In this document: positions 1-64,000 of the stretch, one piece after another
Position numbering within the stretch: position 1 is the stretch's first letter
Layout: every line of letters starts with the position of its first letter
From: Tupaia tana
Taxonomy: Eukaryota; Chordata; Mammalia; Scandentia; Tupaiidae
Assembly (NCBI GenBank): GCA_026018925.1
Contig: JAKSZU010000029.1
Span: forward strand, 9,399,378-9,463,377
Reading direction: 5' to 3'
DNA length: 64,000 nucleotides
Position numbers and translations under genes: made by a program
The notes under the pieces: generated by a model
What the model was told of the DNA's origin: nothing
Seen by the model: the letters and a program-made list of their open reading frames with translations, nothing else
The model's database searches: none

Positions 1-1000
1 GAGGCAGGGCCCAGTTTATGAGCCCTCCCTTGTGACCTTGAACTGGCCGGTATTCAATTTCTCTGCCGTGAGTTTTACTGTTATTATGGTATCCTGTAAG
101 GGTAAAACTTCACCCCCAACCATTACAATAAAGCCAATTAGTGATCTTGTAGGAATGTGGTTCCCTAAGACTGACAGGAGGACCAGGAAGTTTAAGACTC
201 CCCCACCTGTCTGTTTTTAAGCCAAAATTAACATATAGATTAAGTTAGTATAAACCAAATTAGTATTAGAAGCATATGTAGACTAAGTTAGTTTAAGGCT
301 AGTTTTATGTAAATACCCCTTGTTAAAGCTACAGGCTGTTAACTCATGCTAGGCAAAGTCAGTACATTCACCACATAACAGAGTCTCAGAGATAAAACAA
401 AAGAACTCACTAATTGACAGACTCAGCAAATAAAAATGCAGAAACCCACAGGTTTATAAAAGGAAAAGGCCTGGCTGGGACAACAGGATAAATAAACCTG
501 AGGGCTCCAGAGAAAGATTACCTTAGGTGGGAGCTCTTACCTAAAACAACAGGTAGTTTTCAACTACAAAGAGTTTCTCATCTATGTGCTGTTGACTATG
601 AAAAACTGCTAATAAAACATCCTGTGTTGTCTCCTGAGCTAAAAAATCACCTTCCTTTCCCATATAAGATCATAGACTCACCCTCTATTGTAATGTATGA
701 ATAGTCCATATACTTTGTCAAATCCTCAATCTGAAAAAAATCTGATGTAGCTGCAAAACTGTTCCCAAAAGACAGACTAGTTTCTTGAACTTCAGATGTG
801 GTCTTAGAGAAGTTATAGGGCCTCCTGGCTCAGGAATGCGTTGGTATCTCACACTGTTCACAGTGGATTAACACTGTATAGTTCAGAAAGATATCAGTAG
901 TACAGTTACAGTCTACTTGTCATCTTCTGTGTCTTGAGTTTGGTGTTTTAATACTAGACTTTGAAATTTGGAGCTTGGTGGCACACAACCTACAAATCCA
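1..1000. other. Unassigned non-coding stretch
   Basis: I recognise no gene. A TATAAAA motif near 457 followed by several AATAAA-like motifs would fit a decayed LTR, but there are no clear ends or target duplication, so this stays a suggestion. Confidence 0.3.
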
Positions 1001-1049
1001 ATATTGTCACAAAAGTTAGTAATAGTAATGTTTGTGAAATAAATATATG

Positions 1050-2330
1050 CTATCTGCTGGTTCTGATCTAGGTATATTTTATATGTTCAGGGGTTAGTTC
1101 ATTTCCTCTAGATTTTCCAATTTGTTGATGTATAGTCACTCAAAACACCTATAATTATCTGTGTATTTCTGTGCTGTCCATGATAATATCACATTTTTCA
1201 TGCCTTATTTTCTGGGTGTTTTATTTTGCTTTTCTACTTAATAGTTTGTTGGGTTTATTTTCTCAAAACCCCATCTTTTTGCTAAATTTTTTGTCAGTCT
1301 TTGCTATAGGGTGTGTGCACCTTCTGGAAAGAGATGAAGTAGGGTGGAAAGTGAGAAGTCACTCCTCCTGGGTGGTGACCATACCTCAGGTCCCTTCTAT
1401 ATTTTCCTCTTGGCATTTGGGGCATGCACACATGCACCCAGTGATGCCAGTTCCAGGTCTGAAATAGTAAGTCAGTCATGTAGGACCCAGCTGCCTTAAC
1501 CGTTCATGCCACTGGCTGGCCCTCAGTTGTTCTTTTAGTCTCTGTTTTATTTATGACTGTTCTAATTTTTATTATTTTATATCTTCTACTATTAATACTT
1601 TTGGAATATCTTGTTCCCACTTTTTCAATTTGCTGGGATAAGTCATTAGGTTATTTAGCAAGTTTTTTTAAACGTGTATGTGTGAAAGTGCTAATTGCTG
1701 TAGACTCATCTCTTAGGAGTGCTTTTGATGTGTTTAAAAGCATCTTCAGAGTTGTGATTAAATTATTACTTGTTTCAAGAAATTTTCATTTGTATTCTTA
1801 ATTTATTCAGTAATTTTGAAGCTACTTGGGGTATATCAGGTAATTTTAACGTATTTGTAAATTTTTGAAAGTACTTTCTGTTCGAGTTTAATCTCATCAT
1901 ACATAGTAACAAATGAGTTGCTATATATAATTTTCATTTTCTTTTTAGTTTTAAAGACTTGTTTTGTTCTCTATTATGTGGTCAATCTTCAGAAATATTC
2001 TATGTGTGGCTGAGAAAAATGTGTATTTTGATAAGTTTTTGGCAAAAATCTTCTGTAAATGTTGATTAGTTTATTTGATTTACTGAATCATTTATGTTCT
2101 GTGTCTTTTTTTTTTCTTTTTTTTTTTGTCTAAATGATCTGTCTGGGTATGACAGAACAGTGTTGAAGTCCACACGAATTAGCATGTCACAATCAGTCTT
2201 TCTGTTCATATCTAGCAGTCTTTTTTTTCTGATGTTGAATGCATAAAGTTTTATGATTTTTACATCTTCGTGGTGAATTAATCTTTTTAATACACTATGG
2301 TCTCTGACTCTTTTTACACTTTTTTAAAAA
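1050..2330 (-). mobile_element. Old L1 ORF2 fragment, antisense
   Basis: Read on the minus strand, this segment carries several stretches typical of the reverse-transcriptase half of mammalian L1 ORF2, for example around 1110-1200, 1950-2050 and 2130-2320. No frame stays open for long. SINE-L copies interrupt and flank it. It is a decayed, 5'-truncated L1 with no coding capacity. Confidence 0.7.
1297..1524 (-). mobile_element. SINE-L copy, diverged
   Basis: It carries the order of landmarks seen in reverse copies of the long SINE: a TTTGCTATAGGG-like start, a GAGA-rich stretch, CTCTTGG..GGGCATGC, then the tRNA-like head ending CTGGCTGGCCC. It lies in the antisense L1, so it is younger than that L1. 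Confidence 0.75.
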
Positions 2331-2337
2331 ATGGTTT

Positions 2338-2560
2338 TACAATAGGGTGGTGGGCATGCATTCTTACCAGAAGGAGAGAGAAGAAAAGTGAAAAATCACC
2401 TCCCAAAAGGGATGGCTACACTGCAATCCCTTCTCCTCTATTCTCTTCTCAGGATGTTTTTTATGCATGCTCATGAACTTGGTGTGATTTTCAAGCCTCC
2501 AAGTCTGGGACTAAAACTGCACAATCAGACATTTGGGACTCACATGCCTTAAGTTACATG
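2338..2560 (-). mobile_element. SINE-L copy, diverged
   Basis: Body landmarks are present (AAATCACCTCCC, GGGATGGCTACACTGCAATCCC, TTCTCAGG). The tRNA-like head is strongly decayed. Confidence 0.65.
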
Positions 2561-2635
2561 TATAAGCTTGTGTATACTTGCTCTCTCTCTCTCTCTCTGA
2601 TATATCTAAATTATTTAATTTTAGCTATTATGATT

Positions 2636-2780
2636 TTTTAACTGACTATATGGCATGCACACTCACTGAGCATTGGGGGATGGGTTCCAGAAAGGAAGCC
2701 ACCAGGTCCTGTTCCAGAACTCGAACCATGGTAAGATATGTAATATTCCAGCACTTTAACCTACCTGCTAGCTCCCTGTT
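2636..2780 (-). mobile_element. SINE-S copy, diverged
   Basis: The reverse short-SINE pattern is visible: AAGCCACCAGGTCC, then CTCGAACCATGG, then the CCTGCTAGCTCC head. The 3' end is poorly preserved. Confidence 0.6.
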
Positions 2781-2904
2781 TCTCATATTTTCTTTAATGT
2801 CTCTCTTTAATTTCAGTTGACTAGTACTTACATATATTGTTAGTTACTGTGGTAGACTATCTTTATCCTTCAGTGTTTCTCTCTTAACTGTGATACTGCC
2901 ATTC

Positions 2905-2953
2905 ACACACACACACACACACACACATAAATATATATATACACACACACATA
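2905..2953. repeat. (CA)n/(TA)n microsatellite
   Basis: A CA tract passes into TA and back to CA. Confidence 0.95.
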
Positions 2954-3123
2954 ATGTTAAAGAACAACATCCTAAGTCTTCTTTTATTAAAGGCATTTAA
3001 CATACATCAATATTTTTTAAATATACCCTCTGTGGATGGAGCACAGAATTTCTTTTGATAGAGCTGTGAATATTTTAAAATATATTAGCACTAAGTCATT
3101 TTTTTAAATTTCCAGAATGGTAA

Positions 3124-3345
3124 AAATTTAGACCAGCCTATGGAATTAAGGTTAAGGCATCAGGATCCCACATGCCAATTGCATGGTTTGATTGCTGAAC
3201 CCAGTATCTTGAGAATCACAGTAGGTGCACGTACTTGTACAACCTAAATTCTGAAAGAAGGGGAGAAATGGAGGAACATGAATTGTGTCATGAACATCCT
3301 TCCCTTGGGATGATTTTCCACTTTCCATCTGCATCCCCCAGAAAT
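3124..3345 (+). mobile_element. SINE-L copy, diverged
   Basis: The head is GACCAGC..GGTTAAGGCATCAGGATCCCACATG, followed by a degraded body that ends in CTTGGGATGATTTTCCACTTTCC. Confidence 0.6.
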
Positions 3346-3449
3346 ATATGAACCCTTCATAAATTATTTAACAAACTTTTTCTTGTTTTAAATGGTCTGA
3401 TTCTATTTCTCTATCAGTAAATATTATTTTTTATATTTAATTTTATTTT

Positions 3450-3620
3450 AACTTTTTTTATACATTGAAACACCTATGTCACTTAGCTTGTAAAGTGAAG
3501 GTTCCAATAGGAATACATTTCTCACCAGTCCAGTTGAGGTTTTGTACTTTTTTCCCAATCTTGAATTCTCTTAAACCTACCAGTTGACCCCAGGTCCACT
3601 TTCATTGATTACAATAGCTT
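3450..3620 (-). mobile_element. L1 3'UTR fragment, antisense
   Basis: The stretch with CACTTAGCTTGTAAAGTGAA and CTCACCAGTCCAGTTGAGG resembles the L1 3' regions at 25212-25345 and 52380-52440. No coding remains. Confidence 0.5.
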
Positions 3621-3637
3621 CAGCTATCACTTGAATT

Positions 3638-3928
3638 ACTTTATTTTATTTTATTTTATTTTAATTTTTTATTTTTTTGGAGAGGTTTTTGCTATAAGGC
3701 GCGTGCACTAGCCAGAAAGACAGAGAGAGACAGAGAGACACAAAGTGAGAAATCACCCCCAAGGGGAGATGGCCACACCGCAATCCCTTCTCCTCCATTA
3801 TTCTCTTGAGATCTTGGGCATGCACTCATGCCTGGCATGAGTTTAAGCCACTGGGTCCGGGACTCAAACCGTGGTCAACTACATGGGGAGTTCAGCAACA
3901 TAGCCATTATGCTAACTGCTGGTCCCAA
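3638..3928 (-). mobile_element. SINE-L, young copy with target duplication
   Basis: A nearly complete reverse copy. The left end is a T-rich ATTTT tract, which is the A-tail of the minus-strand element. The tRNA-like head ends GCTAACTGCTGGTCCC. A 13-bp duplication, TATCACTTGAATT, lies at 3625-3637 and 3929-3941. It belongs to the subfamily with GGTCCC and GTTTAAGCC (sense GGGACC / GGCTTAAAC). Confidence 0.92.
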
Positions 3929-3941
3929 TATCACTTGAATT

Positions 3942-4147
3942 TCTGCTGCTTCCTAAATATTTGGCTACAGAAACTTCAGAGATGATGTGTACAAGATTTA
4001 TGTGTCTACTGCTCAGATTTTTCCCAATTTTAATTTTTAGCTCCCATATGTATATGGCTGCTTAAACAGAAAACATTCAGTTAAATATCTGTTTTGATTC
4101 AGTGAACAAAAAAATTAGTACCCAATTTTTTCTTCTCGCCTTTTTTT

Positions 4148-4179
<32 letters not shown>

Positions 4180-5170
4180 TTTTTTTTGGGATGAGTTCCG
4201 TATTCAATACTCTTATTTCTCTATTTTTCTTATATAGTTGGTCACGTTGAAACTTGGTTTTAACCCTATTATGTCTTGGTTTTAACTGTATTATTTCTTT
4301 CAGAGTATCCTTAGTCTGCAATCTGTGGATGGCAATTAAACTGCAAATCTGATTATATAATGTATTACTTCTTTTGGTTTTGTATTATTTATACTCTGTT
4401 TTTTAACAAATGATAAAGTGATATTCATCTTTATTTAAACTCTGAATATTTTTGAATGCACAACTGTAGTATAAAGATGCTTGTAAATATCCTTCAACTT
4501 TATGAGTAATTAACAGTATGCACATAAAATATATTATTGGAATTAGGTTACGTATTTAAATACGAAATCGCTTTGCAATCACTTCCTTGAACACCTTTAC
4601 TGACCTTGTCTTTCATCACAGACCAGGAATACTTACCTTGGTATACTGTTTCTACTTCCATTAATATTAACAATATACTTTGTGCTTTCATAGGATGATG
4701 GCTATAGTTCCATTTTCATAAGAAAATTTACATACATATTCTTAACATCATTGACTTGAAGAACAAATTGATAATACAGAAAAAAAAGAAACAAAAACAC
4801 CTCTCTATTTTTTTTAGACTGGTTACCATCAACTTGTGTCTAACTTACTTAATCTAACACATTACTCCAGATATGTATTTATGCTTGTGTATTTGTATGA
4901 GATAATAAACACCTTGACATAGCAGAATATTTATTATACTTTTGTCCCCTTGCAGCAAAAACATTTGGAGCTCTCTGAAGAAATACTTTTAATAAATTAG
5001 CAATGAATAAGTTAGCAAAGAGATAGAACATTTGTACTTTATTTTTTTCTCTCTTTACAAAGACTTCAGAAATATCCAGAGGAACAAGCATATACAAACA
5101 TACTGAAAAAAGTAAATTTTCCATGTTATGCTTTATTACTCAGGGCTGATGAGGGGAAATGTATTTTTAC
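3942..5170. other. Unassigned stretch upstream of the KRAB exon
   Basis: AT-rich, with no recognised repeat or exon apart from a TTTC microsatellite. It would be the 5' flank or first intron of the zinc-finger pseudogene. No earlier exon of that gene was recognised. Confidence 0.4.
4148..4182. repeat. (TTTC)n microsatellite
   Basis: Pure TTTC repeat with a T-run at its right end. The lysine/glutamate-rich ORF on the other strand is an artefact of it. Confidence 0.95.
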
Positions 5171-5173
5171 CAG

Positions 5174-5299
5174 GGTTCATATCATTTGAGGATGTTGCTA
5201 TGGACTTTACCTGGGAGGAGTGGCAGGACCTGGAAGATGCTCAGAAGATTCTATACAAGGATGTGATGCTGCAGACCTACATCAACCTGATGTTTTTGG
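5174..5299 (+). pseudogene. KRAB-A box exon of a zinc-finger pseudogene
   Basis: The translation contains [20 protein letters not shown] and [16 protein letters not shown], a clear KRAB-A box. In intact genes this domain recruits the TRIM28 (KAP1) co-repressor. The length of 126 bp matches the usual KRAB-A exon. A polypyrimidine tract and CAG precede it. Two defects are visible: one base is missing just before the SFEDV stretch, and the expected GT donor after the final TTGG reads AT, so normal splicing would fail. An in-frame TAG follows at once. The KRAB-B exon lies 255 bp downstream and the finger exon about 1.3 kb beyond that, the normal order for a KRAB-C2H2 gene. Confidence 0.93.
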
Positions 5300-5554
5300 A
5301 TTAGTGGAACTCTCATGAAGCTGTCTGAAGTAATTACTGTCTCCTTTCATAATAAATGTACAAGAGTTTCATAATGTTTAATGCTGTTTAGGAGTGAGAT
5401 TTCATTCTGTGGTTAATGTGAGTGGCACTCCTCTTTAACAAAATGCCCCAAATCAGCCCTTTATTGCACAGCTGATAAAACTGAACCGTTGTTATTCTTC
5501 AAGTAGCTTACATGAATAGTTTGGCAAAATTCCACACTTGCTTTTTATTAACAG

Positions 5555-5647
5555 GACAATGCATTGCCAAACCTGCAGTGATCTTCAAGTTGGAGCAAGG
5601 AGGAGCTCCATGGACATTAGAAGAACTTCCAAGCTTGAGCTTCCCAG
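5555..5647 (+). pseudogene. KRAB-B box exon of the same zinc-finger pseudogene
   Basis: It translates as QCIAKPAVIFKLEQGGAPWT followed by LEELPSLSFP, a typical KRAB b/B box. Both splice sites look usable: a TTATTAACAG acceptor and a GTGAGT donor. The 93-bp length is normal. This exon is undamaged, so the gene probably died through its KRAB-A and finger exons. Confidence 0.93.
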
Positions 5648-5800
5648 GTGAGTCAGTGCATAGTTTTCAGGGACTAGTGTAATACATTTTCTTTTAAAGA
5701 ATTTATATTTCATTGAGAGGGGAAAAGAAAAATGTTAGTACTGGTGAGGTTAGAAAAATGTAGAAATGTTTTCCTGAGATAAGAGTGTGAAAAAAATGGG

Positions 5801-5809
<9 letters not shown>

Positions 5810-5863
<54 letters not shown>

Positions 5864-6122
5864 GGAGAGATTTTCCACTATAGGATGCATGCGCTCACCA
5901 GACAGACAGAGAGAGACTTAGAGATAGAAAGCGAGAAATCACCCTCCAGGGGGGATGGCCACGCCACAATCCCTTCTCCTCCATTCTCCCCCTCGGGATC
6001 TTGGGCATGCACACACACACACACACCTGGCGTGTGTTTTAAGCCACCAGGTCCGGGAAGTGAACCGCAGTCGACTACGTGGGAGTCCAGCGACATAGCC
6101 ATTATGCTAACTGCTGGTTCCC
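5810..6122 (-). mobile_element. SINE-L, young copy in the zinc-finger intron
   Basis: A near-complete reverse copy with a (TA)n and T-run on the left and head GCTAACTGCTGGTTCCC. The duplication GGGTATATATAT lies at 5798-5809 and from 6123. It has sense GGGAACC and GGCTTAAAAC, so it belongs to the second young subfamily. Its internal CACACA stretch is slightly expanded. Confidence 0.9.
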
Positions 6123-6613
6123 GGGTATATATATTTTTAAAGTGTACTACGGGATGACATATTTAGGATAATTAGTATGTATTTTTATTGGCTACAAGTC
6201 CTTCCTAAGTAACATTTTTGCTTAAGTGACAAGAGTTCTTTTTGATTTCTGAAAGTATATAATCTAGGAAAACTGTTCGCATTGGCAAAGAAACAGTACA
6301 ATACCCACTGTTACAGGGAAAGAAAAGAGAAAAAGGACAGGGAAAACAAATGATGCATGGAAATCTTTCAATGTAAAATAGGAAGGCAGGTGTTAGATAT
6401 TTTGAATATTGTTAAATGTATTAAAGGAAAGGGGATGCACAAAGGAACAAAGTAAATCCACGTAGCTTTCAAAATATTAATGTAAATTGCTACAGTAACA
6501 TATCAAGGACAAACAACTATATTTCTTTATATAGATATATAGATAAGTACCAATATTTGAAATATACATAAGCAATGTGAAATAAATTCTCAAATATAAT
6601 TTATGGAAATGTG

Positions 6614-6885
6614 TTTTTTTTGTTTTTTTTTTTTTTTTTGAGAGGTTTTTGCCTTAGGGTATGTGCAGTTGACAGACAGACAGAGAGAGACAGAAATCGA
6701 GAAATCACCCCACCAAGGGGGGATGGCCACACCGCAATCCCTTCTCCTCCATTCTCCTCTCGGGATCTTGGGCATGCACGCACACACGTCCAGCATGAGT
6801 TTTAAGCCACCGGGTCCAGGACTCGAACCACGGTTGACTACATGGGAGTCTAGCAACATAGCCATTACGCTAACTGCCGGGTCCC
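6614..6885 (-). mobile_element. SINE-L, fairly young copy
   Basis: A T-run at 6614-6639, then GAGAGGTTTTTGCC, full body and the tRNA-like head to about 6885. It lies in the intron before the decayed finger exon. No clear target duplication was found. Confidence 0.9.
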
Positions 6886-6989
6886 CTCTCTTTTTCCATT
6901 CAAAGAGGATGGATATGGGAGAGATTGCTTGTAAATAAAATAAATACGGGAAATTCATGTGTTAAGACAGTTCTTATTGCACAGTATAT

Positions 6990-9290
<2,301 letters not shown>

Positions 9291-9456
9291 CTTTTTTCAA
9301 ATTCAGCTTTGATTCAGCAAGCCACAGTAGTTAAAATTAAGGATATCAGAAAATTTGGGGATGATATCTGTCTACAAAAAGAACATTTCAGAAGGCTGAT
9401 GAATAAGATCTAAGAGTTTCCCAACTACAGGAGAAACACACATATTTTGGCAAGTT

Positions 9457-9720
9457 TTTTTTTTTTTTTTTTTAACCAGTGATTTTTGCTATAGGGCATA
9501 TGTGCTCTCTGATGAGACAGAGAGACAGAGTGACAGAAAGCACAAAACCACCCCTTGGGGGATGGCTACACCACAATCCCTTCTCCATTCTCCTCTCAGG
9601 ATCTTGGGCACACATGTACACACACCAGCTTGAGCTTTAAGTCTCTGAATCTGGTACTTGAACTGCATTTGAATATGTGGGAGGCCAGTGGCATAACTAT
9701 TACACCATCTGTCGGCTCCA
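9457..9720 (-). mobile_element. SINE-L copy at the edge of inverted-duplication arm 1
   Basis: A reverse copy with a T-run at 9457-9473. Its tRNA-like half matches the SINE at 52757-52920 in the opposite arm, including unusual changes such as AATAGTTAT and CCTCCCA.ATATT. The insertion therefore predates the duplication. Confidence 0.85.
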
Positions 9721-9749
9721 GCAAAAGTTTATTTCTGTGATCCATGTTT

Positions 9750-10140
9750 GATGTTTATAGATGCAACAAAATATAAGCACTGATTTTGGCAAAAATAAAA
9801 ATAAATATAGAAATTTTTCTACTTTCCACTTCTGGCCATGGCAGGCAAGACAACAGAAAAAATGTTTCAAAACATAGTGGAAACTGAAAGATTAGATGCC
9901 ATATAAGCATTGAAATGGCTATAGGTGCTAAAGACAATGTGGGAAGAGGACGGGAGAAAGAGGACAGCATGAGGAAAATAGGCAGGCATTTTTGGGATAT
10001 AGAAATGGATTATAATGTGTTCATGATAATTTGTTTTGTATCCTCAATTGTTCTGGTGGGAAGTATATTCATTTTGGATAAATTCAACTTACAAGCTAAG
10101 GGATGCATAGGGATTAAATGTATAAAATAAATTAAAATTA
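9750..10140 (+). mobile_element. L1 3' end fragment
   Basis: It has the order AACTGAAAGATTAGATGCC, then GACAATGTGGGAAGAGG, ATGATAATTTG, TCAATTGTTCTGG and an A-rich AATTAAA end. This matches the L1 3' ends at 31765-32340 and 59764-60042. Confidence 0.7.
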
Positions 10141-10642
10141 AAAATAAATTAAAAATAATAAAATATGCCATAAAGGCCTAACAAAATAAAACAAAACAAA
10201 AAATTCTAAGTCGTTTCAGAGCCTGTGAACTACTCATATGTACTGAGAGTGCTCTGCAAGTGTACATCTGGTAAAATGTCCAAGTTTATTTTGAGAATGA
10301 AACTGATCTAGGTTAGACAGGAGGCATGTGAATGTTCTGAGTGTGTTGAGGAACAACATAGTCCTGGGTGGTTATAAAATTTCCAGGATCCTCTTTGGAT
10401 GTTGATCACAGTTTTTGTGGACAGCTTTAGCCACGAGGTTCAGAGGCAGAGCACCCACTGGTCCAAAAATACAACCCAAGGTGAATTAGTATTCGGCTGG
10501 TTTTGGTTTTGGTTTGCTCAACATCATGACTCAGGTAAAACAAACCAAACTATGGTGGGTGAGATGTAAGGTAGCTGGTCAGTGGTGACAAGAAAAGGCT
10601 GGTGGAAGTCCATATAAGCTACAATGTGAAAAGTGAGATGAT

Positions 10643-10904
10643 GGGAACCTGCAGTTAGCATAATGGCTGTGTTGCTGGACTCCCACATAGTCGACCGCAG
10701 TTTGTGTCCTGGGCCCGGTGGCTTAAAACTCACGCCGGGCGTATGTGCGTGCATGCCCAAGATCCCCAGAGGAGAATGGAGAAGGGACTGCGGCGTGACC
10801 ATCCCCCTGGGGGGTGATTTCTCGCTTTCTGTCTCTATGTCTCTGTCTGTCTGGCGAGCGCACATGCCCTATAGTGAAAACCTCTCAAAAAAAAAAAAAA
10901 AAAA
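10643..10904 (+). mobile_element. SINE-L, young copy with empty paralogous site
   Basis: It starts GGGAACCTGCAGTTAGC and ends CCTATAGTGAAAACCTCTC plus 17-18 A. GAGATGA flanks it at 10635-10641 and 10905-10911. The opposite duplication arm, near 51845, reads straight through the site without the SINE. Insertion is therefore later than the duplication. Confidence 0.95.
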
Positions 10905-11810
10905 GAGATGACCAGACTTACTGTGTGCACTCACGTTGTCTAGCAAACATCACTGTTATCTGTATGACTCTTTCCATCTTGTAAAATTGACTAGAGTGGT
11001 TGCACAATAATGTGAATATATTGAACAGTACTAAATTGCATATACTTGGACATGGTTAAAATGTGTCAAAGTTTTGTCTTGATTGAACTTTAGTCAGGCC
11101 TCTCAATCTTTTAGTTTCCTCTGCATACTTCCTTGTAAAATCTCTTGAGTAAATAACCCTGCTAAAGTAGTTTAGCAAGAAGCCCCACACCAAATATCAC
11201 ATCACTTTAAATAAGTGATTAGATTTTTATTGTCCACCCCCTGAGTGATGTCTAATCACTCTATGTCTTCAGCAAGAATCTTATTATTTCAGTTTAACCA
11301 GAATCTCTCATATTCCTAATGTTTCTTTAGTCATTTTTCCATCACATTGCTCCTCAGCTGTTAATTTCCACTGCCCATAATGTAGTTGAGGTTGAACCCA
11401 ATTTTCTCTTCTCCACTGAAACTCCCATTTCTGTGGACCATAAGCTTATGATGATGGTCTAAAATAAAGCTTTTCTCACCCCACTTTAACCAGTGTCTTT
11501 GAATCGATTTCTTTAAATAGATTTCAAACTTTTTTGGACTGTTTTCCACAGTAAAAACAGTCATGAGATGTCCAGAGTACTGATAATAAGTTCAGAAAGA
11601 TTGATGGTTTGCCAGAGGCTGGGTCAGGTGGGAGGACTGGAAAGATTTGACTTTATTGTGTAATAATAGTTGTTGACTGTTTAGTTTTACAAGATGCAAG
11701 GAGTCATGAAGATGGATGGTGGTGATGGTCCTAGAACCTTGAGAGAAAAGATCGATTTTATGTAGTATATATTTTATGAAAATAAGAAAAAAATACTAAA
11801 AATTCCAGCA

Positions 11811-13830
11811 TGTAAAGATATATAATCTATGGTGCTTGTTGAAGTGATACATATAATGACAAAATAATGAGCAATGTTATTCCAGTAACAGGTTAAGACC
11901 TGAATCAATTATGGCCTATGTGTGCTAAATAGAAGAAGATACTGATGTCTTAGTATTAGCAGAATGTTCCCAGAATAAATTGAGTGTTCCTAGAAAGAGC
12001 ACATGTGTCTCAGACAATGACTATTTTCCCACCATTTCCCCATGTTCACCCTCACCATCTTCTCAGGGTACACGTTGACTTGACAGTCTTCTCATCTTCT
12101 AAATTTGTTCACTTTTGCAAAGTATTTTAAATCTTCTATGAAAGGCTCATAACAAGAATGATATGGCAAGTTGTTGCCAGAACAAATTTTATCCCAACAT
12201 ATTTTGTGATCTTGTCCACCTTTTCTGAGAGGCCAAATCATGGTTCATTGCCATAAATTTCATTGGATTAGAGGCCTAGCATGTGCCTTAGAAGAAAACT
12301 TCAGCATGTTTTAATTGTAAACAAAAGTCTTAGTTTGAAATTTTAAAGATCCATAATATGGTATCTCTAACTAAAAGTTAAGTCGGTTACTTTCCCTGTC
12401 CTGAAAAGTGTCCCTAGAAAACTACAAACCATTTAGGATTGTCTGAGATGTTTCTCTCATATGAAGCAATCTTAAAGAAACTCACTAGAATACTAAAAAA
12501 TTTTTTTTGCTCAGCCTGAAAGATATTCAAGACACCTATCACTTGGTATTCTGAGCATTCTACTGCCACCTAGTGTCTAGAATTTTCAGACATCGAAAGG
12601 ATTGAATATACTCAACATTGAGCAATAACCATGGTCAGTATACTTTGACCCAATAGACTTCCTTCATTTTTAGTCACTTTTGAAAAAGCTTTTAAGCTGT
12701 GAGAAATCACTCATCACAAGCAGTTTCCTGTAAGGGACAGCCCTCTTGGAAACATCACCTGGTTTTGTGTGTGAGGCCTTTGTTGTCCCACCTTGCAAGT
12801 ACTTAGAAAAATGGGCCCACAAAAGTTGCAGTGACCCCAGTCTTCATTGGCAAAAATGGGAGTCCTTTGAAATTTCTAAATGGCATGTTCATATGCATAA
12901 AAAAGGTGCTTATATAACCAGCAAAATTGAATGGAAAAGTTACTTTCAATGATATCTAAAAGCTACCTCAGATACAGTAGAACAACCCTTTTTTCAGGAG
13001 GTAAATAAAAAGTTATGACAATCCATTTTGGAATTAAAATTTCAGAGGGCTGTTCTACTCCATCCACTCTTCCACTCCCTCACTGGCACCTCTTTATGCT
13101 TGTCAGTATAATCTTCCACATCCTGAACTCTGCTCTTTCATCTCCATCTCCACCCCCACAGAAGATAATACAACAGACTCCAGTGCCATTTTCTAACCAC
13201 CCTAGTTAGGCTACGCTCTCATATAGAACCTGTAACAGAGCAATACTAGCCTTAGTATATAACCTATGAACCAAAGTGATGTTGTAAATGATTTTTCAGA
13301 CCCAACTGATGTCCCCATATGTCTTGCTAGGGAATTTGATTTAAATGTGTAAACCTGTGAGCCTAGATACTGTGACCTTTATCAGTTGACTTAAGTTAGT
13401 TCCAAAAGAGTGCCCCAGAATGGATAAAATTTTTTATTGAAACTGTTGTATAGATTTAAATTAAAAACCCAGGATAATGAAAACAAGTCTGCTTCTTAAG
13501 AAAAGTTCTTGATGCAGCTATACCATAACTATTCCCAAGGAATGTTGAGGTAAATTTCAACAGTAAAACAAAGGCTGATTATTTTGAATGGTTGAGAGAA
13601 AACTGTAAATGGTATTCTAGACAGAGGCAAGCTATCAAATTTATCGAAATGATAACCTCTTAAATTCTACATTCTTTAATGAATTGGATGAAGGTTCTGT
13701 TATTTTAGTTAAAGACACCAAATTAGCTGGGCGACTGTCCAGATTCATGACCATTTGCCAGTTTGTAAGTCTAGTCCCCAAACCCACAAGTCACAAAGGA
13801 CAGAAGCTATTGACATTAATCACACATTTT
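11811..13830. other. Unassigned stretch
   Basis: No gene, SINE or L1 was recognised in about 2 kb. It is the longest SINE-free interval in the window and could be old unique sequence. Confidence 0.4.
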
Positions 13831-13837
13831 TAAAATG

Positions 13838-14085
13838 TTTTTTGCCATGGGGTGTGTGTGCTAACCAGAGAGAGAGAGAGAGAGACAGAGAAAGACGTGA
13901 GGGAAAGTGAGAAAACACCCCCCAGGGTTATGGCCACACTACAATTCCTTCTCCATCCTCCTGGAATTTGGGGCATGCACATATATATGGCTGGCATGAT
14001 TTTCAGTTTGCCAAGTGTGGGACTCGAACTGTTGTAGGCCATGTTGGGATCCAACATCTTAATCACCACACCATCTGCTGGCTCA
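13838..14085 (-). mobile_element. SINE-L copy, diverged
   Basis: A full-length reverse copy with an expanded GA tract (13867-13885) and a head ending CCATCTGCTGGCTC. Confidence 0.85.
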
Positions 14086-14143
14086 GTTGCACCAGTAAGT
14101 TTTTGTAAACTTATTTTCCCCCCTTGGTTAAGATAACTATGTC

Positions 14144-14398
14144 GGGAACCAGCAGTTAGTGTAATGGCTATGTCACTGGACTCCCACGTAGTCGACCGCG
14201 GTTCGCGTCCCAGCCCCAGTGGCTTAAAACTCATGCCAGGCGTGTGTGCGTGCGTGCCCAAGATCCTGAGAAGAGAAAGGAGGAGAAGGGATTGCGGCGT
14301 GACCATCCCCCCGGGGGGTGATTTCTTGCTTTCTGTCTCTATGTCTCTGTCTGTCTGGCGAGCGCATGCGCCCTATAGCGAAAAAAACCTCTCCAAAA
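14144..14398 (+). mobile_element. SINE-L, young copy
   Basis: It starts GGGAACCAGCAGTTAG, with the B-box-like GGTTCGCGTCCC, and ends CCTCTCC followed by an AAT-repeat tail (14399-14418). Subfamily: GGGAACC / GGCTTAAAAC with GTCTCTATGTCTC. Confidence 0.93.
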
Positions 14399-14419
14399 AT
14401 AATAATAATAATAATAATT

Positions 14420-15204
14420 TCATCGCCAACACTTTCTCCTTAGTCATTCTGGTGGGTCTCATGGTTATCCAGTGTACTATTGTAGATCTTGAAAGACCTC
14501 AGTGAATAGTTTATGTGGAATTTATTAGTATATGAATAAGGTGATATAGAGAAACAGTCTCTTCCCACACAACATATTATCCATTTGATTCAAAAATGTT
14601 GAGCCAAATATTCCCCCAGGTCATAGAAATGCTATGAACACTACCCATTTTTATGCACATATTGGAGCACATATGTTCTATCAGGTCTTTAGTAGACACC
14701 ATTTGTTTCTCATTAGCCTTCGATGACCTCCAGTGTTAGAATCAGTGCTTTGGTCCATGAATAAAAAAATAACAGCTGAAGAAAGGGGTCAGTTACTCTC
14801 ACAGCATCTTTGCCCAGCCAGCTCCCTTGTTTAGTTAATGTCCAAGATGGGTGTTCTTCCAAGCAGTTCTTTCTTCCAGATCCTTATCACTTTGTATGAC
14901 TTCATCCAAAGCAAAGTAGAAATTTGGAGGGAAGAGCTACAAAAACATTTCTAAGAAACAACTATCATTGCACAAACTAAAATATACACACCTGCTCTTT
15001 CCCACATCTTCAATGATCTTTGTCCTCATTCCCTGGAGTTCAGTGGACCTTGGCCCCAGCCAATCTGGGGGTTATGAGACCAAGTCCATACCCTGGCCAA
15101 AGCAAATATTGATGGTGGGGGATAGCAGAGGTGCTGAACTCTTGATATCCATGAATGGGTGGGCTTGAGGTTTCCTCCATGAACCTTTCCGTTCATGGAG
15201 GAAA
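14420..15204. other. Unassigned stretch
   Basis: No exon or repeat recognised. A short inverted match, CATGGAGGAAA / TTTCCTCCATG, lies near 15171-15205. Confidence 0.4.
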
Positions 15205-15286
15205 AAAAGAAAATATAATATATATTATTATTATATTATATTATATTATATTATATTATATTGTATTATATTGTATTATATTATGT
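15205..15286. repeat. (ATTAT)n simple repeat
   Basis: A TATTA pentanucleotide tract with a few TGTATTA variants. Confidence 0.95.
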
Positions 15287-15303
15287 TAAAGAATGGCACA
15301 TTG

Positions 15304-15480
15304 GGACCAGCAGGTGGCGTGGTGGTTAAGGCGCTGGACACTCCCACATGGCCGACCACGGTTCAAGTCCTGGACCTGGTGGCTTGCTTTCTCACTTTCC
15401 TCTCTCTCTCTCTCTGTGTCTCTCTCTGGTCAAATTTAAAATGAATGAATGAATAAATAAATAAATCTTTAAAAAAAAAA
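15304..15480 (+). mobile_element. SINE-S, complete copy with target duplication
   Basis: The head GGACCAGCAGGTGGCGTGG, the B-box-like GGTTCAAGTCC, a CT-rich body, TGGTCAAATTTAAA and an A-rich tail give the full short-SINE structure. A 16-bp duplication, AAAGAATGGCACATTG, lies at 15288-15303 and 15479-15494. This is the best reference copy of the short family here. Confidence 0.95.
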
Positions 15481-15525
15481 AGAATGGCACATTGTCAGTC
15501 TTAGGATTGTTGCAAGACTGTTTTA

Positions 15526-15766
15526 GTTTTTTTGCTATAGGATATATGTGCTCACCAAAGAGAGACTGAGAAACAAAGACAGAGCAAAAGTAAGAATTCC
15601 GGGGGTGGAGGTGACCACACCACAGTCCCTTCTCCATTCTTCCCTTGGGATTTTTGGCACACACATACTGTGGAGTAGTTTTACAAACCACTGGGTTAAG
15701 GACTAGAACTGTGCAGTTACTCACATAGACTCCAACCACCTTAAACAACATTCCATCTGTTGTCCC
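15526..15766 (-). mobile_element. SINE-L copy, diverged
   Basis: A reverse copy from TTTTTTGCTATAGG to a CCATCTGTTGTCCC head. Confidence 0.8.
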
Positions 15767-15808
15767 ATCCTTATTTATCTCTTAAGGGTATATTAAATAG
15801 TACTTATA

Positions 15809-16072
15809 GAGAAGACGAGTTCTCCATGGCTCCTGAGAAATAGTGATTGTAGGCAAAAAAGAGAAATGAAGATTTTCTACTGATAATTCAGCCTCCAGCC
15901 CACAAACTGCTTTTCTTGAATTTGTCAGCTGAACTTGCTACTGAAAGTAGTTAGATTATTTAAGAAATTGTGTGATTAATAAAATGTGGGGAGAACAGGA
16001 ATGGAAGACAACTGTAGACACCAGAAATAGTGTGAGAAGAGGGTGGGAATGGGGGAGGGTTAGAAATAGGGG

Positions 16073-16157
<85 letters not shown>

Positions 16158-16796
16158 TGAAACTAGAAATGTAAAATTATTGATGAGAACATTCATGATT
16201 AAGCCACTATGCAGTATATTCTGGATGGGAAATCACATTTCGTATGCTGTGATGATGCTTATGGAATCAATGTAAATTAATTTTAAAAAGCTTCTAAAAA
16301 AAAGACTAAAACTTTTTTTTCAAATAAAAAAATGCATTAAAAATACCTATTTAATGACTATGGTAAGCTATATAACCCCAGCTAAGTGCTGCTTTATAAT
16401 ATGTTCATTCTACTCACTGAAGTTTATGCTTAATGTTAGATATGTGTTAATGGATATGTATATATTAGTTGTGCTTTTTATTGAAAATGTTTAGATTAAT
16501 TAAGATCTTTAGTAAGTCAATAAAAGGTGGGAGGAAAGCCATAGCAAGCAACCATGGATACCAGACACAGTGTGCGAGGAGAGTTGGAGATGGCAGAGGG
16601 TGATAGGGAATCAAGGATGGGAAAAAAAGCAAAATATACAAGAAACAAGAAATAGAAATTATTTATTGATAACACATATGTTGATGTGCTTGATTGAGCC
16701 AATATAGAGTGTATTCTGGACGGAAAAATCTCATTTTGTATGCTGTAATTATGTACAGTGAATGAATGTAAATAAATAAGTTTAAATAAATTAAAT
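15809..16796 (+). mobile_element. ORF-less half-L1 derivative, complete with target duplication
   Basis: A 988-bp insertion is bounded by the perfect 14-bp duplication AAATAGTACTTATA at 15795-15808 and 16797-16810. Its first about 95 bp match one 5' monomer of the half-L1 at 33613-33735 (shared GAAGATTTTCTACTGATAAT). The next bases match that element's 3' tail (CAGCTGAACTTGCTACTGAA), so ORF1 and everything around it is missing. The tail consists of two tandem, diverged units of about 300 bp, 15960-16290 and 16495-16796. A microsatellite grew inside the first unit. Confidence 0.88.
16074..16154. repeat. (CA)n(TA)n microsatellite inside a half-L1 tail
   Basis: It sits exactly where other half-L1 copies have a short A/T-rich stretch between the GGGTGG..AGAGGGT motif and GAAACTAGAAATGG. 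Confidence 0.95.
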
Positions 16797-16810
16797 AAAT
16801 AGTACTTATA

Positions 16811-17600
16811 TTTTAAATGATAAGAACATAACAAGTAATATTTTCAAATAAAAGTAAGCACATATTTTTCAAAGTGTGCCCTCATTGTTACATGCATAAT
16901 ACTTTAGTACTGTAATAGTTGTTCAAATATTTTTTGTTCAGTTTTTAGTCTTATTTGGTGTGATTTTGAGATTAAATCAACAGTGCCACACACACACCCA
17001 ACTAAGAAGGAAGGGAACCTACACTCTGTCTAGGCTGAGTGTAATTTATGCAGGATGAAGCCCAACACTTCACAGGAGAAATGAGAATCAGTCCTGGAGA
17101 AAGATAGTCTCAGCACATGAGGTGAGCAGAGTTCAAAGCAGGAGAGAAGTTTTCAGCTTCCTGAGGGGCTCACCTACTCCCATGTGATGTGATTTAGGGG
17201 TAAAAGCCCTTAAGATGCTAGGAGAACCCTGTCCATCTCACTCTAGAAGAGGTCATTGTCTTTTGGCATTGTCACTTACATACAAGCACACACATGCTAA
17301 ATTTACAGGTGGCCTTAGGATAAAAGATGATACTGGGAAGAAACGAGGGGGAAAGAATAGAAGTGGATGCAGGATATCCAGTCCCTCAGCAACATGCCTG
17401 GACCTCAGCATGGGGAAGTGTGAAAACTCCAACCTGATGGAGATGGGTTCCCAAGGTCCTCAGGTATTCCTGAGTCAGAATTCCTTAGGAAAACCTCAAA
17501 GCTTAGACCTGCATCACCACTTTGAGCACTAGAAACTAGAATGAGCTCCCTTTCCCAGTGCAAATGGGTCACAGGAGAGAACTCAGATGCCTCGTCCACA
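16811..17600. other. Unassigned stretch
   Basis: No recognised exon or repeat. The ORF starting at 17215 has no family resemblance that I can see. Confidence 0.35.
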
Positions 17601-17935
17601 GTAAGATTTCTGTAGTTTGAATGTGTGTCCTAGGTTTCATGTGTGGAAAATCTAACCCCAAATTTAAATGTTTATAGTATTGGGATGTGGGCCTTTGGGA
17701 TATATTAGGATTAGACGCAGTTATCTGGGTGAGGACTTCACTGTGGGACTCAGGGCTTTGTAGGGAGGAGAGAACCCGAGCTGACACATGCTTACCCTCT
17801 TGCCATGAGGTGCCTCCCACCATGTCATGACAACAGGAAGGCCCTCACCTGATGCTGACATGTTGGTGTTGGACTTCTCAGCATCCAGAAATAAACCCTT
17901 CTTTAAAAGTAAATTACCCAGTAGGAATTCAGATA
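17601..17935 (+). mobile_element. MaLR/MLT1-like LTR remnant
   Basis: The order TGTAGTTTGAATGTGTGTCC, TATTGGGATGTGGGCCTTTGGG, CCATGAGGTGCCTCCCACCA, AAGGCCCTCACC, TTGGACTTCTCAGCATCCAG and AAATAAACCCTTCTTT matches the layout of mammalian MaLR LTRs. It lacks internal coding sequence and is probably a solo LTR. Confidence 0.75.
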
Positions 17936-18525
17936 TAAAAACAGAAAATGGATCAAGACAGGGATGCATTGACTGAGTTACCTGAAGAATTGCACAGGCT
18001 CAGAGAAGTGGCTGTTGGATTTAGTTATCTACTGATGACTCTATACACTGAGCTCCTTGGAAATACTTTCTACTTTCTGGGGGTTCCTCAGAGCAGAGAG
18101 CAGCCTTGGGGCTTGGGGTACTGAGTAGCATAGTGCAGAATGTGGCTGAACATGGGGCCATTTATCCAGGGTCTGGCTGGAATGAGGCCTTGTGTCAATT
18201 GAACTGTCCAAGACAGTAGTGTCAATGAGAAAGGCAGAGGATGCTCCTGAGTTCTAGGTTTCCCTGGAACCTTCTAATTCTCCTCTTTTGCCTACTTTAG
18301 CCCTTGGAGAGTCACTGCCTTGAGGACTGCCAAAGGTGTGTGTTGTTTTGGGTTTTCATGCCTGGGTCTGTAGTGTTGTCTGTCACCACCAGAGGGTAAA
18401 TTGTGCCTACTGTGCTCTGCTGAAGCAGTGATCTGGGAAGATCTACTTGGAGTTCATTGGCTGCCCTCTGCCCTGACCCATTCTGCAGTTTCTGTGTTAA
18501 TTATCCATCTCCATAATATGAGCTA
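17936..18525. other. Unassigned stretch
   Basis: No recognised exon or repeat. Confidence 0.35.
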
Positions 18526-18527
18526 CT

Positions 18528-18755
18528 GTTCACTTGCCAGAGAGAGAGATGCACCCAGAGACAGAGAGAAGGGAACTGAGATATTCACAGGGAGATGGCC
18601 ACACAGCAATCCATTCTCCTTTATTCTCTTGGGATTTTAGACATGTGACACACATGCACCAGCATGTTTTTCAAGCTGCCAGATTTATTAGTTGAACTGC
18701 AGTCAACTATGTGGGAGTTCAGTGTCCTAAACATTACACCACCTGCTGGCTCCCA
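18528..18755 (-). mobile_element. SINE-L copy, diverged
   Basis: A reverse copy from CACTTGCCAGAGAGAGAG to ACCACCTGCTGGCTCCC. It abuts the CYCS retropseudogene directly. Confidence 0.8.
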
Positions 18756-19017
18756 GCAAGAAGATTTTTGTTCAAAACGTGCCCAGTGCTACTCCATGAA
18801 AAAGAGACAAGCATGAGGCTGGCCCTAGTCTCTAGTCTACTTGGGTATAAGACAGGTCAGGCCCCTGGATTCACTTACACAGATGCCAGCAAGAAAAAGG
18901 CATCCATTATCTGGGGAGAGGATACACTGATGGAGTATTTGGAGAATCTCAGAAAGTACCTCCCAGGAACAAAACTGATTTTCACTGGCATTAAATGGAA
19001 GGCAGAATAATCTGAAA
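18756..19017 (+). pseudogene. CYCS: Cytochrome c retropseudogene, 5' truncated
   Basis: An intronless copy of somatic cytochrome c, the mitochondrial haem electron carrier. Readable blocks are KKIFVQ (frame 1) and, after frameshifts, [28 protein letters not shown] and KYLPGTK.IFTGIK. The copy starts at about codon 6 and has no start codon. The CxxCH haem site is destroyed: one base is lost after KKIFVQ, and the downstream frame reads RAQCY. At least two more frameshifts and a stop at 19009 follow. The last about 20 codons are replaced by A-rich DNA and an L1 3' end. FVQKCAQ.-type residues are the common mammalian form. Confidence 0.9.
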
Positions 19018-19150
19018 AAAAAAAGAAAGAAAAGCTATTGGATGATGATGATGGAGATTTTAACATCTTTGTGTTGACTGATATGCATGGTACTCCCTCT
19101 GGAAAAATAAACGTAATATACTATAAAAAATAAAAATAAATAAATAAAAA
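19018..19150 (+). mobile_element. L1 3' end fused to the CYCS retrocopy
   Basis: It matches 39650-39760 and 42580-42690 (TATTG.ATGATGA.G, GTGTTGACTGATATGCATGG, TAATATACTATAAA) and ends in A-rich AAATAAATAAATAAAA. Confidence 0.75.
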
Positions 19151-19214
19151 ATAGCCAGAAGAGCAGAGTTGATAGCTTTTCTTGAAAAAGCTACTCATGA
19201 GTAATAATTGGTCA

Positions 19215-19466
19215 CTGCCTGGACAGCAGGTGAATTAGTAAATAAGGTGATGAATACCCACATGGCCAACTGCGATTTGAGTCATGGACCTGGTGGCTTG
19301 AATCTCAATTTGGGTATGTAGACATGCATGTCCCAAATCCTGAGAGGAGAATGAAGGAGTAGGGACTGCAGCATGGACATCCCGCCTAGCAAGTGATTTC
19401 TCACTTTCTCATTTTCTCTCTGTTGAGTGCATGTGCCCAATATATAGTAAAACTCTCTCTAAAAAA
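19215..19466 (+). mobile_element. SINE-L copy, diverged
   Basis: A full-length forward copy from GGACAGCAGG to AGTAAAACTCTCTCTAAAAAAA. Confidence 0.85.
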
Positions 19467-19514
19467 ATAGTTGGCCACTCCCTAATTTATATCCAAACAG
19501 AAATGTACCTTTTT

Positions 19515-19676
19515 CTTAAAAAATTATTTATTTAACTCTGTTAGTTTTTATAATTTGACCAGAAAGAGACAGAGAGAGAAAAAGGGAAAGGGAAAGAGCG
19601 TCCAGGTCCGGGACATAAACTGTGGTCAGTCATGTAAGAGTTCAGTGTCTCAGTCACCACATCACCTCCTGGCCCC
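19515..19676 (-). mobile_element. SINE-S copy
   Basis: A reverse short SINE: AATTTGACCAGAAAGAGAC at the left, ATCACCTCCTGGCCCC at the right. Confidence 0.8.
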
Positions 19677-19945
19677 ATGTCTCATCTTTTTATGTGTACT
19701 ATAATTAATTAATCTCCTATACCATAATTCAAATGATTGACTGATGGGATATTTTTGTTGGATAGTCCTGTTGTAGATCAGACTGGCTTATAATTAAATA
19801 AATGTTGATTTTTAAAATTTTGATAGTAATTTTTGTTCAGTAAATGCTATCAGTATTTGCCCTTTCTAAGATATAATTAATGAATCATTAGTAATGCAAA
19901 TCTTTCCATTAAAGCTGTGAATGCCATCACAAAACTTACTGAAAA

Positions 19946-20212
19946 ATCAGCAGATGATGTAGGGGATAAATTGTTGGACTTCCATATGGTTGATTGTGGT
20001 TTAAGTCCTGGATCTAGTGGCTTGAAAATCACACCAGATGCATTTTTACATGTGTCCAAGATCCCAGAAGGAGGATGGAGGAGAAGTGATTGTGGCATGT
20101 ACACCCTCCCTGAAGAATGATTTCTCATTTTCCTTCTCACTCTCTCTGTCTCTATCTATCTTCTCCAGGAAATGCATGTTCCCTAAGGCAAAAACCTCTA
20201 ATAAAAAAGTGA
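19946..20212 (+). mobile_element. SINE-L copy, diverged
   Basis: A forward copy, GATGATGTAGGGGATAAATTG to AAAACCTCTAATAAAAAAG. It lies just before a young copy at 20261. Confidence 0.8.
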
Positions 20213-20260
20213 AAAGGAAAAAAAGATCTACTGGATATTTTTTAAAATTTAGTCTTATGT

Positions 20261-20530
20261 GGGACCAGCAGTTAGCATAATGACTATGTTGCTGGACTCC
20301 CACGTAGTTGACCGCGGTTCGAGTCCCAGACCCAGTGGCTTAAACTCACGCCAGGCGCGTGTGCATGCATGCCCAAGATCCCGAGAGGAGAATGGAGGAG
20401 AAGGGATTGCGGCGTGGCCATCCCCCCTGGGGGGTGATTTCTCGCTTTCTATCTCTCTGTCTTTCTCTGTCTGTCTGGCGAGCGCATGCACCCTATAGCA
20501 AAAACCTCTCCAAAAAAAAAAAATAAAATA
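20261..20530 (+). mobile_element. SINE-L, young copy with 18-bp target duplication
   Basis: The subfamily is GGGACCAGCAG / GGCTTAAACTC. AAAATTTAGTCTTATGTG lies at 20244-20261 and 20531-20548. The tail is A-rich with AATAAAATA. Confidence 0.95.
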
Positions 20531-20548
20531 AAAATTTAGTCTTATGTG

Positions 20549-20911
20549 TAACTGGTTATATGAATATATAAATACTGGGGAAATCCCTTCACTTCTCAAA
20601 ACCAAGCAGACTCACCTGTTTTTTATTTTGTGTTCATTAACCCATTAAAGGCAAGGGCTTTTTGGTCTTAACTATGCCAATCCAATTAGAATTCCCTGTA
20701 TCTGAAACACTGCCTTTTACTTATTGAAAGACATTTTAGTGTGCTTTGTGTATACTATCAAATAAGGAATGTGTTACATTTTACATACTTTATAAATGAT
20801 TTGTAAGAACAAATGCTTTTGAAATCAGTATGTTGAGATTTAGTATCAAGTTAAATTTTACCTTTGAATACTTTTTAATATAATTATTTATTTAATCTTA
20901 ATTTTTTTTTT
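20549..20911. other. Unassigned stretch
   Basis: AT-rich, with nothing recognised. Confidence 0.35.
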
Positions 20912-21031
20912 AATTTTAAAATTTGACCAGAGAGAGGGAGAGTGAGAAAGTAAGCCACAGATGTGGAACCTGAATTATAGTCAGCCATGTGGGAGTCCAG
21001 CGCCTTAAGAACCATGCCACATGCTGGCTCT
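20912..21031 (-). mobile_element. SINE-S copy
   Basis: AAAATTTGACCAGAGAGAGG to CACATGCTGGCTC; part of the body is deleted. Confidence 0.75.
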
Positions 21032-21234
21032 TTAATTCTTTATTATCTAAGTCAGACTAAGTTACATTTCATAATTATTTTTAAACTACTGTTCAAAATC
21101 ACATAAAAACTAGGATTTCAGTATATGTGTTACTGGTAATGGTGCAGTTTCCAACTTATTAGAAGAATTAAACTAAAGGAGGTATGCTATCAGCACAGAT
21201 TTGTAAAATATGTCATCATAAGACTTAAAATAGG

Positions 21235-21418
21235 GGGCCGGCAGGTGGTGTTGTGGTTGAGACTCTGGGCTCCCACATGGCCAACAGTGGTTTGAGTCCT
21301 GGACCTGGTGGTTTGCTTTCTAACTTTCTATTTCTCTCTCTCTGTCTTCCTCTGTCCAAATTAAAAGACAAATAATAATAACAAATAAAATTAAATGGGT
21401 AAATCTTTAAAATAAAAA
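21235..21418 (+). mobile_element. SINE-S copy
   Basis: GGGGCCGGCAGGTGGTGTTG head, CT-rich body, TGTCCAAATTAAAAGAC and an A-rich end. Confidence 0.88.
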
Positions 21419-21860
21419 GCCAAATAACATTTAAAAATAGTGAAGAGAGAAAGAAGAAAAAGTAAAGAAAGAAAGAAAAAGTAATAAAAGAGAAACAAAG
21501 GAAATATTTCAGGAGCCATGTTCAAACCCAGAAGACCAGGTCAGCCCAGATATACCTTCAGAGTCTTCCTTTTCTGCCTAAAAATACTCCAGCCTCCAGA
21601 AGAAGACTTAGGGACCTGTGAGACCTGCCCAATAATGGGAATACTTACAGGATCATGGCCAGTCCAGGCATTTTACCTATGCTTCCCTGGATTCCCAGGC
21701 CTCTGCTAATCTTCTGGTGGGACACAGCCCCACTCCACAGCCACAGCAGGAGGACGAACAGTGGTCAGGCTTAAGGGACTTGCAGGGAACTTCTTGGGTA
21801 GTCTTTGATAACAGGCACTGTCACAAACTATTGACTCAGAATACTATTGACTCAGAGCCC
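21419..21860. other. Unassigned stretch
   Basis: An AAAG-rich stretch, then unique sequence with no recognised exon. Confidence 0.35.
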
Positions 21861-21862
21861 TC

Positions 21863-22227
21863 CTTCTGGGATTTGGGGCACATATAAAAATGCATCTGAT
21901 GTGATTTTCAAGCCACTAGATCCAGGACTCTGTTTCTGTCTGTTTGGTGAGCACATGTGCATTAGGTTTTTTTGTTTTTAGTTTTTGCTATATGGCATGA
22001 GCACTTGCCACTGGAGGTAGCCAGAGAGACACAGAGAGAGAGAATGAGAAAGCACCCATTAAAGGATATGGGCAAGCCACAATCCCTTCGCAATCTTTCT
22101 CTTTGTACTATTTTTGATATACATGCACACATGTGTGGTGCATTTTTTAAGCCATCCAGTCAGAGACTTGAACCATGAAGTTGACCATGTGGGATCCAGC
22201 ACCCTCACTGAGCCACCTGCTAGCTCA
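21863..22227 (-). mobile_element. Rearranged SINE-L pair
   Basis: 21978-22227 is a reverse SINE-L (TTTTGCTATATGGC to GCCACCTGCTAGCTC). The preceding 21863-21967 joins a reverse-oriented head fragment to a forward-oriented 3' fragment (TCTGTCTGTTTGGTGAGCAC), so this part is rearranged. Confidence 0.7.
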
Positions 22228-22256
22228 GCATTGTTTATTTTAAAACATTGCTTCAA

Positions 22257-22515
22257 AGTGGCCAGCAGGTAGTGTGGTGGTTAAGGCACTGGACTCCGAC
22301 ATGACCAATTATGGTTTGAATTTTAGACCTGCCAGGTTATAAATCACACAGTGTGTGTGTGTGTGTGAGTGAGTGTGCATGTGTGTCCCCAAAATCTTTA
22401 GAAGAGAATGTAGGAGAAGGGATTGTGGTATGGCTAGCCCCTGGGGCATGACTTCTCACTTTCCCTCTCTCTATTTCTGTCTGTTTGGTGAGCACATGTG
22501 CATTATGACAATCTC
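22257..22515 (+). mobile_element. SINE-L copy
   Basis: GTGGCCAGCAGGTAGTGTGG to GAGCACATGTGCATTATG. A GT tract (22353-22368) has grown at the usual GCGTGTGTGCGTGC position. Confidence 0.85.
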
Positions 22516-22789
22516 CTCACCTCTCTAAAAACCAAAACTACTTTAGAGTTTATTCTTTTCATGAATAAAATAAAGAAAAAGAGCACTAAAGAAATCTATA
22601 GAGAAACAGGCACTTCCAAAAATGTCTCAACACATTATCTACCCCCAGCCTTACCCAGCCCCACATTGTGGATACAAGTATGCCTAGCACACTCACAGAG
22701 GTATTGAGATGCAATTTGCAAACCTTCCCTTGTAAGTTAACCTTGCAGTGTGTCATTTTTTATCACTTCCCATGTATTATTTCTTTCCC

Positions 22790-23356
22790 TTATAGAAAAG
22801 GGTCATTTTAACTAGGGTAAATAAAACCTCATTGTAATTTTGATTTATATTGTGTTGGTAATTAGTGATACTGAGCCTTTTTTTCCACACACTTGGCCAT
22901 TGTATGTCTTCTTTACAAATGTTTATTCATATCTTGATTTAATTCTGTAATCAGGGTTTTGTTTTTTGTTTTTGCTTTTGAATTATTGACTTTATTATAT
23001 ACTTTGAATATTACTCCTTCATTAGATGAATAGAATGAAAATACATTTACCCTCTCTGGAAGCATGTCTCTTAGCCCTGTTGGTTATTTGCAATGCTGAA
23101 TCATTTTAGTTTTCTATAATAACAGCTAATTTTTTGCTTTTGTTGCCTCTGATTTTCAGATCTTCTTCAAAAAGTCTGTGCCAGATCATTATCTGAGCCA
23201 TTTCCACTATTTCTTTTTCTGTAGTCCTATTTTATGTCTTACATTTAAGTTCATAATTTGTTCTTTCTGACATAGATAGCCACTATCTCCAGAATCATTT
23301 ATTGAAATAGTGTTTTTTCCCAAATCTATGTTCTTGGTATCATTTTTGAATTTTAG
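22790..23356 (-). mobile_element. L1 ORF2 3' part, antisense
   Basis: On the minus strand it follows the end of mammalian L1 ORF2 and beyond. Plus-strand landmarks are TTAGTGATACTGAGCC, TTTTGCTTTTGTTGCC, TCTTACATTTAAGTTCATAA and CATTTATTGAAATAGTG. All frames are broken. Confidence 0.78.
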
Positions 23357-23495
23357 TGGCCAGCAGGTGGTGTAGTAGTTGAGAGCACTGGATTCCCACC
23401 TGATGGACAGCAGTTTGAGTCCCGGACTAGTGGCTTGCTTTCTCACTCTCATTCATTCTCTGTCAAATTATAATAAATAATAGTAATCAAAATAA
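23357..23495 (+). mobile_element. SINE-S copy
   Basis: GTGGCCAGCAGGTGGTGTAG to TCAAATTATAATAAATAATA. Confidence 0.85.
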
Positions 23496-24235
23496 CTAAT
23501 AAAGTTGGATAAAGCAAGACCTTCCTAGAAAAGAGCGAGAAGATACAAATTAATAAACTAGATTTGGAAGTAAAGACATTATTTCTGAATATATAAAAGT
23601 AAAATGCTTTCTAGGAGAATACAATAAATACTAAATAACTAAAATTTTTTTCCATTTATTAATAAGATTATGATAATAAAAAAAGTTTTTAAATAAATAA
23701 AATGAAAAAAATAAAGTAAATATTTGTAGGAAAATGTAAAAATAAATAAATAATTTCCATTAATCTATATCCATAATGTAAGAAATACTCATTAATCTAA
23801 GATACCACTCATAGTTCAAAGTTTAATAATTGTCAAAGATTAGATGCATATACAATGATTGTTTTCAAAAGGAATTTAAGAAGTCAGTGATTTTAAGTTA
23901 CTTTATGAGAATATAAAATCAGTATATTTTTGGTTCAAAACCCTAAAATTCTGATACAAGCTTATGAAATAAAATCTTAAATTGTATTTGAAACATCTTC
24001 TGTTTTTTTAAAGCTTTCCAGGAGTTCTTATCAGGCCTTATCAGATCTCAGCATATGAGGATCTTGGTTGGCCCATGTTGTAGCTCTGAATGATGCTATC
24101 AGTGATGAGAATTTATTCCAGATCTCTAATTTACTCTCTACTGAGTTTTTCTTATGATAAACCTTATATTTCCATGGTTTATCATATTTGTTCATCACAA
24201 CGGAAATGAATAGTTTTCTTATTAATGTTCTTTTC
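23496..24235. other. Unassigned AT-rich stretch
   Basis: No exon or repeat recognised. Confidence 0.35.
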
Positions 24236-24237
24236 TT

Positions 24238-24490
24238 TGAGAGGTTTTTTTCTATAGGGTGTGTACATTTGCCGTAAAGACAGAGACAGAGAGACAGAAA
24301 GTGAGATATTACCCCCCCCCCGGGAGGATGACCATGCCACAATCCCTTCTCCTTCATTCTCCTCTTGGGATCTTGAGCATGCACACACACATGCCTGGCA
24401 TGAGTTTAAGCCACTCGGTTCGGGACTTGAACCATGGTTGACTACATGGAAGTCCAGTGACATAGCCATTATGCCAACTGCTGGTCCCAA
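24238..24490 (-). mobile_element. SINE-L, fairly young copy
   Basis: A reverse copy with a C-run (24312-24321) where the family has ACCCCCC, and head GCCAACTGCTGGTCCC. Confidence 0.9.
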
Positions 24491-24687
24491 TATTCTAAGA
24501 AATATAACTTTATCTTTTCTCCTGGAATATTCACGTATCCTTATCCTAATTTTCTATTTATTTTTTCTTTTATAGAACATGTCACTCTGTGTACCTACTT
24601 TTCTCATTGTACATTTTAATTTTTCTACCAATATGATCATAAACAGTCATATGTAAATGTTGAAAACAGGTTTAATTAATTTTTTTG

Positions 24688-24719
24688 TATAGGTTTGTGT
24701 GTTAGGACATGTGTGCTTG

Positions 24720-24762
<43 letters not shown>

Positions 24763-24945
24763 TGAGAAATCACCCTCAGGGAGGATGGCCGTGTTGCCAT
24801 TCTTTTTCTCTATTCTCTGCCCAGGATTTTGGACATGTAAGCACACCTGCCCAGCATAAATTTCAAAGCACCTTTTCTGGAACTTGAACTGCATTTGGCC
24901 ATGTGGGAGTCCAGCAATAAACCACTCTGACAACTACTGGTCCCA
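24688..24945 (-). mobile_element. SINE-L copy with expanded GA tract
   Basis: A reverse copy. The AGAGAGACAGAGAG region has become a pure GA microsatellite at 24722-24758. Confidence 0.85.
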
Positions 24946-25211
24946 GAAAACTGTTTTACTTAAAACATTTAAATATTGAATGGAATTTGATTGCTCCTAT
25001 ATAGCTATTGTTTGAGAAATTTGTATTATCATTATATGACAGAAGGATGGAATGTTCTTCCTAAGGTATCTATTTATATACATCTGACAATTTGTAAACC
25101 TTTTTTTTTTTTTGAGTGGCTTTTTGCCTTTATACATTATGTGGTTTCTGTTGCATATACTCACTTCTATTGTTATATAGCAGGAAATTAGCCACAGAGA
25201 TTATGGAAATA

Positions 25212-25402
25212 AGCATGTCTGCATTTCTTTTTTACATATACATTCAATCATACTATTTAGTTTACAAAGTGAACATTTCAATATATGAACATTTCTCCCC
25301 AGTCCACTTGATCAAAATATCTTCAACAGATAACACCACTACCAGATGAATGGATTGAAAAATTGTGGCACATATACTCTATGGAATACTATTCAGCATG
25401 TC
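25212..25402 (-). mobile_element. L1 3' end with inverted 5' part
   Basis: 25212-25345 is L1 3'UTR in reverse orientation; its reverse complement matches 29620-29705. From 25347 the text is L1 ORF2 C-terminal sequence in forward orientation (AGATGAATGGATTG, CTATGGAATACTATTCAGC). A reversed 3' part joined to a forward 5' part is what twin priming yields for a minus-strand insertion. Confidence 0.65.
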
Positions 25403-25454
25403 TATACTTCAATTACTTTTTTTTTTTTTTTTTTTTAGAAAAATAGGTGCTGAT

Positions 25455-25723
25455 GGGGAACCAGCAGTTAGCACAATTACTATGTCACTGGACTCCCATG
25501 TAGTTTACCACGGTTCACGTCCTGGACCCGGTGGCTTAAAACTCATGCTAGGCACATGTACATGTGTGCCCAAGATCCCGAGAGGGGAATGGAGGAGAAG
25601 GGATTGTGGTGTGGCCATCCCCCCTGGGGGGTGATTTCTTGCTTTCTGTCTCTCTGTCTCTCTCTGTCTGTCTGGTGAGTGCACGTGCCCTATAGCAAAA
25701 ACCTCTCCAAAAAAAAAAAAAAA
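25455..25723 (+). mobile_element. SINE-L, young copy with target duplication
   Basis: GGGGAACCAGCAGTTAGC to CCTCTCC plus about 16 A. AGAAAAATAGGTG lies at 25437-25449 and 25724-25736. It has inserted next to the T-run of the preceding insertion. Confidence 0.94.
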
Positions 25724-25919
25724 AGAAAAATAGGTGGTGTGACTGATACTTTCTCAAATCTTTATTTATTTTTGGTAATACTGAGGCAGAAGCGTTGGGC
25801 TGTTGACAAAGTCATGGCATATTGTTCCAAAGATAGAAAAAGAAACTAAAAATATATCGTGACATTTTCAACAACCCAATATCTTCTCAAAGATTTATAA
25901 TGGGGGCCAGCAAATCTTA

Positions 25920-26060
25920 ACTGCCATGACAATTAAGATCCTAGTGTGGAAAGATAATGGGAGAAGGAGAGTTTGAGGAAAGATATTAAGGAGAAAAACA
26001 GAAAGGCAAAATATTTATAGGACATAGAAATGATTATTACTTGTTGATGATAACATGTAG
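25920..26060 (+). mobile_element. L1 3' end fragment
   Basis: GTGTGGAAAGATAATGGGAG, then AGGAAAGATATTAAGGAG and TTGTTGATGATAACATGTAG, as in 31790-31890. Confidence 0.65.
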
Positions 26061-26189
26061 TGGCTGCTCGGGCAGAAGCAGGAAGGAGGGTCCACCTGGC
26101 TTCTGGGCCTGCAGGACCTCAAGGACCAGAATGGTCAGGCAGGACCTCTGTGGGCACAGAGCAGCCTTCTCGGTGAGCAGCGTGCCAGG

Positions 26190-26330
26190 CTCTAGGGCAT
26201 GTGTATTTATAAGAGAGAGAGAAAGAGATTGAAGGAAAGCGGAAAGTAAGTGGTCAGGTCTGGGAGTTGAATCATAGTCAGTCACGTGGGAGTCCAGCAC
26301 TCTACAAATGATGCCACCTAGTGGCCCATA
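26190..26330 (-). mobile_element. SINE-S copy
   Basis: AAGAGAGAGAGAAAGAGATT to GATGCCACCTAGTGGCCC. Confidence 0.75.
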
Positions 26331-26354
26331 TTATTCATTTTTCTAAAAAAAAAT

Positions 26355-26572
26355 TTGCCAGGAGTCACATTCACTCACTAGAGAGAGATACCCAGAGAGA
26401 GAAAGAACTTGAGACAGCACCACCTCTGTAAGATGATCATGCCACAATCCCTTCTGCACCACTTTTTCCTCTTATCATTATTTTCCACAACATACAAACT
26501 CCTAGTGTATTTCCCATGTCATCTGGTTTGGGACTCAAGTCACAATTTGGATCATGTGGGATTCAGCCATGA
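26355..26572 (-). mobile_element. SINE-L copy, decayed
   Basis: CACTCACTAGAGAGAGATAC, then GATCATGCCACAATCCC and ATCATGTGGGATTCAGCCA. Confidence 0.65.
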
Positions 26573-27360
26573 GCTGTCTCCATACCTCTACTTTTATTTC
26601 TTGTTTTATACACTTATTTGGTTTTTTAATTCCTTTACAAAAATAAGTAATTTTTTCTTGGCATATTCTAACCCGAACATAAATATTTAGTTTTACTAGC
26701 AAATGATTTCTACTGTTAGAATGCCTGGAATTGCATAATACTTATGAAAGAATCCAACCATATTTATTCCTTATATATTAGAAAAAATGAAAGCATGATT
26801 TCTTATAACATTCTATATTTCACACTTGACAGTACCACATTTTATTTTGATAATTGTTTGATTTTATATATTGTATGACAGCAAATTTTGAGATGCCCAA
26901 TTGTGAAATTTATTAGAATGTGAGTCTTCAATCTTTAAACTATGTTTCTTTTTCTTACTGTAATATAATTCAAAGTGTGATATTCTGATATTAGTCAATT
27001 CTTTGTTCTTAGTTGCACAGGTGTTTGAGCATGGTTGAAAAGTTTAAAATATTTTTATAATAATTTGTCTGTAATTATCTGGGTATAAAAGTCAGATTCT
27101 AAGTTTAAGGCACCCACAGGTAGCCTCAATGATGACACATTGTTCATTTCATGATGCATGTATTCCAGTATAAGATCTAAGATTGACACTGTCTTAGCCT
27201 GCACTGAAGCACAAGGGTGTCCATTGGAAACCATTTCAGAGTTAAGCCTAAAACAATGAGCATTGTCAGATAACAACTTATACAAAATAGGGCAGTAATA
27301 GTGTTTATAAAATAAACATACCAAAATAAGTACATGAATTAAGAACAGTAGTGCTCTTTG
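26573..27360. other. Unassigned AT-rich stretch
   Basis: No exon or repeat recognised. Confidence 0.35.
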
Positions 27361-27367
27361 ATTCATT

Positions 27368-27370
<3 letters not shown>

Positions 27371-27406
<36 letters not shown>

Positions 27407-27628
27407 GTTTTGCTGTAGGGCAAATGTGCTCACCAGAGAGACAGGAAGTGAGAAATTACCTCCCAGAGGAGATGGCCTTACCAGTCTCTTCTCTTCCCTT
27501 CTCTTCTGAAGATTTTGGGCACACGTGCACATGCACCTGACATGACTTTCGAGCCTCAGGATTGGGAATTAAACCACAGTCAGCCACATGGAACAGTGCC
27601 TTCACCACCACATCACCTTCTGGCCCCC
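27371..27628 (-). mobile_element. SINE-L copy with GT microsatellite at its 3' end
   Basis: A GT tract (27371-27405) replaces the T-run, then TTTTGCTGTAGGGCAAATGTG through to ATCACCTTCTGGCCCC. Confidence 0.85.
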
Positions 27629-28019
27629 ATGCTTTCTTTCTAATAGTAACAGTTTCATTTTTATTGAGCAATAATAGAAACTAATAGAGTATTATATATT
27701 TTATACTTGTTTGATTTGAAATGTCTGATTCTGGGCACAAGACACAAATAAAGCAGCAAACAGGTCTTCCTGCTTGGGGAACTTTTTGGAATCCAGGAAC
27801 ACAGCTGTGACTACACATAGATTCAGGAGCCTGAGAAGAAAAGAAAATCATTAGTCATAATCATGTATGTTATAAACTGTTTTGATGGAGTCTATTTTTT
27901 CCACTTCAGAGAAAACTATTGCTTTTAATAGTTCATCACTGGCTTTCTTTCCTTCCAGCATTGCCTCCAACGAGTCAACCCACCCCCGCCGAGGCTGATC
28001 CCCAGCAGTGGACTGCTAT

Positions 28020-28160
28020 ACAAACATAATATAAACTGGGTGGCTTCAACAACAGAAGTGTATTATCTCACAGTTCCAGAGGCTCAAGGCATCAGCAGGG
28101 TGGGTTCCTAATGAGGACTTCTAGGCACATCTTGCCATGCCTCTCTCCTCACTTCTGGAT
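28020..28160 (-). mobile_element. MaLR LTR fragment, antisense
   Basis: AACTGGGTGGCTTCAACAAC, then CTCACAGTTCCAGAGGCT, is the reverse complement of the 3' end typical of MaLR LTRs (AGCCTC..AACTGTGAG..AATAAA..CCACCCAG). Confidence 0.6.
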
Positions 28161-28234
28161 CCTGTGTCAAACCAAGCAGAATGAACTCAGTCACAGTATT
28201 ATTCAGGTACATGGTTTCATGAATGAGGAAACCG

Positions 28235-28253
28235 GAGAATGCACGCACCCTGT

Positions 28254-28311
<58 letters not shown>

Positions 28312-28320
28312 CTAAAAACA
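28235..28320 (+). mobile_element. SINE-L 3' end fragment with a pure A tract of about 50
   Basis: GAATGCACGCACCCTGTAGC is the SINE-L 3' end. The next few A of GCAAAAACCTCT have expanded to about 50 uninterrupted A (28256-28308) before CCTCTAAAAAC. Confidence 0.8.
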
Positions 28321-28810
28321 AAATTCCTCTGGGATGCAGAAACAAGCTCTCTTCCCCAGTTTTCTCTCAGAAGAATTCTTTCAGAAAGATTAATAGAATT
28401 CACACAATTTAGAATTTTTCATCAGAGTTCCTGAAAGGATAAAACTAGATTCCTGCTTATAATCTTACCAGAAAGAGCCTGATCAAAATTGGAGGAAGCA
28501 AAGTGAACATATGAGCAGAAGAAACCAGTTCCAATAATAATATTTCAAGTATGGAATTTATCCACTTCCAAACTATTTTGCTATTTCTTATTTATTTCCT
28601 TTGTATTATTGTTAGGCAAGAGGACTGAGGCATGGCTAGACCTGTGTAGAGTGCTCATCTCTTTCACTCTCACATGCAAGAACACACCTGTATAACGAAT
28701 AAAGAAAAATATTTAATTAAATATAAAAAAATAGTTCATCACTGTGTATCATTTAAACTCCCATCACATTGATATTAGCTAGACTTTCTTTTAATTGTTT
28801 TATTTTTCTA
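28321..28810. other. Unassigned stretch
   Basis: No exon recognised. A possible relic of a short SINE lies near 28617-28720 but could not be confirmed. Confidence 0.3.
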
Positions 28811-28811
28811 G

Positions 28812-29036
28812 AGAGGGATTTTTGCTATAGGGTACATGCACTCACCAGAGAGACAGAGAAAGTGAGGAAAAAAACCCTGGGGTGATGTCCACACTGCACC
28901 CTTCTTTATTCTACTCATAATTTGGGGCAACCAGGCACATATGCCTGACATAAGTTCAAGTCCCTGGTTCCAGGACTCAAAACTTCAGTCAACTGTGTGA
29001 GAGTCCAGATCCTTAACTACTATGCTATCTGCTGCC
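28812..29036 (-). mobile_element. SINE-L copy
   Basis: AGAGGGATTTTTGCTATAGG to TATGCTATCTGCTGCCCC, followed by a C-run. Confidence 0.83.
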
Positions 29037-29104
29037 CCCCCCCCCCCACAAAGACTTCTAATAAAGAACAAATATGCTTCCCTTTGTTCTTTAGGTATCA
29101 TTAA

Positions 29105-29276
29105 TATTTTTTATTTTAAAAAATGTTTTATTTTATTTATTATTATTTTAAAATTTGAACAGAAATACAGAGAGAAAGTAAAAGTGAGAAAGCAAGCTTC
29201 CAGGTCTGGGACAAGAACTGTGGTCAACCATGTGGGAGTCTGGTGCTTTAATCATTGTGCCACCTGCTGGCCCTCT
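29105..29276 (-). mobile_element. SINE-S copy
   Basis: TTTATTATTATTTTAAAATT, then TGAACAGAAATACAGAGAG through to GTGCCACCTGCTGGCCC. Confidence 0.88.
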
Positions 29277-29429
29277 TTATGTGTTTTTTGCCAAATATCT
29301 CCAAGGTACCTAATTACTGTACTCAATACATAACTGAAAAAAAAAAGAAACCTGTGTCATTTTTGTCTTATGTAATCACTTTCTTTAAAACAATCTCAAT
29401 GCAGGTTTTACAAGGTAAATATGAAAAAC

Positions 29430-29750
29430 TATGTTCCCCAAATGTCTTTCGTTGGGCCCCACTCCTCCACATACACCTCATCTGACATTCACACCCATCT
29501 CTTGTGTTTGTTCAACTGTTAGTCAATCAGTTTCAGACATAGAATGCAGACAAACGGTATATGTTAAGTGGGGACATTTGGAGAAGGGATACAGAGGTAG
29601 AGCATTGACGGGATGGGGAGGTGTGGTGTTATCTGTTGAAGATATTTTGATCAACGGGTCTGGGGAGAAATGTTCACATATCAAAATGGTTTCATTGTAA
29701 GCCAAACAATATGATTGAAAGTATATACAAAAATAAATAAATTAATTAAT
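29430..29750 (+). mobile_element. L1 3'UTR fragment
   Basis: GTGTGGTGTTATCTGTTGAA, GATATTTTGATCAACGGG and GAGAAATGTTCACATATC match the reverse complement of 25215-25345. It ends in A-rich AATAAATAAATTAATTAAT. Confidence 0.65.
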
Positions 29751-30007
29751 AATAAAAAAAATCTATGTTCCCAAGAATATTTATACTATGTCCTCATATC
29801 TAGTTAGGTAGAAAATTTTAGGTTCTATTTTAAAATACCTAATAATGTAGTATGTATGTAGACAATAAAAAGTTACATTAAAGCTCATGGGCCACCAGAA
29901 TGGTGAAAATGTGGTTAATCCACTTCTCAGCTCTGAGGACAGTAGAGCACTGCTTTTCATATATTAACACAATACATGTGCTAAGCATGATTGTTATAGA
30001 AAACTTT

Positions 30008-30267
30008 TTTAAAGAGTTTTTTGTCTTAGGGTGTGCATGCTCACCAGGAGAGAGAGAAACAGAGACAGTGAGAGGAAAAGTGAGAAATTAGCCCACAGAG
30101 AAAATGGCCACATCACAATCCATTCTCTTCCATCTTCTCCAGGATCTGAGGCATGCATGCATGCATGTGTGCGCAGCATGAGTTTCCAGACAGCAGGTTT
30201 AAGACTCAAACTAGGGTCAGTCATGTGGGAGACCAGCACTGTAACTACTACATGATCTGCTGGCCCC
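30008..30267 (-). mobile_element. SINE-L copy
   Basis: AAGAGTTTTTTGTCTTAGGG to CATGATCTGCTGGCCCC. Confidence 0.83.
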
Positions 30268-30354
30268 TGTTGTATAAATATTCTGTCTCATCTAATTGAC
30301 TGACATTATAGTCAATGCTTTGAGATGTTTAGTACAACAAAGAATGACATGAAA

Positions 30355-30545
30355 GAGACTGGCAGGTGGTGGGGTAGTTAAGGCACTGGATTTTCATATG
30401 ACCGACTATGGTTTTAATCCTAGACCCATTGACTGGCTTTCACATTCTCCCCCTCCCTTTCTCTCTCTTTGGTCAAGTTGAAGAAAAACAAAAAGAAGAC
30501 TAATAATAAATAATAAATTAAATAAGTAATTCTTTAAAAATAAGA
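30355..30545 (+). mobile_element. SINE-S copy
   Basis: AGAGACTGGCAGGTGGTGGG to an AATAATAAATTAAATAAG-type tail. Confidence 0.83.
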
Positions 30546-30713
30546 GTGTTCTGCAAAATGTCAAGAGGAAATATGAATGGTATCTACAAAGATATGAATG
30601 GTACCATAATCTGTAATCTTCTTGTGTTTACAGTATATCAATGTATGAGAAGGACTTTGTTGACAAATGATAAAGGGTTCCAGGCTATATAAAGAAATTT
30701 TTTTAGACAGACA

Positions 30714-30736
30714 AACACACACACCACACACACATA

Positions 30737-30812
<76 letters not shown>
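30714..30812. repeat. (CA)n(TA)n microsatellite
   Basis: A CA tract with a few interruptions, then TA; the cysteine/valine-rich ORFs here are artefacts. Confidence 0.95.
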
Positions 30813-31006
30813 TATGAAAGAGTTGTGTGCTCCATAAGGATAGAAGACATTTCAGTCAATAATGAAAAATATATATGATAATGTTCCCAAAATATAATAG
30901 CTCAGGCCATATAAATTCCATGTGCAATGTGCAATATCACCCAGGTTTGTGTAAGTGCAATCTATTATGTTCACACAATGACAAAATTCCCTAAAAACGC
31001 ATTTCT

Positions 31007-31250
31007 TGAGGAACCAGCACGTGGCACACTGTTTATGTTGGACTCCCACATGGCTAAGTGCTGTTTGAGTCCCAGGTCTGGCAGCTTGAATCTCACTCCA
31101 GGTGAATGTGAATGTGAGCTTAAAATTTTGAGAGGAGAATGGAGAAAAATGTATTGTGACATGGCCATCTCCTCAGGGAGTTATTTCTAGCTTTCTGTCT
31201 CTGTCTCGCTAGCAAGCACAGAGGTCCTATAGCAAAAATCTATCTAAAAT
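31007..31250 (+). mobile_element. SINE-L copy, diverged
   Basis: AGGAACCAGCACGTGGCACA to AAAATCTATCTAAAATGAAA. Confidence 0.8.
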
Positions 31251-31504
31251 GAAAATTAAATTATATTAGATTTAAAAAATGCGTTTCTCTCATTAATCAA
31301 TGTTCAACTATGTATACATATCCATTACCTCAATGATTTGAATTAGACTGCTGCTTGAACAAACATAAAACAAACCAGCATATAAGATATTTTTCTATAG
31401 TAAGAATATATATAAGCAAAATCACATAGTATAAAGTCATGATGTAAAAAGCAGATTTTGAAAAATAATATGTATTTTCACTGAGGCAAGAGTTTAATTC
31501 ATCT

Positions 31505-31760
31505 TTCTTTAGGTTTCTGCTATAAGTCATTTGCTTTCACCAGAGAGAGATAGAAACAGAAAAAGAATAAGTGAGAAATTAATCCTCAGGAGGGTGGCCA
31601 CATCACAGTCCCTTTTCCTCTATTCTCCTCTCAGGATTTTGGGCATGCATGCACATAAACATGCCAGGTATAATTTTCAAGTCACCAGATCCAGGACACA
31701 AACCATGGTTGGCCATGTGAGAATCTAGCTCATTCACCACTATACCACCTGCTGGCCCAG
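31505..31760 (-). mobile_element. SINE-L copy
   Basis: TCTTTAGGTTTCTGCTATAA to ACCACCTGCTGGCCCAG. Confidence 0.83.
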
Positions 31761-31764
31761 TGAA

Positions 31765-31996
31765 AAGTAAATTGAATGCTGAGTTCGTGTGGAAAGAGAA
31801 TGTGAGGAAAGACATTAAGGAGAAAAATAGAGAAGCAAGACATTTATGGGACCCAGAAATAAATTATTATCTGTTTATGATAACATGTATAGTATCCCAA
31901 ACTGGACTGGTATGAAAATTCACTTTACACACTAAGTGAAGTATAGTGATAGAATGTACAAATTAAATGCAAATTATATGTATATATATATAATGC

Positions 31997-32049
<53 letters not shown>

Positions 32050-32340
32050 TGTGTGCTCTATAGTAGAAACTGAAAGATTGGAAAGTATAGTAGCGGGGGG
32101 GCTATGGTAGATACTACAGATGGTAAGACTAGGCATAATGTGAGGGTGGGTATTAGGGGAGGGAGGGGAAGAGAGGAAGAAGAACATATAACTGACACAA
32201 AAATGAAAAGCTATTTGCTGATGATAATGTATACGGTAATGTCTTTTTCTTGTCTGATAAGCACTGTACCATGCTGGGAAAAGCCATGTTAAACACTGTA
32301 AAGAGGTATAGTAATTTCATGTAAATAAAAAAATAAAAAT
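31765..32340 (+). mobile_element. Two L1 3' ends separated by a (TA)n tract
   Basis: 31765-31975 and 32050-32340 both show the order GTGAG..GGA, GACAC.AAAATGAAA or ACCCAGAAATAAATTATTA, TGATAA..TGTAT, then a TGTAAA-type A-rich end. The tract 31976-32045 is mostly TA. The second part has the AAACTGAAAGATTGGAAAG start shared with 59764. Confidence 0.7.
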
Positions 32341-32344
32341 ATTT

Positions 32345-33000
32345 GAAAACAAAACCAAACCAAAAAAAGGTAGTCAAACAATTTCATTTCAGGACTCTGT
32401 TCAGATACATCTGTATATATTTAATATTGAAATGACATTATACCTCCTTGAAACTAACAGGCTATTTTATCATCTCTTCATTGATGACCAAGCCTTGATC
32501 ATGGGTGCTCCTGTAGACAAAATCTCCTACTTTAACCAACAGCCAACTGTCATTAGGAAATCTCACAAGGTTATGGATATCATACTGTATCATTTTTCTT
32601 TTTTCATTAAGGGGCATGTTGCAACCAATGCTGTTTGTCATTTGGCTTTTCCTCAGAAATGGATGAAGATGTGTTAAAGGCAGGATTTACAAATTAGGAC
32701 TGCATGAAATGTAGAGGTTGGACAGTTCATATCTATCAAGTAATACCTCTATTTTAACATTTCTACCCTTTTTTGTAGGGGATCAATGTGGATTGAGTGG
32801 TCACCAGTTCTGGGGTCATGTGCGATTCACTATCTTTTTCTTTCTTAAAAGCAATGGAGGAGTGGTTGTAGCTCATAACGAAAATTCTAGGATGTTTCCC
32901 AGAGAGTAATTTGTACATAGACTTTCATAAAACTAAGACTAACAAAATCTGGCTTGGAGTAATTAGAGGCTAAACTTGGTCATTTATAAAGGGCACAATG
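32345..33000. other. Unassigned stretch
   Basis: No known domain in the short ORFs at 32432 and 32718, both of which start and stop without splice context that I can trust. Confidence 0.3.
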
Positions 33001-33410
33001 GGGCCAGCCACTGAGTGGTGTGACTAAGGTGGCCGAATCATGCATCACTAAGCCAGCATCTTGAGTCCTGTACCTGCAGCTTACAAAACAAACTGGATGG
33101 GGCCAGCATGTGGTGTGGTGTTTAAGGCACTGGACTCCCATCTGGATGATTGTGGTACAAGTTCTGGACTTGATGGCTTGTTTTCTGACTTTCCCTTTCT
33201 CTTTGTCTCTTTCTGATCAGATTTTTAAAATAATAATAAATAATATAAAATACTTTTAAAAAATAAAACAAAATACTGGGCACATGTGTGTTCATATCTT
33301 ATATTCCAGATAAAAACAGAGATGGAGAAATGATTCCATCATCACTATTCCCCATGGGTGTTGATTTCTCACTTCCCCTCTGTGTCTTTCCATAAAAAAA
33401 TGCACATGTA
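33001..33410 (+). mobile_element. Cluster of SINE-L/SINE-S relics
   Basis: 33001-33090 is a decayed head (GGGGCCAGCCACTGAGTGG). 33097-33270 is a SINE-S (GGGGCCAGCATGTGGTGTGG to a TTTTAAAATAATAATAAAT tail). 33290-33410 is a SINE-L body/3' fragment (CCCCATGGGTGTTGATTTCT). Confidence 0.75.
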
Positions 33411-33424
33411 GAGAAAATTAAGAA

Positions 33425-33577
33425 TTATTTATTTAATTTTACTTATTATTGCTATGTTTTAAATTTAACAAGAGAGCGAGAGAGACTGAGAAAGCAAGCC
33501 ACCAGGTTCTGGACTTGAGCCACATTCAGCCACATGGGAGTCCAGCACTGTGACTACTATGCCACCTGCTGGTCCCT
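33425..33577 (-). mobile_element. SINE-S copy
   Basis: TTTTAAATTTAACAAGAGAG to ATGCCACCTGCTGGTCCC. It lies immediately upstream of the half-L1. Confidence 0.88.
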
Positions 33578-33612
33578 TGCAGAAAAAAAATGTTTAAAAG
33601 GCAATATTTCAC

Positions 33613-33858
33613 ATGGCTACTGTGAACTAGGTATTTCAGGGCACATGAGAAATGATAATTTTCTACTGATAATTCAGCATCCAGCAAACAAGCTAGTGTG
33701 GCAGGACAGGCCTGGCCTTCAGAGGAAGATTCTGCATGGCTACTGTGAACTAGGTATTTCAGGGCACATGAGAAATGAAGATTTTCTACTGATAATTCAG
33801 CCTCCAGCAAACAAGCTAGCATGGTAGGGAGCCCCCACCCCCACTGGCCTTCTATGTC
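33613..33858 (+). repeat. Tandem 5' monomers of the half-L1
   Basis: The ATGGCTACTGTGAACTAGGT block recurs at 33613 and 33736 (period 123), with a partial third copy at 34042. Each unit includes GAAGATTTTCTACTGATAAT-type sequence. Tandem 5' promoter monomers are known from rodent L1. Confidence 0.88.
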
Positions 33859-34445
33859 TATTTCTGTATCTCTGTCTCTCCCTGCTTCTGTCTTCCAATT
33901 TTTTTGTAAATTTTCCTTTTTACATTTTTTTAAAGGTAAAGTTTTTCTCTTGCTCTCAGTTCCACCTTTTATCTTGTTAATAATCCTCTCTGGTCTTCCC
34001 ACCCAGGTAGGAGAGGCCAGGCCTTCAGAGGAAGATTCCAGATGGCTACTGTGAACTAGGTATTTCATGTGGCATGCTACTGTGTGATTGTTTTTAAAAA
34101 AAGAAAAACAGTAATTACAATTTTTTTGTCTTTTTTCCTCTCTTTTTGTTTTTGTTTCTCTCTCTTTCATTTTCCTTTTTCTTGTCTCTCTACTCTCCAA
34201 TATCCATTTAATGTGTTTTTAGACGGATCTAAGTGCACTCTAGCTAAACATCCAAATACTATTAGGGTTAAAATATTCCTCAATATCTGTTGAATCTGCT
34301 GCACCAGCGATCACAACAGAATGGCAAAGAGATTCTAGATCACCTCTGTCTGCTTTCTCCTGAGCATTCAGACTGAACTTCAAGAATCTGAAAAAAACAC
34401 ACCATCAATCAGGTGACAAGAAATCACTGCCAGATCACAAGAAAT

Positions 34446-35394
34446 ATGGGGAAACAAGAAAATATCTCTCCTCCAAGGGAAAAGAGTAATTCTTCATCCA
34501 CAAGCAGTTTGGTGAAAATCATGGAAATGTCTAATAAGGAATTTAGCACATTCATAATGTCAAAGCTAACAGAGATGGAAAAGAAGAGAGACAATGAACT
34601 GCTAAAGAGAAAGGAGAAAGAAGTTGACAAGTTCCAGGAGATGAGGAAATTCTTGCAAGATCTAAAAGAGGAATTACACACTTTACAAAAGACTCAAACG
34701 GAACTGTTAGAGATGAAGTCTATAATACAGGAAGACAAAATCTCCCTTGAAAGTACTAAAAGCAGACTAGATCATACAGAAAATAGAATCTCAGACGCAG
34801 AAGAGAAAATTGCTGGCCTGGAAAAATCCACCATGAAGACTGAGAAAATGGCCCAAAATTTTGAGAATAATATACGAGAAGTACTGGATACCATCAAACG
34901 TCCAAACATCTGGATAAATGGCATTCCAGAAGGGCATTGATAATCTATTCCATGAAATCCTGCAAGAAAACTTTCCAAACCTAGAGAGGCATTCGAAGAT
35001 CCAGTCCCAGGAAATACAAAGGACCCCAAATAGAATCAACCCAAGAAGATCTTCTCCAAGACACATTATAGCCAGGTTGACCAAAACTGCAGACAAAGAC
35101 AAGATACTAAGATTGGCAAGAGAAAAACATCAAGTTACCTACAAAGGACATCCCATCAGGCTAACAGCAGATCTCTCATCGGAAACAATGCGACCAAGGA
35201 GAGAATGGAAAAATATATTCAAAGTGTTAAGAGACAAGCAATTTCAGCCAAGAATACTGTACCCGGCAAGATTATCTTTCAGGTGGGAAGAAAAGACAAG
35301 AACATTCTCAGATAAACAGAACCTGAAAGAATTTACCAGCACCAGACCAGATCTCCAAGAAGTTCTCAAGGGTGTGCTATGTCAGGAAAATTAA
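34446..35394 (+). pseudogene. L1-type ORF1 (RNA-binding chaperone), one deletion
   Basis: Codes for a basic coiled-coil protein of the L1 ORF1p family, which trimerises and coats element RNA. The first about 40 residues are polar; a long heptad-rich coiled coil follows (about residues 40-150). Then come the RRM (KRPNI..IGIPEG, NLFHEILQENFPNLER) and the C-terminal domain (HIIARLTK, REKHQVTYKG, ADLSSE, QFQPRILYPARLSF). Only one lesion is visible: at about 34934 it lacks 17 bp present in the 62-kb copy, shifting frame. Otherwise it is open to the QEN-stop. The repaired length would be about 321 residues, close to human ORF1p (338). The start at 34446 is chosen because MGKQ is conserved between the copies. 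Confidence 0.93.
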
Positions 35395-36754
35395 ATACAG
35401 ACACACGGAAATAAGAGTTCAAAAACTAAGGAAGTGGCCAACTTAATCATAGGGACAAGTCTGGAGTTGAATATTATACCCCAGAATTTAATCAGGAAAA
35501 TTGAACCAGAACAGAAGATAAAAGTACATGAGACTGATAGGTTCATGCACCTACCATTTGAACAGAATCCTAACTTGTTTCCTGGCTTTAAGCAAAGTTC
35601 CTCAGCATTTCTTTTATTTAAATTAAAACTAGTTTTCTTAATTGTAATGAGTGAACTCACCATTGAAAGTAATTAGATTATGTAAGAAATTGTGTGATCA
35701 ATACAATGTAGGTAGGAAAGGAATGGAAGACAATTGTAGACATCAGAGATAGTGTGAGAAGAGGGTGGGGAAGGACAGAGGGTCAGAAAGAAGGATAAAA
35801 ATAATTCTAGGAACTAGAAATGGAAAATTTTTTATAATAATATGCGTGATTAAGTCACAATGCAGTATATTCCAGGTGAGAAATCACATTTTGTATGCTG
35901 TGATGGTGCTTAGGGAAAGAATGTAAATTAAGGTACAAAAAAAAGTTTCAGAAAAAAAATATCTATTCAATGACTGCAGTAAGATATATAGCCCCAGCTA
36001 GGTGCTACTTTATACGATGCTTAAAGTTAGACTTGTGTCCACGGAAATGTATGTATCAGCTGTGTTTGCTATGAAAATATTTAGATTAATTAAGGTCTTT
36101 AGTAATTCAATAAAATGTGTGTGGGGGAAACAGTATAGAAAGCAAACATAGATACCAGAGACAGTGTGGGAGGAGAGTGGGAGATGGCAGAGGGTAAGAG
36201 ATAGGGAATCAAGGATGGGGGAAAAAAAGCAAAACATACAGAAAACAAGCGATGGAAAATTATTTGTTGACAATAACATGTTTGTTGATGTGCTTGATTG
36301 AGACAATATACAGTGTATCCTGGATGGAAAAATCTCATTTTGTATGCTGTAATGATGTACAGTGAATGAATGCAAATAAATAAATTTAAATTTAAAATAA
36401 AGAAGGAGAAGAATAAGCATAGGTTTTTTAAAAAGGGCAATATATATGCTATGGGGTACGTGTATGCACCTAAATTGTTTAAAAGGCAACATACATATGA
36501 GAAGCTGTAGATTCTTGATAGTGATAGGGGTAGTATAAAGGTATACAGTTCTTCAAGTTTATCCAAAAGTGTACATTAAATATGTGCAATTTTTGGATAG
36601 TATTTGCACCTCAATAAAACTTTTAAAAAGAACAAACCTGTTTTGTTCTTTATCTTTACTTTAGGCTTCTTTTGGTAAAAGTGTTATTGTCATGTGACAT
36701 AAAAAGAAACAATTTGTAACAAATATATAAATTTAAAACTTTTAATTTTTTTTT

Positions 36755-37665
<911 letters not shown>

Positions 37666-37679
37666 ACTTTCAAATTCTG

Positions 37680-37915
37680 AAGAGGATTTTTATTAGTAGG
37701 CATGCACCCTTCTCAAAGAGAGAGAGACTGAGAGATGAGAAAAAAGTACCCACATGAAGAATAAGCCACAATCCCTTCTTCGTTTCTCCTTTCTTTTGGA
37801 ATTTTTGGGAACACATGCATAAACATATGTCTGACATATTTTCAAGCCTCTGGATCTGGGCCATGGGCCATGTGGAATTCAGTTGTTTTATCCAATAGGC
37901 CATAGATCCATCCCA
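37680..37915 (-). mobile_element. SINE-L copy, diverged
   Basis: TGAAGAGGATTTTTATTAGT to CCAATAGGCCATAGATCC. Confidence 0.7.
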
Positions 37916-37921
37916 CTAATG

Positions 37922-38118
37922 AGATTTTTAAAAATTATTTATTTAATTTTATCTATTATCATTGTTTTTGATTTGCTATGGTGCATGGGTGCTCATGAGA
38001 GAGAAATGAAGAGAGAGAGAGAAGGAAAGTAAAAAACAAAGCTATCAGTTTGGGGACTCAAACTGCAGTCAGCCATGTGGGAGTCCAGAGATTAACCACC
38101 ATACCACTTGCAGTCCTC
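37922..38118 (-). mobile_element. SINE-S-like copy with longer 3' part
   Basis: AAATTATTTATTTAATTTTA, then TTGCTATGGTGCATGGGTGC, GAGA-rich stretch and head ATACCACTTGCAGTCCT. It mixes the SINE-S tail with the CTATGG.GCAT motif of SINE-L. Confidence 0.75.
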
Positions 38119-38450
38119 ACTAAGGAGATCTTTAATAAAGCATGTTAGTCTCTTATTTTAGGATTTATGACATTCTTTAGTAGAAAATAATTAACTTTTA
38201 TTGTTCACACAGCTGTTTTTTCATTCCTTAATTGTTAGAATAGAAGCACTTTCATTTTTAACATATCTAGGTAACCATTTTGACAAAACTACTTGCTTTT
38301 CTAAGAGTCAACTTCAAACTTGCTCAGAGCAAATCAAATGTTGCTATTGTTAGTACAAGTAGAAATTAAATGTAAATTAACTTTCTGATCTTTCTTTTTG
38401 TGTATGTATATTATATTGATTTGTTTTTTCAACAAATTTGTCTAATGTAT
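38119..38450. other. Unassigned stretch
   Basis: Nothing recognised. Confidence 0.35.
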
Positions 38451-38455
38451 TGTCT

Positions 38456-39095
38456 TTTTTTAATTTAAATTTATTTATTTACATTCATTCCCTATACATC
38501 ATTACAGCATACAAAATGAGATTTCCCATCCAGAACACACTGTATAATGGCTCAATCAAGCACATCAATATACGTGTTATCAACAAATACTTTTCCATTG
38601 ATTATTTACTATAAATTTTGCTTTTTATTTTTTTGCCATTCTTGATTCCCTATCCCTCACCCTCTGCTGTGTACCCACCCCCCATAGTCTCTGGTATCCA
38701 TGGTTGCTTTCTATGACTTTTCCTCCCATTTAATTGATTTGCTAATAAACTTAATTAGTCTAGATATTTCCAATAGCAAGCGTAGCTGACATATACATAT
38801 GCATGAACACAAGTCTGACTTTAGGCATATATGAAACTAGAAATGGAAAATTATTGATGATAACATGCATGATTAAGTGACTATGCAGTTTATTCTAGAT
38901 GGGAAACCACACTTGGTATGTTGTGACTATGCTTAGGGGATGAATGTAAATTAATTAATTAAAAAAAGTTTCAGGAGAAAAAAAAACATGAAAACTGTTT
39001 TTATTGAAATTTTTAAAAAAATGTATATTTGATGACTGCAGTAAGCTATATAGCCCCAGCTAGGTGCTACTTTATGTATATTCATTTTAATGTAT
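38456..39095 (-). mobile_element. Half-L1 3' end with 5' inversion
   Basis: 38456-38830 is the terminal 3' unit in reverse orientation, starting with a T-rich end. From 38830 the upstream part of the same tail follows in forward orientation (GAAACTAGAAATGGAAAATT to CTAGGTGCTACTTTATGTAT). The two halves are neighbours in the reference element at 40800-41440. The possible duplication TAATGTATT.TCT flanks it near 38443 and 39093. This is the signature of twin priming on the minus strand. Confidence 0.82.
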
Positions 39096-39149
39096 TTTCT
39101 CTTATTGATAAAGATGTTTTACACATAATTGATTAATTTAATGTTTATT

Positions 39150-39372
39150 TTTAAATATTTATTTTATTTTATTATTATATTTATTTTTATGTTTGCTATG
39201 GGGTATGTGTATGCACCAAAAATGTCTAAAAGGCAATATGCATAAGAGAGACAGAGAGGAACAGAGAGAGGGAAAGTGCAGAAGCAAGTCACCAGGTCCA
39301 GGATTCAAAACGCTCACAGTCAATCATGTGAGCGTCCAGTGCCTTAACCATGATGCCAACTGCTGGTTCCAT
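39150..39372 (-). mobile_element. SINE-L/SINE-S hybrid-looking copy
   Basis: An A/T-rich start, TTTGCTATGGGGTATGTGTA, GAGA-rich stretch, AAGCAAGTCACCAGGTCC and GATGCCAACTGCTGGTTCC. The body is short as in SINE-S, but the 3' end is as in SINE-L. Confidence 0.75.
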
Positions 39373-39481
39373 GATTTAGTGTTTATTTAAAATATAAACT
39401 TATTTATAATTCAAGTAGCATATCCTGAGACTGTATGCATCAAAAGTGGTTCCATTTTTTTTGTCAAAAGTCACAGAATGC

Positions 39482-39811
39482 AACAGATATGGCTTATTAC
39501 CTGTTGATGATGACATGTATAGTATTCTCAACTGGATTGGTCTGAGAAGTATTTCATGATGGATAAAGTCTTTTTACGAGCAAAATAAGAAATAGTGATT
39601 ATTTAAAAAACAATTAGAATAATAATAATAATGATTGGGAAAAACATAGAAAAGATATTGAATGATAAAGTGGGAAGATTAATGTCTCTGTATTGACTGA
39701 CATGCATGGCATTCACTTTTGAAAAATCAATGTAATACACTAAAGTTATATGCAATCCAATGTAATATAAAGATTATGATGATAATAAAAAATAAAAAAA
39801 AAAAAACAAAC
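39482..39811 (+). mobile_element. L1 3' end with target duplication
   Basis: GTTGATGATGACATGTATAG to an A-rich end. The 14-bp duplication AAGTCACAGAATGC lies at 39468-39481 and 39812-39825. 5' truncated, no ORF. Confidence 0.85.
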
Positions 39812-39837
39812 AAGTCACAGAATGCTATTTCACCAGT

Positions 39838-40779
39838 TCAGTCTCATGTACTTAATCTATCTTCTGTTGCAGTTCGATTTTGTCCTGTCTTGAGCTGTCA
39901 ATAGGTTCACTGTGGGGACATGTTTAAGAGAGAGAATCTGAGGTGTGGGGACATGCTCTGAGCAAACACCACATGCTCTTTTGGGGTTTGGCAGAACCTT
40001 GTAACTTGTCTTTCCTTGACCTTGGCTGCAGGCAGAGCAAGGGTGGAAATTGCTAGGGGCGTTCCAACAGACACATGTGATAGACTTCAAGAAACATCTT
40101 GGTAAAATCCAATCCCTGCTCTGCATCTGAAAGGTTCCTTAGCCTACTCTGGTTGTGGTGGTGCAAGAAGATCTTTAGCTCCTTCCCCACACCTAACAGC
40201 TAGTTCTCTACATTAGAAAGGAAGATGAGATTTTCTCTTGATGGGATTATCACCAAGGGATACACCTGGCCTGGTGTGACTAAGCCCTCATAGATTTGTT
40301 AACTGCTTCTTATTGTCTGTAACCTAGCAACCAATGTATGAAGTGTCGTAAAACATACATGTGTAATGTCTCCTTGTTCTATAAATAAAGACGTCCAGTT
40401 CATCTGGGCGGCACAAGTTGCTTGGCCTACCTAGGCTCAGGCTGCCTGTGTCCGTTTCCACTCTACCTTTTGTCTCATTTTCTATGCTTCTTCCATAGTA
40501 GCGCCGAGCCTGGGGGTGGACGCCGACAGTTCATGTACCTACTATTTGAACAAGATACTAACCTGTTTCCAGGCTTTTAGTTTAAGGAAATTTTCTTACC
40601 AATTCAAAACTGCTTTTCTCGAAATTACCAGCTGAACTTGCTATTGAAAGTAGTTAGATTATTTAAGAAATCGTATGATCAACAAAATGTGGAGGAAAAA
40701 GGAATGGAAGACAACTGTAGACACCAGAGACAGTGTGAGAAGAGGGTGGGAAAGGGTAGAGGGTCAAACATAGGGGTAA

Positions 40780-40812
<33 letters not shown>

Positions 40813-41445
40813 ACTAAAAATGGAAAATTATTGATAACATGCATGATTAAGCCACTATGCAGTATATTCTGGATGGATAACCATTTTTTGTATGCTCTGA
40901 TGATGATTAGGGAATGAACGTAAATTAATTAATTAAAAAATTTTCAAGAGAAAAAATATCATGAAAACTATTTTTCATGAAATTTTTAAAAAAGGGATAT
41001 TTGAGGACTGCAGTAAGCTATATAGTTCCAGCTAGGTGCTACTTTGTTGTATGTTCATTCTACTCACTGAGGTTTATGCCTAGTGTCAGACTTGTGTTCA
41101 TGGATATGAATATATCAGCTGCACTTATTATTGGAAATATTTAGATTAAGTTCATCAGAGAATCAATAAAATGAGGGGGGGAAGGCATAGAAAGCAACCA
41201 TGAATACCAGAGACAGTGTGGGAGGAGGGTGGGACATGGCAGATGGTGAGAGGGAATCAAGAATGGCAAAAAATAACAAAATATACAGGAAATAGGAAAT
41301 GGAAAATTGTATGTTGACAATAACACGTATGTTGATGTGCTTGATTGAACCAATATGCAGTGTATTCTAGATGGGAAATCTCATTTTGTTTGTTGTGATG
41401 ATGTATAGTGAATGAATGTAAATAAATAAATTTAAAGAAAAAAAA
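39838..41445 (+). mobile_element. Half-L1 3' part with inverted 5' end, split by a solo LTR
   Basis: 39838-39895 is the reverse complement of a stretch just after ORF1 in the half-L1 at 33600 (compare 35495-35535). The sense part starts with TAGGTTCA, is interrupted by the LTR and resumes at 40529 (GTTCATGTACCTAC). It runs through tail unit 1 (40660-40935) and unit 2 (41150-41440). A TA microsatellite (40780-40813) lies at the same spot as that at 16074. Confidence 0.8.
39911..40528 (+). mobile_element. Solo LTR, probably class II ERV
   Basis: 618 bp starting TGTGGGGACA and ending GACGCCGACA (TG..CA ends). It has CTATAAATAAAG near 40380 as promoter/poly(A) region and a U5-like end with GCCGAGCCTGGGGGTGG. 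GTTCAC at 39905-39910 and GTTCAT at 40529-40534 form a 6-bp duplication with one mismatch, a size typical of ERVK-like elements. No retroviral gene remains. Confidence 0.87.
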
Positions 41446-41955
41446 GTGATTCCATGTTCTAAAATTGGATCGCTGTTCCTTCTTCCATAATTTTTGAAGG
41501 TAGTATAAGGAAAATTAAAATTAATTCTGTTATGATTAAGACAGGCACAATAAATAACTGTAGCCACCTGTAGGTCATCCATGCCAGTGAAAGAGCACAA
41601 CTGCTCAGATGCTCCCCAAATGCTCATTCTGACTTTACAATATTCTCAGTTTTCTTCCAATATTTTGTCCACCTTGATTGTATTCATTCTAAGTTATGTT
41701 AAGGTTATATTGTGACTATATTCCATACTTCCTTCTCCTATTATTTTATAACATCAAGGGCAAGGAAAGACATGGCAAAGTCGAGGGGACAGAGAGCAGA
41801 AAGAGGATGATGGGAAGGAGCCAACCTCCAGGGACACTTCACAGAGAACACACAGAGTGGACTAATCATGTACAAATAATGGAGAGCTCACTTTAGAGAA
41901 AGAGGATTATTCACTAAATAGATTATTTTTCAGTACCACAAAAAAGTATACCTAG
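41446..41955. other. Unassigned stretch
   Basis: Nothing recognised apart from purine-rich sequence at 41760-41900. Confidence 0.35.
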
Positions 41956-41957
41956 GA

Positions 41958-42200
41958 TGAAGGCTTGGTGGTTAGGGTGAGTGGCTTTCCTCAGGACCTA
42001 CCATAATTTGAGTTTTGATCCAGTGGCTTGATAATCATGCCAGGCATGTCTGCACACATGTCCAAAATCCTGAAAGGAGCATGGAGAAGAAGGGATTGGA
42101 TGGAGCATAGCCATATCCCCAAAAGGTGGTTTCCCACTGTTCTTCTCTCTGTCTAGCTCCTTTCTGGTGAGCACACTTTCGCTAAAAGAAAAACCTAAAA
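41958..42200 (+). mobile_element. SINE-L copy, diverged
   Basis: A head lacking its first bases (CTTGGTGGTTAGGGTGAGTG) to AAAAACCTAAAACAAATAAA. Confidence 0.75.
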
Positions 42201-42229
42201 CAAATAAATAAATAAAATAAAAAATTTCA

Positions 42230-42465
42230 GGGGCCAGAGGTAATGAGGAATCCCACATGACTGACCATGGTCTGAATCTGAGACCTGTAAGGTTGAAAAT
42301 AATGCCAGGCATAAGTGTGTGTGTGGTGAACAAATCACAGGAGGAGAGTGGAGGAGAAAGGATTGTGGAATGGCCATATCCCCTGGGGAGAGATGTCTCT
42401 TTCTCTCTCAATGTCTCCCTCTGGTGAGAGAACATGATCTATGGCAGAAATATTTTTTAAAAATG
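42230..42465 (+). mobile_element. SINE-L copy, diverged
   Basis: GGGGCCAGAGGTAATGAGGA; the head has lost the GGTTAAGGCA part. It ends near ATATTTTTTAAAAATG. Confidence 0.78.
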
Positions 42466-42499
42466 AAACAGATAATGCCTCTAAATATCATCAGATGCT

Positions 42500-42745
42500 T
42501 GGGTAGTCTTTTTACAAGCAAAATGAGAAATAGTGATTGTTTTAAAAAATAATTGGAATAATAATAATAATGGTTAGAAAAAACAATGAAAAGATATTGA
42601 ATGATGAAGTAGGGAGATTAATGTCTCTGTATTGACTGACATGCATGGCATTCCCTTTTGAAAAAGCAATGTAATACACTGTAAAGTTATATGCAATTCA
42701 CTATAATATAAACAAGTTTATGATGATAAAAAAATAAATAAAAAG
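42500..42745 (+). mobile_element. L1 3' end fragment
   Basis: Close to 39575-39790 (AGTCTTTTTACAAGCAAAAT, GTATTGACTGACATGCATGG) with an A-rich end. Confidence 0.78.
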
Positions 42746-42767
42746 AAAAATAAAAAAGAATGTTTAC

Positions 42768-43584
42768 CTGCCAGGGAAGAATAGACTTGTCTGCATCTCC
42801 TACAGATCCTATTTCTATTTTTTGCAAAAGCATCTTATCAAGAACTTGGGCCACTGCATGCATAGCATGATAGATAAAAAAGCTGGAGTCAGATGTTGTC
42901 ATCATGTCAAAATTAGGTGGTAGCAACTCTATGGAAGAATTTGGTCGGCAGTCTCCAAGTTTGCTACATAGTGATCCAGTAAGTGAGCAATGAAAAAAGT
43001 AAACCCAGAGTTTACTAAAATAAAAATCTTCTGGGTATTGGATAGGGTTGACTGTCTAGAGAAATTGTTTAAAGCCAGGAATTTTCCTTTTCTGGTTTGA
43101 AAATAAGAGACTTCCATGAAAAAAATATGGACAAGAATAACGAAAATCAGGTAAAATAGTTTTCCATGCTGAGGAGTAGAGATTTCTCATAACCCATACT
43201 TTTCCCAAAATTAAATAGAATTTTTGTTCCAAACCCAGATACCAGACACTCCCTTCATCACCATGTATTATATACACATTTGCAGATGAAACTCTGATCC
43301 TCTGATCCAAGGAAGTCACGATGTAAAAAGACACCTTTTGTGGCAGTGAGCTTTTCTGTAAAGGCCACACAGATATCCTTTTCTGTCATCTTTGCCTTTA
43401 CATCCTGGAGGAACTGCTCCCCTTGCATATCATCAGATACATAGAGTGCCACCCATGTCCAGCCAAAATGCATCAACAAGCAGATGATTCCATGAGCCAG
43501 AGAGCTGTCCTTGGTGGCCATCTGATAAACTAATGGAAATTGCTCTTTATCACTTAAGATGGGATTAAAAGGACCATATGTGAC
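42768..43584 (-). pseudogene. V2R pheromone-receptor pseudogene, exon 3
   Basis: Exon 3 codes for the second half of the Venus-flytrap ligand-binding domain of vomeronasal type-2 receptors (class C GPCRs). Readable: VTYGPFNPILSDKEQFPLVY, QMATKDSSLAHGIICLLMHF, GWTWVALYVSDD, then HGSLLFSNQKRKIPGFKQFL, NPIQYPEDFYFSKLW, ELLPPNFDMM and a LPWQ end. The 817-bp length, AG acceptor (TTTTTAATCAG) and GTAAAC donor are as expected. Lesions: a frameshift near 43325 and an in-frame TAG at 43056-43058 in place of the usual Gln after FKQFL. Exon 2 lies 2.6 kb upstream; exons 4-6, including the seven-helix part, were not found in this window. Confidence 0.95.
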
Positions 43585-44160
43585 CTGATTAAAAATAAAT
43601 AAATAATCTCACTTTTTGTTTTTATAAACAATGTTAAATGCCAGGTTGGGATAATTTAACTAAAATTTAATCTTCCTGGGTTTTTTGTTTTCATTTTTTT
43701 ACTAAAATTACTAGGTGGGGAGGGGTAATTTGCGAAACTTGCTGGTAAGGCAAATGAGTTAAAAATATTTATTCTCATTAAAATATTTTTTATTAAACTA
43801 ACTACCTTAAAAAATTTTTAATTAAAATAACTACCCTGAAATTTTTGCATGTGGAATATAGATACAACATTGAGAAAAATATGTGGCCTCTCAAGTACAT
43901 TGATCACCTATGTACAAGTGTCCAGTACACCATAAAGCAGCAGGGCAGTCAGTTAATTAAAAAATAACTAGTACATGTTATGTGTAATAAAATTAAATTT
44001 ACAAAGGCTTTCCCATGCAGGGATCTGATTCCGTTTCTGAAGCAGGGAGGAATCTTGGAGCAGCCATTTGCCCATAACAGACTGCACCAGAGCATTTCTG
44101 GGGGCTGGATGGATTTGCCAGTGAGGTCAGTGGGTGCCTTTCTAAATATTATTTAGATGA
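43585..44160. other. V2R pseudogene intron 2, part
   Basis: AT-rich; no repeat recognised. Confidence 0.5.
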
Positions 44161-44180
44161 TTCAGTTCACACACTATTTT

Positions 44181-44352
44181 TTTTTTTTGGAAAGGTTTTT
44201 TTGCTATAGGGCACGTGCGCTCGCCAGACAGACAGAGAGAGACATAGAGACAGAAAGCGAGAAATCACCCCCTGGGGGGATGGTCACGTTGCAATCCCTT
44301 CTCCTCCATTCTCCTCTCGGGATCTTGGGCACGGGCGCACACGCACCTGGCG
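44181..44352 (-). mobile_element. SINE-L, young 5'-truncated copy with target duplication
   Basis: The 3' half is near consensus (GCGCTCGCCAGACAGACAG) but the element stops at ACGCACCTGGCG, before the tRNA-like head. TCACACACTATTTTTT flanks it at 44167 and 44353. Truncation at insertion therefore removed the promoter. Confidence 0.93.
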
Positions 44353-44366
44353 TCACACACTATTTT

Positions 44367-45740
44367 TTTAACCCTAAGTCAAAAGGGCATGCAAAAATTT
44401 CACTCTGCCCTAGTTCTCCTTGCAATCAGAGCCCCTCACGTTGGAAAGTGGGAATTGCCCTTCCTTTTTAAAAGAAAGATGAAGTGTATTTTGCATTTTG
44501 TCTACTTGTAAGTGAATTTAACATACTATCAATGTTCCTACTTTGAATATAGAATTGTAACACTACACAGTGTTCATGTCGAGAACCTTGTGTGTATTTC
44601 CAATTAATTTTTTGCAAGCACACTTGTAACCCTATGTGTATAATTAACGAATCTATATATGCTTATGCCTGGGAAAATATTTTTCTAACTCTTGTTTATA
44701 TTGTCTCTAAGAAGTCTCTGATTTTTATTTTGAAAAATACAGAATTTTTGAATCTGCAAAAAAAATTTAAAATAATCTGATTCTGACTTTGTCATACTTT
44801 TAAAAAAATTTTCCCACTTAAACTGGGAGGAGATAATTCTCTACTTTTAAAACAATAGAATGGAATATTGAGAGAAGAGGTTGCATGCTGTGGAAATGAT
44901 TCTATTCAGTCAATATGACCATTAGGAGACTAATTCCAATCCCATTTTTCTTGAGAAGGGCCATATGACTAGTACAGATAACAACATCACTTCCAGACCA
45001 AAGCACGAAAGAAAAACCATAAGGTTCAATACATTCTTTATTGTCTACAGTGGGAACTAAGGTATAAAGATGGAGCAAGAAGATGATGGTGATTCTACTA
45101 CACTGGGCCCATGTGACAATGTGTATCAGAGGCTTTCTTCCCTAGATGCCAAATTTAAAATATAAATTCTGAGAAAAAATACTTCTTGAGTTTTTCATAC
45201 TGTATCTTATCAATACAGCATAAACTATATTGTCATTAAAACACAAGCATATAGCCTCTATGATATTTTTAAAATAAATTTTTTCAACATCAATTATCCT
45301 ATGCTAATGCTGTGTTTACCAATAAAGTTTCCTGAAACTTTTATAAGACAATTTCCTTGGAAAAACTTCTGAGCTGTAGAGTTGTCCTGCTGAGAGTAAC
45401 TAGAAGTGCTTTCCAGTGATTCCACCTGTGTGGATGTGAGGACGGACAGAGGGAGCTAGTAAATCTCAGCTGGGAAACCTGAGCCATAGCCAGTTTGGAG
45501 GATCTCCAGTGCTGGCATAAGTGATAATGAATGCAAAGGTTTTTATATTTTTGTGTCCAATTGTCCTCTGAATGCCTGTAATATTGTCCTGTCCTAAGAT
45601 AGGGTGGTTCTCTATTTTGTGTGCAGTTTTTAGAAGGCATCTTTAAAAGAACTATGAATATTTCCATCACTGGGGTTTGGATGTCATGGCTATGGAAAGA
45701 AACATGGGTGGAACTTAACAGACTTTACTTATTTTTATTT
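44367..45740. other. V2R pseudogene intron 2, remainder
   Basis: About 1.4 kb without any recognised SINE or L1. The ORF at 45341-45670 shows no known family. Confidence 0.4.
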
Positions 45741-45741
45741 T

Positions 45742-45980
45742 TAATTTGTCAGAGGGCAAATTTAATCATGTGTACTTGCCACAGAGAGATAGAGAGGGAT
45801 AGTGAGAAATCACCCCCATAGGGGATGGTCATTACAGTATCTCTTCAAGGTTGAGATTTTGGGCATGCAAGCACATATACCCAGTGTGTTCTTCAGGATA
45901 CAAGGATCAAGATGCGAGTCATGCAGTCAGCCAAGTGGGATCCACGCACATTAACCACCCTATCACCAGTTTACCTACCA
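45742..45980 (-). mobile_element. SINE-L copy, diverged
   Basis: TTGTCAGAGGGCAAATTTAA to CCCTATCACCAGTTTA. Confidence 0.7.
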
Positions 45981-46207
45981 CTGCTCTTTTTCCTTCTCAT
46001 CCTTATACTGTTAATAATCTCATGACCCAGGAAAAAATCTGTCCTTTTTTTCCCTCTGTTTAAGCAAATTGTGTTCAAACAACAAGAGAAGTTCTGAGGG
46101 CCTCCAGGACTATGTAAATCCATCTTCCACGTTTTCTTTTCTCAGATGTAAAAGGATTATATTAGGAGCTATCCAATTCTAATTTTCTAAGCTGACAACC
46201 CACTTAC

Positions 46208-46499
46208 CTGTGGAATTTTGTAGTGCTCCAATAGAGTTCCAACTTGGACTGAAAATATGGGCATGCTTCCAGCAATGATAGCAACAGGTTGTTTCTGTGT
46301 CTGGCAATTGTAATTTGGCAGGGACTGATTCCCTCCAGTGAGCAAAAATAGAGCACTTTCTAAAATTCTTTTATCACTGGGAAATGCATTGTAGAAATCA
46401 TAACCCAGGGAAAGGTTGGGGAGCAAATGGGGACTCTTATTAATCTCCTCAATGGCAAAGTGAAAGGCCAATACAAATTGGTAGTTCTTCCATCAGTAT
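46208..46499 (-). pseudogene. V2R pseudogene, exon 2
   Basis: Codes for the first lobe of the V2R ligand-binding domain: NYQFVLAFHFAIEEINKSPH, LLPNLSLGYDFYNA, CQTQKQPVAIIAGSMPIFSV and EHYKIPQ. The donor CAG|GTAAGT at 46208/46207 and the acceptor CTCTGTTTAG before 46499 are good, and the 292-bp length is usual. The reading frame runs from NYQ to the donor; an in-frame TGA seems to lie a few codons inside the 5' end. It joins exon 3 in phase (IPQ|VTYGPF). Confidence 0.93.
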
Positions 46500-46830
46500 C
46501 TAAACAGAGGTGACAGGAATAGGAAATACAGTCAAGTCATGTGATTCAGGGTAAATTCTTCAGTCAAGCCACAAGACATAAATTATAGGCCCAGAGATTC
46601 TCCTGCACTGGTACACAGAGCTAGTGTGAATAATATTCTCAGGGTTCCAGAAACTTTTGAAATTATTTTTCACTCTGATTAAACAGATAGCATCCAAAAA
46701 ATGAAAAGTGACTTTGAAGGCCTTGTGAGTGAGACAAGGTGTCATTTAGCTGGGTGATGTCATTGTTGTCTGAACAGAGGTGATTTTAAAGGAGGATCAT
46801 TAATGTATGGAGAAGATAACATATTTCTTT
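46500..46830. other. Region upstream of V2R exon 2
   Basis: Exon 1 was sought on the minus strand and not recognised with confidence; an ORF at 46560-46745 does not show the usual CFWRI..CGF pattern. Confidence 0.35.
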
Positions 46831-47126
46831 AAGAATATGACTAAAAAGGGGCGGCCAGGCCTGCACGGCTGGGCCTGCATGGCCAGGGCTCTGCTTTGCG
46901 TTCCGTGGCTGGGGCTCTGCTTCGTGTTCTGCGGCCGGGACTCTGCTTCGCGCCCGGGCCGCCTGGCCCCCGCTGCCTTTCCAGTGCTGGGTGTGCACCG
47001 CGTTTGGTGCTGACGTGAGCCGGTGGCGTGGACCAGCCGAGGTCGCCATCCTTCCTTTCTCTGGCCGGGCGGGCGAACGGGAGGTGGCGCTGGGTCCCGA
47101 GGACATTCACATGCTCGGGGCTGGTG

Positions 47127-47585
47127 TGTGGCAGCCGGGCCTGCGCGTGGCCGCCGGGACTGCGTGTGGCAACCGGGCCTGCACGTGGCCACCGGGCCTG
47201 CGTGTGGCAGCCGGGCCTGCGCGTGGCCGCCAGGCCTGCACGTGGCCCCCGGGCCTGAGCATGGCCGCCGGGCCTGCGTGTGGCTGCTGGGCCTGAGCAT
47301 GGCTGCCAAGCCTGTGCATGGCTGCCAGGCCTGCGTTTGAGTGTGGCCGCCGAGCCTGCGCATGGCCCCCGGGCCTGCGTGAGGCCGCCGGGCCTGAGCG
47401 TGGCCGCCGGGCCTGCACGTGGCCCCCGGGCCTACACGTGGCCCCCAGGCCTGCGCGTGGCTGCCGGGCCTGCATCTGCACGTGGCCGCTGGGCCTGCAC
47501 CTGCGCGCGGCTGCCGGGCCTTCACGTGGCCCCCAGGCCTGCGCGTGGCCACTGGGCCTGTGCCTGCGCGTGGCCACTGGCCGCA
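47127..47585 (+). repeat. 20-bp GC-rich minisatellite of composite copy A
   Basis: About 22 units of the form GCCTGCGCGTGGCCGCCGGG with variants (CACGTGGCCCCCGGGCCT and others). CpG dense and partly decayed to TpG/CpA. It gives long ORFs on both strands, which are artefacts. Confidence 0.95.
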
Positions 47586-48022
47586 GGCGGCAAACTGAAG
47601 CCAAAAACAAGGATTAAGAACTTGCAACTATAAGCAACAGAAAGAAACTTTAACTGTCTTAAACCAATTGAGAAATATATTGTATAGGAGGATTTTCTCT
47701 ACCTATGGACAGTGAGAAGATGATGGTTACCAGCCCTGCATTACCTCAGGAAAAAACAAGAACTACTCTACCATTCTTAAGGAAGCCAGATACCCAAGGA
47801 TAACTCGCGCTGCAGATCCCCACAACACCATTCCCAGTAATCACAAGATGGATGCTGTGCCGCATCAACTGATAATCATCTCTGCTTACCAGAACTGCTT
47901 TCCTGAAACTGTATTCCATGGAGACTCACCTACAATTGCAGAACTGCACGAGACCCACCCTTAATCCAACCCTGAATAGAATCTATGTTCCCTATTGTTA
48001 AAAACTTTATGAGCTGATATTT
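47586..48022 (+). mobile_element. Shared 3' tail of the composite element (copy A)
   Basis: Begins GCGGCAAACTGAAGCC and ends TATGAGCTGATATTTG before the A-tail. Not GC-rich. I recognise no L1, SINE or LTR in it. It is the part best suited to define the family. Confidence 0.85.
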
Positions 48023-48053
48023 GAAAAAAAAAAAAAAGAATATGACTAAAAAG

Positions 48054-48312
48054 GGACCAGCAGTTAGCGTAATGGCTATGTCGCTGGACTCCCACATAGT
48101 CGACCGCGGTTCGCGTCCCGGACCCAGTGGCTTAAACTCACGCCAGGCGCGTGTGCGTGCTTGCCCAAGATTCCGGGAGGAGAATGGAGGAGAAGGGATT
48201 GTGGCGTGACCATCCCCCCTGGGGGGTGATTTCTCGCTTTCTATCTCTCTGTCTCTCTCTGTCTGTCTGGCGAGCACACGCGCCCTATAGCAAAAACCTC
48301 TCAAAAAAAAAA
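48054..48312 (+). mobile_element. SINE-L, young copy in the composite's right target duplication
   Basis: GGACCAGCAGTTAGCGTAAT to CCTCTC plus 12 A; subfamily GGGACC / GGCTTAAACTC. A third copy of AAGAATATGACTAAAAAG follows at 48313-48330, so the SINE used the same target site as composite copy A. Confidence 0.95.
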
Positions 48313-48330
48313 AAGAATATGACTAAAAAG

Positions 48331-48705
48331 TGCGCACATTCACTATATTCATACATATAAAAATGTATTATAGACAAGTTAGATATGCATATTTATAAAA
48401 TACGAAGTAGTTTTAGGATTTTTAAATATAACATGAACAATTGGACTAAGGCCATTACCATGTGTATCACCTGAAATAGTTCACATTTTCTGTAATGAAA
48501 ACTTTAGTATCATAGTCTTTTGACAGTATTAGATTGAATAGTACTCAATTATGTGTTACATTCACCATGCATACACTCATCTTCATAACCCTTCTAGAAT
48601 TGGGTATATCCCACATGTCACCTTGTTTCTATTTAGTTACAGAAACCATGAATGAAGCATTACTTATTTTTTTCCTATGTTCTGGAACATTTAAATAGCA
48701 CCTGT
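48331..48705. other. Unassigned stretch
   Basis: AT-rich, with nothing recognised. Confidence 0.35.
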
Positions 48706-48706
48706 C

Positions 48707-48900
48707 AGGGCCAGATGGTGGCATGGTATTTAAAGCCCTGGACTCACACATGGCCAACTAACAGTTCGAATCCAAAATCTGGTAGCTTGATTTCTTACTT
48801 TCTCCCTACTCCTCTCTGTCTCTCTGGTGAGGACACATGCCTGTTGCAAATGAAAAACAAAATGATGATAATGATAAATAATATTAAATAAGTAATTCTT
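48707..48900 (+). mobile_element. SINE-S-like copy
   Basis: GGGCCAGATGGTGGCATGGT to AATAATATTAAATAAGTAAT; it has GTGAGGACACATGCCTGTTGC near the end as in SINE-L. Confidence 0.78.
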
Positions 48901-49360
48901 TTTAAAGAAGTAGAGAAACTATAAATAGTGTCTAGCTTCTTAGTTTTTCAAACATTTGGCACATTTCAGGTACTTTTAGGTGGCTTTTTCTATATTTTAT
49001 ACACTATTATGTTAACTCTGAAAAAATTGTTGTTAAATATGCTTTAGTTTTAAATTAAATATTTAACTCAAATCTAGTCAATTATTGGCAGCATCAAGTC
49101 ATTTTACAAGTTTGTAAAAAACATTTTTCTCTGTAGTTAATTGGTCTTCATAATTTTCCTTTTCCCCTTGGAAATTCTCAGTTTTTAAAAAAATATTTGC
49201 TAAAAGTATATTTTGAGTTTTAAAAACAGCTCATTTTTTGGTTATTAATTTAGTGTCATATATTGTCTTTAATTGTTTCTAGATTCTCTTTGTAATTGTT
49301 CTGGTGTTAATTTCTTAAATTGCAACCTTAATTTAAACATTTACAGTGTTTTTTCTTTTC
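48901..49360. other. Unassigned AT-rich stretch
   Basis: Nothing recognised with confidence. Confidence 0.35.
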
Positions 49361-49362
49361 TT

Positions 49363-49604
49363 TTTTGAAAGGTTGTTGTCATAATGTTTGTACCGTTGAG
49401 AGAGACATCATGAAAGGAAAAGTGAGAATTCACCCCCCAAGAAGGTATGGCCATGCTGCAACCCATTCTCCTCCATTTTCTTTTTGGGAAACTGGGGTCA
49501 TCTTTACATGTGCCCAGCATAATTTTGATGCCACCAAGTTCAGGACTCAAACTACAATCAGCCAAGTGGGAATGACTTAACTGCTCCACTATCTACTTGT
49601 TCCC
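49363..49604 (-). mobile_element. SINE-L copy, diverged
   Basis: TTGAAAGGTTGTTGTCATAA to CCACTATCTACTTGTTCCC. Confidence 0.75.
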
Positions 49605-49704
49605 TGATTTGTTAATAAGGCATGTTAGACTAAAGATTTTTATACAATCAGAACTCTTTTTTTTTTTTTGAATTGGTTCTTATGTTTTATTTTTATTTTA
49701 TTTT

Positions 49705-49950
49705 TATTATTTTGCTATAGGGTGTGTGCACTCACCAGAGTAAAACAAAGAGAGAGAGAAATAGAGAATTTATACCCTGGGGAGAAGGTCATGCCATGAT
49801 TCCTTCTCTTCCATTTTGCCCTTGGGATTATTGGACAAGTAGGCATACCCTGACCTCTCATGTTTTTCAAACAACTCAGTTCAAACAACTCACTTCAACC
49901 ATGAAGTCAGCCATGTAAGAATCAGCTGCCTTAAGCTCTATGCTGAGTTA
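49705..49950 (-). mobile_element. SINE-L copy, diverged
   Basis: TATTATTTTGCTATAGGGTG to AATCAGCTGCCTTAAGCTC; the distal head is decayed. Confidence 0.75.
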
Positions 49951-50059
49951 GGAGTTAGATCCCACTCTAGGTAGATAGGAGATGAGCTCTGTATAAAGCA
50001 GTTACTGTGATTTTGCTTTCTGTGGTCTGGTGAATGTTCGTTATGCCCGCATTACTAGT

Positions 50060-50238
50060 TTTTTTGTAGTTATTTATTTAATTTTATTTATTCATTCATT
50101 TATTTTTTACTTTGACCAGAGAAAGACAGACACACAGAGAGAAAGTGAGAAAGCAAGCCACCAGGTCCAAGACTTGAACCATGGTTGGCCATGTGGGATT
50201 GTCCAGCACCTTAACCACCATGCCACCAGCTGGCCCCC
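50060..50238 (-). mobile_element. SINE-S copy
   Basis: TTATTTATTTAATTTTATTT, then TTTGACCAGAGAAAGACAG through to GCCACCAGCTGGCCCCCCC. Confidence 0.9.
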
Positions 50239-50327
50239 CCATTACTAGTTTCAAAGGAACTTATGATTCCTCATTGGCTGGCCTAAAATCAGATTGAAAA
50301 CAGTCACTATCTGGAGCAAAAATTGTG

Positions 50328-50410
50328 AGATTTAAGCCTCTAGGTCTGCGAATAGAATTGTGACCACATCAGAGTACAAGACCTTGACTGCTATTCCACT
50401 TGCTGGCTTG
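50328..50410 (-). mobile_element. SINE head fragment
   Basis: GATTTAAGCCTCTAGGTCTG to CTATTCCACTTGCTGGCT; only the tRNA-like half remains. Confidence 0.65.
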
Positions 50411-50955
50411 TGCTAGATAAAGCTTTAATCAAACTTCTGAAAGTTCTCCCAGGCCTATCTTCAAACTTGTACATAATACATACAAGTGGATTTGGCCAGA
50501 ATCTCTATTACCTGTAATGTTACTACTTAGTAATTTTCTATCCAATTACTCCCACCTTGCTCTTTGGTTGCAAATTTTTACTTATCCTTGTTATATTCAG
50601 ATTTGAAACTGATATTCTTGAACTACTGAAAGATCTCATGGCCACACTTCTCTTTTTTTAGTATTTTTTAAATTTATTTTCATAAAATATAAATTACATA
50701 AAATTTATCATCTTTCCACTCAATGTTCTAGGACCATTACCTTCACGCATCTTCATGAATCCTTTCATCTTGTAAGACTAACAAACCTACAACTATTATT
50801 ATACAATAATGTCAAATCTTTGCATTCCTCCCACCTGACCCAGCCTCTGGCAAACCATCATTCTTTCTGTACTTATTATTACTAACCTGAACATCCCATG
50901 ACTGTTTTTACAGTGAAAACCAGTCCAAAAAAAGTTTTAAATCTACTTTAAAAAA

Positions 50956-51225
50956 TCGGGAACCAGCAGTTAGCATAATGGCTATGTCGCTGGACTCCCA
51001 CGTAGTTGACCGCGGTTCACGTCCCGGACCCGGTGGCTTAGAACTCACGCCGGGCGCGTGTGCGTGCGTGCCCAAGATCCCGAGAGGAGAATGGAGGAGA
51101 AGGGATTGCGGCATGACCATCCCCCCTGGGGGGTGATTTCTCGCTTTCTGTCTCTATGTCTCTCTCTGTCTGTCTGGCGAGCGCACGCACCCTCTAGCGA
51201 AAAACCTCTCCAAAAAAAAAAAAGA
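50956..51225 (+). mobile_element. SINE-L, young copy with empty paralogous site
   Basis: CGGGAACCAGCAGTTAGCAT to CCTCTCC plus A-run. AAAAAAT-type flanks. Arm 1 continues without it (TTTAAAGAAATCGATTC on the reverse strand). Subfamily GGGAACC / CTCTATGTCTC. Confidence 0.94.
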
Positions 51226-52379
51226 AAAAAAATTGATTTGAAGATATTGGATAAAGTGGGGTGAGAAAAGCTTTATTTTGGTCCATCATTGTAAGCTTAT
51301 GGTCCACAGAAATGGGAGTTTCAGTGGGGAAGAGAAATTGGGCTCAACTTCAAATACAGCATGGGCAGTGGAAATTAACAGCTAAGGAGCCATGTGGTGA
51401 TTATCAGATGGAAAATGACTAAAGAAACATTAGGAATATGAGAGATTCTGGATAAGCTGAAATAATAGGATTCTTGCTGAGGACACAGGGTGATCAGACA
51501 TCACACAGGGGACAGTGGACCACAAGAAACCTAATCACTTATTTAAAATGATCTGATATTTAGTTTGGGGCTTCTTGCTAAACTACTTAGCAGGGTTATT
51601 TGCTCAAAGGGGATTTTACAAGGAAGTATGCAGAGGAAACTAAAAGATTGAGAGGCCTGACTAAAGTTTGATCAAAGCAAAACTTTGACACATTTTAACC
51701 ATGTCCAAGTATACGCAATTTAGTACTATTCAATATGTTTCTATTACTGTGCAACCACTCCAGTCACTTTTACAAGATGGAAAGAGTCATACAGATAGCA
51801 GTAGTATTTGTTAGACAAAGTGAGTGCACACAGAAAGTCTGGTCATCTCACTTTTCACATTGTAGCTCATAGTGACTTCCACCAGCCTGTTCCTGTCACC
51901 ACTGAGCAGCAACCTTACATCCCACCCACCATGGTTTGTTCTACCTGGGTCATGATGTTAGGCAAACCAAAATTAAAATCAGCCCAATACCAATTCACCT
52001 TGGGTTGCATTTCTGGACCAGTGCATGTTCTGCCTCAGAACCTCTTGGCTAACGCTGGCCACAAAAGCTGTGATCAACATCCAAAGAGGATCTTAGAAAT
52101 TTTATAACCACCCAGGACTATGTTGTGCCTCAACACACTCAGAACTTTCACATGCCTCCTGTCCAACCTAGGTCATTTCGATTCTCAAAGTAAACTTGGA
52201 CATTTTACCAGAGGTACACTTGCAGAGCCCTCTCAGTACATATGAATAGTTCCCAGGCTCTGAAATGCCTTAGAATTTTTTTGTTTTGTTTTAGTTTGTT
52301 AGGCATTTATGGTATGTTTTATTTATTTTTATTTTTAATTTATTTTATACACTTAATTTATACATCTCTTAGCTTGTAA

Positions 52380-52720
52380 GTTAAATTTATCCAAAATGAA
52401 TAAATGTCCCACCAGAGCAGGTGAGGATACAAAACACATTATCATCAACATATTATAATCCATTTCTGTATCCCCGAAATGCCTGCCTAGTTTCCTCCAT
52501 AACTTCTTTCCTTACACTGTCCCCTTTCTCCCATCCTCTTCCCACATTGTCTCTAGTACCTATAACCATTTTCAATGTTTATATGGCCTATAATCTTTCA
52601 GTTTCCACTATGCTTTGAAACACTTTTTCTGTTGTCTTGCCTTCCATGAAAGTAGAAGCTAGAAAAATTTCTATATTTATTTTTGCCAAAACCAGTGGTT
52701 ATATTCTGTTGCATCTTTAA
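52380..52720 (-). mobile_element. L1 3' end in duplication arm 2
   Basis: Reverse complement of 9750-10110, with TTAGCTTGTAAGTTAAATTT at the element's 3' side. Confidence 0.75.
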
Positions 52721-52756
52721 ACATCAAACATAGAACACAGAAATAAACTTTTGCTA

Positions 52757-52920
52757 GGGCCAGCAGATGTTTTAATAGTTATTCCAGTGGCCTCCCATAT
52801 ATTTGAATGCACTTCAAGTCCCAGAGTCACAGACTTAAAACTCAAGCCAGTATGTGTACATGTGTCCTCAAGATCCCAAGAGAACAGTGGAGACGAAGGG
52901 ATTGTGGTGATGGCCACACT
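52757..52920 (+). mobile_element. SINE-L copy shared by both duplication arms
   Basis: AGGGCCAGCAGATGTTTTAA to GTGATGGCCACACTTCTC; 3' part missing. Orthologous within the duplication to 9545-9720. Confidence 0.85.
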
Positions 52921-52978
52921 TCTCACATTTATTTTGAGATTTTAAGGGAAGCTTTCTTTACTGAGCTATAAAATATAT

Positions 52979-53148
52979 GGAGAGATCAAGAGGTGGCATG
53001 GTGATTAAGGCATTAGATTCCCACAAGGCTGACCATGGTACATGTCTCAGGCCTGGATGCTTGAAAATTATGACAGAAAATGTGCATGCATGTCCAAAAT
53101 CTTGAAAGGAGAATAGAGAAGTGATTGAGGTGTGGCTATCATCACTGG
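52979..53148 (+). mobile_element. SINE-L copy, 3' truncated
   Basis: GAGATCAAGAGGTGGCATGG to GGTGTGGCTATCATCACTGG. Confidence 0.75.
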
Positions 53149-54428
53149 TTTATATATGGTGGTAGCCTTTGGATACCTATGGTTTCTCTACAAACACATT
53201 TCTACCGTCTCTAGTCAGCAGTGAGCACCCAGAGTCAGCACCTTGATTCTAACATTAATTTCATGTCAGGTGCTCAGTGTCACAGTATGCATACAAGCCT
53301 CACTATATGGGTTTGGTGGAAAAAGTGCTATGGTACCAACAATCTCACTTATTCTGAGTTTCCAAAGACTGAACATGAAGACAGTATTGATGGAGTGGAC
53401 AACAAGCTATATTTATTCTCTGTTCTGTCTTAAAAGAAATGGAGAAACACTAAAAATGAGAAGAAGAAAGACAGTAAAAGGATAACAAGGCATCCTGAGT
53501 TCACGACTGTGCTCTTCTCTCATTTCTGTGCATACTTGATTATTCCCAATGTGATTAATAACACACACACATATGCCAAGTACATTATTACACAGATATA
53601 AACACATTTACACATACATATAACCATCAACTTACTGAGGTCTTGACACTACTTGAGGTGGCCTCATCAGAAAATGTAGTTGGCTTACAGTTTCTTTCTC
53701 TTCCATGGTATGAAGAGGAAAAAATCCACCCAGTACCAGGTCCCCATCCTTGTAGACACTTCCAGTATCTACGACAGCTAAAATGTGTCACCTTACATGC
53801 CATTTGTAAAGGCTGCAGAAGTACCAAGACACAAATCAAAGGTAATGACATGTCTGAGCTGGCCCAACATAGATAAAAAGTCCTATGTGTGGGAGCTGAG
53901 AAGGAGATGAAACTGGATTGTGTCTTCAGCCTCAGCCCTCTGTTGGGAGAGTCAAGTCTGTGGAGGGCACAGAGGATTCACACTTCCGCCTGCTGCCTTC
54001 AACCTGTATAAAATGTGTTCTAAACTGGCATGACAGGCAGGGACATAACAAGAACTTTTAAAAAGGCATTTCTACAGGAGCCATGGTGCTGAGACTTGTG
54101 CTTTATCTGAAAAGATCTGGTTTCCCTGTCTTTTTATTGTTTACTTAAGTTCTATCCAGGGGCTCTGGGGATCTCTTTGCCCTGGGGTTCTGCACCTGTC
54201 ACCTTTCATTTTAGTGAAAAACAATTTTGGAAAAATATGTTTTGCACTGTTTTTCTTCCCCAGACTTTATGATTTCATAATGAGCAGGTAAGACTTTGGG
54301 GACCACCCCATCCTGAGACAACAAGCTTTATAATTTTGTGACTAAGAGAGGCCAAAGTATTTGTATCACACAACTGTTCTTATTAAAATGGTTAGTGACT
54401 TTTAAAAATGGTGTTAAAATATACAAAA
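53149..54428. other. Unassigned stretch
   Basis: About 1.3 kb without SINEs. Several short ORFs (53221-53485, 53627-53876) show no family that I recognise. A TATAAAA near 54008 is isolated. Confidence 0.35.
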
Positions 54429-54429
54429 G

Positions 54430-54678
54430 TTGGACTAGCAGGTGACATAGTAGTTAAGGCACTGGACTCCCACATGACTGATCATGGTTTGAGCCCTGGA
54501 CCCTGGAGCTTAAAATTCATGCTGAGCACTTTTGCATGAATGCAAAAAATCCTGTAATGGAGGAAAATGGGGAAGGGATTGTGGTGTGGCCATCCCCTCT
54601 TGGGGGTGAGTTCTCACTTTTCTCTGTCCTTTGGCAATCACATGTGCCCTACAGCAAAAGTACCTCTCTTAAAAAAAT
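54430..54678 (+). mobile_element. SINE-L copy, diverged
   Basis: GTTGGACTAGCAGGTGACAT to GTACCTCTCTTAAAAAAATT. Confidence 0.83.
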
Positions 54679-55205
54679 TAAATCCACAATAGTCTAATTC
54701 TGTATGATTACTTAGCAAGGAAGGAAAGGAATAATATCAGTCATTGGTGTCTTCCTAACTAGTGTTCAGAAGGCATTTCATTACTATATTCAATATCATT
54801 CTCAGGTCTGCTACAACAACATGGCACAAATGAGCCTTTTAACTTACAAAAAAGTAGGCTAGTTTCCAGAGAAGATTAGATTATTCTTAAATTCCAGTGC
54901 TCCACAAAATTAATCACATACCCCTGAGAATATCCTCTGCTCTGTCCACTGATAATTCAAGTGTCAAGTACTCATTATATAGTTTAATAATTTATAACTA
55001 AAAATAACTCTATTCTTGACCTAGCATTTATAAACTCTTGTCATATTTTTTATCTTACCAGTTTTTATAGAAAATATTCTTGAAAATTTTTATGACTTGT
55101 TCATTCATTTATTTTTTTCTTATTTTTATAAATATATGATATGCAGAAAGATATTTTAACTGCTGTAAACTTTGTGGGATGACTAAATTGGGCCATTTAG
55201 CATGT
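54679..55205. other. Unassigned stretch
   Basis: AT-rich; possibly further L1 but not recognisable. Confidence 0.35.
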
Positions 55206-55209
55206 ATTA

Positions 55210-55365
55210 CCAGGGCTGGCAGGTGGTGGGGTGGTTAAGTTGTTGTATTCCCACATGGCTGATTGCAGTTTGAATTTCAGACTTCGTGACTTGGTTTCTC
55301 ACTTTCCCTCTCTCAACTTGGTCAAAATTAAGAAATAGTAATAAATAAAATAATTCTTTGAAAAC
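55210..55365 (+). mobile_element. SINE-S copy
   Basis: CAGGGCTGGCAGGTGGTGGG to AATAAATAAAATAATTCTTT. Confidence 0.83.
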
Positions 55366-55544
55366 AACATATATATTACCTCACAACTTGTTTCTGCATT
55401 GAGAATACAATATCTACTCTCAGGGAATTTTTTCAGGTATACAATATAATGTAATTCATTGCACTGACTTGATGTATATTAGAACCCTTGAACTCATTCA
55501 TATTCTCTATCTGAAATACTGTGTTTTTGGAGCAACATTTTTAT

Positions 55545-55793
55545 TTCATTTTTAGAGAGAATTTTGCTATAGGGCATAGGTGTTCACTGGAAAGACAGAG
55601 ACAGACAGAGAAAAATCAAGAAATCACCCCTAGGGTGGATGCTCACACTGCAATCTCATCTCCATTCTCCTCTTGGGAGTTTGGGCTAACACACACACAT
55701 GCCTGGCATGAGTTTTAAGCCACTGGGTGAGGGACTCAAATTGCGGTGTACCTGGGAGCCTAGCGACCTAACCATTACACCATCAGCTTCTTC
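55545..55793 (-). mobile_element. SINE-L copy
   Basis: TTTAGAGAGAATTTTGCTAT to TTACACCATCAGCTTCTTCC. Confidence 0.82.
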
Positions 55794-55997
55794 CTTGATC
55801 AACATTTTTAAAACCTGGCTATCCTCAACCCGTAGTAGCTGTCATATTATTCTCTGCTTCCTGCAATTTTAGTTTTTAATGCTCTACTTACATGTAAAAT
55901 GATGAGGTATATGTCTTTGTGTACCTGAATTATTTCAATCAGCATAATGTCCTCCAAGATCATCCTTATTGTTGAAATAACAGAATAATATGTTTTG

Positions 55998-56215
55998 TTA
56001 CTTATAGGGTGCATGTGATCACCAAAGACTGAGGGAAAGAGAAACATTTCCCAATGTAGCTTCATCGTGCTTCAATACCTTCTCCATTTCTCTATTCTGT
56101 CAGGGTTTTGAGAATGCACACACACATACATAATGTGTTTCTTAAGCCACCAAAAGTGGAATTTAAGCCATGGTCAGTTATGTGGAACACTGATCTTTTA
56201 AACATTAGGTTATGG
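55998..56215 (-). mobile_element. SINE-L copy, decayed
   Basis: TTTTGTTACTTATAGGGTGC to AGTTATGTGGAACACTGATC. Confidence 0.68.
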
Positions 56216-56305
56216 AGTTGGAATGCAGAATTCTTTTTTAAAGGCTGGATAATATTCTATTGTACACATAAAAGGTTTTCTTATTTATTTTTAAAATTTT
56301 ATTTA

Positions 56306-56570
56306 GGGAACCAGCAGTTAGCGTAATGGCTATGTCGCTGGACTCCCACGTAGTCGACCGCGGTTCGCGTCTCGGACCCGGTGGCTTACAACTCACGCCG
56401 GGCGCGTGTGCGTGCGTGCCCAAGATCCCGAGAGGAGAATGGAGGAGAAGGGATTGCGGCGTGACCATCCCCCCTGGGGGGTGATTTCTCGCTTTCTGTC
56501 TCTATGTCTCTCTCTGTCTGTCTGGCGAGCGCACGCGCCCTATAGTGAAAAACCTCTCAAAAAAAAATTT
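56306..56570 (+). mobile_element. SINE-L, youngest-looking copy
   Basis: GGGAACCAGCAGTTAGCGTA with most CpGs kept (GTCGACCGCGGTTCGCGTC), ending CCTCTC plus A-run. AAATTTTATTTAG / AAATTTTTATTTAG flank it. Subfamily GGGAACC / CTCTATGTCTC. Confidence 0.94.
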
Positions 56571-56584
56571 TTATTTAGAATTAT

Positions 56585-56738
56585 TTTTTATTTAACTCTA
56601 TTTATTTATTTATTTTAATTTGACCAGAGATTGACAGAGTGAGAGAAAGAAAGCAAGCCACCAGGCCCGAGACTTGAACCATGGTCAGCCATGTGGGAGT
56701 CTAGTGCCTTTCACCACCATCGCACCTGCTGGACCCAA
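56585..56738 (-). mobile_element. SINE-S copy
   Basis: TTTATTTAACTCTATTTATT, TTTGACCAGAGATTGACAG to CGCACCTGCTGGACCC. Confidence 0.88.
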
Positions 56739-56749
56739 ATGGTTTTCTT

Positions 56750-56930
56750 AAAAATATTTATTTAATTTATTAATATTCTTATTTAATTTTCTATTGGATA
56801 TGTGCTCACCAGAGAGAAACAGATAGCACAAGAGAGAGGGAATGTGAGAGAGCAAGCTGACAGCTCTGGGACTTGTGGTCAACCATGTGGGACCAGCACC
56901 TCAAACACCACAGCACTTGCTGGTCCCCGT
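56750..56930 (-). mobile_element. SINE-S-like copy
   Basis: AAATATTTATTTAATTTATT, GGATATGTGCTCACCAGAG to ACAGCACTTGCTGGTCCCC. Confidence 0.82.
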
Positions 56931-57249
56931 AACATGTTTTTACCCACAATTTGTGTATGATGGTTTTGTTAAAGTCTTATCATGACTGTTATAAATAAAT
57001 TTGCAATGAACATGGAAGCATAAATATAGTGTTTGATATATTAAGGACATACTATTGCCTATATCCAGGAATGCAATTGGGGGAAGTCACTATGGTAGTT
57101 CTATTTTTAATTTTCTGAAAAACCTTAGAAAACTATTTTCCATTGTGTTTAACCAATTTATGTTTTTACTAACAATGATCAAATGTTCCCTTTTCTTCTT
57201 GTATTTATTGAATTGTATTTTTTTAAGAATAGCTATCTTAAGAGATGTG

Positions 57250-57418
57250 AGGTGATGGCTAGCAAGCAGTGTTGTTGTTGAGGCAATGAACTTCCACATG
57301 GCTGACTATGGTTTGAGTGTTGGAACTGGTGACTTGCTTTCTCACTTTCCTTGTCTCTCTCTCTCTGGTCAAACTAGAAAATAATAGCAAACATATATAT
57401 AAAATAAATTTTAAAAAA
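57250..57418 (+). mobile_element. SINE-S copy
   Basis: GTGATGGCTAGCAAGCAGTG to CTGGTCAAACTAGAAAATAA. Confidence 0.82.
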
Positions 57419-57420
57419 AT

Positions 57421-57687
57421 TTGAGAGTTTTTTGTTGTTGTTGTTGCTGCTGTAGGATGTGTATGCTCACCAGAAAAACAGAGAGAGACAGAGAGGCAGA
57501 AATCGAGAAATCACTCCCCAGGGGGGATGGCCATACTGCAATCCCTTCTCCTCCATTCTCCTCTCGGGATCTTGGGCATGCATGCATATGCACCTGGCAA
57601 GAGTTTAAGCCACTGGGTCTGGGAATCGAACCACAGTCAACTACATGGGAGTCTAGCAACATAGCCATTATGCCAACTGCTTGTCCC
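57421..57687 (-). mobile_element. SINE-L, young copy with trinucleotide run
   Basis: TTTTTTGTTGTTGTTGTTGC at the 3' end (TTG repeat), full body, and head GCCAACTGCTTGTCCC. Subfamily GGGACC / GTTTAAGCC. It abuts the left duplication of composite copy B. Confidence 0.92.
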
Positions 57688-58189
57688 AATAAAAAATATT
57701 TTTAAGAAAAAGAGGTGTGAGCGGCCCTTATCAAAGCTGCAGCTGCTTCCGCGTAGCTGCTGTGGTCAAAGAGGAGCCCAGAGTGAGTTTCCCCGACGGT
57801 CGCCGTCCGGCCTGCCATGGCCGGTGTGCAACATTGTGGGGAAAAACATCCGTGGGTGTGGCCGGGGCCTGGGAAGTTCATTGGGGACAACCCTGCTGTG
57901 TTGGCCTTGCAGGGGGACGAGCCCGGACAGCAGCCATGTCTCGGAGGGAGGACCCTGGACTGCCATGACCAGTGAGAACAGCGGCGGCCCTGGCCGGCAT
58001 GGTTCCCGGCAGGTGGCTGCAGAGCCAAGGGGCCCTTTGCTCCCGGAGCGCTCGGACCAAGGCCTGCGTTTCTGGGAGCCGGTTCTGCAGAGCTGGGAGA
58101 CACAGGAAGAAGGGCAGCACAAGGAAAAGCAGAATTCCTGGTGGCAACAGCTAATGTAGCTCTGAGTGGCCAATAAAGAGTCTGGCAGG

Positions 58190-59200
58190 ATGCCCCTGCG
58201 TGGCGGCGGGCCTGGCCGGCGCAGTGGGCCGGGGCTCTGCACCACGCGGGCCGGGCCGGCGCGGCGGGCCGGGTCTCTGCGCCCCGCGTTCCCCTGCATG
58301 GCGGGCTGGGCCGGCGCGGCGGGCCGGGGCTCTGCGCCCCGTGTGCCCTTGCGTGGCGGCCGGTCGGGCCGGCGCAGCGGGCCGGGGCTCTGCGCCCTGT
58401 GTGCCTCTGCACGGCAGGCCGGGCCTGCGCGGCGGGCCGGGGCTCTGTGCCCTGCGTGCCCCTGCGCGGCGGCGGGCCTGGCCGGTGCAGCGGGCCGGAG
58501 CTGTGCACCACGCGGGCCAGGCCGGCGCGGCGGGCCGGGTCTCTGCGCCCTGCGTTCCCCTGCATGGCGGGCCGGGCCAGCGCGGTGGGCCGGGGCTCTG
58601 CGCCCCGTGTGCCCTTGCGCGGCGGCCGGTCGGGCCGGCGCAGCGGGCCTGGGCTCTGTGCCCTGCGTGCCCCTGCACGGCGGCAGGCTGGGCCAGCACG
58701 GCGGGCCGGGGCTCTGCGCCCTGTGTGCCCCTGCACGGCAGGCCGGGCCTGCGCGGCGGGCCGGGGCTCTGTGCCCTGCGTGCCCATGCGCGGCGGCGGC
58801 CAGGCGCAGTGGACCGGGCCTGCGCGATGGGCCGGGGCTCTGCGCCCCTTGAGCCCCTGCGCGGCAGGCCGGGGCTTTGTGCCCCGTGTGCCCCTGCACG
58901 GCGGGCCGGGCCTGCGCGGCGGACCGGGACTTTGAGCCCCGCGTGCCCATATGCGGTGGTGGGCTGGGCTGGCGTGGCGGGCCGGGGCTCTGCGCCCCGT
59001 GTACCCCTGCATGGCGGCGGGCCGGGCGGGCGTGGTGGGCCGGGGCTCTGCGCTCCACGTGCCCCTGCAGGGCGGGCCGGACGAGCGCAGCGGGCCAGGG
59101 CTCTGCGCCCTGCGTGCCCGTGCGCGGCGGCCAGTCGGGCCGGTGTGGCAGGCCGGGGCTCTGCGCCCCACGTGCCCCTGCACGGCGGGCCTGTGCGTGG
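58190..59200 (+). repeat. 55-60 bp CpG-rich minisatellite of composite copy B
   Basis: About 17 units built on GCGGGCCGGGGCTCTGCGCC followed by CCGTGTGCCCCTGCACGGC. Unit length varies by short indels. Traces of the same motif occur at the 5' end of copy A (46895-46960). Confidence 0.95.
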
Positions 59201-59309
59201 GCCCTGGGCCCACTCTCGTTCCCCCCCCGCCTGTGAATGGCCACCAGGCCTGTGTGTGACCCCAGGCCTGCGTGTGGTCCCTGGGCCTGTGCCTGCGTGT
59301 GGCCACCGG

Positions 59310-59753
59310 CCACAGGCGGCAAAATGAAGCCGAAAACTAGGATTAAGAACTTGCTACTACAAGCAACAGAAAGAAACTTTAGCTGTCTTAAACCAATTGA
59401 GAAATATATTGTATTGGAGGATTTTCCCTGTCTATGGACAGTGAGAAGATGATGGTTACCAGCCCTGCATTACCTCAGGGAAAAACAAGAACTACTGTAC
59501 GATTCTAAAGGAAGTCAGATACCTGAGGATGACTCACGCTGTAGATCCCCACAACACCATTCCTGGTAATCACAAGATGGATGACATGCCACATCAACTG
59601 ATAATCACCTCTGCTTTCCAGAATCGCTTTCCTGAAACTGTATTCCATGGAGACACACCTACAATTGTGGAACTGCATGAGACCCACCCTTAATCCAACC
59701 CTGAATAGAACCTATGCTCCCTATTGTTAAAAACTATATGAGCTGATAATTGA
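59310..59753 (+). mobile_element. Shared 3' tail of the composite element (copy B)
   Basis: Collinear with 47581-48022 along its whole length, with scattered substitutions only. Followed by an A-run and then by L1 sequence rather than by the insertion end. Confidence 0.88.
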
Positions 59754-59763
59754 AAAAAAAAAA

Positions 59764-60042
59764 AAAGAAAGAAACTGAAAGAACTGGAAGATACAATAGC
59801 AGGGATGGCAACTGCAGATACTAGAGACAGTATGGGAGAGGTAATGGGAATGAGTAATTGAGGGCGGAAGGGAGGGATTCAGGGAACAAACAACACACTT
59901 AACAGACACAAAAATGAAAAGTTGTCTGTGGATGATAATGTATATGGTATAATCATTGTCTTGACTAATGTGCACTGTATTCATGCTGGGAAAAACCATG
60001 TTGTACACTGTAAAGAGGTGCAATGATTAAATGTAAAAAAAA
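59764..60042 (+). mobile_element. L1 3' end carried by composite copy B
   Basis: GAAACTGAAAGAACTGGAAG, then ACACAAAAATGAAAAGTTGT and AACCATGTTGTACACTGTAA, as in 32055-32340. It gives the element a second, terminal poly(A). Confidence 0.85.
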
Positions 60043-60298
60043 AAAAAAGAAAAAGAAAAAGAGGTGTGATGTGATATTTCACAATTGTTTTCATTTGTAT
60101 TTTCCTAATGATTAGTGATATTGAGTTTTTATTCATATGCCTATTGGCCATCTGTATACTTTCTTCTGAAAAATATCTATCCAAGTCCTTTACACTTTTC
60201 TCCCTCAGTTGTTATCTAAATATTAAGTTTTTAATTAATTTTGAATATTAACTTTTTATGTAATATATTACTTACCAGTTTTTAGTTTTATATAACTT

Positions 60299-60554
60299 TT
60301 TTTTTTTTTTTTTTTTTGGAGAGCTTTTTGCTATAGGGCGTGTGTGCTTGCCAGAAAGACAGAGAGACAGAAAGTGAAAAATCACCCCCCACGGGGGATG
60401 GCCATGCTGCAATTCTCCTCCATTCTCTTCTCAGGACCTTGGGCACACATGCACATAAGCCCGGTGTGAGTTTAAGCCACAGGGTTCAGGACTCAAACTG
60501 CAGTAGACTACATGGGAGTCCAGCAACATAGCCATTACACCAACTGCTGGTCCC
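60299..60554 (-). mobile_element. SINE-L, young copy with target duplication
   Basis: A T-run then GGAGAGCTTTTTGCTATAGG to CACCAACTGCTGGTCCC. AGTTTTATATAACTT lies at 60284-60298 and 60555-60569. Subfamily GGGACC / GTTTAAGCC. Confidence 0.95.
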
Positions 60555-60879
60555 AGTTTTATATAACTTCGATTATTATTGATTTTCTTATTCTTTATCT
60601 TGAGATTACTCTGCCATGGCGTGAGTTTTCCACCCATAGTGCATGTCTACCACCTGTTTCTTGCCTTTCCTCTTCATTTATGGTTAAATATTAATGTTTT
60701 ATGAACAAAAGGCTAAGGAAAGAAACAGAACAACTATTCTAATGGTTTTATCCCCCAGAACACTACTACTGGTAAGACAATAGAAACCAACTGCAGGTTC
60801 AGAATTCCTTACCAAAAATGCTTAGAACCAAGTTTTAGGTTTAAGACCTTTATTAAATTTGGAGTATTTTTGGTGTTTG

Positions 60880-61022
60880 AAATATTTTTTAGAGAGATAT
60901 TTTTTCCTACAGGATGAATGCACTTACTGGAGCAACCAAGAGAGACAGAAAGACCAAAATTACTTCCTAACATTGATGACCACACCACAATCTCTTCTCC
61001 TCCATCCTCTTCTCAGGACTTT

Positions 61023-61064
<42 letters not shown>

Positions 61065-61167
61065 TCACACACCTAGGATGAGTTTCAATCTACAAGGTAT
61101 GGGATTCAAACTGCAGTCAGCCATGTGTGAGCCCAACAATGTAATCATTATGCCATCTTCTGGTCCT
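60880..61167 (-). mobile_element. SINE-L copy with CA microsatellite
   Basis: TTTTTAGAGAGATATTTTTT to ATGCCATCTTCTGGTCC. A CA tract (61026-61062) expanded at the usual GCACACACGC position. Confidence 0.85.
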
Positions 61168-61261
61168 AGAAACTGGAATATTGATTAATAATCAGGAGAT
61201 AACCGAAGTCTAATCATATATGATTCATATGCTTTTTATATACAGTCTTAAAGTGACTATT

Positions 61262-61460
61262 AGAAAAAATATTTATTTATTTAGTGATTGATTGATTATT
61301 TCTCAACCTGTGAAAGGGAATGTGTGCCCACTAGAGAGAGACATAGTGACACAGAGAGAGTATAATAGTGAGAAATCAAGCTGCCAAATCTGAGACTCAA
61401 ACCATGATCAGTCATGTGAGAGTCTAGTGCCTCAACCACCATGCCACCTGCTAGACCCAT
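61262..61460 (-). mobile_element. SINE-S-like copy
   Basis: AAAAAATATTTATTTATTTA to ATGCCACCTGCTAGACCC. Confidence 0.83.
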
Positions 61461-61639
61461 AAGGTAATTTTGTACAGTATTATGAATTGTAGCATTTTGA
61501 CCATGACCTGTCACATGAGGTTAACTGTAGAATGCTCCACCTGTGGCATTATGGTGCAGCTCAAAGCATTTCAGATTTTGTAGCATTTCAGATGTTGTAT
61601 GAGAAATGCTCAGTCTGTAGTAACAATGCCAGAAATAAG

Positions 61640-61798
61640 TAGAGCCAGCAGGTAGTGTAGTGGGTAAGGTGCTGGACTCCTACATGGCCAACTGCTGTTT
61701 TAGTCCCAGACATGATGAATTCCTTTCTCATTTTCTCTCTCTCTGGCCAAATTAAATAGTAATAATGATAAATAAAATTAAATAAGTACTTTTAAAAT
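61640..61798 (+). mobile_element. SINE-S copy
   Basis: GTAGAGCCAGCAGGTAGTGT to GATAAATAAAATTAAATAAG. Confidence 0.88.
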
Positions 61799-62009
61799 AT
61801 CAGAAATAACTAAAATGCGTATAAAGCATATAAAGTTACTTAACAAATTTATATTATGTAAAAATATCCCAGCTTCCTAGAAAACTAAATAATTTAAAAA
61901 CCTCTAATTTTGTTTTGCTGTGATCTAAATGCTTTTAGACCTGCAAGCTCTCCAGAGGAGGAGATAGAAAGCCATTTCTTTCAGTTTTAATAAAAATGCC
62001 CTGTAAAGG

Positions 62010-63721
62010 CAGAAGAAGCTGAGCCTTCAGGAGAAGGTTCCACATGGCGCCAGCGAACTAGATTTTTTAGGGAATGAAGATTTTCTACTGATAATTCAGC
62101 CTACAACAAACGAGCTAGCGACTGAACTTCAAGAATTTGAAAGAAACACACCATCCATCAGATGACGAGAAATCACTGCCGGGTCACGAGAAATATGGGA
62201 AAACAAGAAAATATCTCTCCTCCAAGGGAAAAGAGTAACTCTTCCTCATCCACAAGCAGTTCGGTGAAAATCATGGAAATGTCTGATAAGGAATTTAGAT
62301 CATTCATAATGTCGAAGCTAACAGAGATGGAAGAGAAGAGAGATAATGAACTGCTAAAGAGAAAGGAGAAAGAAGTTGATGAGGTCCAGGAGATGAGGAA
62401 ATTCTTGCTAGATCTAAAAGAGGAATTACACACTTTACAAAAGACTCAAACGGAACTGCTAGAGATGAAGTCTATAATACAAGAAGTCAAAATCTGCCTT
62501 GAAAGTATTAAAAGGAGACTAGATCATTGAGAAAATAGAATCTCAGATGTAGAAGAGAAAATGGCTGGCTTAGAAGAATCCACCATGAAGACTGAGAAAA
62601 TGTCCCAAAAATTTGAGAATGATATGCGAGAAGTACTGGATACCATCAAACGTCCAAATATACGGATAATTGGCATTCCAGAAGGTGAAGAGACCCATAA
62701 GGGAATTGATAATCTATTCCATGAAATCCTGCAAGAAAACTTTCCAAACCTAGAGAGGCATTTGAAGATCCAGTCCCAGGAAATACAAAGGACCCCAAAT
62801 AGAATCAACCCAAGAAGATCTTCTCCAAGACACATTATAGCCAGGTTGACCAAAACTGTAGACAAAGACAAGATACTAAGATTTGCAAGAGAAAAACATC
62901 AAGTTACCTACAAAGGACATCCCATCAGGCTAATAGCAGATCTCTCATCAGAAATAATGCGAGCAAGGAGAGAATGAAAAATATATTGAAAGTGTTACGA
63001 GAGAAGCAATTTCAGCCAAGAATACTGTACCTGGCAAGATTATCTTTCAGGCGGGAAGAAAAGACAAGAACATTCTCAGATAAACAAAACCTGAAAGAAT
63101 TTACCAGCACCAGACCAGATTTCCAAGAAGTTCTCAAGGGTGTGCTGTATCAGGAAAATTAAACACAGACTCACAGAAATAAGAGTCCAAAAACTAAGAA
63201 AGTGGCCAACTTAATCATAGGGACAAGTCTGGAGTTGAATATTATATACCAGAATTTAATCAGGAAAATTGAACCAGAACAGAAGATAAAAGTACATGAG
63301 ACTGATATGTTCATGCACCTACCATTTGAACAGAATTCTAACCTGTTTCCTGGCTTTAAGCAAAGTTCCTTGGCATTTCTTTGATTTAAGTTAAAACTGG
63401 TTTTCTTAGTAGTAATGAATGAACTCACCATTGAAAGTAGTTAGATTAAGTAGGAAATTGTGTGATCAATGCAATGCGGGTGGGAAGGGAATAAAGGACA
63501 ATTGTGGACACTGGAGGTGGTGTGAGAGGAGGGTGGGAAGGAACAGAGGGTCAGAAAGAGGGGTGGAAATATTTCTAGGAACTAGAAATGGAAAATTTTT
63601 TGTAATGTGCGTGATTGAGTCACTATGCAGTGTGTACTGGATGGGAGATCACATTTTGTGTGCTGTGATGATGCTTAGGGAACGGATGTAAATTGAGTTA
63701 CAAAAAAAAAAAAAAAGTTTC
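62010..63721 (+). mobile_element. Half-L1 (HAL1-type) retrotransposon, second copy
   Basis: It has one 5' monomer (62013-62120) joined directly to the ORF1 leader, so it lacks about 300 bp present in the 33.6-kb copy. ORF1 spans 62195-63162. The following tail (63163-63720) contains only the first of the two 3' units and ends ..AAAAAAGTTTCAG, where the MRPS36 retrocopy begins. Again no ORF2. Confidence 0.88.
62195..63162 (+). pseudogene. L1-type ORF1, nearly open
   Basis: Same product as at 34446-35394, with the complete GIPEGEETHKGIDNLF stretch that the other copy lacks. Lesions: TGA at 62528-62530 (Thr codon in the other copy) and a one-base deletion near 62975 that makes a premature TGA at RRE. 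The C-terminal domain continues in the next frame to QEN-stop at 63162. Total length matches about 321 residues. The two ORF1 copies differ by few residues, so the family is fairly young. Confidence 0.93.
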
Positions 63722-63739
63722 AGGGCCCCGGAAGCTGCC

Positions 63740-64000
63740 CCTTCTCTGGGGTCATGATGCACAGCAAGATGGCGTCTGCCAGTAGGGTCGTGCAGGTAGT
63801 GGAGCCACATACACCATTAATAAGGTTTCCTGACAGAAGAGACAATCCTAAACCCAATGTATCAGAAGCTTTGAGGGCTGCCATCCCACTCTTCTGCAGT
63901 TTCACAGCATTCTAAGGGAAGTAAATCACCAGATTTGCTGATGTATCAGGGTCCACCGGACACGGCAGAAATAATCAAAACTTTACCTCAGAAATACAGT
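63740..64000 (+). pseudogene. MRPS36: MRPS36 retropseudogene, cut by window end
   Basis: Start codons at 63754/63757. It reads MMHSKMASASRVVQVVEPHT, PLIRFPDRRDNPKPNVSEAL, then, after a small deletion and frameshift near 63883, SHSSAVSQHSKGSKSPDLLM, YQGPPDTAEIIKTLPQKY. MRPS36 (KGD4) is a small mitochondrial protein now placed with the 2-oxoglutarate dehydrogenase complex. No introns are present and the frame is broken, so this is a processed pseudogene. Its 3' end and any target duplication lie outside the window. Confidence 0.93.

Follow-up and report, generated by a model that had tools for sequence, protein, structure and literature searches.

The 64,000-nucleotide stretch of Tupaia tana DNA analysed here (the window) carries two composite insertions on its plus strand, copies A and B. 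Copy A extends from 46851 to 48035, limits that are set by an exact 20-bp target-site duplication on both sides (46831-46850, with TTT directly before it, and 48036-48055); the initial annotation had placed its start at 46849, which is corrected here, and its end at 48035, which stands. The element opens with a 5'-truncated remnant of a first GC-rich array, VNTR1 (46851-46952, assigned by inspection), inside which TRF detects a period-26 tandem repeat at 46881-46952. A unique GC-rich spacer (46953-47127, blastn) separates this remnant from a second array, VNTR2 (47128-47585), with the 19-bp unit GTGGCCGCCGGGCCTGCGC (TRF 47128-47560, 21.8 copies). There follow the unique family tail of 437 bp (47586-48022), defined by its ungapped alignment to copy B and by genome-wide matches, and a terminal A-run (48023-48035) at which copy A stops, without the L1-like block found in copy B.

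Copy B (57721-60052) keeps the limits first given to it, which are set by an exact 17-bp duplication (57704-57720 and 60053-60069). Its extreme 5' end is the H/ACA snoRNA SNORA16 (57721-57851), full-length by Rfam (RF00190, 120.3 bits, model 1-135 of 135, match 57720-57851), and the element begins at base 2 of this match. The snoRNA is the first part of a composite head. The second part (57852-57912) is the kept 3' remainder of the SNORA16 intron, collinear with the source gene discussed below (L048) as far as the ..CAG 3' splice site, where the border was placed by hand; the third (57913-58189) comprises four downstream SNHG12-like exons from which three introns are gone (blastn, GT-AG borders), with an AATAAA at 58172-58177 (head position 452). 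Downstream lie VNTR1 in units of about 55-58 bp (58190-59200; TRF 58191-59191), a short link with two to three VNTR2 units (59201-59314; TRF 59229-59270, period 19, and blastn to copy A), the 437-bp tail (59315-59751, ungapped against copy A), an internal A-rich link (59752-59768) like the A-runs in other copies, a module with ATTAAA resembling an L1 3' end and termed L1a (59769-60038), and a poly(A) read from the sequence (60039-60052). The parts originally claimed for copy B are all present; the post-tail block 59756-60052 (297 bp including A-runs) had been left unseparated.

The two tails align without gaps over 437 bp at 91.3% identity, in keeping with the common tail of about 435 bp that had been reported. 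The common GC-rich tandem-repeat body is likewise recovered by TRF, in different unit proportions: copy A consists mostly of 19-bp units (47128-47560) and copy B mostly of units of about 55-58 bp (58191-59191). The target duplications of both copies are perfect, as initially described. Copies A and B are confirmed as two members of one composite VNTR family.

A search for the tail across the host genome (2.95 Gb) gave 3,320 first-look candidates, 40 of which were scored, 39 of them matching copy A at about 96%. An exact 36-base tail word occurs at least 749 times in the genome, against 0 for its reversed control, and among the matches listed these words are spread over many contigs. The structure of the family was read from 30 loci cut out of the genome, copy A (L001) included. 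The spacer is present in 24 of them, copy A counted (blastn), and the L1-like 3' block in 28, missing only from copy A and from L004; 14 of the 30 continue into a second module. Copy A is thus an atypical member that ended at the internal A-run, and the occurrence of the block in 28 loci rules out that the extra 3' sequence of copy B is a private 3' transduction. Resolved 5' ends fall within the GC-rich arrays or, for L020, at the tail, and the GC-rich part of the loci concerned ranges from 6 to about 1,170 bp; inspection and Rfam recognised no CT-hexamer or Alu-like 5' region in them. A complete element would read VNTR1, spacer, VNTR2, 437-bp tail, A-run, L1-like 3' end and poly(A), with a second such 3' module as an option.

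Target duplications were found in 20 of the 30 loci, and a convincing one was not found in the other 10. Of 17 loci with the 3' end inside the region examined, 13 have one (13-20 bp, with one mismatch in six cases, from a scan run without a shuffle control), and 7 of 13 two-module loci have an exact one of 11-16 bp, for which the best in 20 shuffles was 0, and 10 at one locus. A-runs close the 3' ends of family and headed copies alike. At 18 listed duplications a T stands directly before in 11 and AA at the start in 15, as at a TT/AAAA-like nick site; these counts were taken without a control, and the tendency to begin with A is partly built in since left edges beside an A-tail are ambiguous. 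The target duplications and A-tails show that a polyadenylated element RNA is copied into staggered nicks, with L1 as the probable enzyme. The genome search thus bears out a family, with many tail copies, variable VNTR lengths and target duplications at other loci too, and the earlier proposal of an SVA-like family moved by L1 fits these tail counts, length differences and duplications. That copies A and B belong to a large family of non-autonomous VNTR composite retrotransposons, young and inserted in L1 style, is well supported.

The window also contains an L1-type ORF1 (Pfam PF02994); the abundant SINE of the host looks tRNA-like, not Alu-like. The 3' module of copy B (59769-60038) is 72% identical to 32066-32325 in the window and gives short matches at L1-type 3' ends at 16710, 36150, 38542 and 41349; none of 200 shuffled sequences matched as well, be it at those four positions or near three of them. 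At about 70-76% DNA similarity the module resembles an L1 3' end, its best match, 32066-32325, being itself no more than a candidate L1 sequence. The tail may derive from an LTR or an untranslated part of an ERV. Four short peptides from it gave nothing better than E 0.13 in Pfam, which leaves an origin as a coding remnant unsupported, and one 24-base tail word had 0 matches in viral contig and genome contig collections. Among the papers listed by literature searches none describes the family, which falls short of proving that no description exists.

The obvious counterparts are the primate VNTR composites SVA, LAVA, PVA and FVA, described as 'specific to hominoid primates' and derived from a common ancestor, SVA2, which is found in macaque and gibbon (PMC4432496, in the sections available). 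As far as that account extends, the group shares with the present family a GC-rich VNTR body, an unrelated 3' module, target duplications, non-autonomy and L1-style insertion, and the 3' part of LAVA likewise includes a fragment of L1 (PMC4432496). Measured against these descriptions of layout, the T. tana family differs from the SVA group in having no recognised CT-hexamer or Alu-like part, in the length of its repeat units (about 19 bp and 55-58 bp, as against 39-40 bp in SVA2), in a terminal module that is an L1-like 3' end, and in the snoRNA/lncRNA head of one branch.

The source of this head (57721-58189), which had been left to be found, is the host gene of SNORA16, SNORA44, SNORA61 and SNORD99, which lie in that order at G000:C642:13317934-13319102, a set that we take to be the mark of SNHG12. 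Head pieces 1-277, 273-342, 340-380 and 384-467 lie apart in the gene (blastn) and the GT-AG introns of the gene are missing from the head, which stops near the host gene's poly(A) site; a few bases differ from the present gene at the last exon border. An origin of the head as a complete SNORA16 followed by the spliced downstream exons of this SNHG12-like gene is well supported by the sequence comparison. The gene has left other retrocopies. In 30 of 39 the first base lies no more than 3 nt from where a snoRNA begins: 19 at SNORA16 (the five composites among them), five at SNORA44, five at SNORA61 and one at SNORD99, the other nine starting more than 3 nt from any snoRNA 5' end. Head-only copies (L037-L040, L042-L046) have the snoRNA 5' start, poly(A) and target duplications, several with one mismatch; no target duplication was found for L041 and L047. 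One SNORA16 retrocopy (L035) is nested in a family tail and another (L043) lies beside a VNTR element.

At least five copies, copy B included, carry the head on the VNTR with one common junction, a count that is based on 40 scored of 63 head candidates. All five have exact target duplications of their own (17, 15, 16, 11 and 15 bp), and four start at the same base, the fifth one base inside. Their tail consensus differs by 4.8-5.7% from the other branches, and the copies differ by 0.7-2.8% among themselves, a separation and mutual closeness that point to one origin and later spread; several head differences are common to three of the copies. Conservation is not clearly higher in the snoRNA part (56 of 1,306 pairwise differences among the five copies, 4.3%) than in the rest of the head (177 of 3,360, 5.3%). 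L073-L076 are headless, and since L073, a close relative within the headed lineage, is also 5'-truncated, not every member of this branch has the precise 5' end. Together with the resolved 5' ends in arrays or tail, the headless copies rule out the snoRNA head as a family-wide feature, and the finding of only five headed copies (40 of 63 candidates scored) indicates that the family at large does not need it.

Several described systems resemble the headed branch in their use of a snoRNA. Rhesus SNORA24b consists of the snoRNA, the 3' intron, exons 2-3 and the poly(A) of SNHG8, and such snoRTs resemble the head in their 5' snoRNA, kept 3' intron, downstream exons, poly(A) and target duplications (PMC2832892, as excerpted). 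SNORA24b is, on the evidence of that excerpt, one retrocopy, whereas here such an RNA heads an element of which five copies share the whole arrangement. The platypus snoRTE joins an H/ACA snoRNA to an RTE-type element, with about 40,000 snoRNA copies (PMC4233971, PMC2832892, PMC11028025, in the portions accessible), and like the headed branch it places an H/ACA snoRNA inside an amplifying retroelement. It is far more numerous, and its partner is of RTE type, whereas the 3' module of copy B resembles the L1-type 3' ends of the window; the available portions of the snoRTE descriptions mention neither VNTR nor host-gene exons, unlike the headed branch. Finally, H/ACA snoRNAs can cap SPA lncRNAs by blocking XRN2, and these RNAs share with the head a snoRNA 5' end and a polyadenylated 3' end; SPAs are host transcripts, and the accessible part of their description has no SPA-headed retrotransposon (PMC11028025).

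Overall, it is probable that an L1-style VNTR family gave rise to one branch that captured a snoRNP-protected, SNORA16-ended RNA and then moved with it as a unit. The head matches an RNA type repeatedly retroposed from the same gene, starting at the snoRNA, retaining the rest of its intron, spliced at the later introns and polyadenylated. An H/ACA snoRNP on the nascent RNA would block 5'-to-3' trimming, as in SPA lncRNAs, which is the simplest cause of such ends. Its fusion to VNTR1, a few bases at most from where the host gene is polyadenylated, was probably the work of template switching by the reverse transcriptase or of RNA joining in one L1 event, and the fused unit would have moved on as a single element. 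The poly(A) signal inside the head, at 58172, speaks against this, since it would have to be read through. From the start of all five headed copies at the beginning of the snoRNA we infer that the snoRNA continues to define where the element RNA begins; this way of working, including snoRNP binding and 5' trimming of the predicted composite RNA, is deduced from the DNA. The stricter proposition, that a snoRNP at the RNA start stops trimming and full-length copies consequently share their start base wherever the parent was transcribed, is tentative, with the odds somewhat against it.

An ordinary 5' transduction, in which a SNORA16 retrocopy lay upstream of a VNTR element and promoter read-through made the shared 5' end a transcription start, is the most serious competitor, if an unlikely one. 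Both 5' transduction and co-opted promoters have been described for L1 (PMC13174262, within the text available), and there are SNORA16 retrocopies inside or beside VNTR elements (L035, L043). A single promoter cannot, however, account for host-gene retrocopies that begin at four different snoRNA 5' ends, and the junction, close to the poly(A) site, lacks the A-run that a retrocopy with its poly(A) tail in place would have left. A snoRNA 5' end would also result if VNTR RNA had repeatedly and independently switched template onto SNORA16-ended RNA, the headed unit never moving by itself; L1 does join small RNAs, and U6/L1 chimeras are described as independent events, usually without further propagation (PMC13174262, same portion). 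Such repetition is improbable: all five copies have the same junction, their tails form a separate branch at a distance of about 5%, and three of them have several head differences in common. One fusion with later spread is the simpler account. That no mobility is involved, and that the copies arose by local duplication or are a GC-rich minisatellite whose flanks happen to be alike, is refuted: A and B are indeed no more than about 11 kb apart, but their exact target duplications differ, the tail search of the genome gave 3,320 candidates, and the at least 749 exact tail words extend, among the matches listed, over many contigs.

The probable capture of a SNORA16-ended RNA by an L1-style VNTR family bears on several questions. 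A VNTR composite family outside the hominoids, represented by 749 or more tails in a genome where the abundant SINE looks tRNA-like, suggests that exploitation of L1 by this design can arise repeatedly, and it provides a second system for testing the role of the VNTR. The 39 retrocopies of one gene constitute a fossil record of germ-line RNA ends, in which each of the four snoRNAs of the SNHG12-like gene stands at the end of spliced, polyadenylated RNAs, SNORD99 in one copy only. With the headed branch it can be asked directly whether a mobile element can use a snoRNP as its 5' end, and the snoRNA of this branch may give headed copies an exact starting point. If this is true, SPA-type processing can be converted into a mobile-element module, and a retrotransposon lineage would have recruited a snoRNA to keep its 5' end intact.

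The window contains two SVA-like VNTR composite retroelements, copy A at 46851-48035 and copy B at 57721-60052, each lying between exact target duplications (20 bp for copy A, 17 bp for copy B). Their common 3' tails align without gaps over 437 bp at 91.3% identity, and in both a GC-rich tandem array precedes the tail (array region of copy B: GC 0.81, CpG observed/expected 0.80). The duplications, common tail and CpG-rich arrays described in the initial annotation are thus borne out, with two corrections, namely that copy B carries an extra 3' block and that its head opens with SNORA16. The proposal of a wider family also holds: the copy A tail yielded 3,320 first-look candidates in the Tupaia tana assembly (2.95 Gb, 1,198 contigs), and an exact 36-base tail word occurs 380 times forward and 369 times reverse in the genome, 749 in all, against none for the reversed control. 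The best 40 of the 3,320 candidates were scored, comprising copy A and 39 other tails listed at 96% to it. Thirty loci were cut out by similarity rank to copy A (95.7-96.3%), a non-random sample that is therefore skewed toward young copies. Copies diverge from their own branch consensus by 1.1-1.9% on average, which at the mammalian neutral rate of about 2 per 1,000 sites per million years would mean an age of some millions of years.

Behind the tail, 28 of the 30 loci continue with an A-run and then the ~267-bp block also seen as the extra 3' block of copy B; copy A and L004 stop at the A-run. Both AATAAA and ATTAAA are absent from the tail and the copy B block carries ATTAAA, so internal priming may account for the copies that stop at the A-run. 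A second 3' module, ending in an AATAAA-type sequence, follows in 14 of the 30 loci, 13 of them complete (L003, L005, L006, L008, L012, L013, L015, L016, L019, L021, L023, L026 and L027) and L020 with its first bases only; in this branch the element looks as if it grows 3'-ward by incorporating poly(A) sites that lie farther on. At 13 of the 17 loci whose 3' end was covered in a scan run without shuffle control, the GC-rich boundary shows a duplication of 13-20 bp (one mismatch in six of them), and L007, L009, L014 and L029 have no convincing one. Exact duplications of 11-16 bp lie behind the second module in seven of the 13 complete two-module loci, the other six lacking any of 10 bp or more; with 20 shuffles the best chance match was 0, except for 10 in one locus. 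Among 18 listed duplications 15 start with AA and 11 follow a T, the left edge being ambiguous beside the A-tail.

The copy B block matches 32066-32325 at 72% identity (E 2e-32), a stretch whose L1 nature is not established, and has short matches at or near L1-type 3' ends at 16710, 36150, 38542 and 41349 (E 3e-4 to 4e-3). Three shuffles per module gave one match, from the second module (E 3e-4). Among 200 shuffles of the first module, eight reached E 4e-3 or better, none was better than 1e-3, and none matched the L1-type 3' end stretches checked (16690-16800, 36300-36410, 38450-38560 and 41330-41450). The window also holds an L1-type copy at 34371-36404 laid out like a half-L1 (HAL1-like), with ORF1 (Pfam Transposase_22, PF02994, 7.6e-29), then no open ORF2 in three frames (~35380-35980), and finally a 3' end of L1-like type; it aligns at 91% over 1,594 columns with a second L1-type ORF1 (PF02994) near the window end (62120-63709). 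A tRNA-like SINE of ~260 bp is abundant (48053-48311, 50958-51219, 56306-56567, 20261-20532, 14138-14403 and others), roughly 84-96% among copies, and contains no tRNA called by ARAGORN. An open frame at 43258-43608 (minus strand) matches the ligand-binding region of receptor family PF01094 (E 2e-15) and is presumably a vomeronasal type-2 receptor fragment, and a degenerate 84-bp repeat array at 7455-8613 resembles broken C2H2 zinc fingers (in the one piece scanned, a weak PF00096 match, E 0.0087, below the family cut-off).

The origin of the head, the 5' block of copy B at 57721-58189, can be traced. Full-length SNORA16 lies at 57720-57851 (Rfam, 120.3 bits, model 1-135), so the first base of copy B, directly behind the target duplication, is base 2 of the match. 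A genome search with the head gave 46 matches (best 40 of 63 candidates scored). At G000:C642:13317934-13319102 introns with GT-AG borders divide the head into four pieces, an AATAAA site is present, and the locus holds SNORA16, SNORA44, SNORA61 and SNORD99 in this order (Rfam), the snoRNA set of SNHG12. The source sought for this block is thus an SNHG12-like gene, and the four pieces and four snoRNAs indicate that the head consists of SNORA16, the intron sequence that follows it, and the later exons in spliced form, ending at about the poly(A) site. Other loci hold head-only retrocopies that have an A-tail and a target duplication (L037-L040, L042-L046); L041 continues beyond the poly(A) site, and for L041 and L047 no target duplication was found.

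At least five copies are headed composites made up of head, VNTR, tail and L1-like block (copy B, L032, L033, L034 and L036), a count resting on the best 40 of the 63 head candidates. All five share one head-VNTR junction, GAGTYTGGCAGG followed directly by RTGYCCC, which lacks A's and lies a few bases from where head-only copies enter poly(A). Every one of them is flanked by an exact target duplication of its own (17, 15, 16, 11 and 15 bp), and four start at the same base, L036 one base inside. Their tail consensus differs by 4.8-5.7% from the other two consensuses, with 0.7-2.8% among headed copies; headless relatives are the 5'-truncated L073 (99% in the tail) and L074-L076 (96%). The shared junction, separate duplications and distinct tail branch suggest that one fusion made a headed unit which then moved several times, with the snoRNA at the front in all five.

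Apart from the source gene, the 46 matches represent 39 retrocopy loci. Mapped on the source gene, 30 of these start no more than 3 nt from the 5' end of a snoRNA: 19 at SNORA16 (including the five composites), five each at SNORA44 and SNORA61 and one at SNORD99; the query, which itself starts at SNORA16, may favour the SNORA16 class. About one is expected by chance, since four 7-nt windows cover ~2.4% of the 1.17-kb stretch (by arithmetic, not a run control). Among the nine others, L043 and L069 align 6 and 12 nt upstream of a snoRNA start (for L043 the target duplication puts the start on the snoRNA base); L047 shows the first snoRNA bases just ahead of an internal gap; and L049, L052, L054, L063/L064 and L065 start internally. 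Flanks are shared by L063/L064 and by L044/L045, the latter counted as one event. The SNHG12-like gene (L048, locus positions 1501-2669) is thus a repeated donor, several times each for SNORA16, SNORA44 and SNORA61 and once for SNORD99. Older SNORA16-headed retrocopies (L050, L051 and L072, ~74-86% to the copy B head), in which the stretch following the snoRNA is longer, suggest that it is a long-standing supplier of snoRNA-ended RNAs. In L035 a SNORA16-headed retrocopy (head at 1501-1968) is nested inside the tail of a VNTR element, its exact 15-bp target duplication derived from the tail itself.

The anatomy, target duplications, source gene, common junction and repeated 5' ends, all observed in DNA sequence, fit a mechanism in which L1 would provide the enzyme for insertion, snoRNP protection would set the snoRNA 5' ends of the RNAs, and template switch or RNA joining would have fused head and VNTR. 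Against it stand the few headed copies and the poly(A) signal within the head, and the snoRNA shows no clear extra conservation in the five composites (4.3% differences versus 5.3% in the rest of the head). SPAs, RNAs with a snoRNP-protected 5' end, are described, in one of which the natural C/D cap can be replaced by an H/ACA snoRNA (PMC11028025); the clustered starts would be the trace expected of such RNAs. Other reports describe rhesus SNORA24b, a retrocopy from SNHG8 with the same anatomy as the SNHG12-like retrocopies (PMC2832892), the platypus snoRTE, which joins an H/ACA snoRNA with an RTE-type element (PMC4233971), and L1 chimeras with small RNAs, U6/L1 being independent events usually without propagation (PMC13174262). 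VNTR composites have been called hominoid-primate-specific, with SVA2 as ancestor (PMC4432496). The Tupaia tana elements follow the same plan as SVA-type composites but have different repeat units and no recognised Alu-like part, and apparently constitute an independent VNTR composite family, one branch of which carries a snoRNA/lncRNA head.
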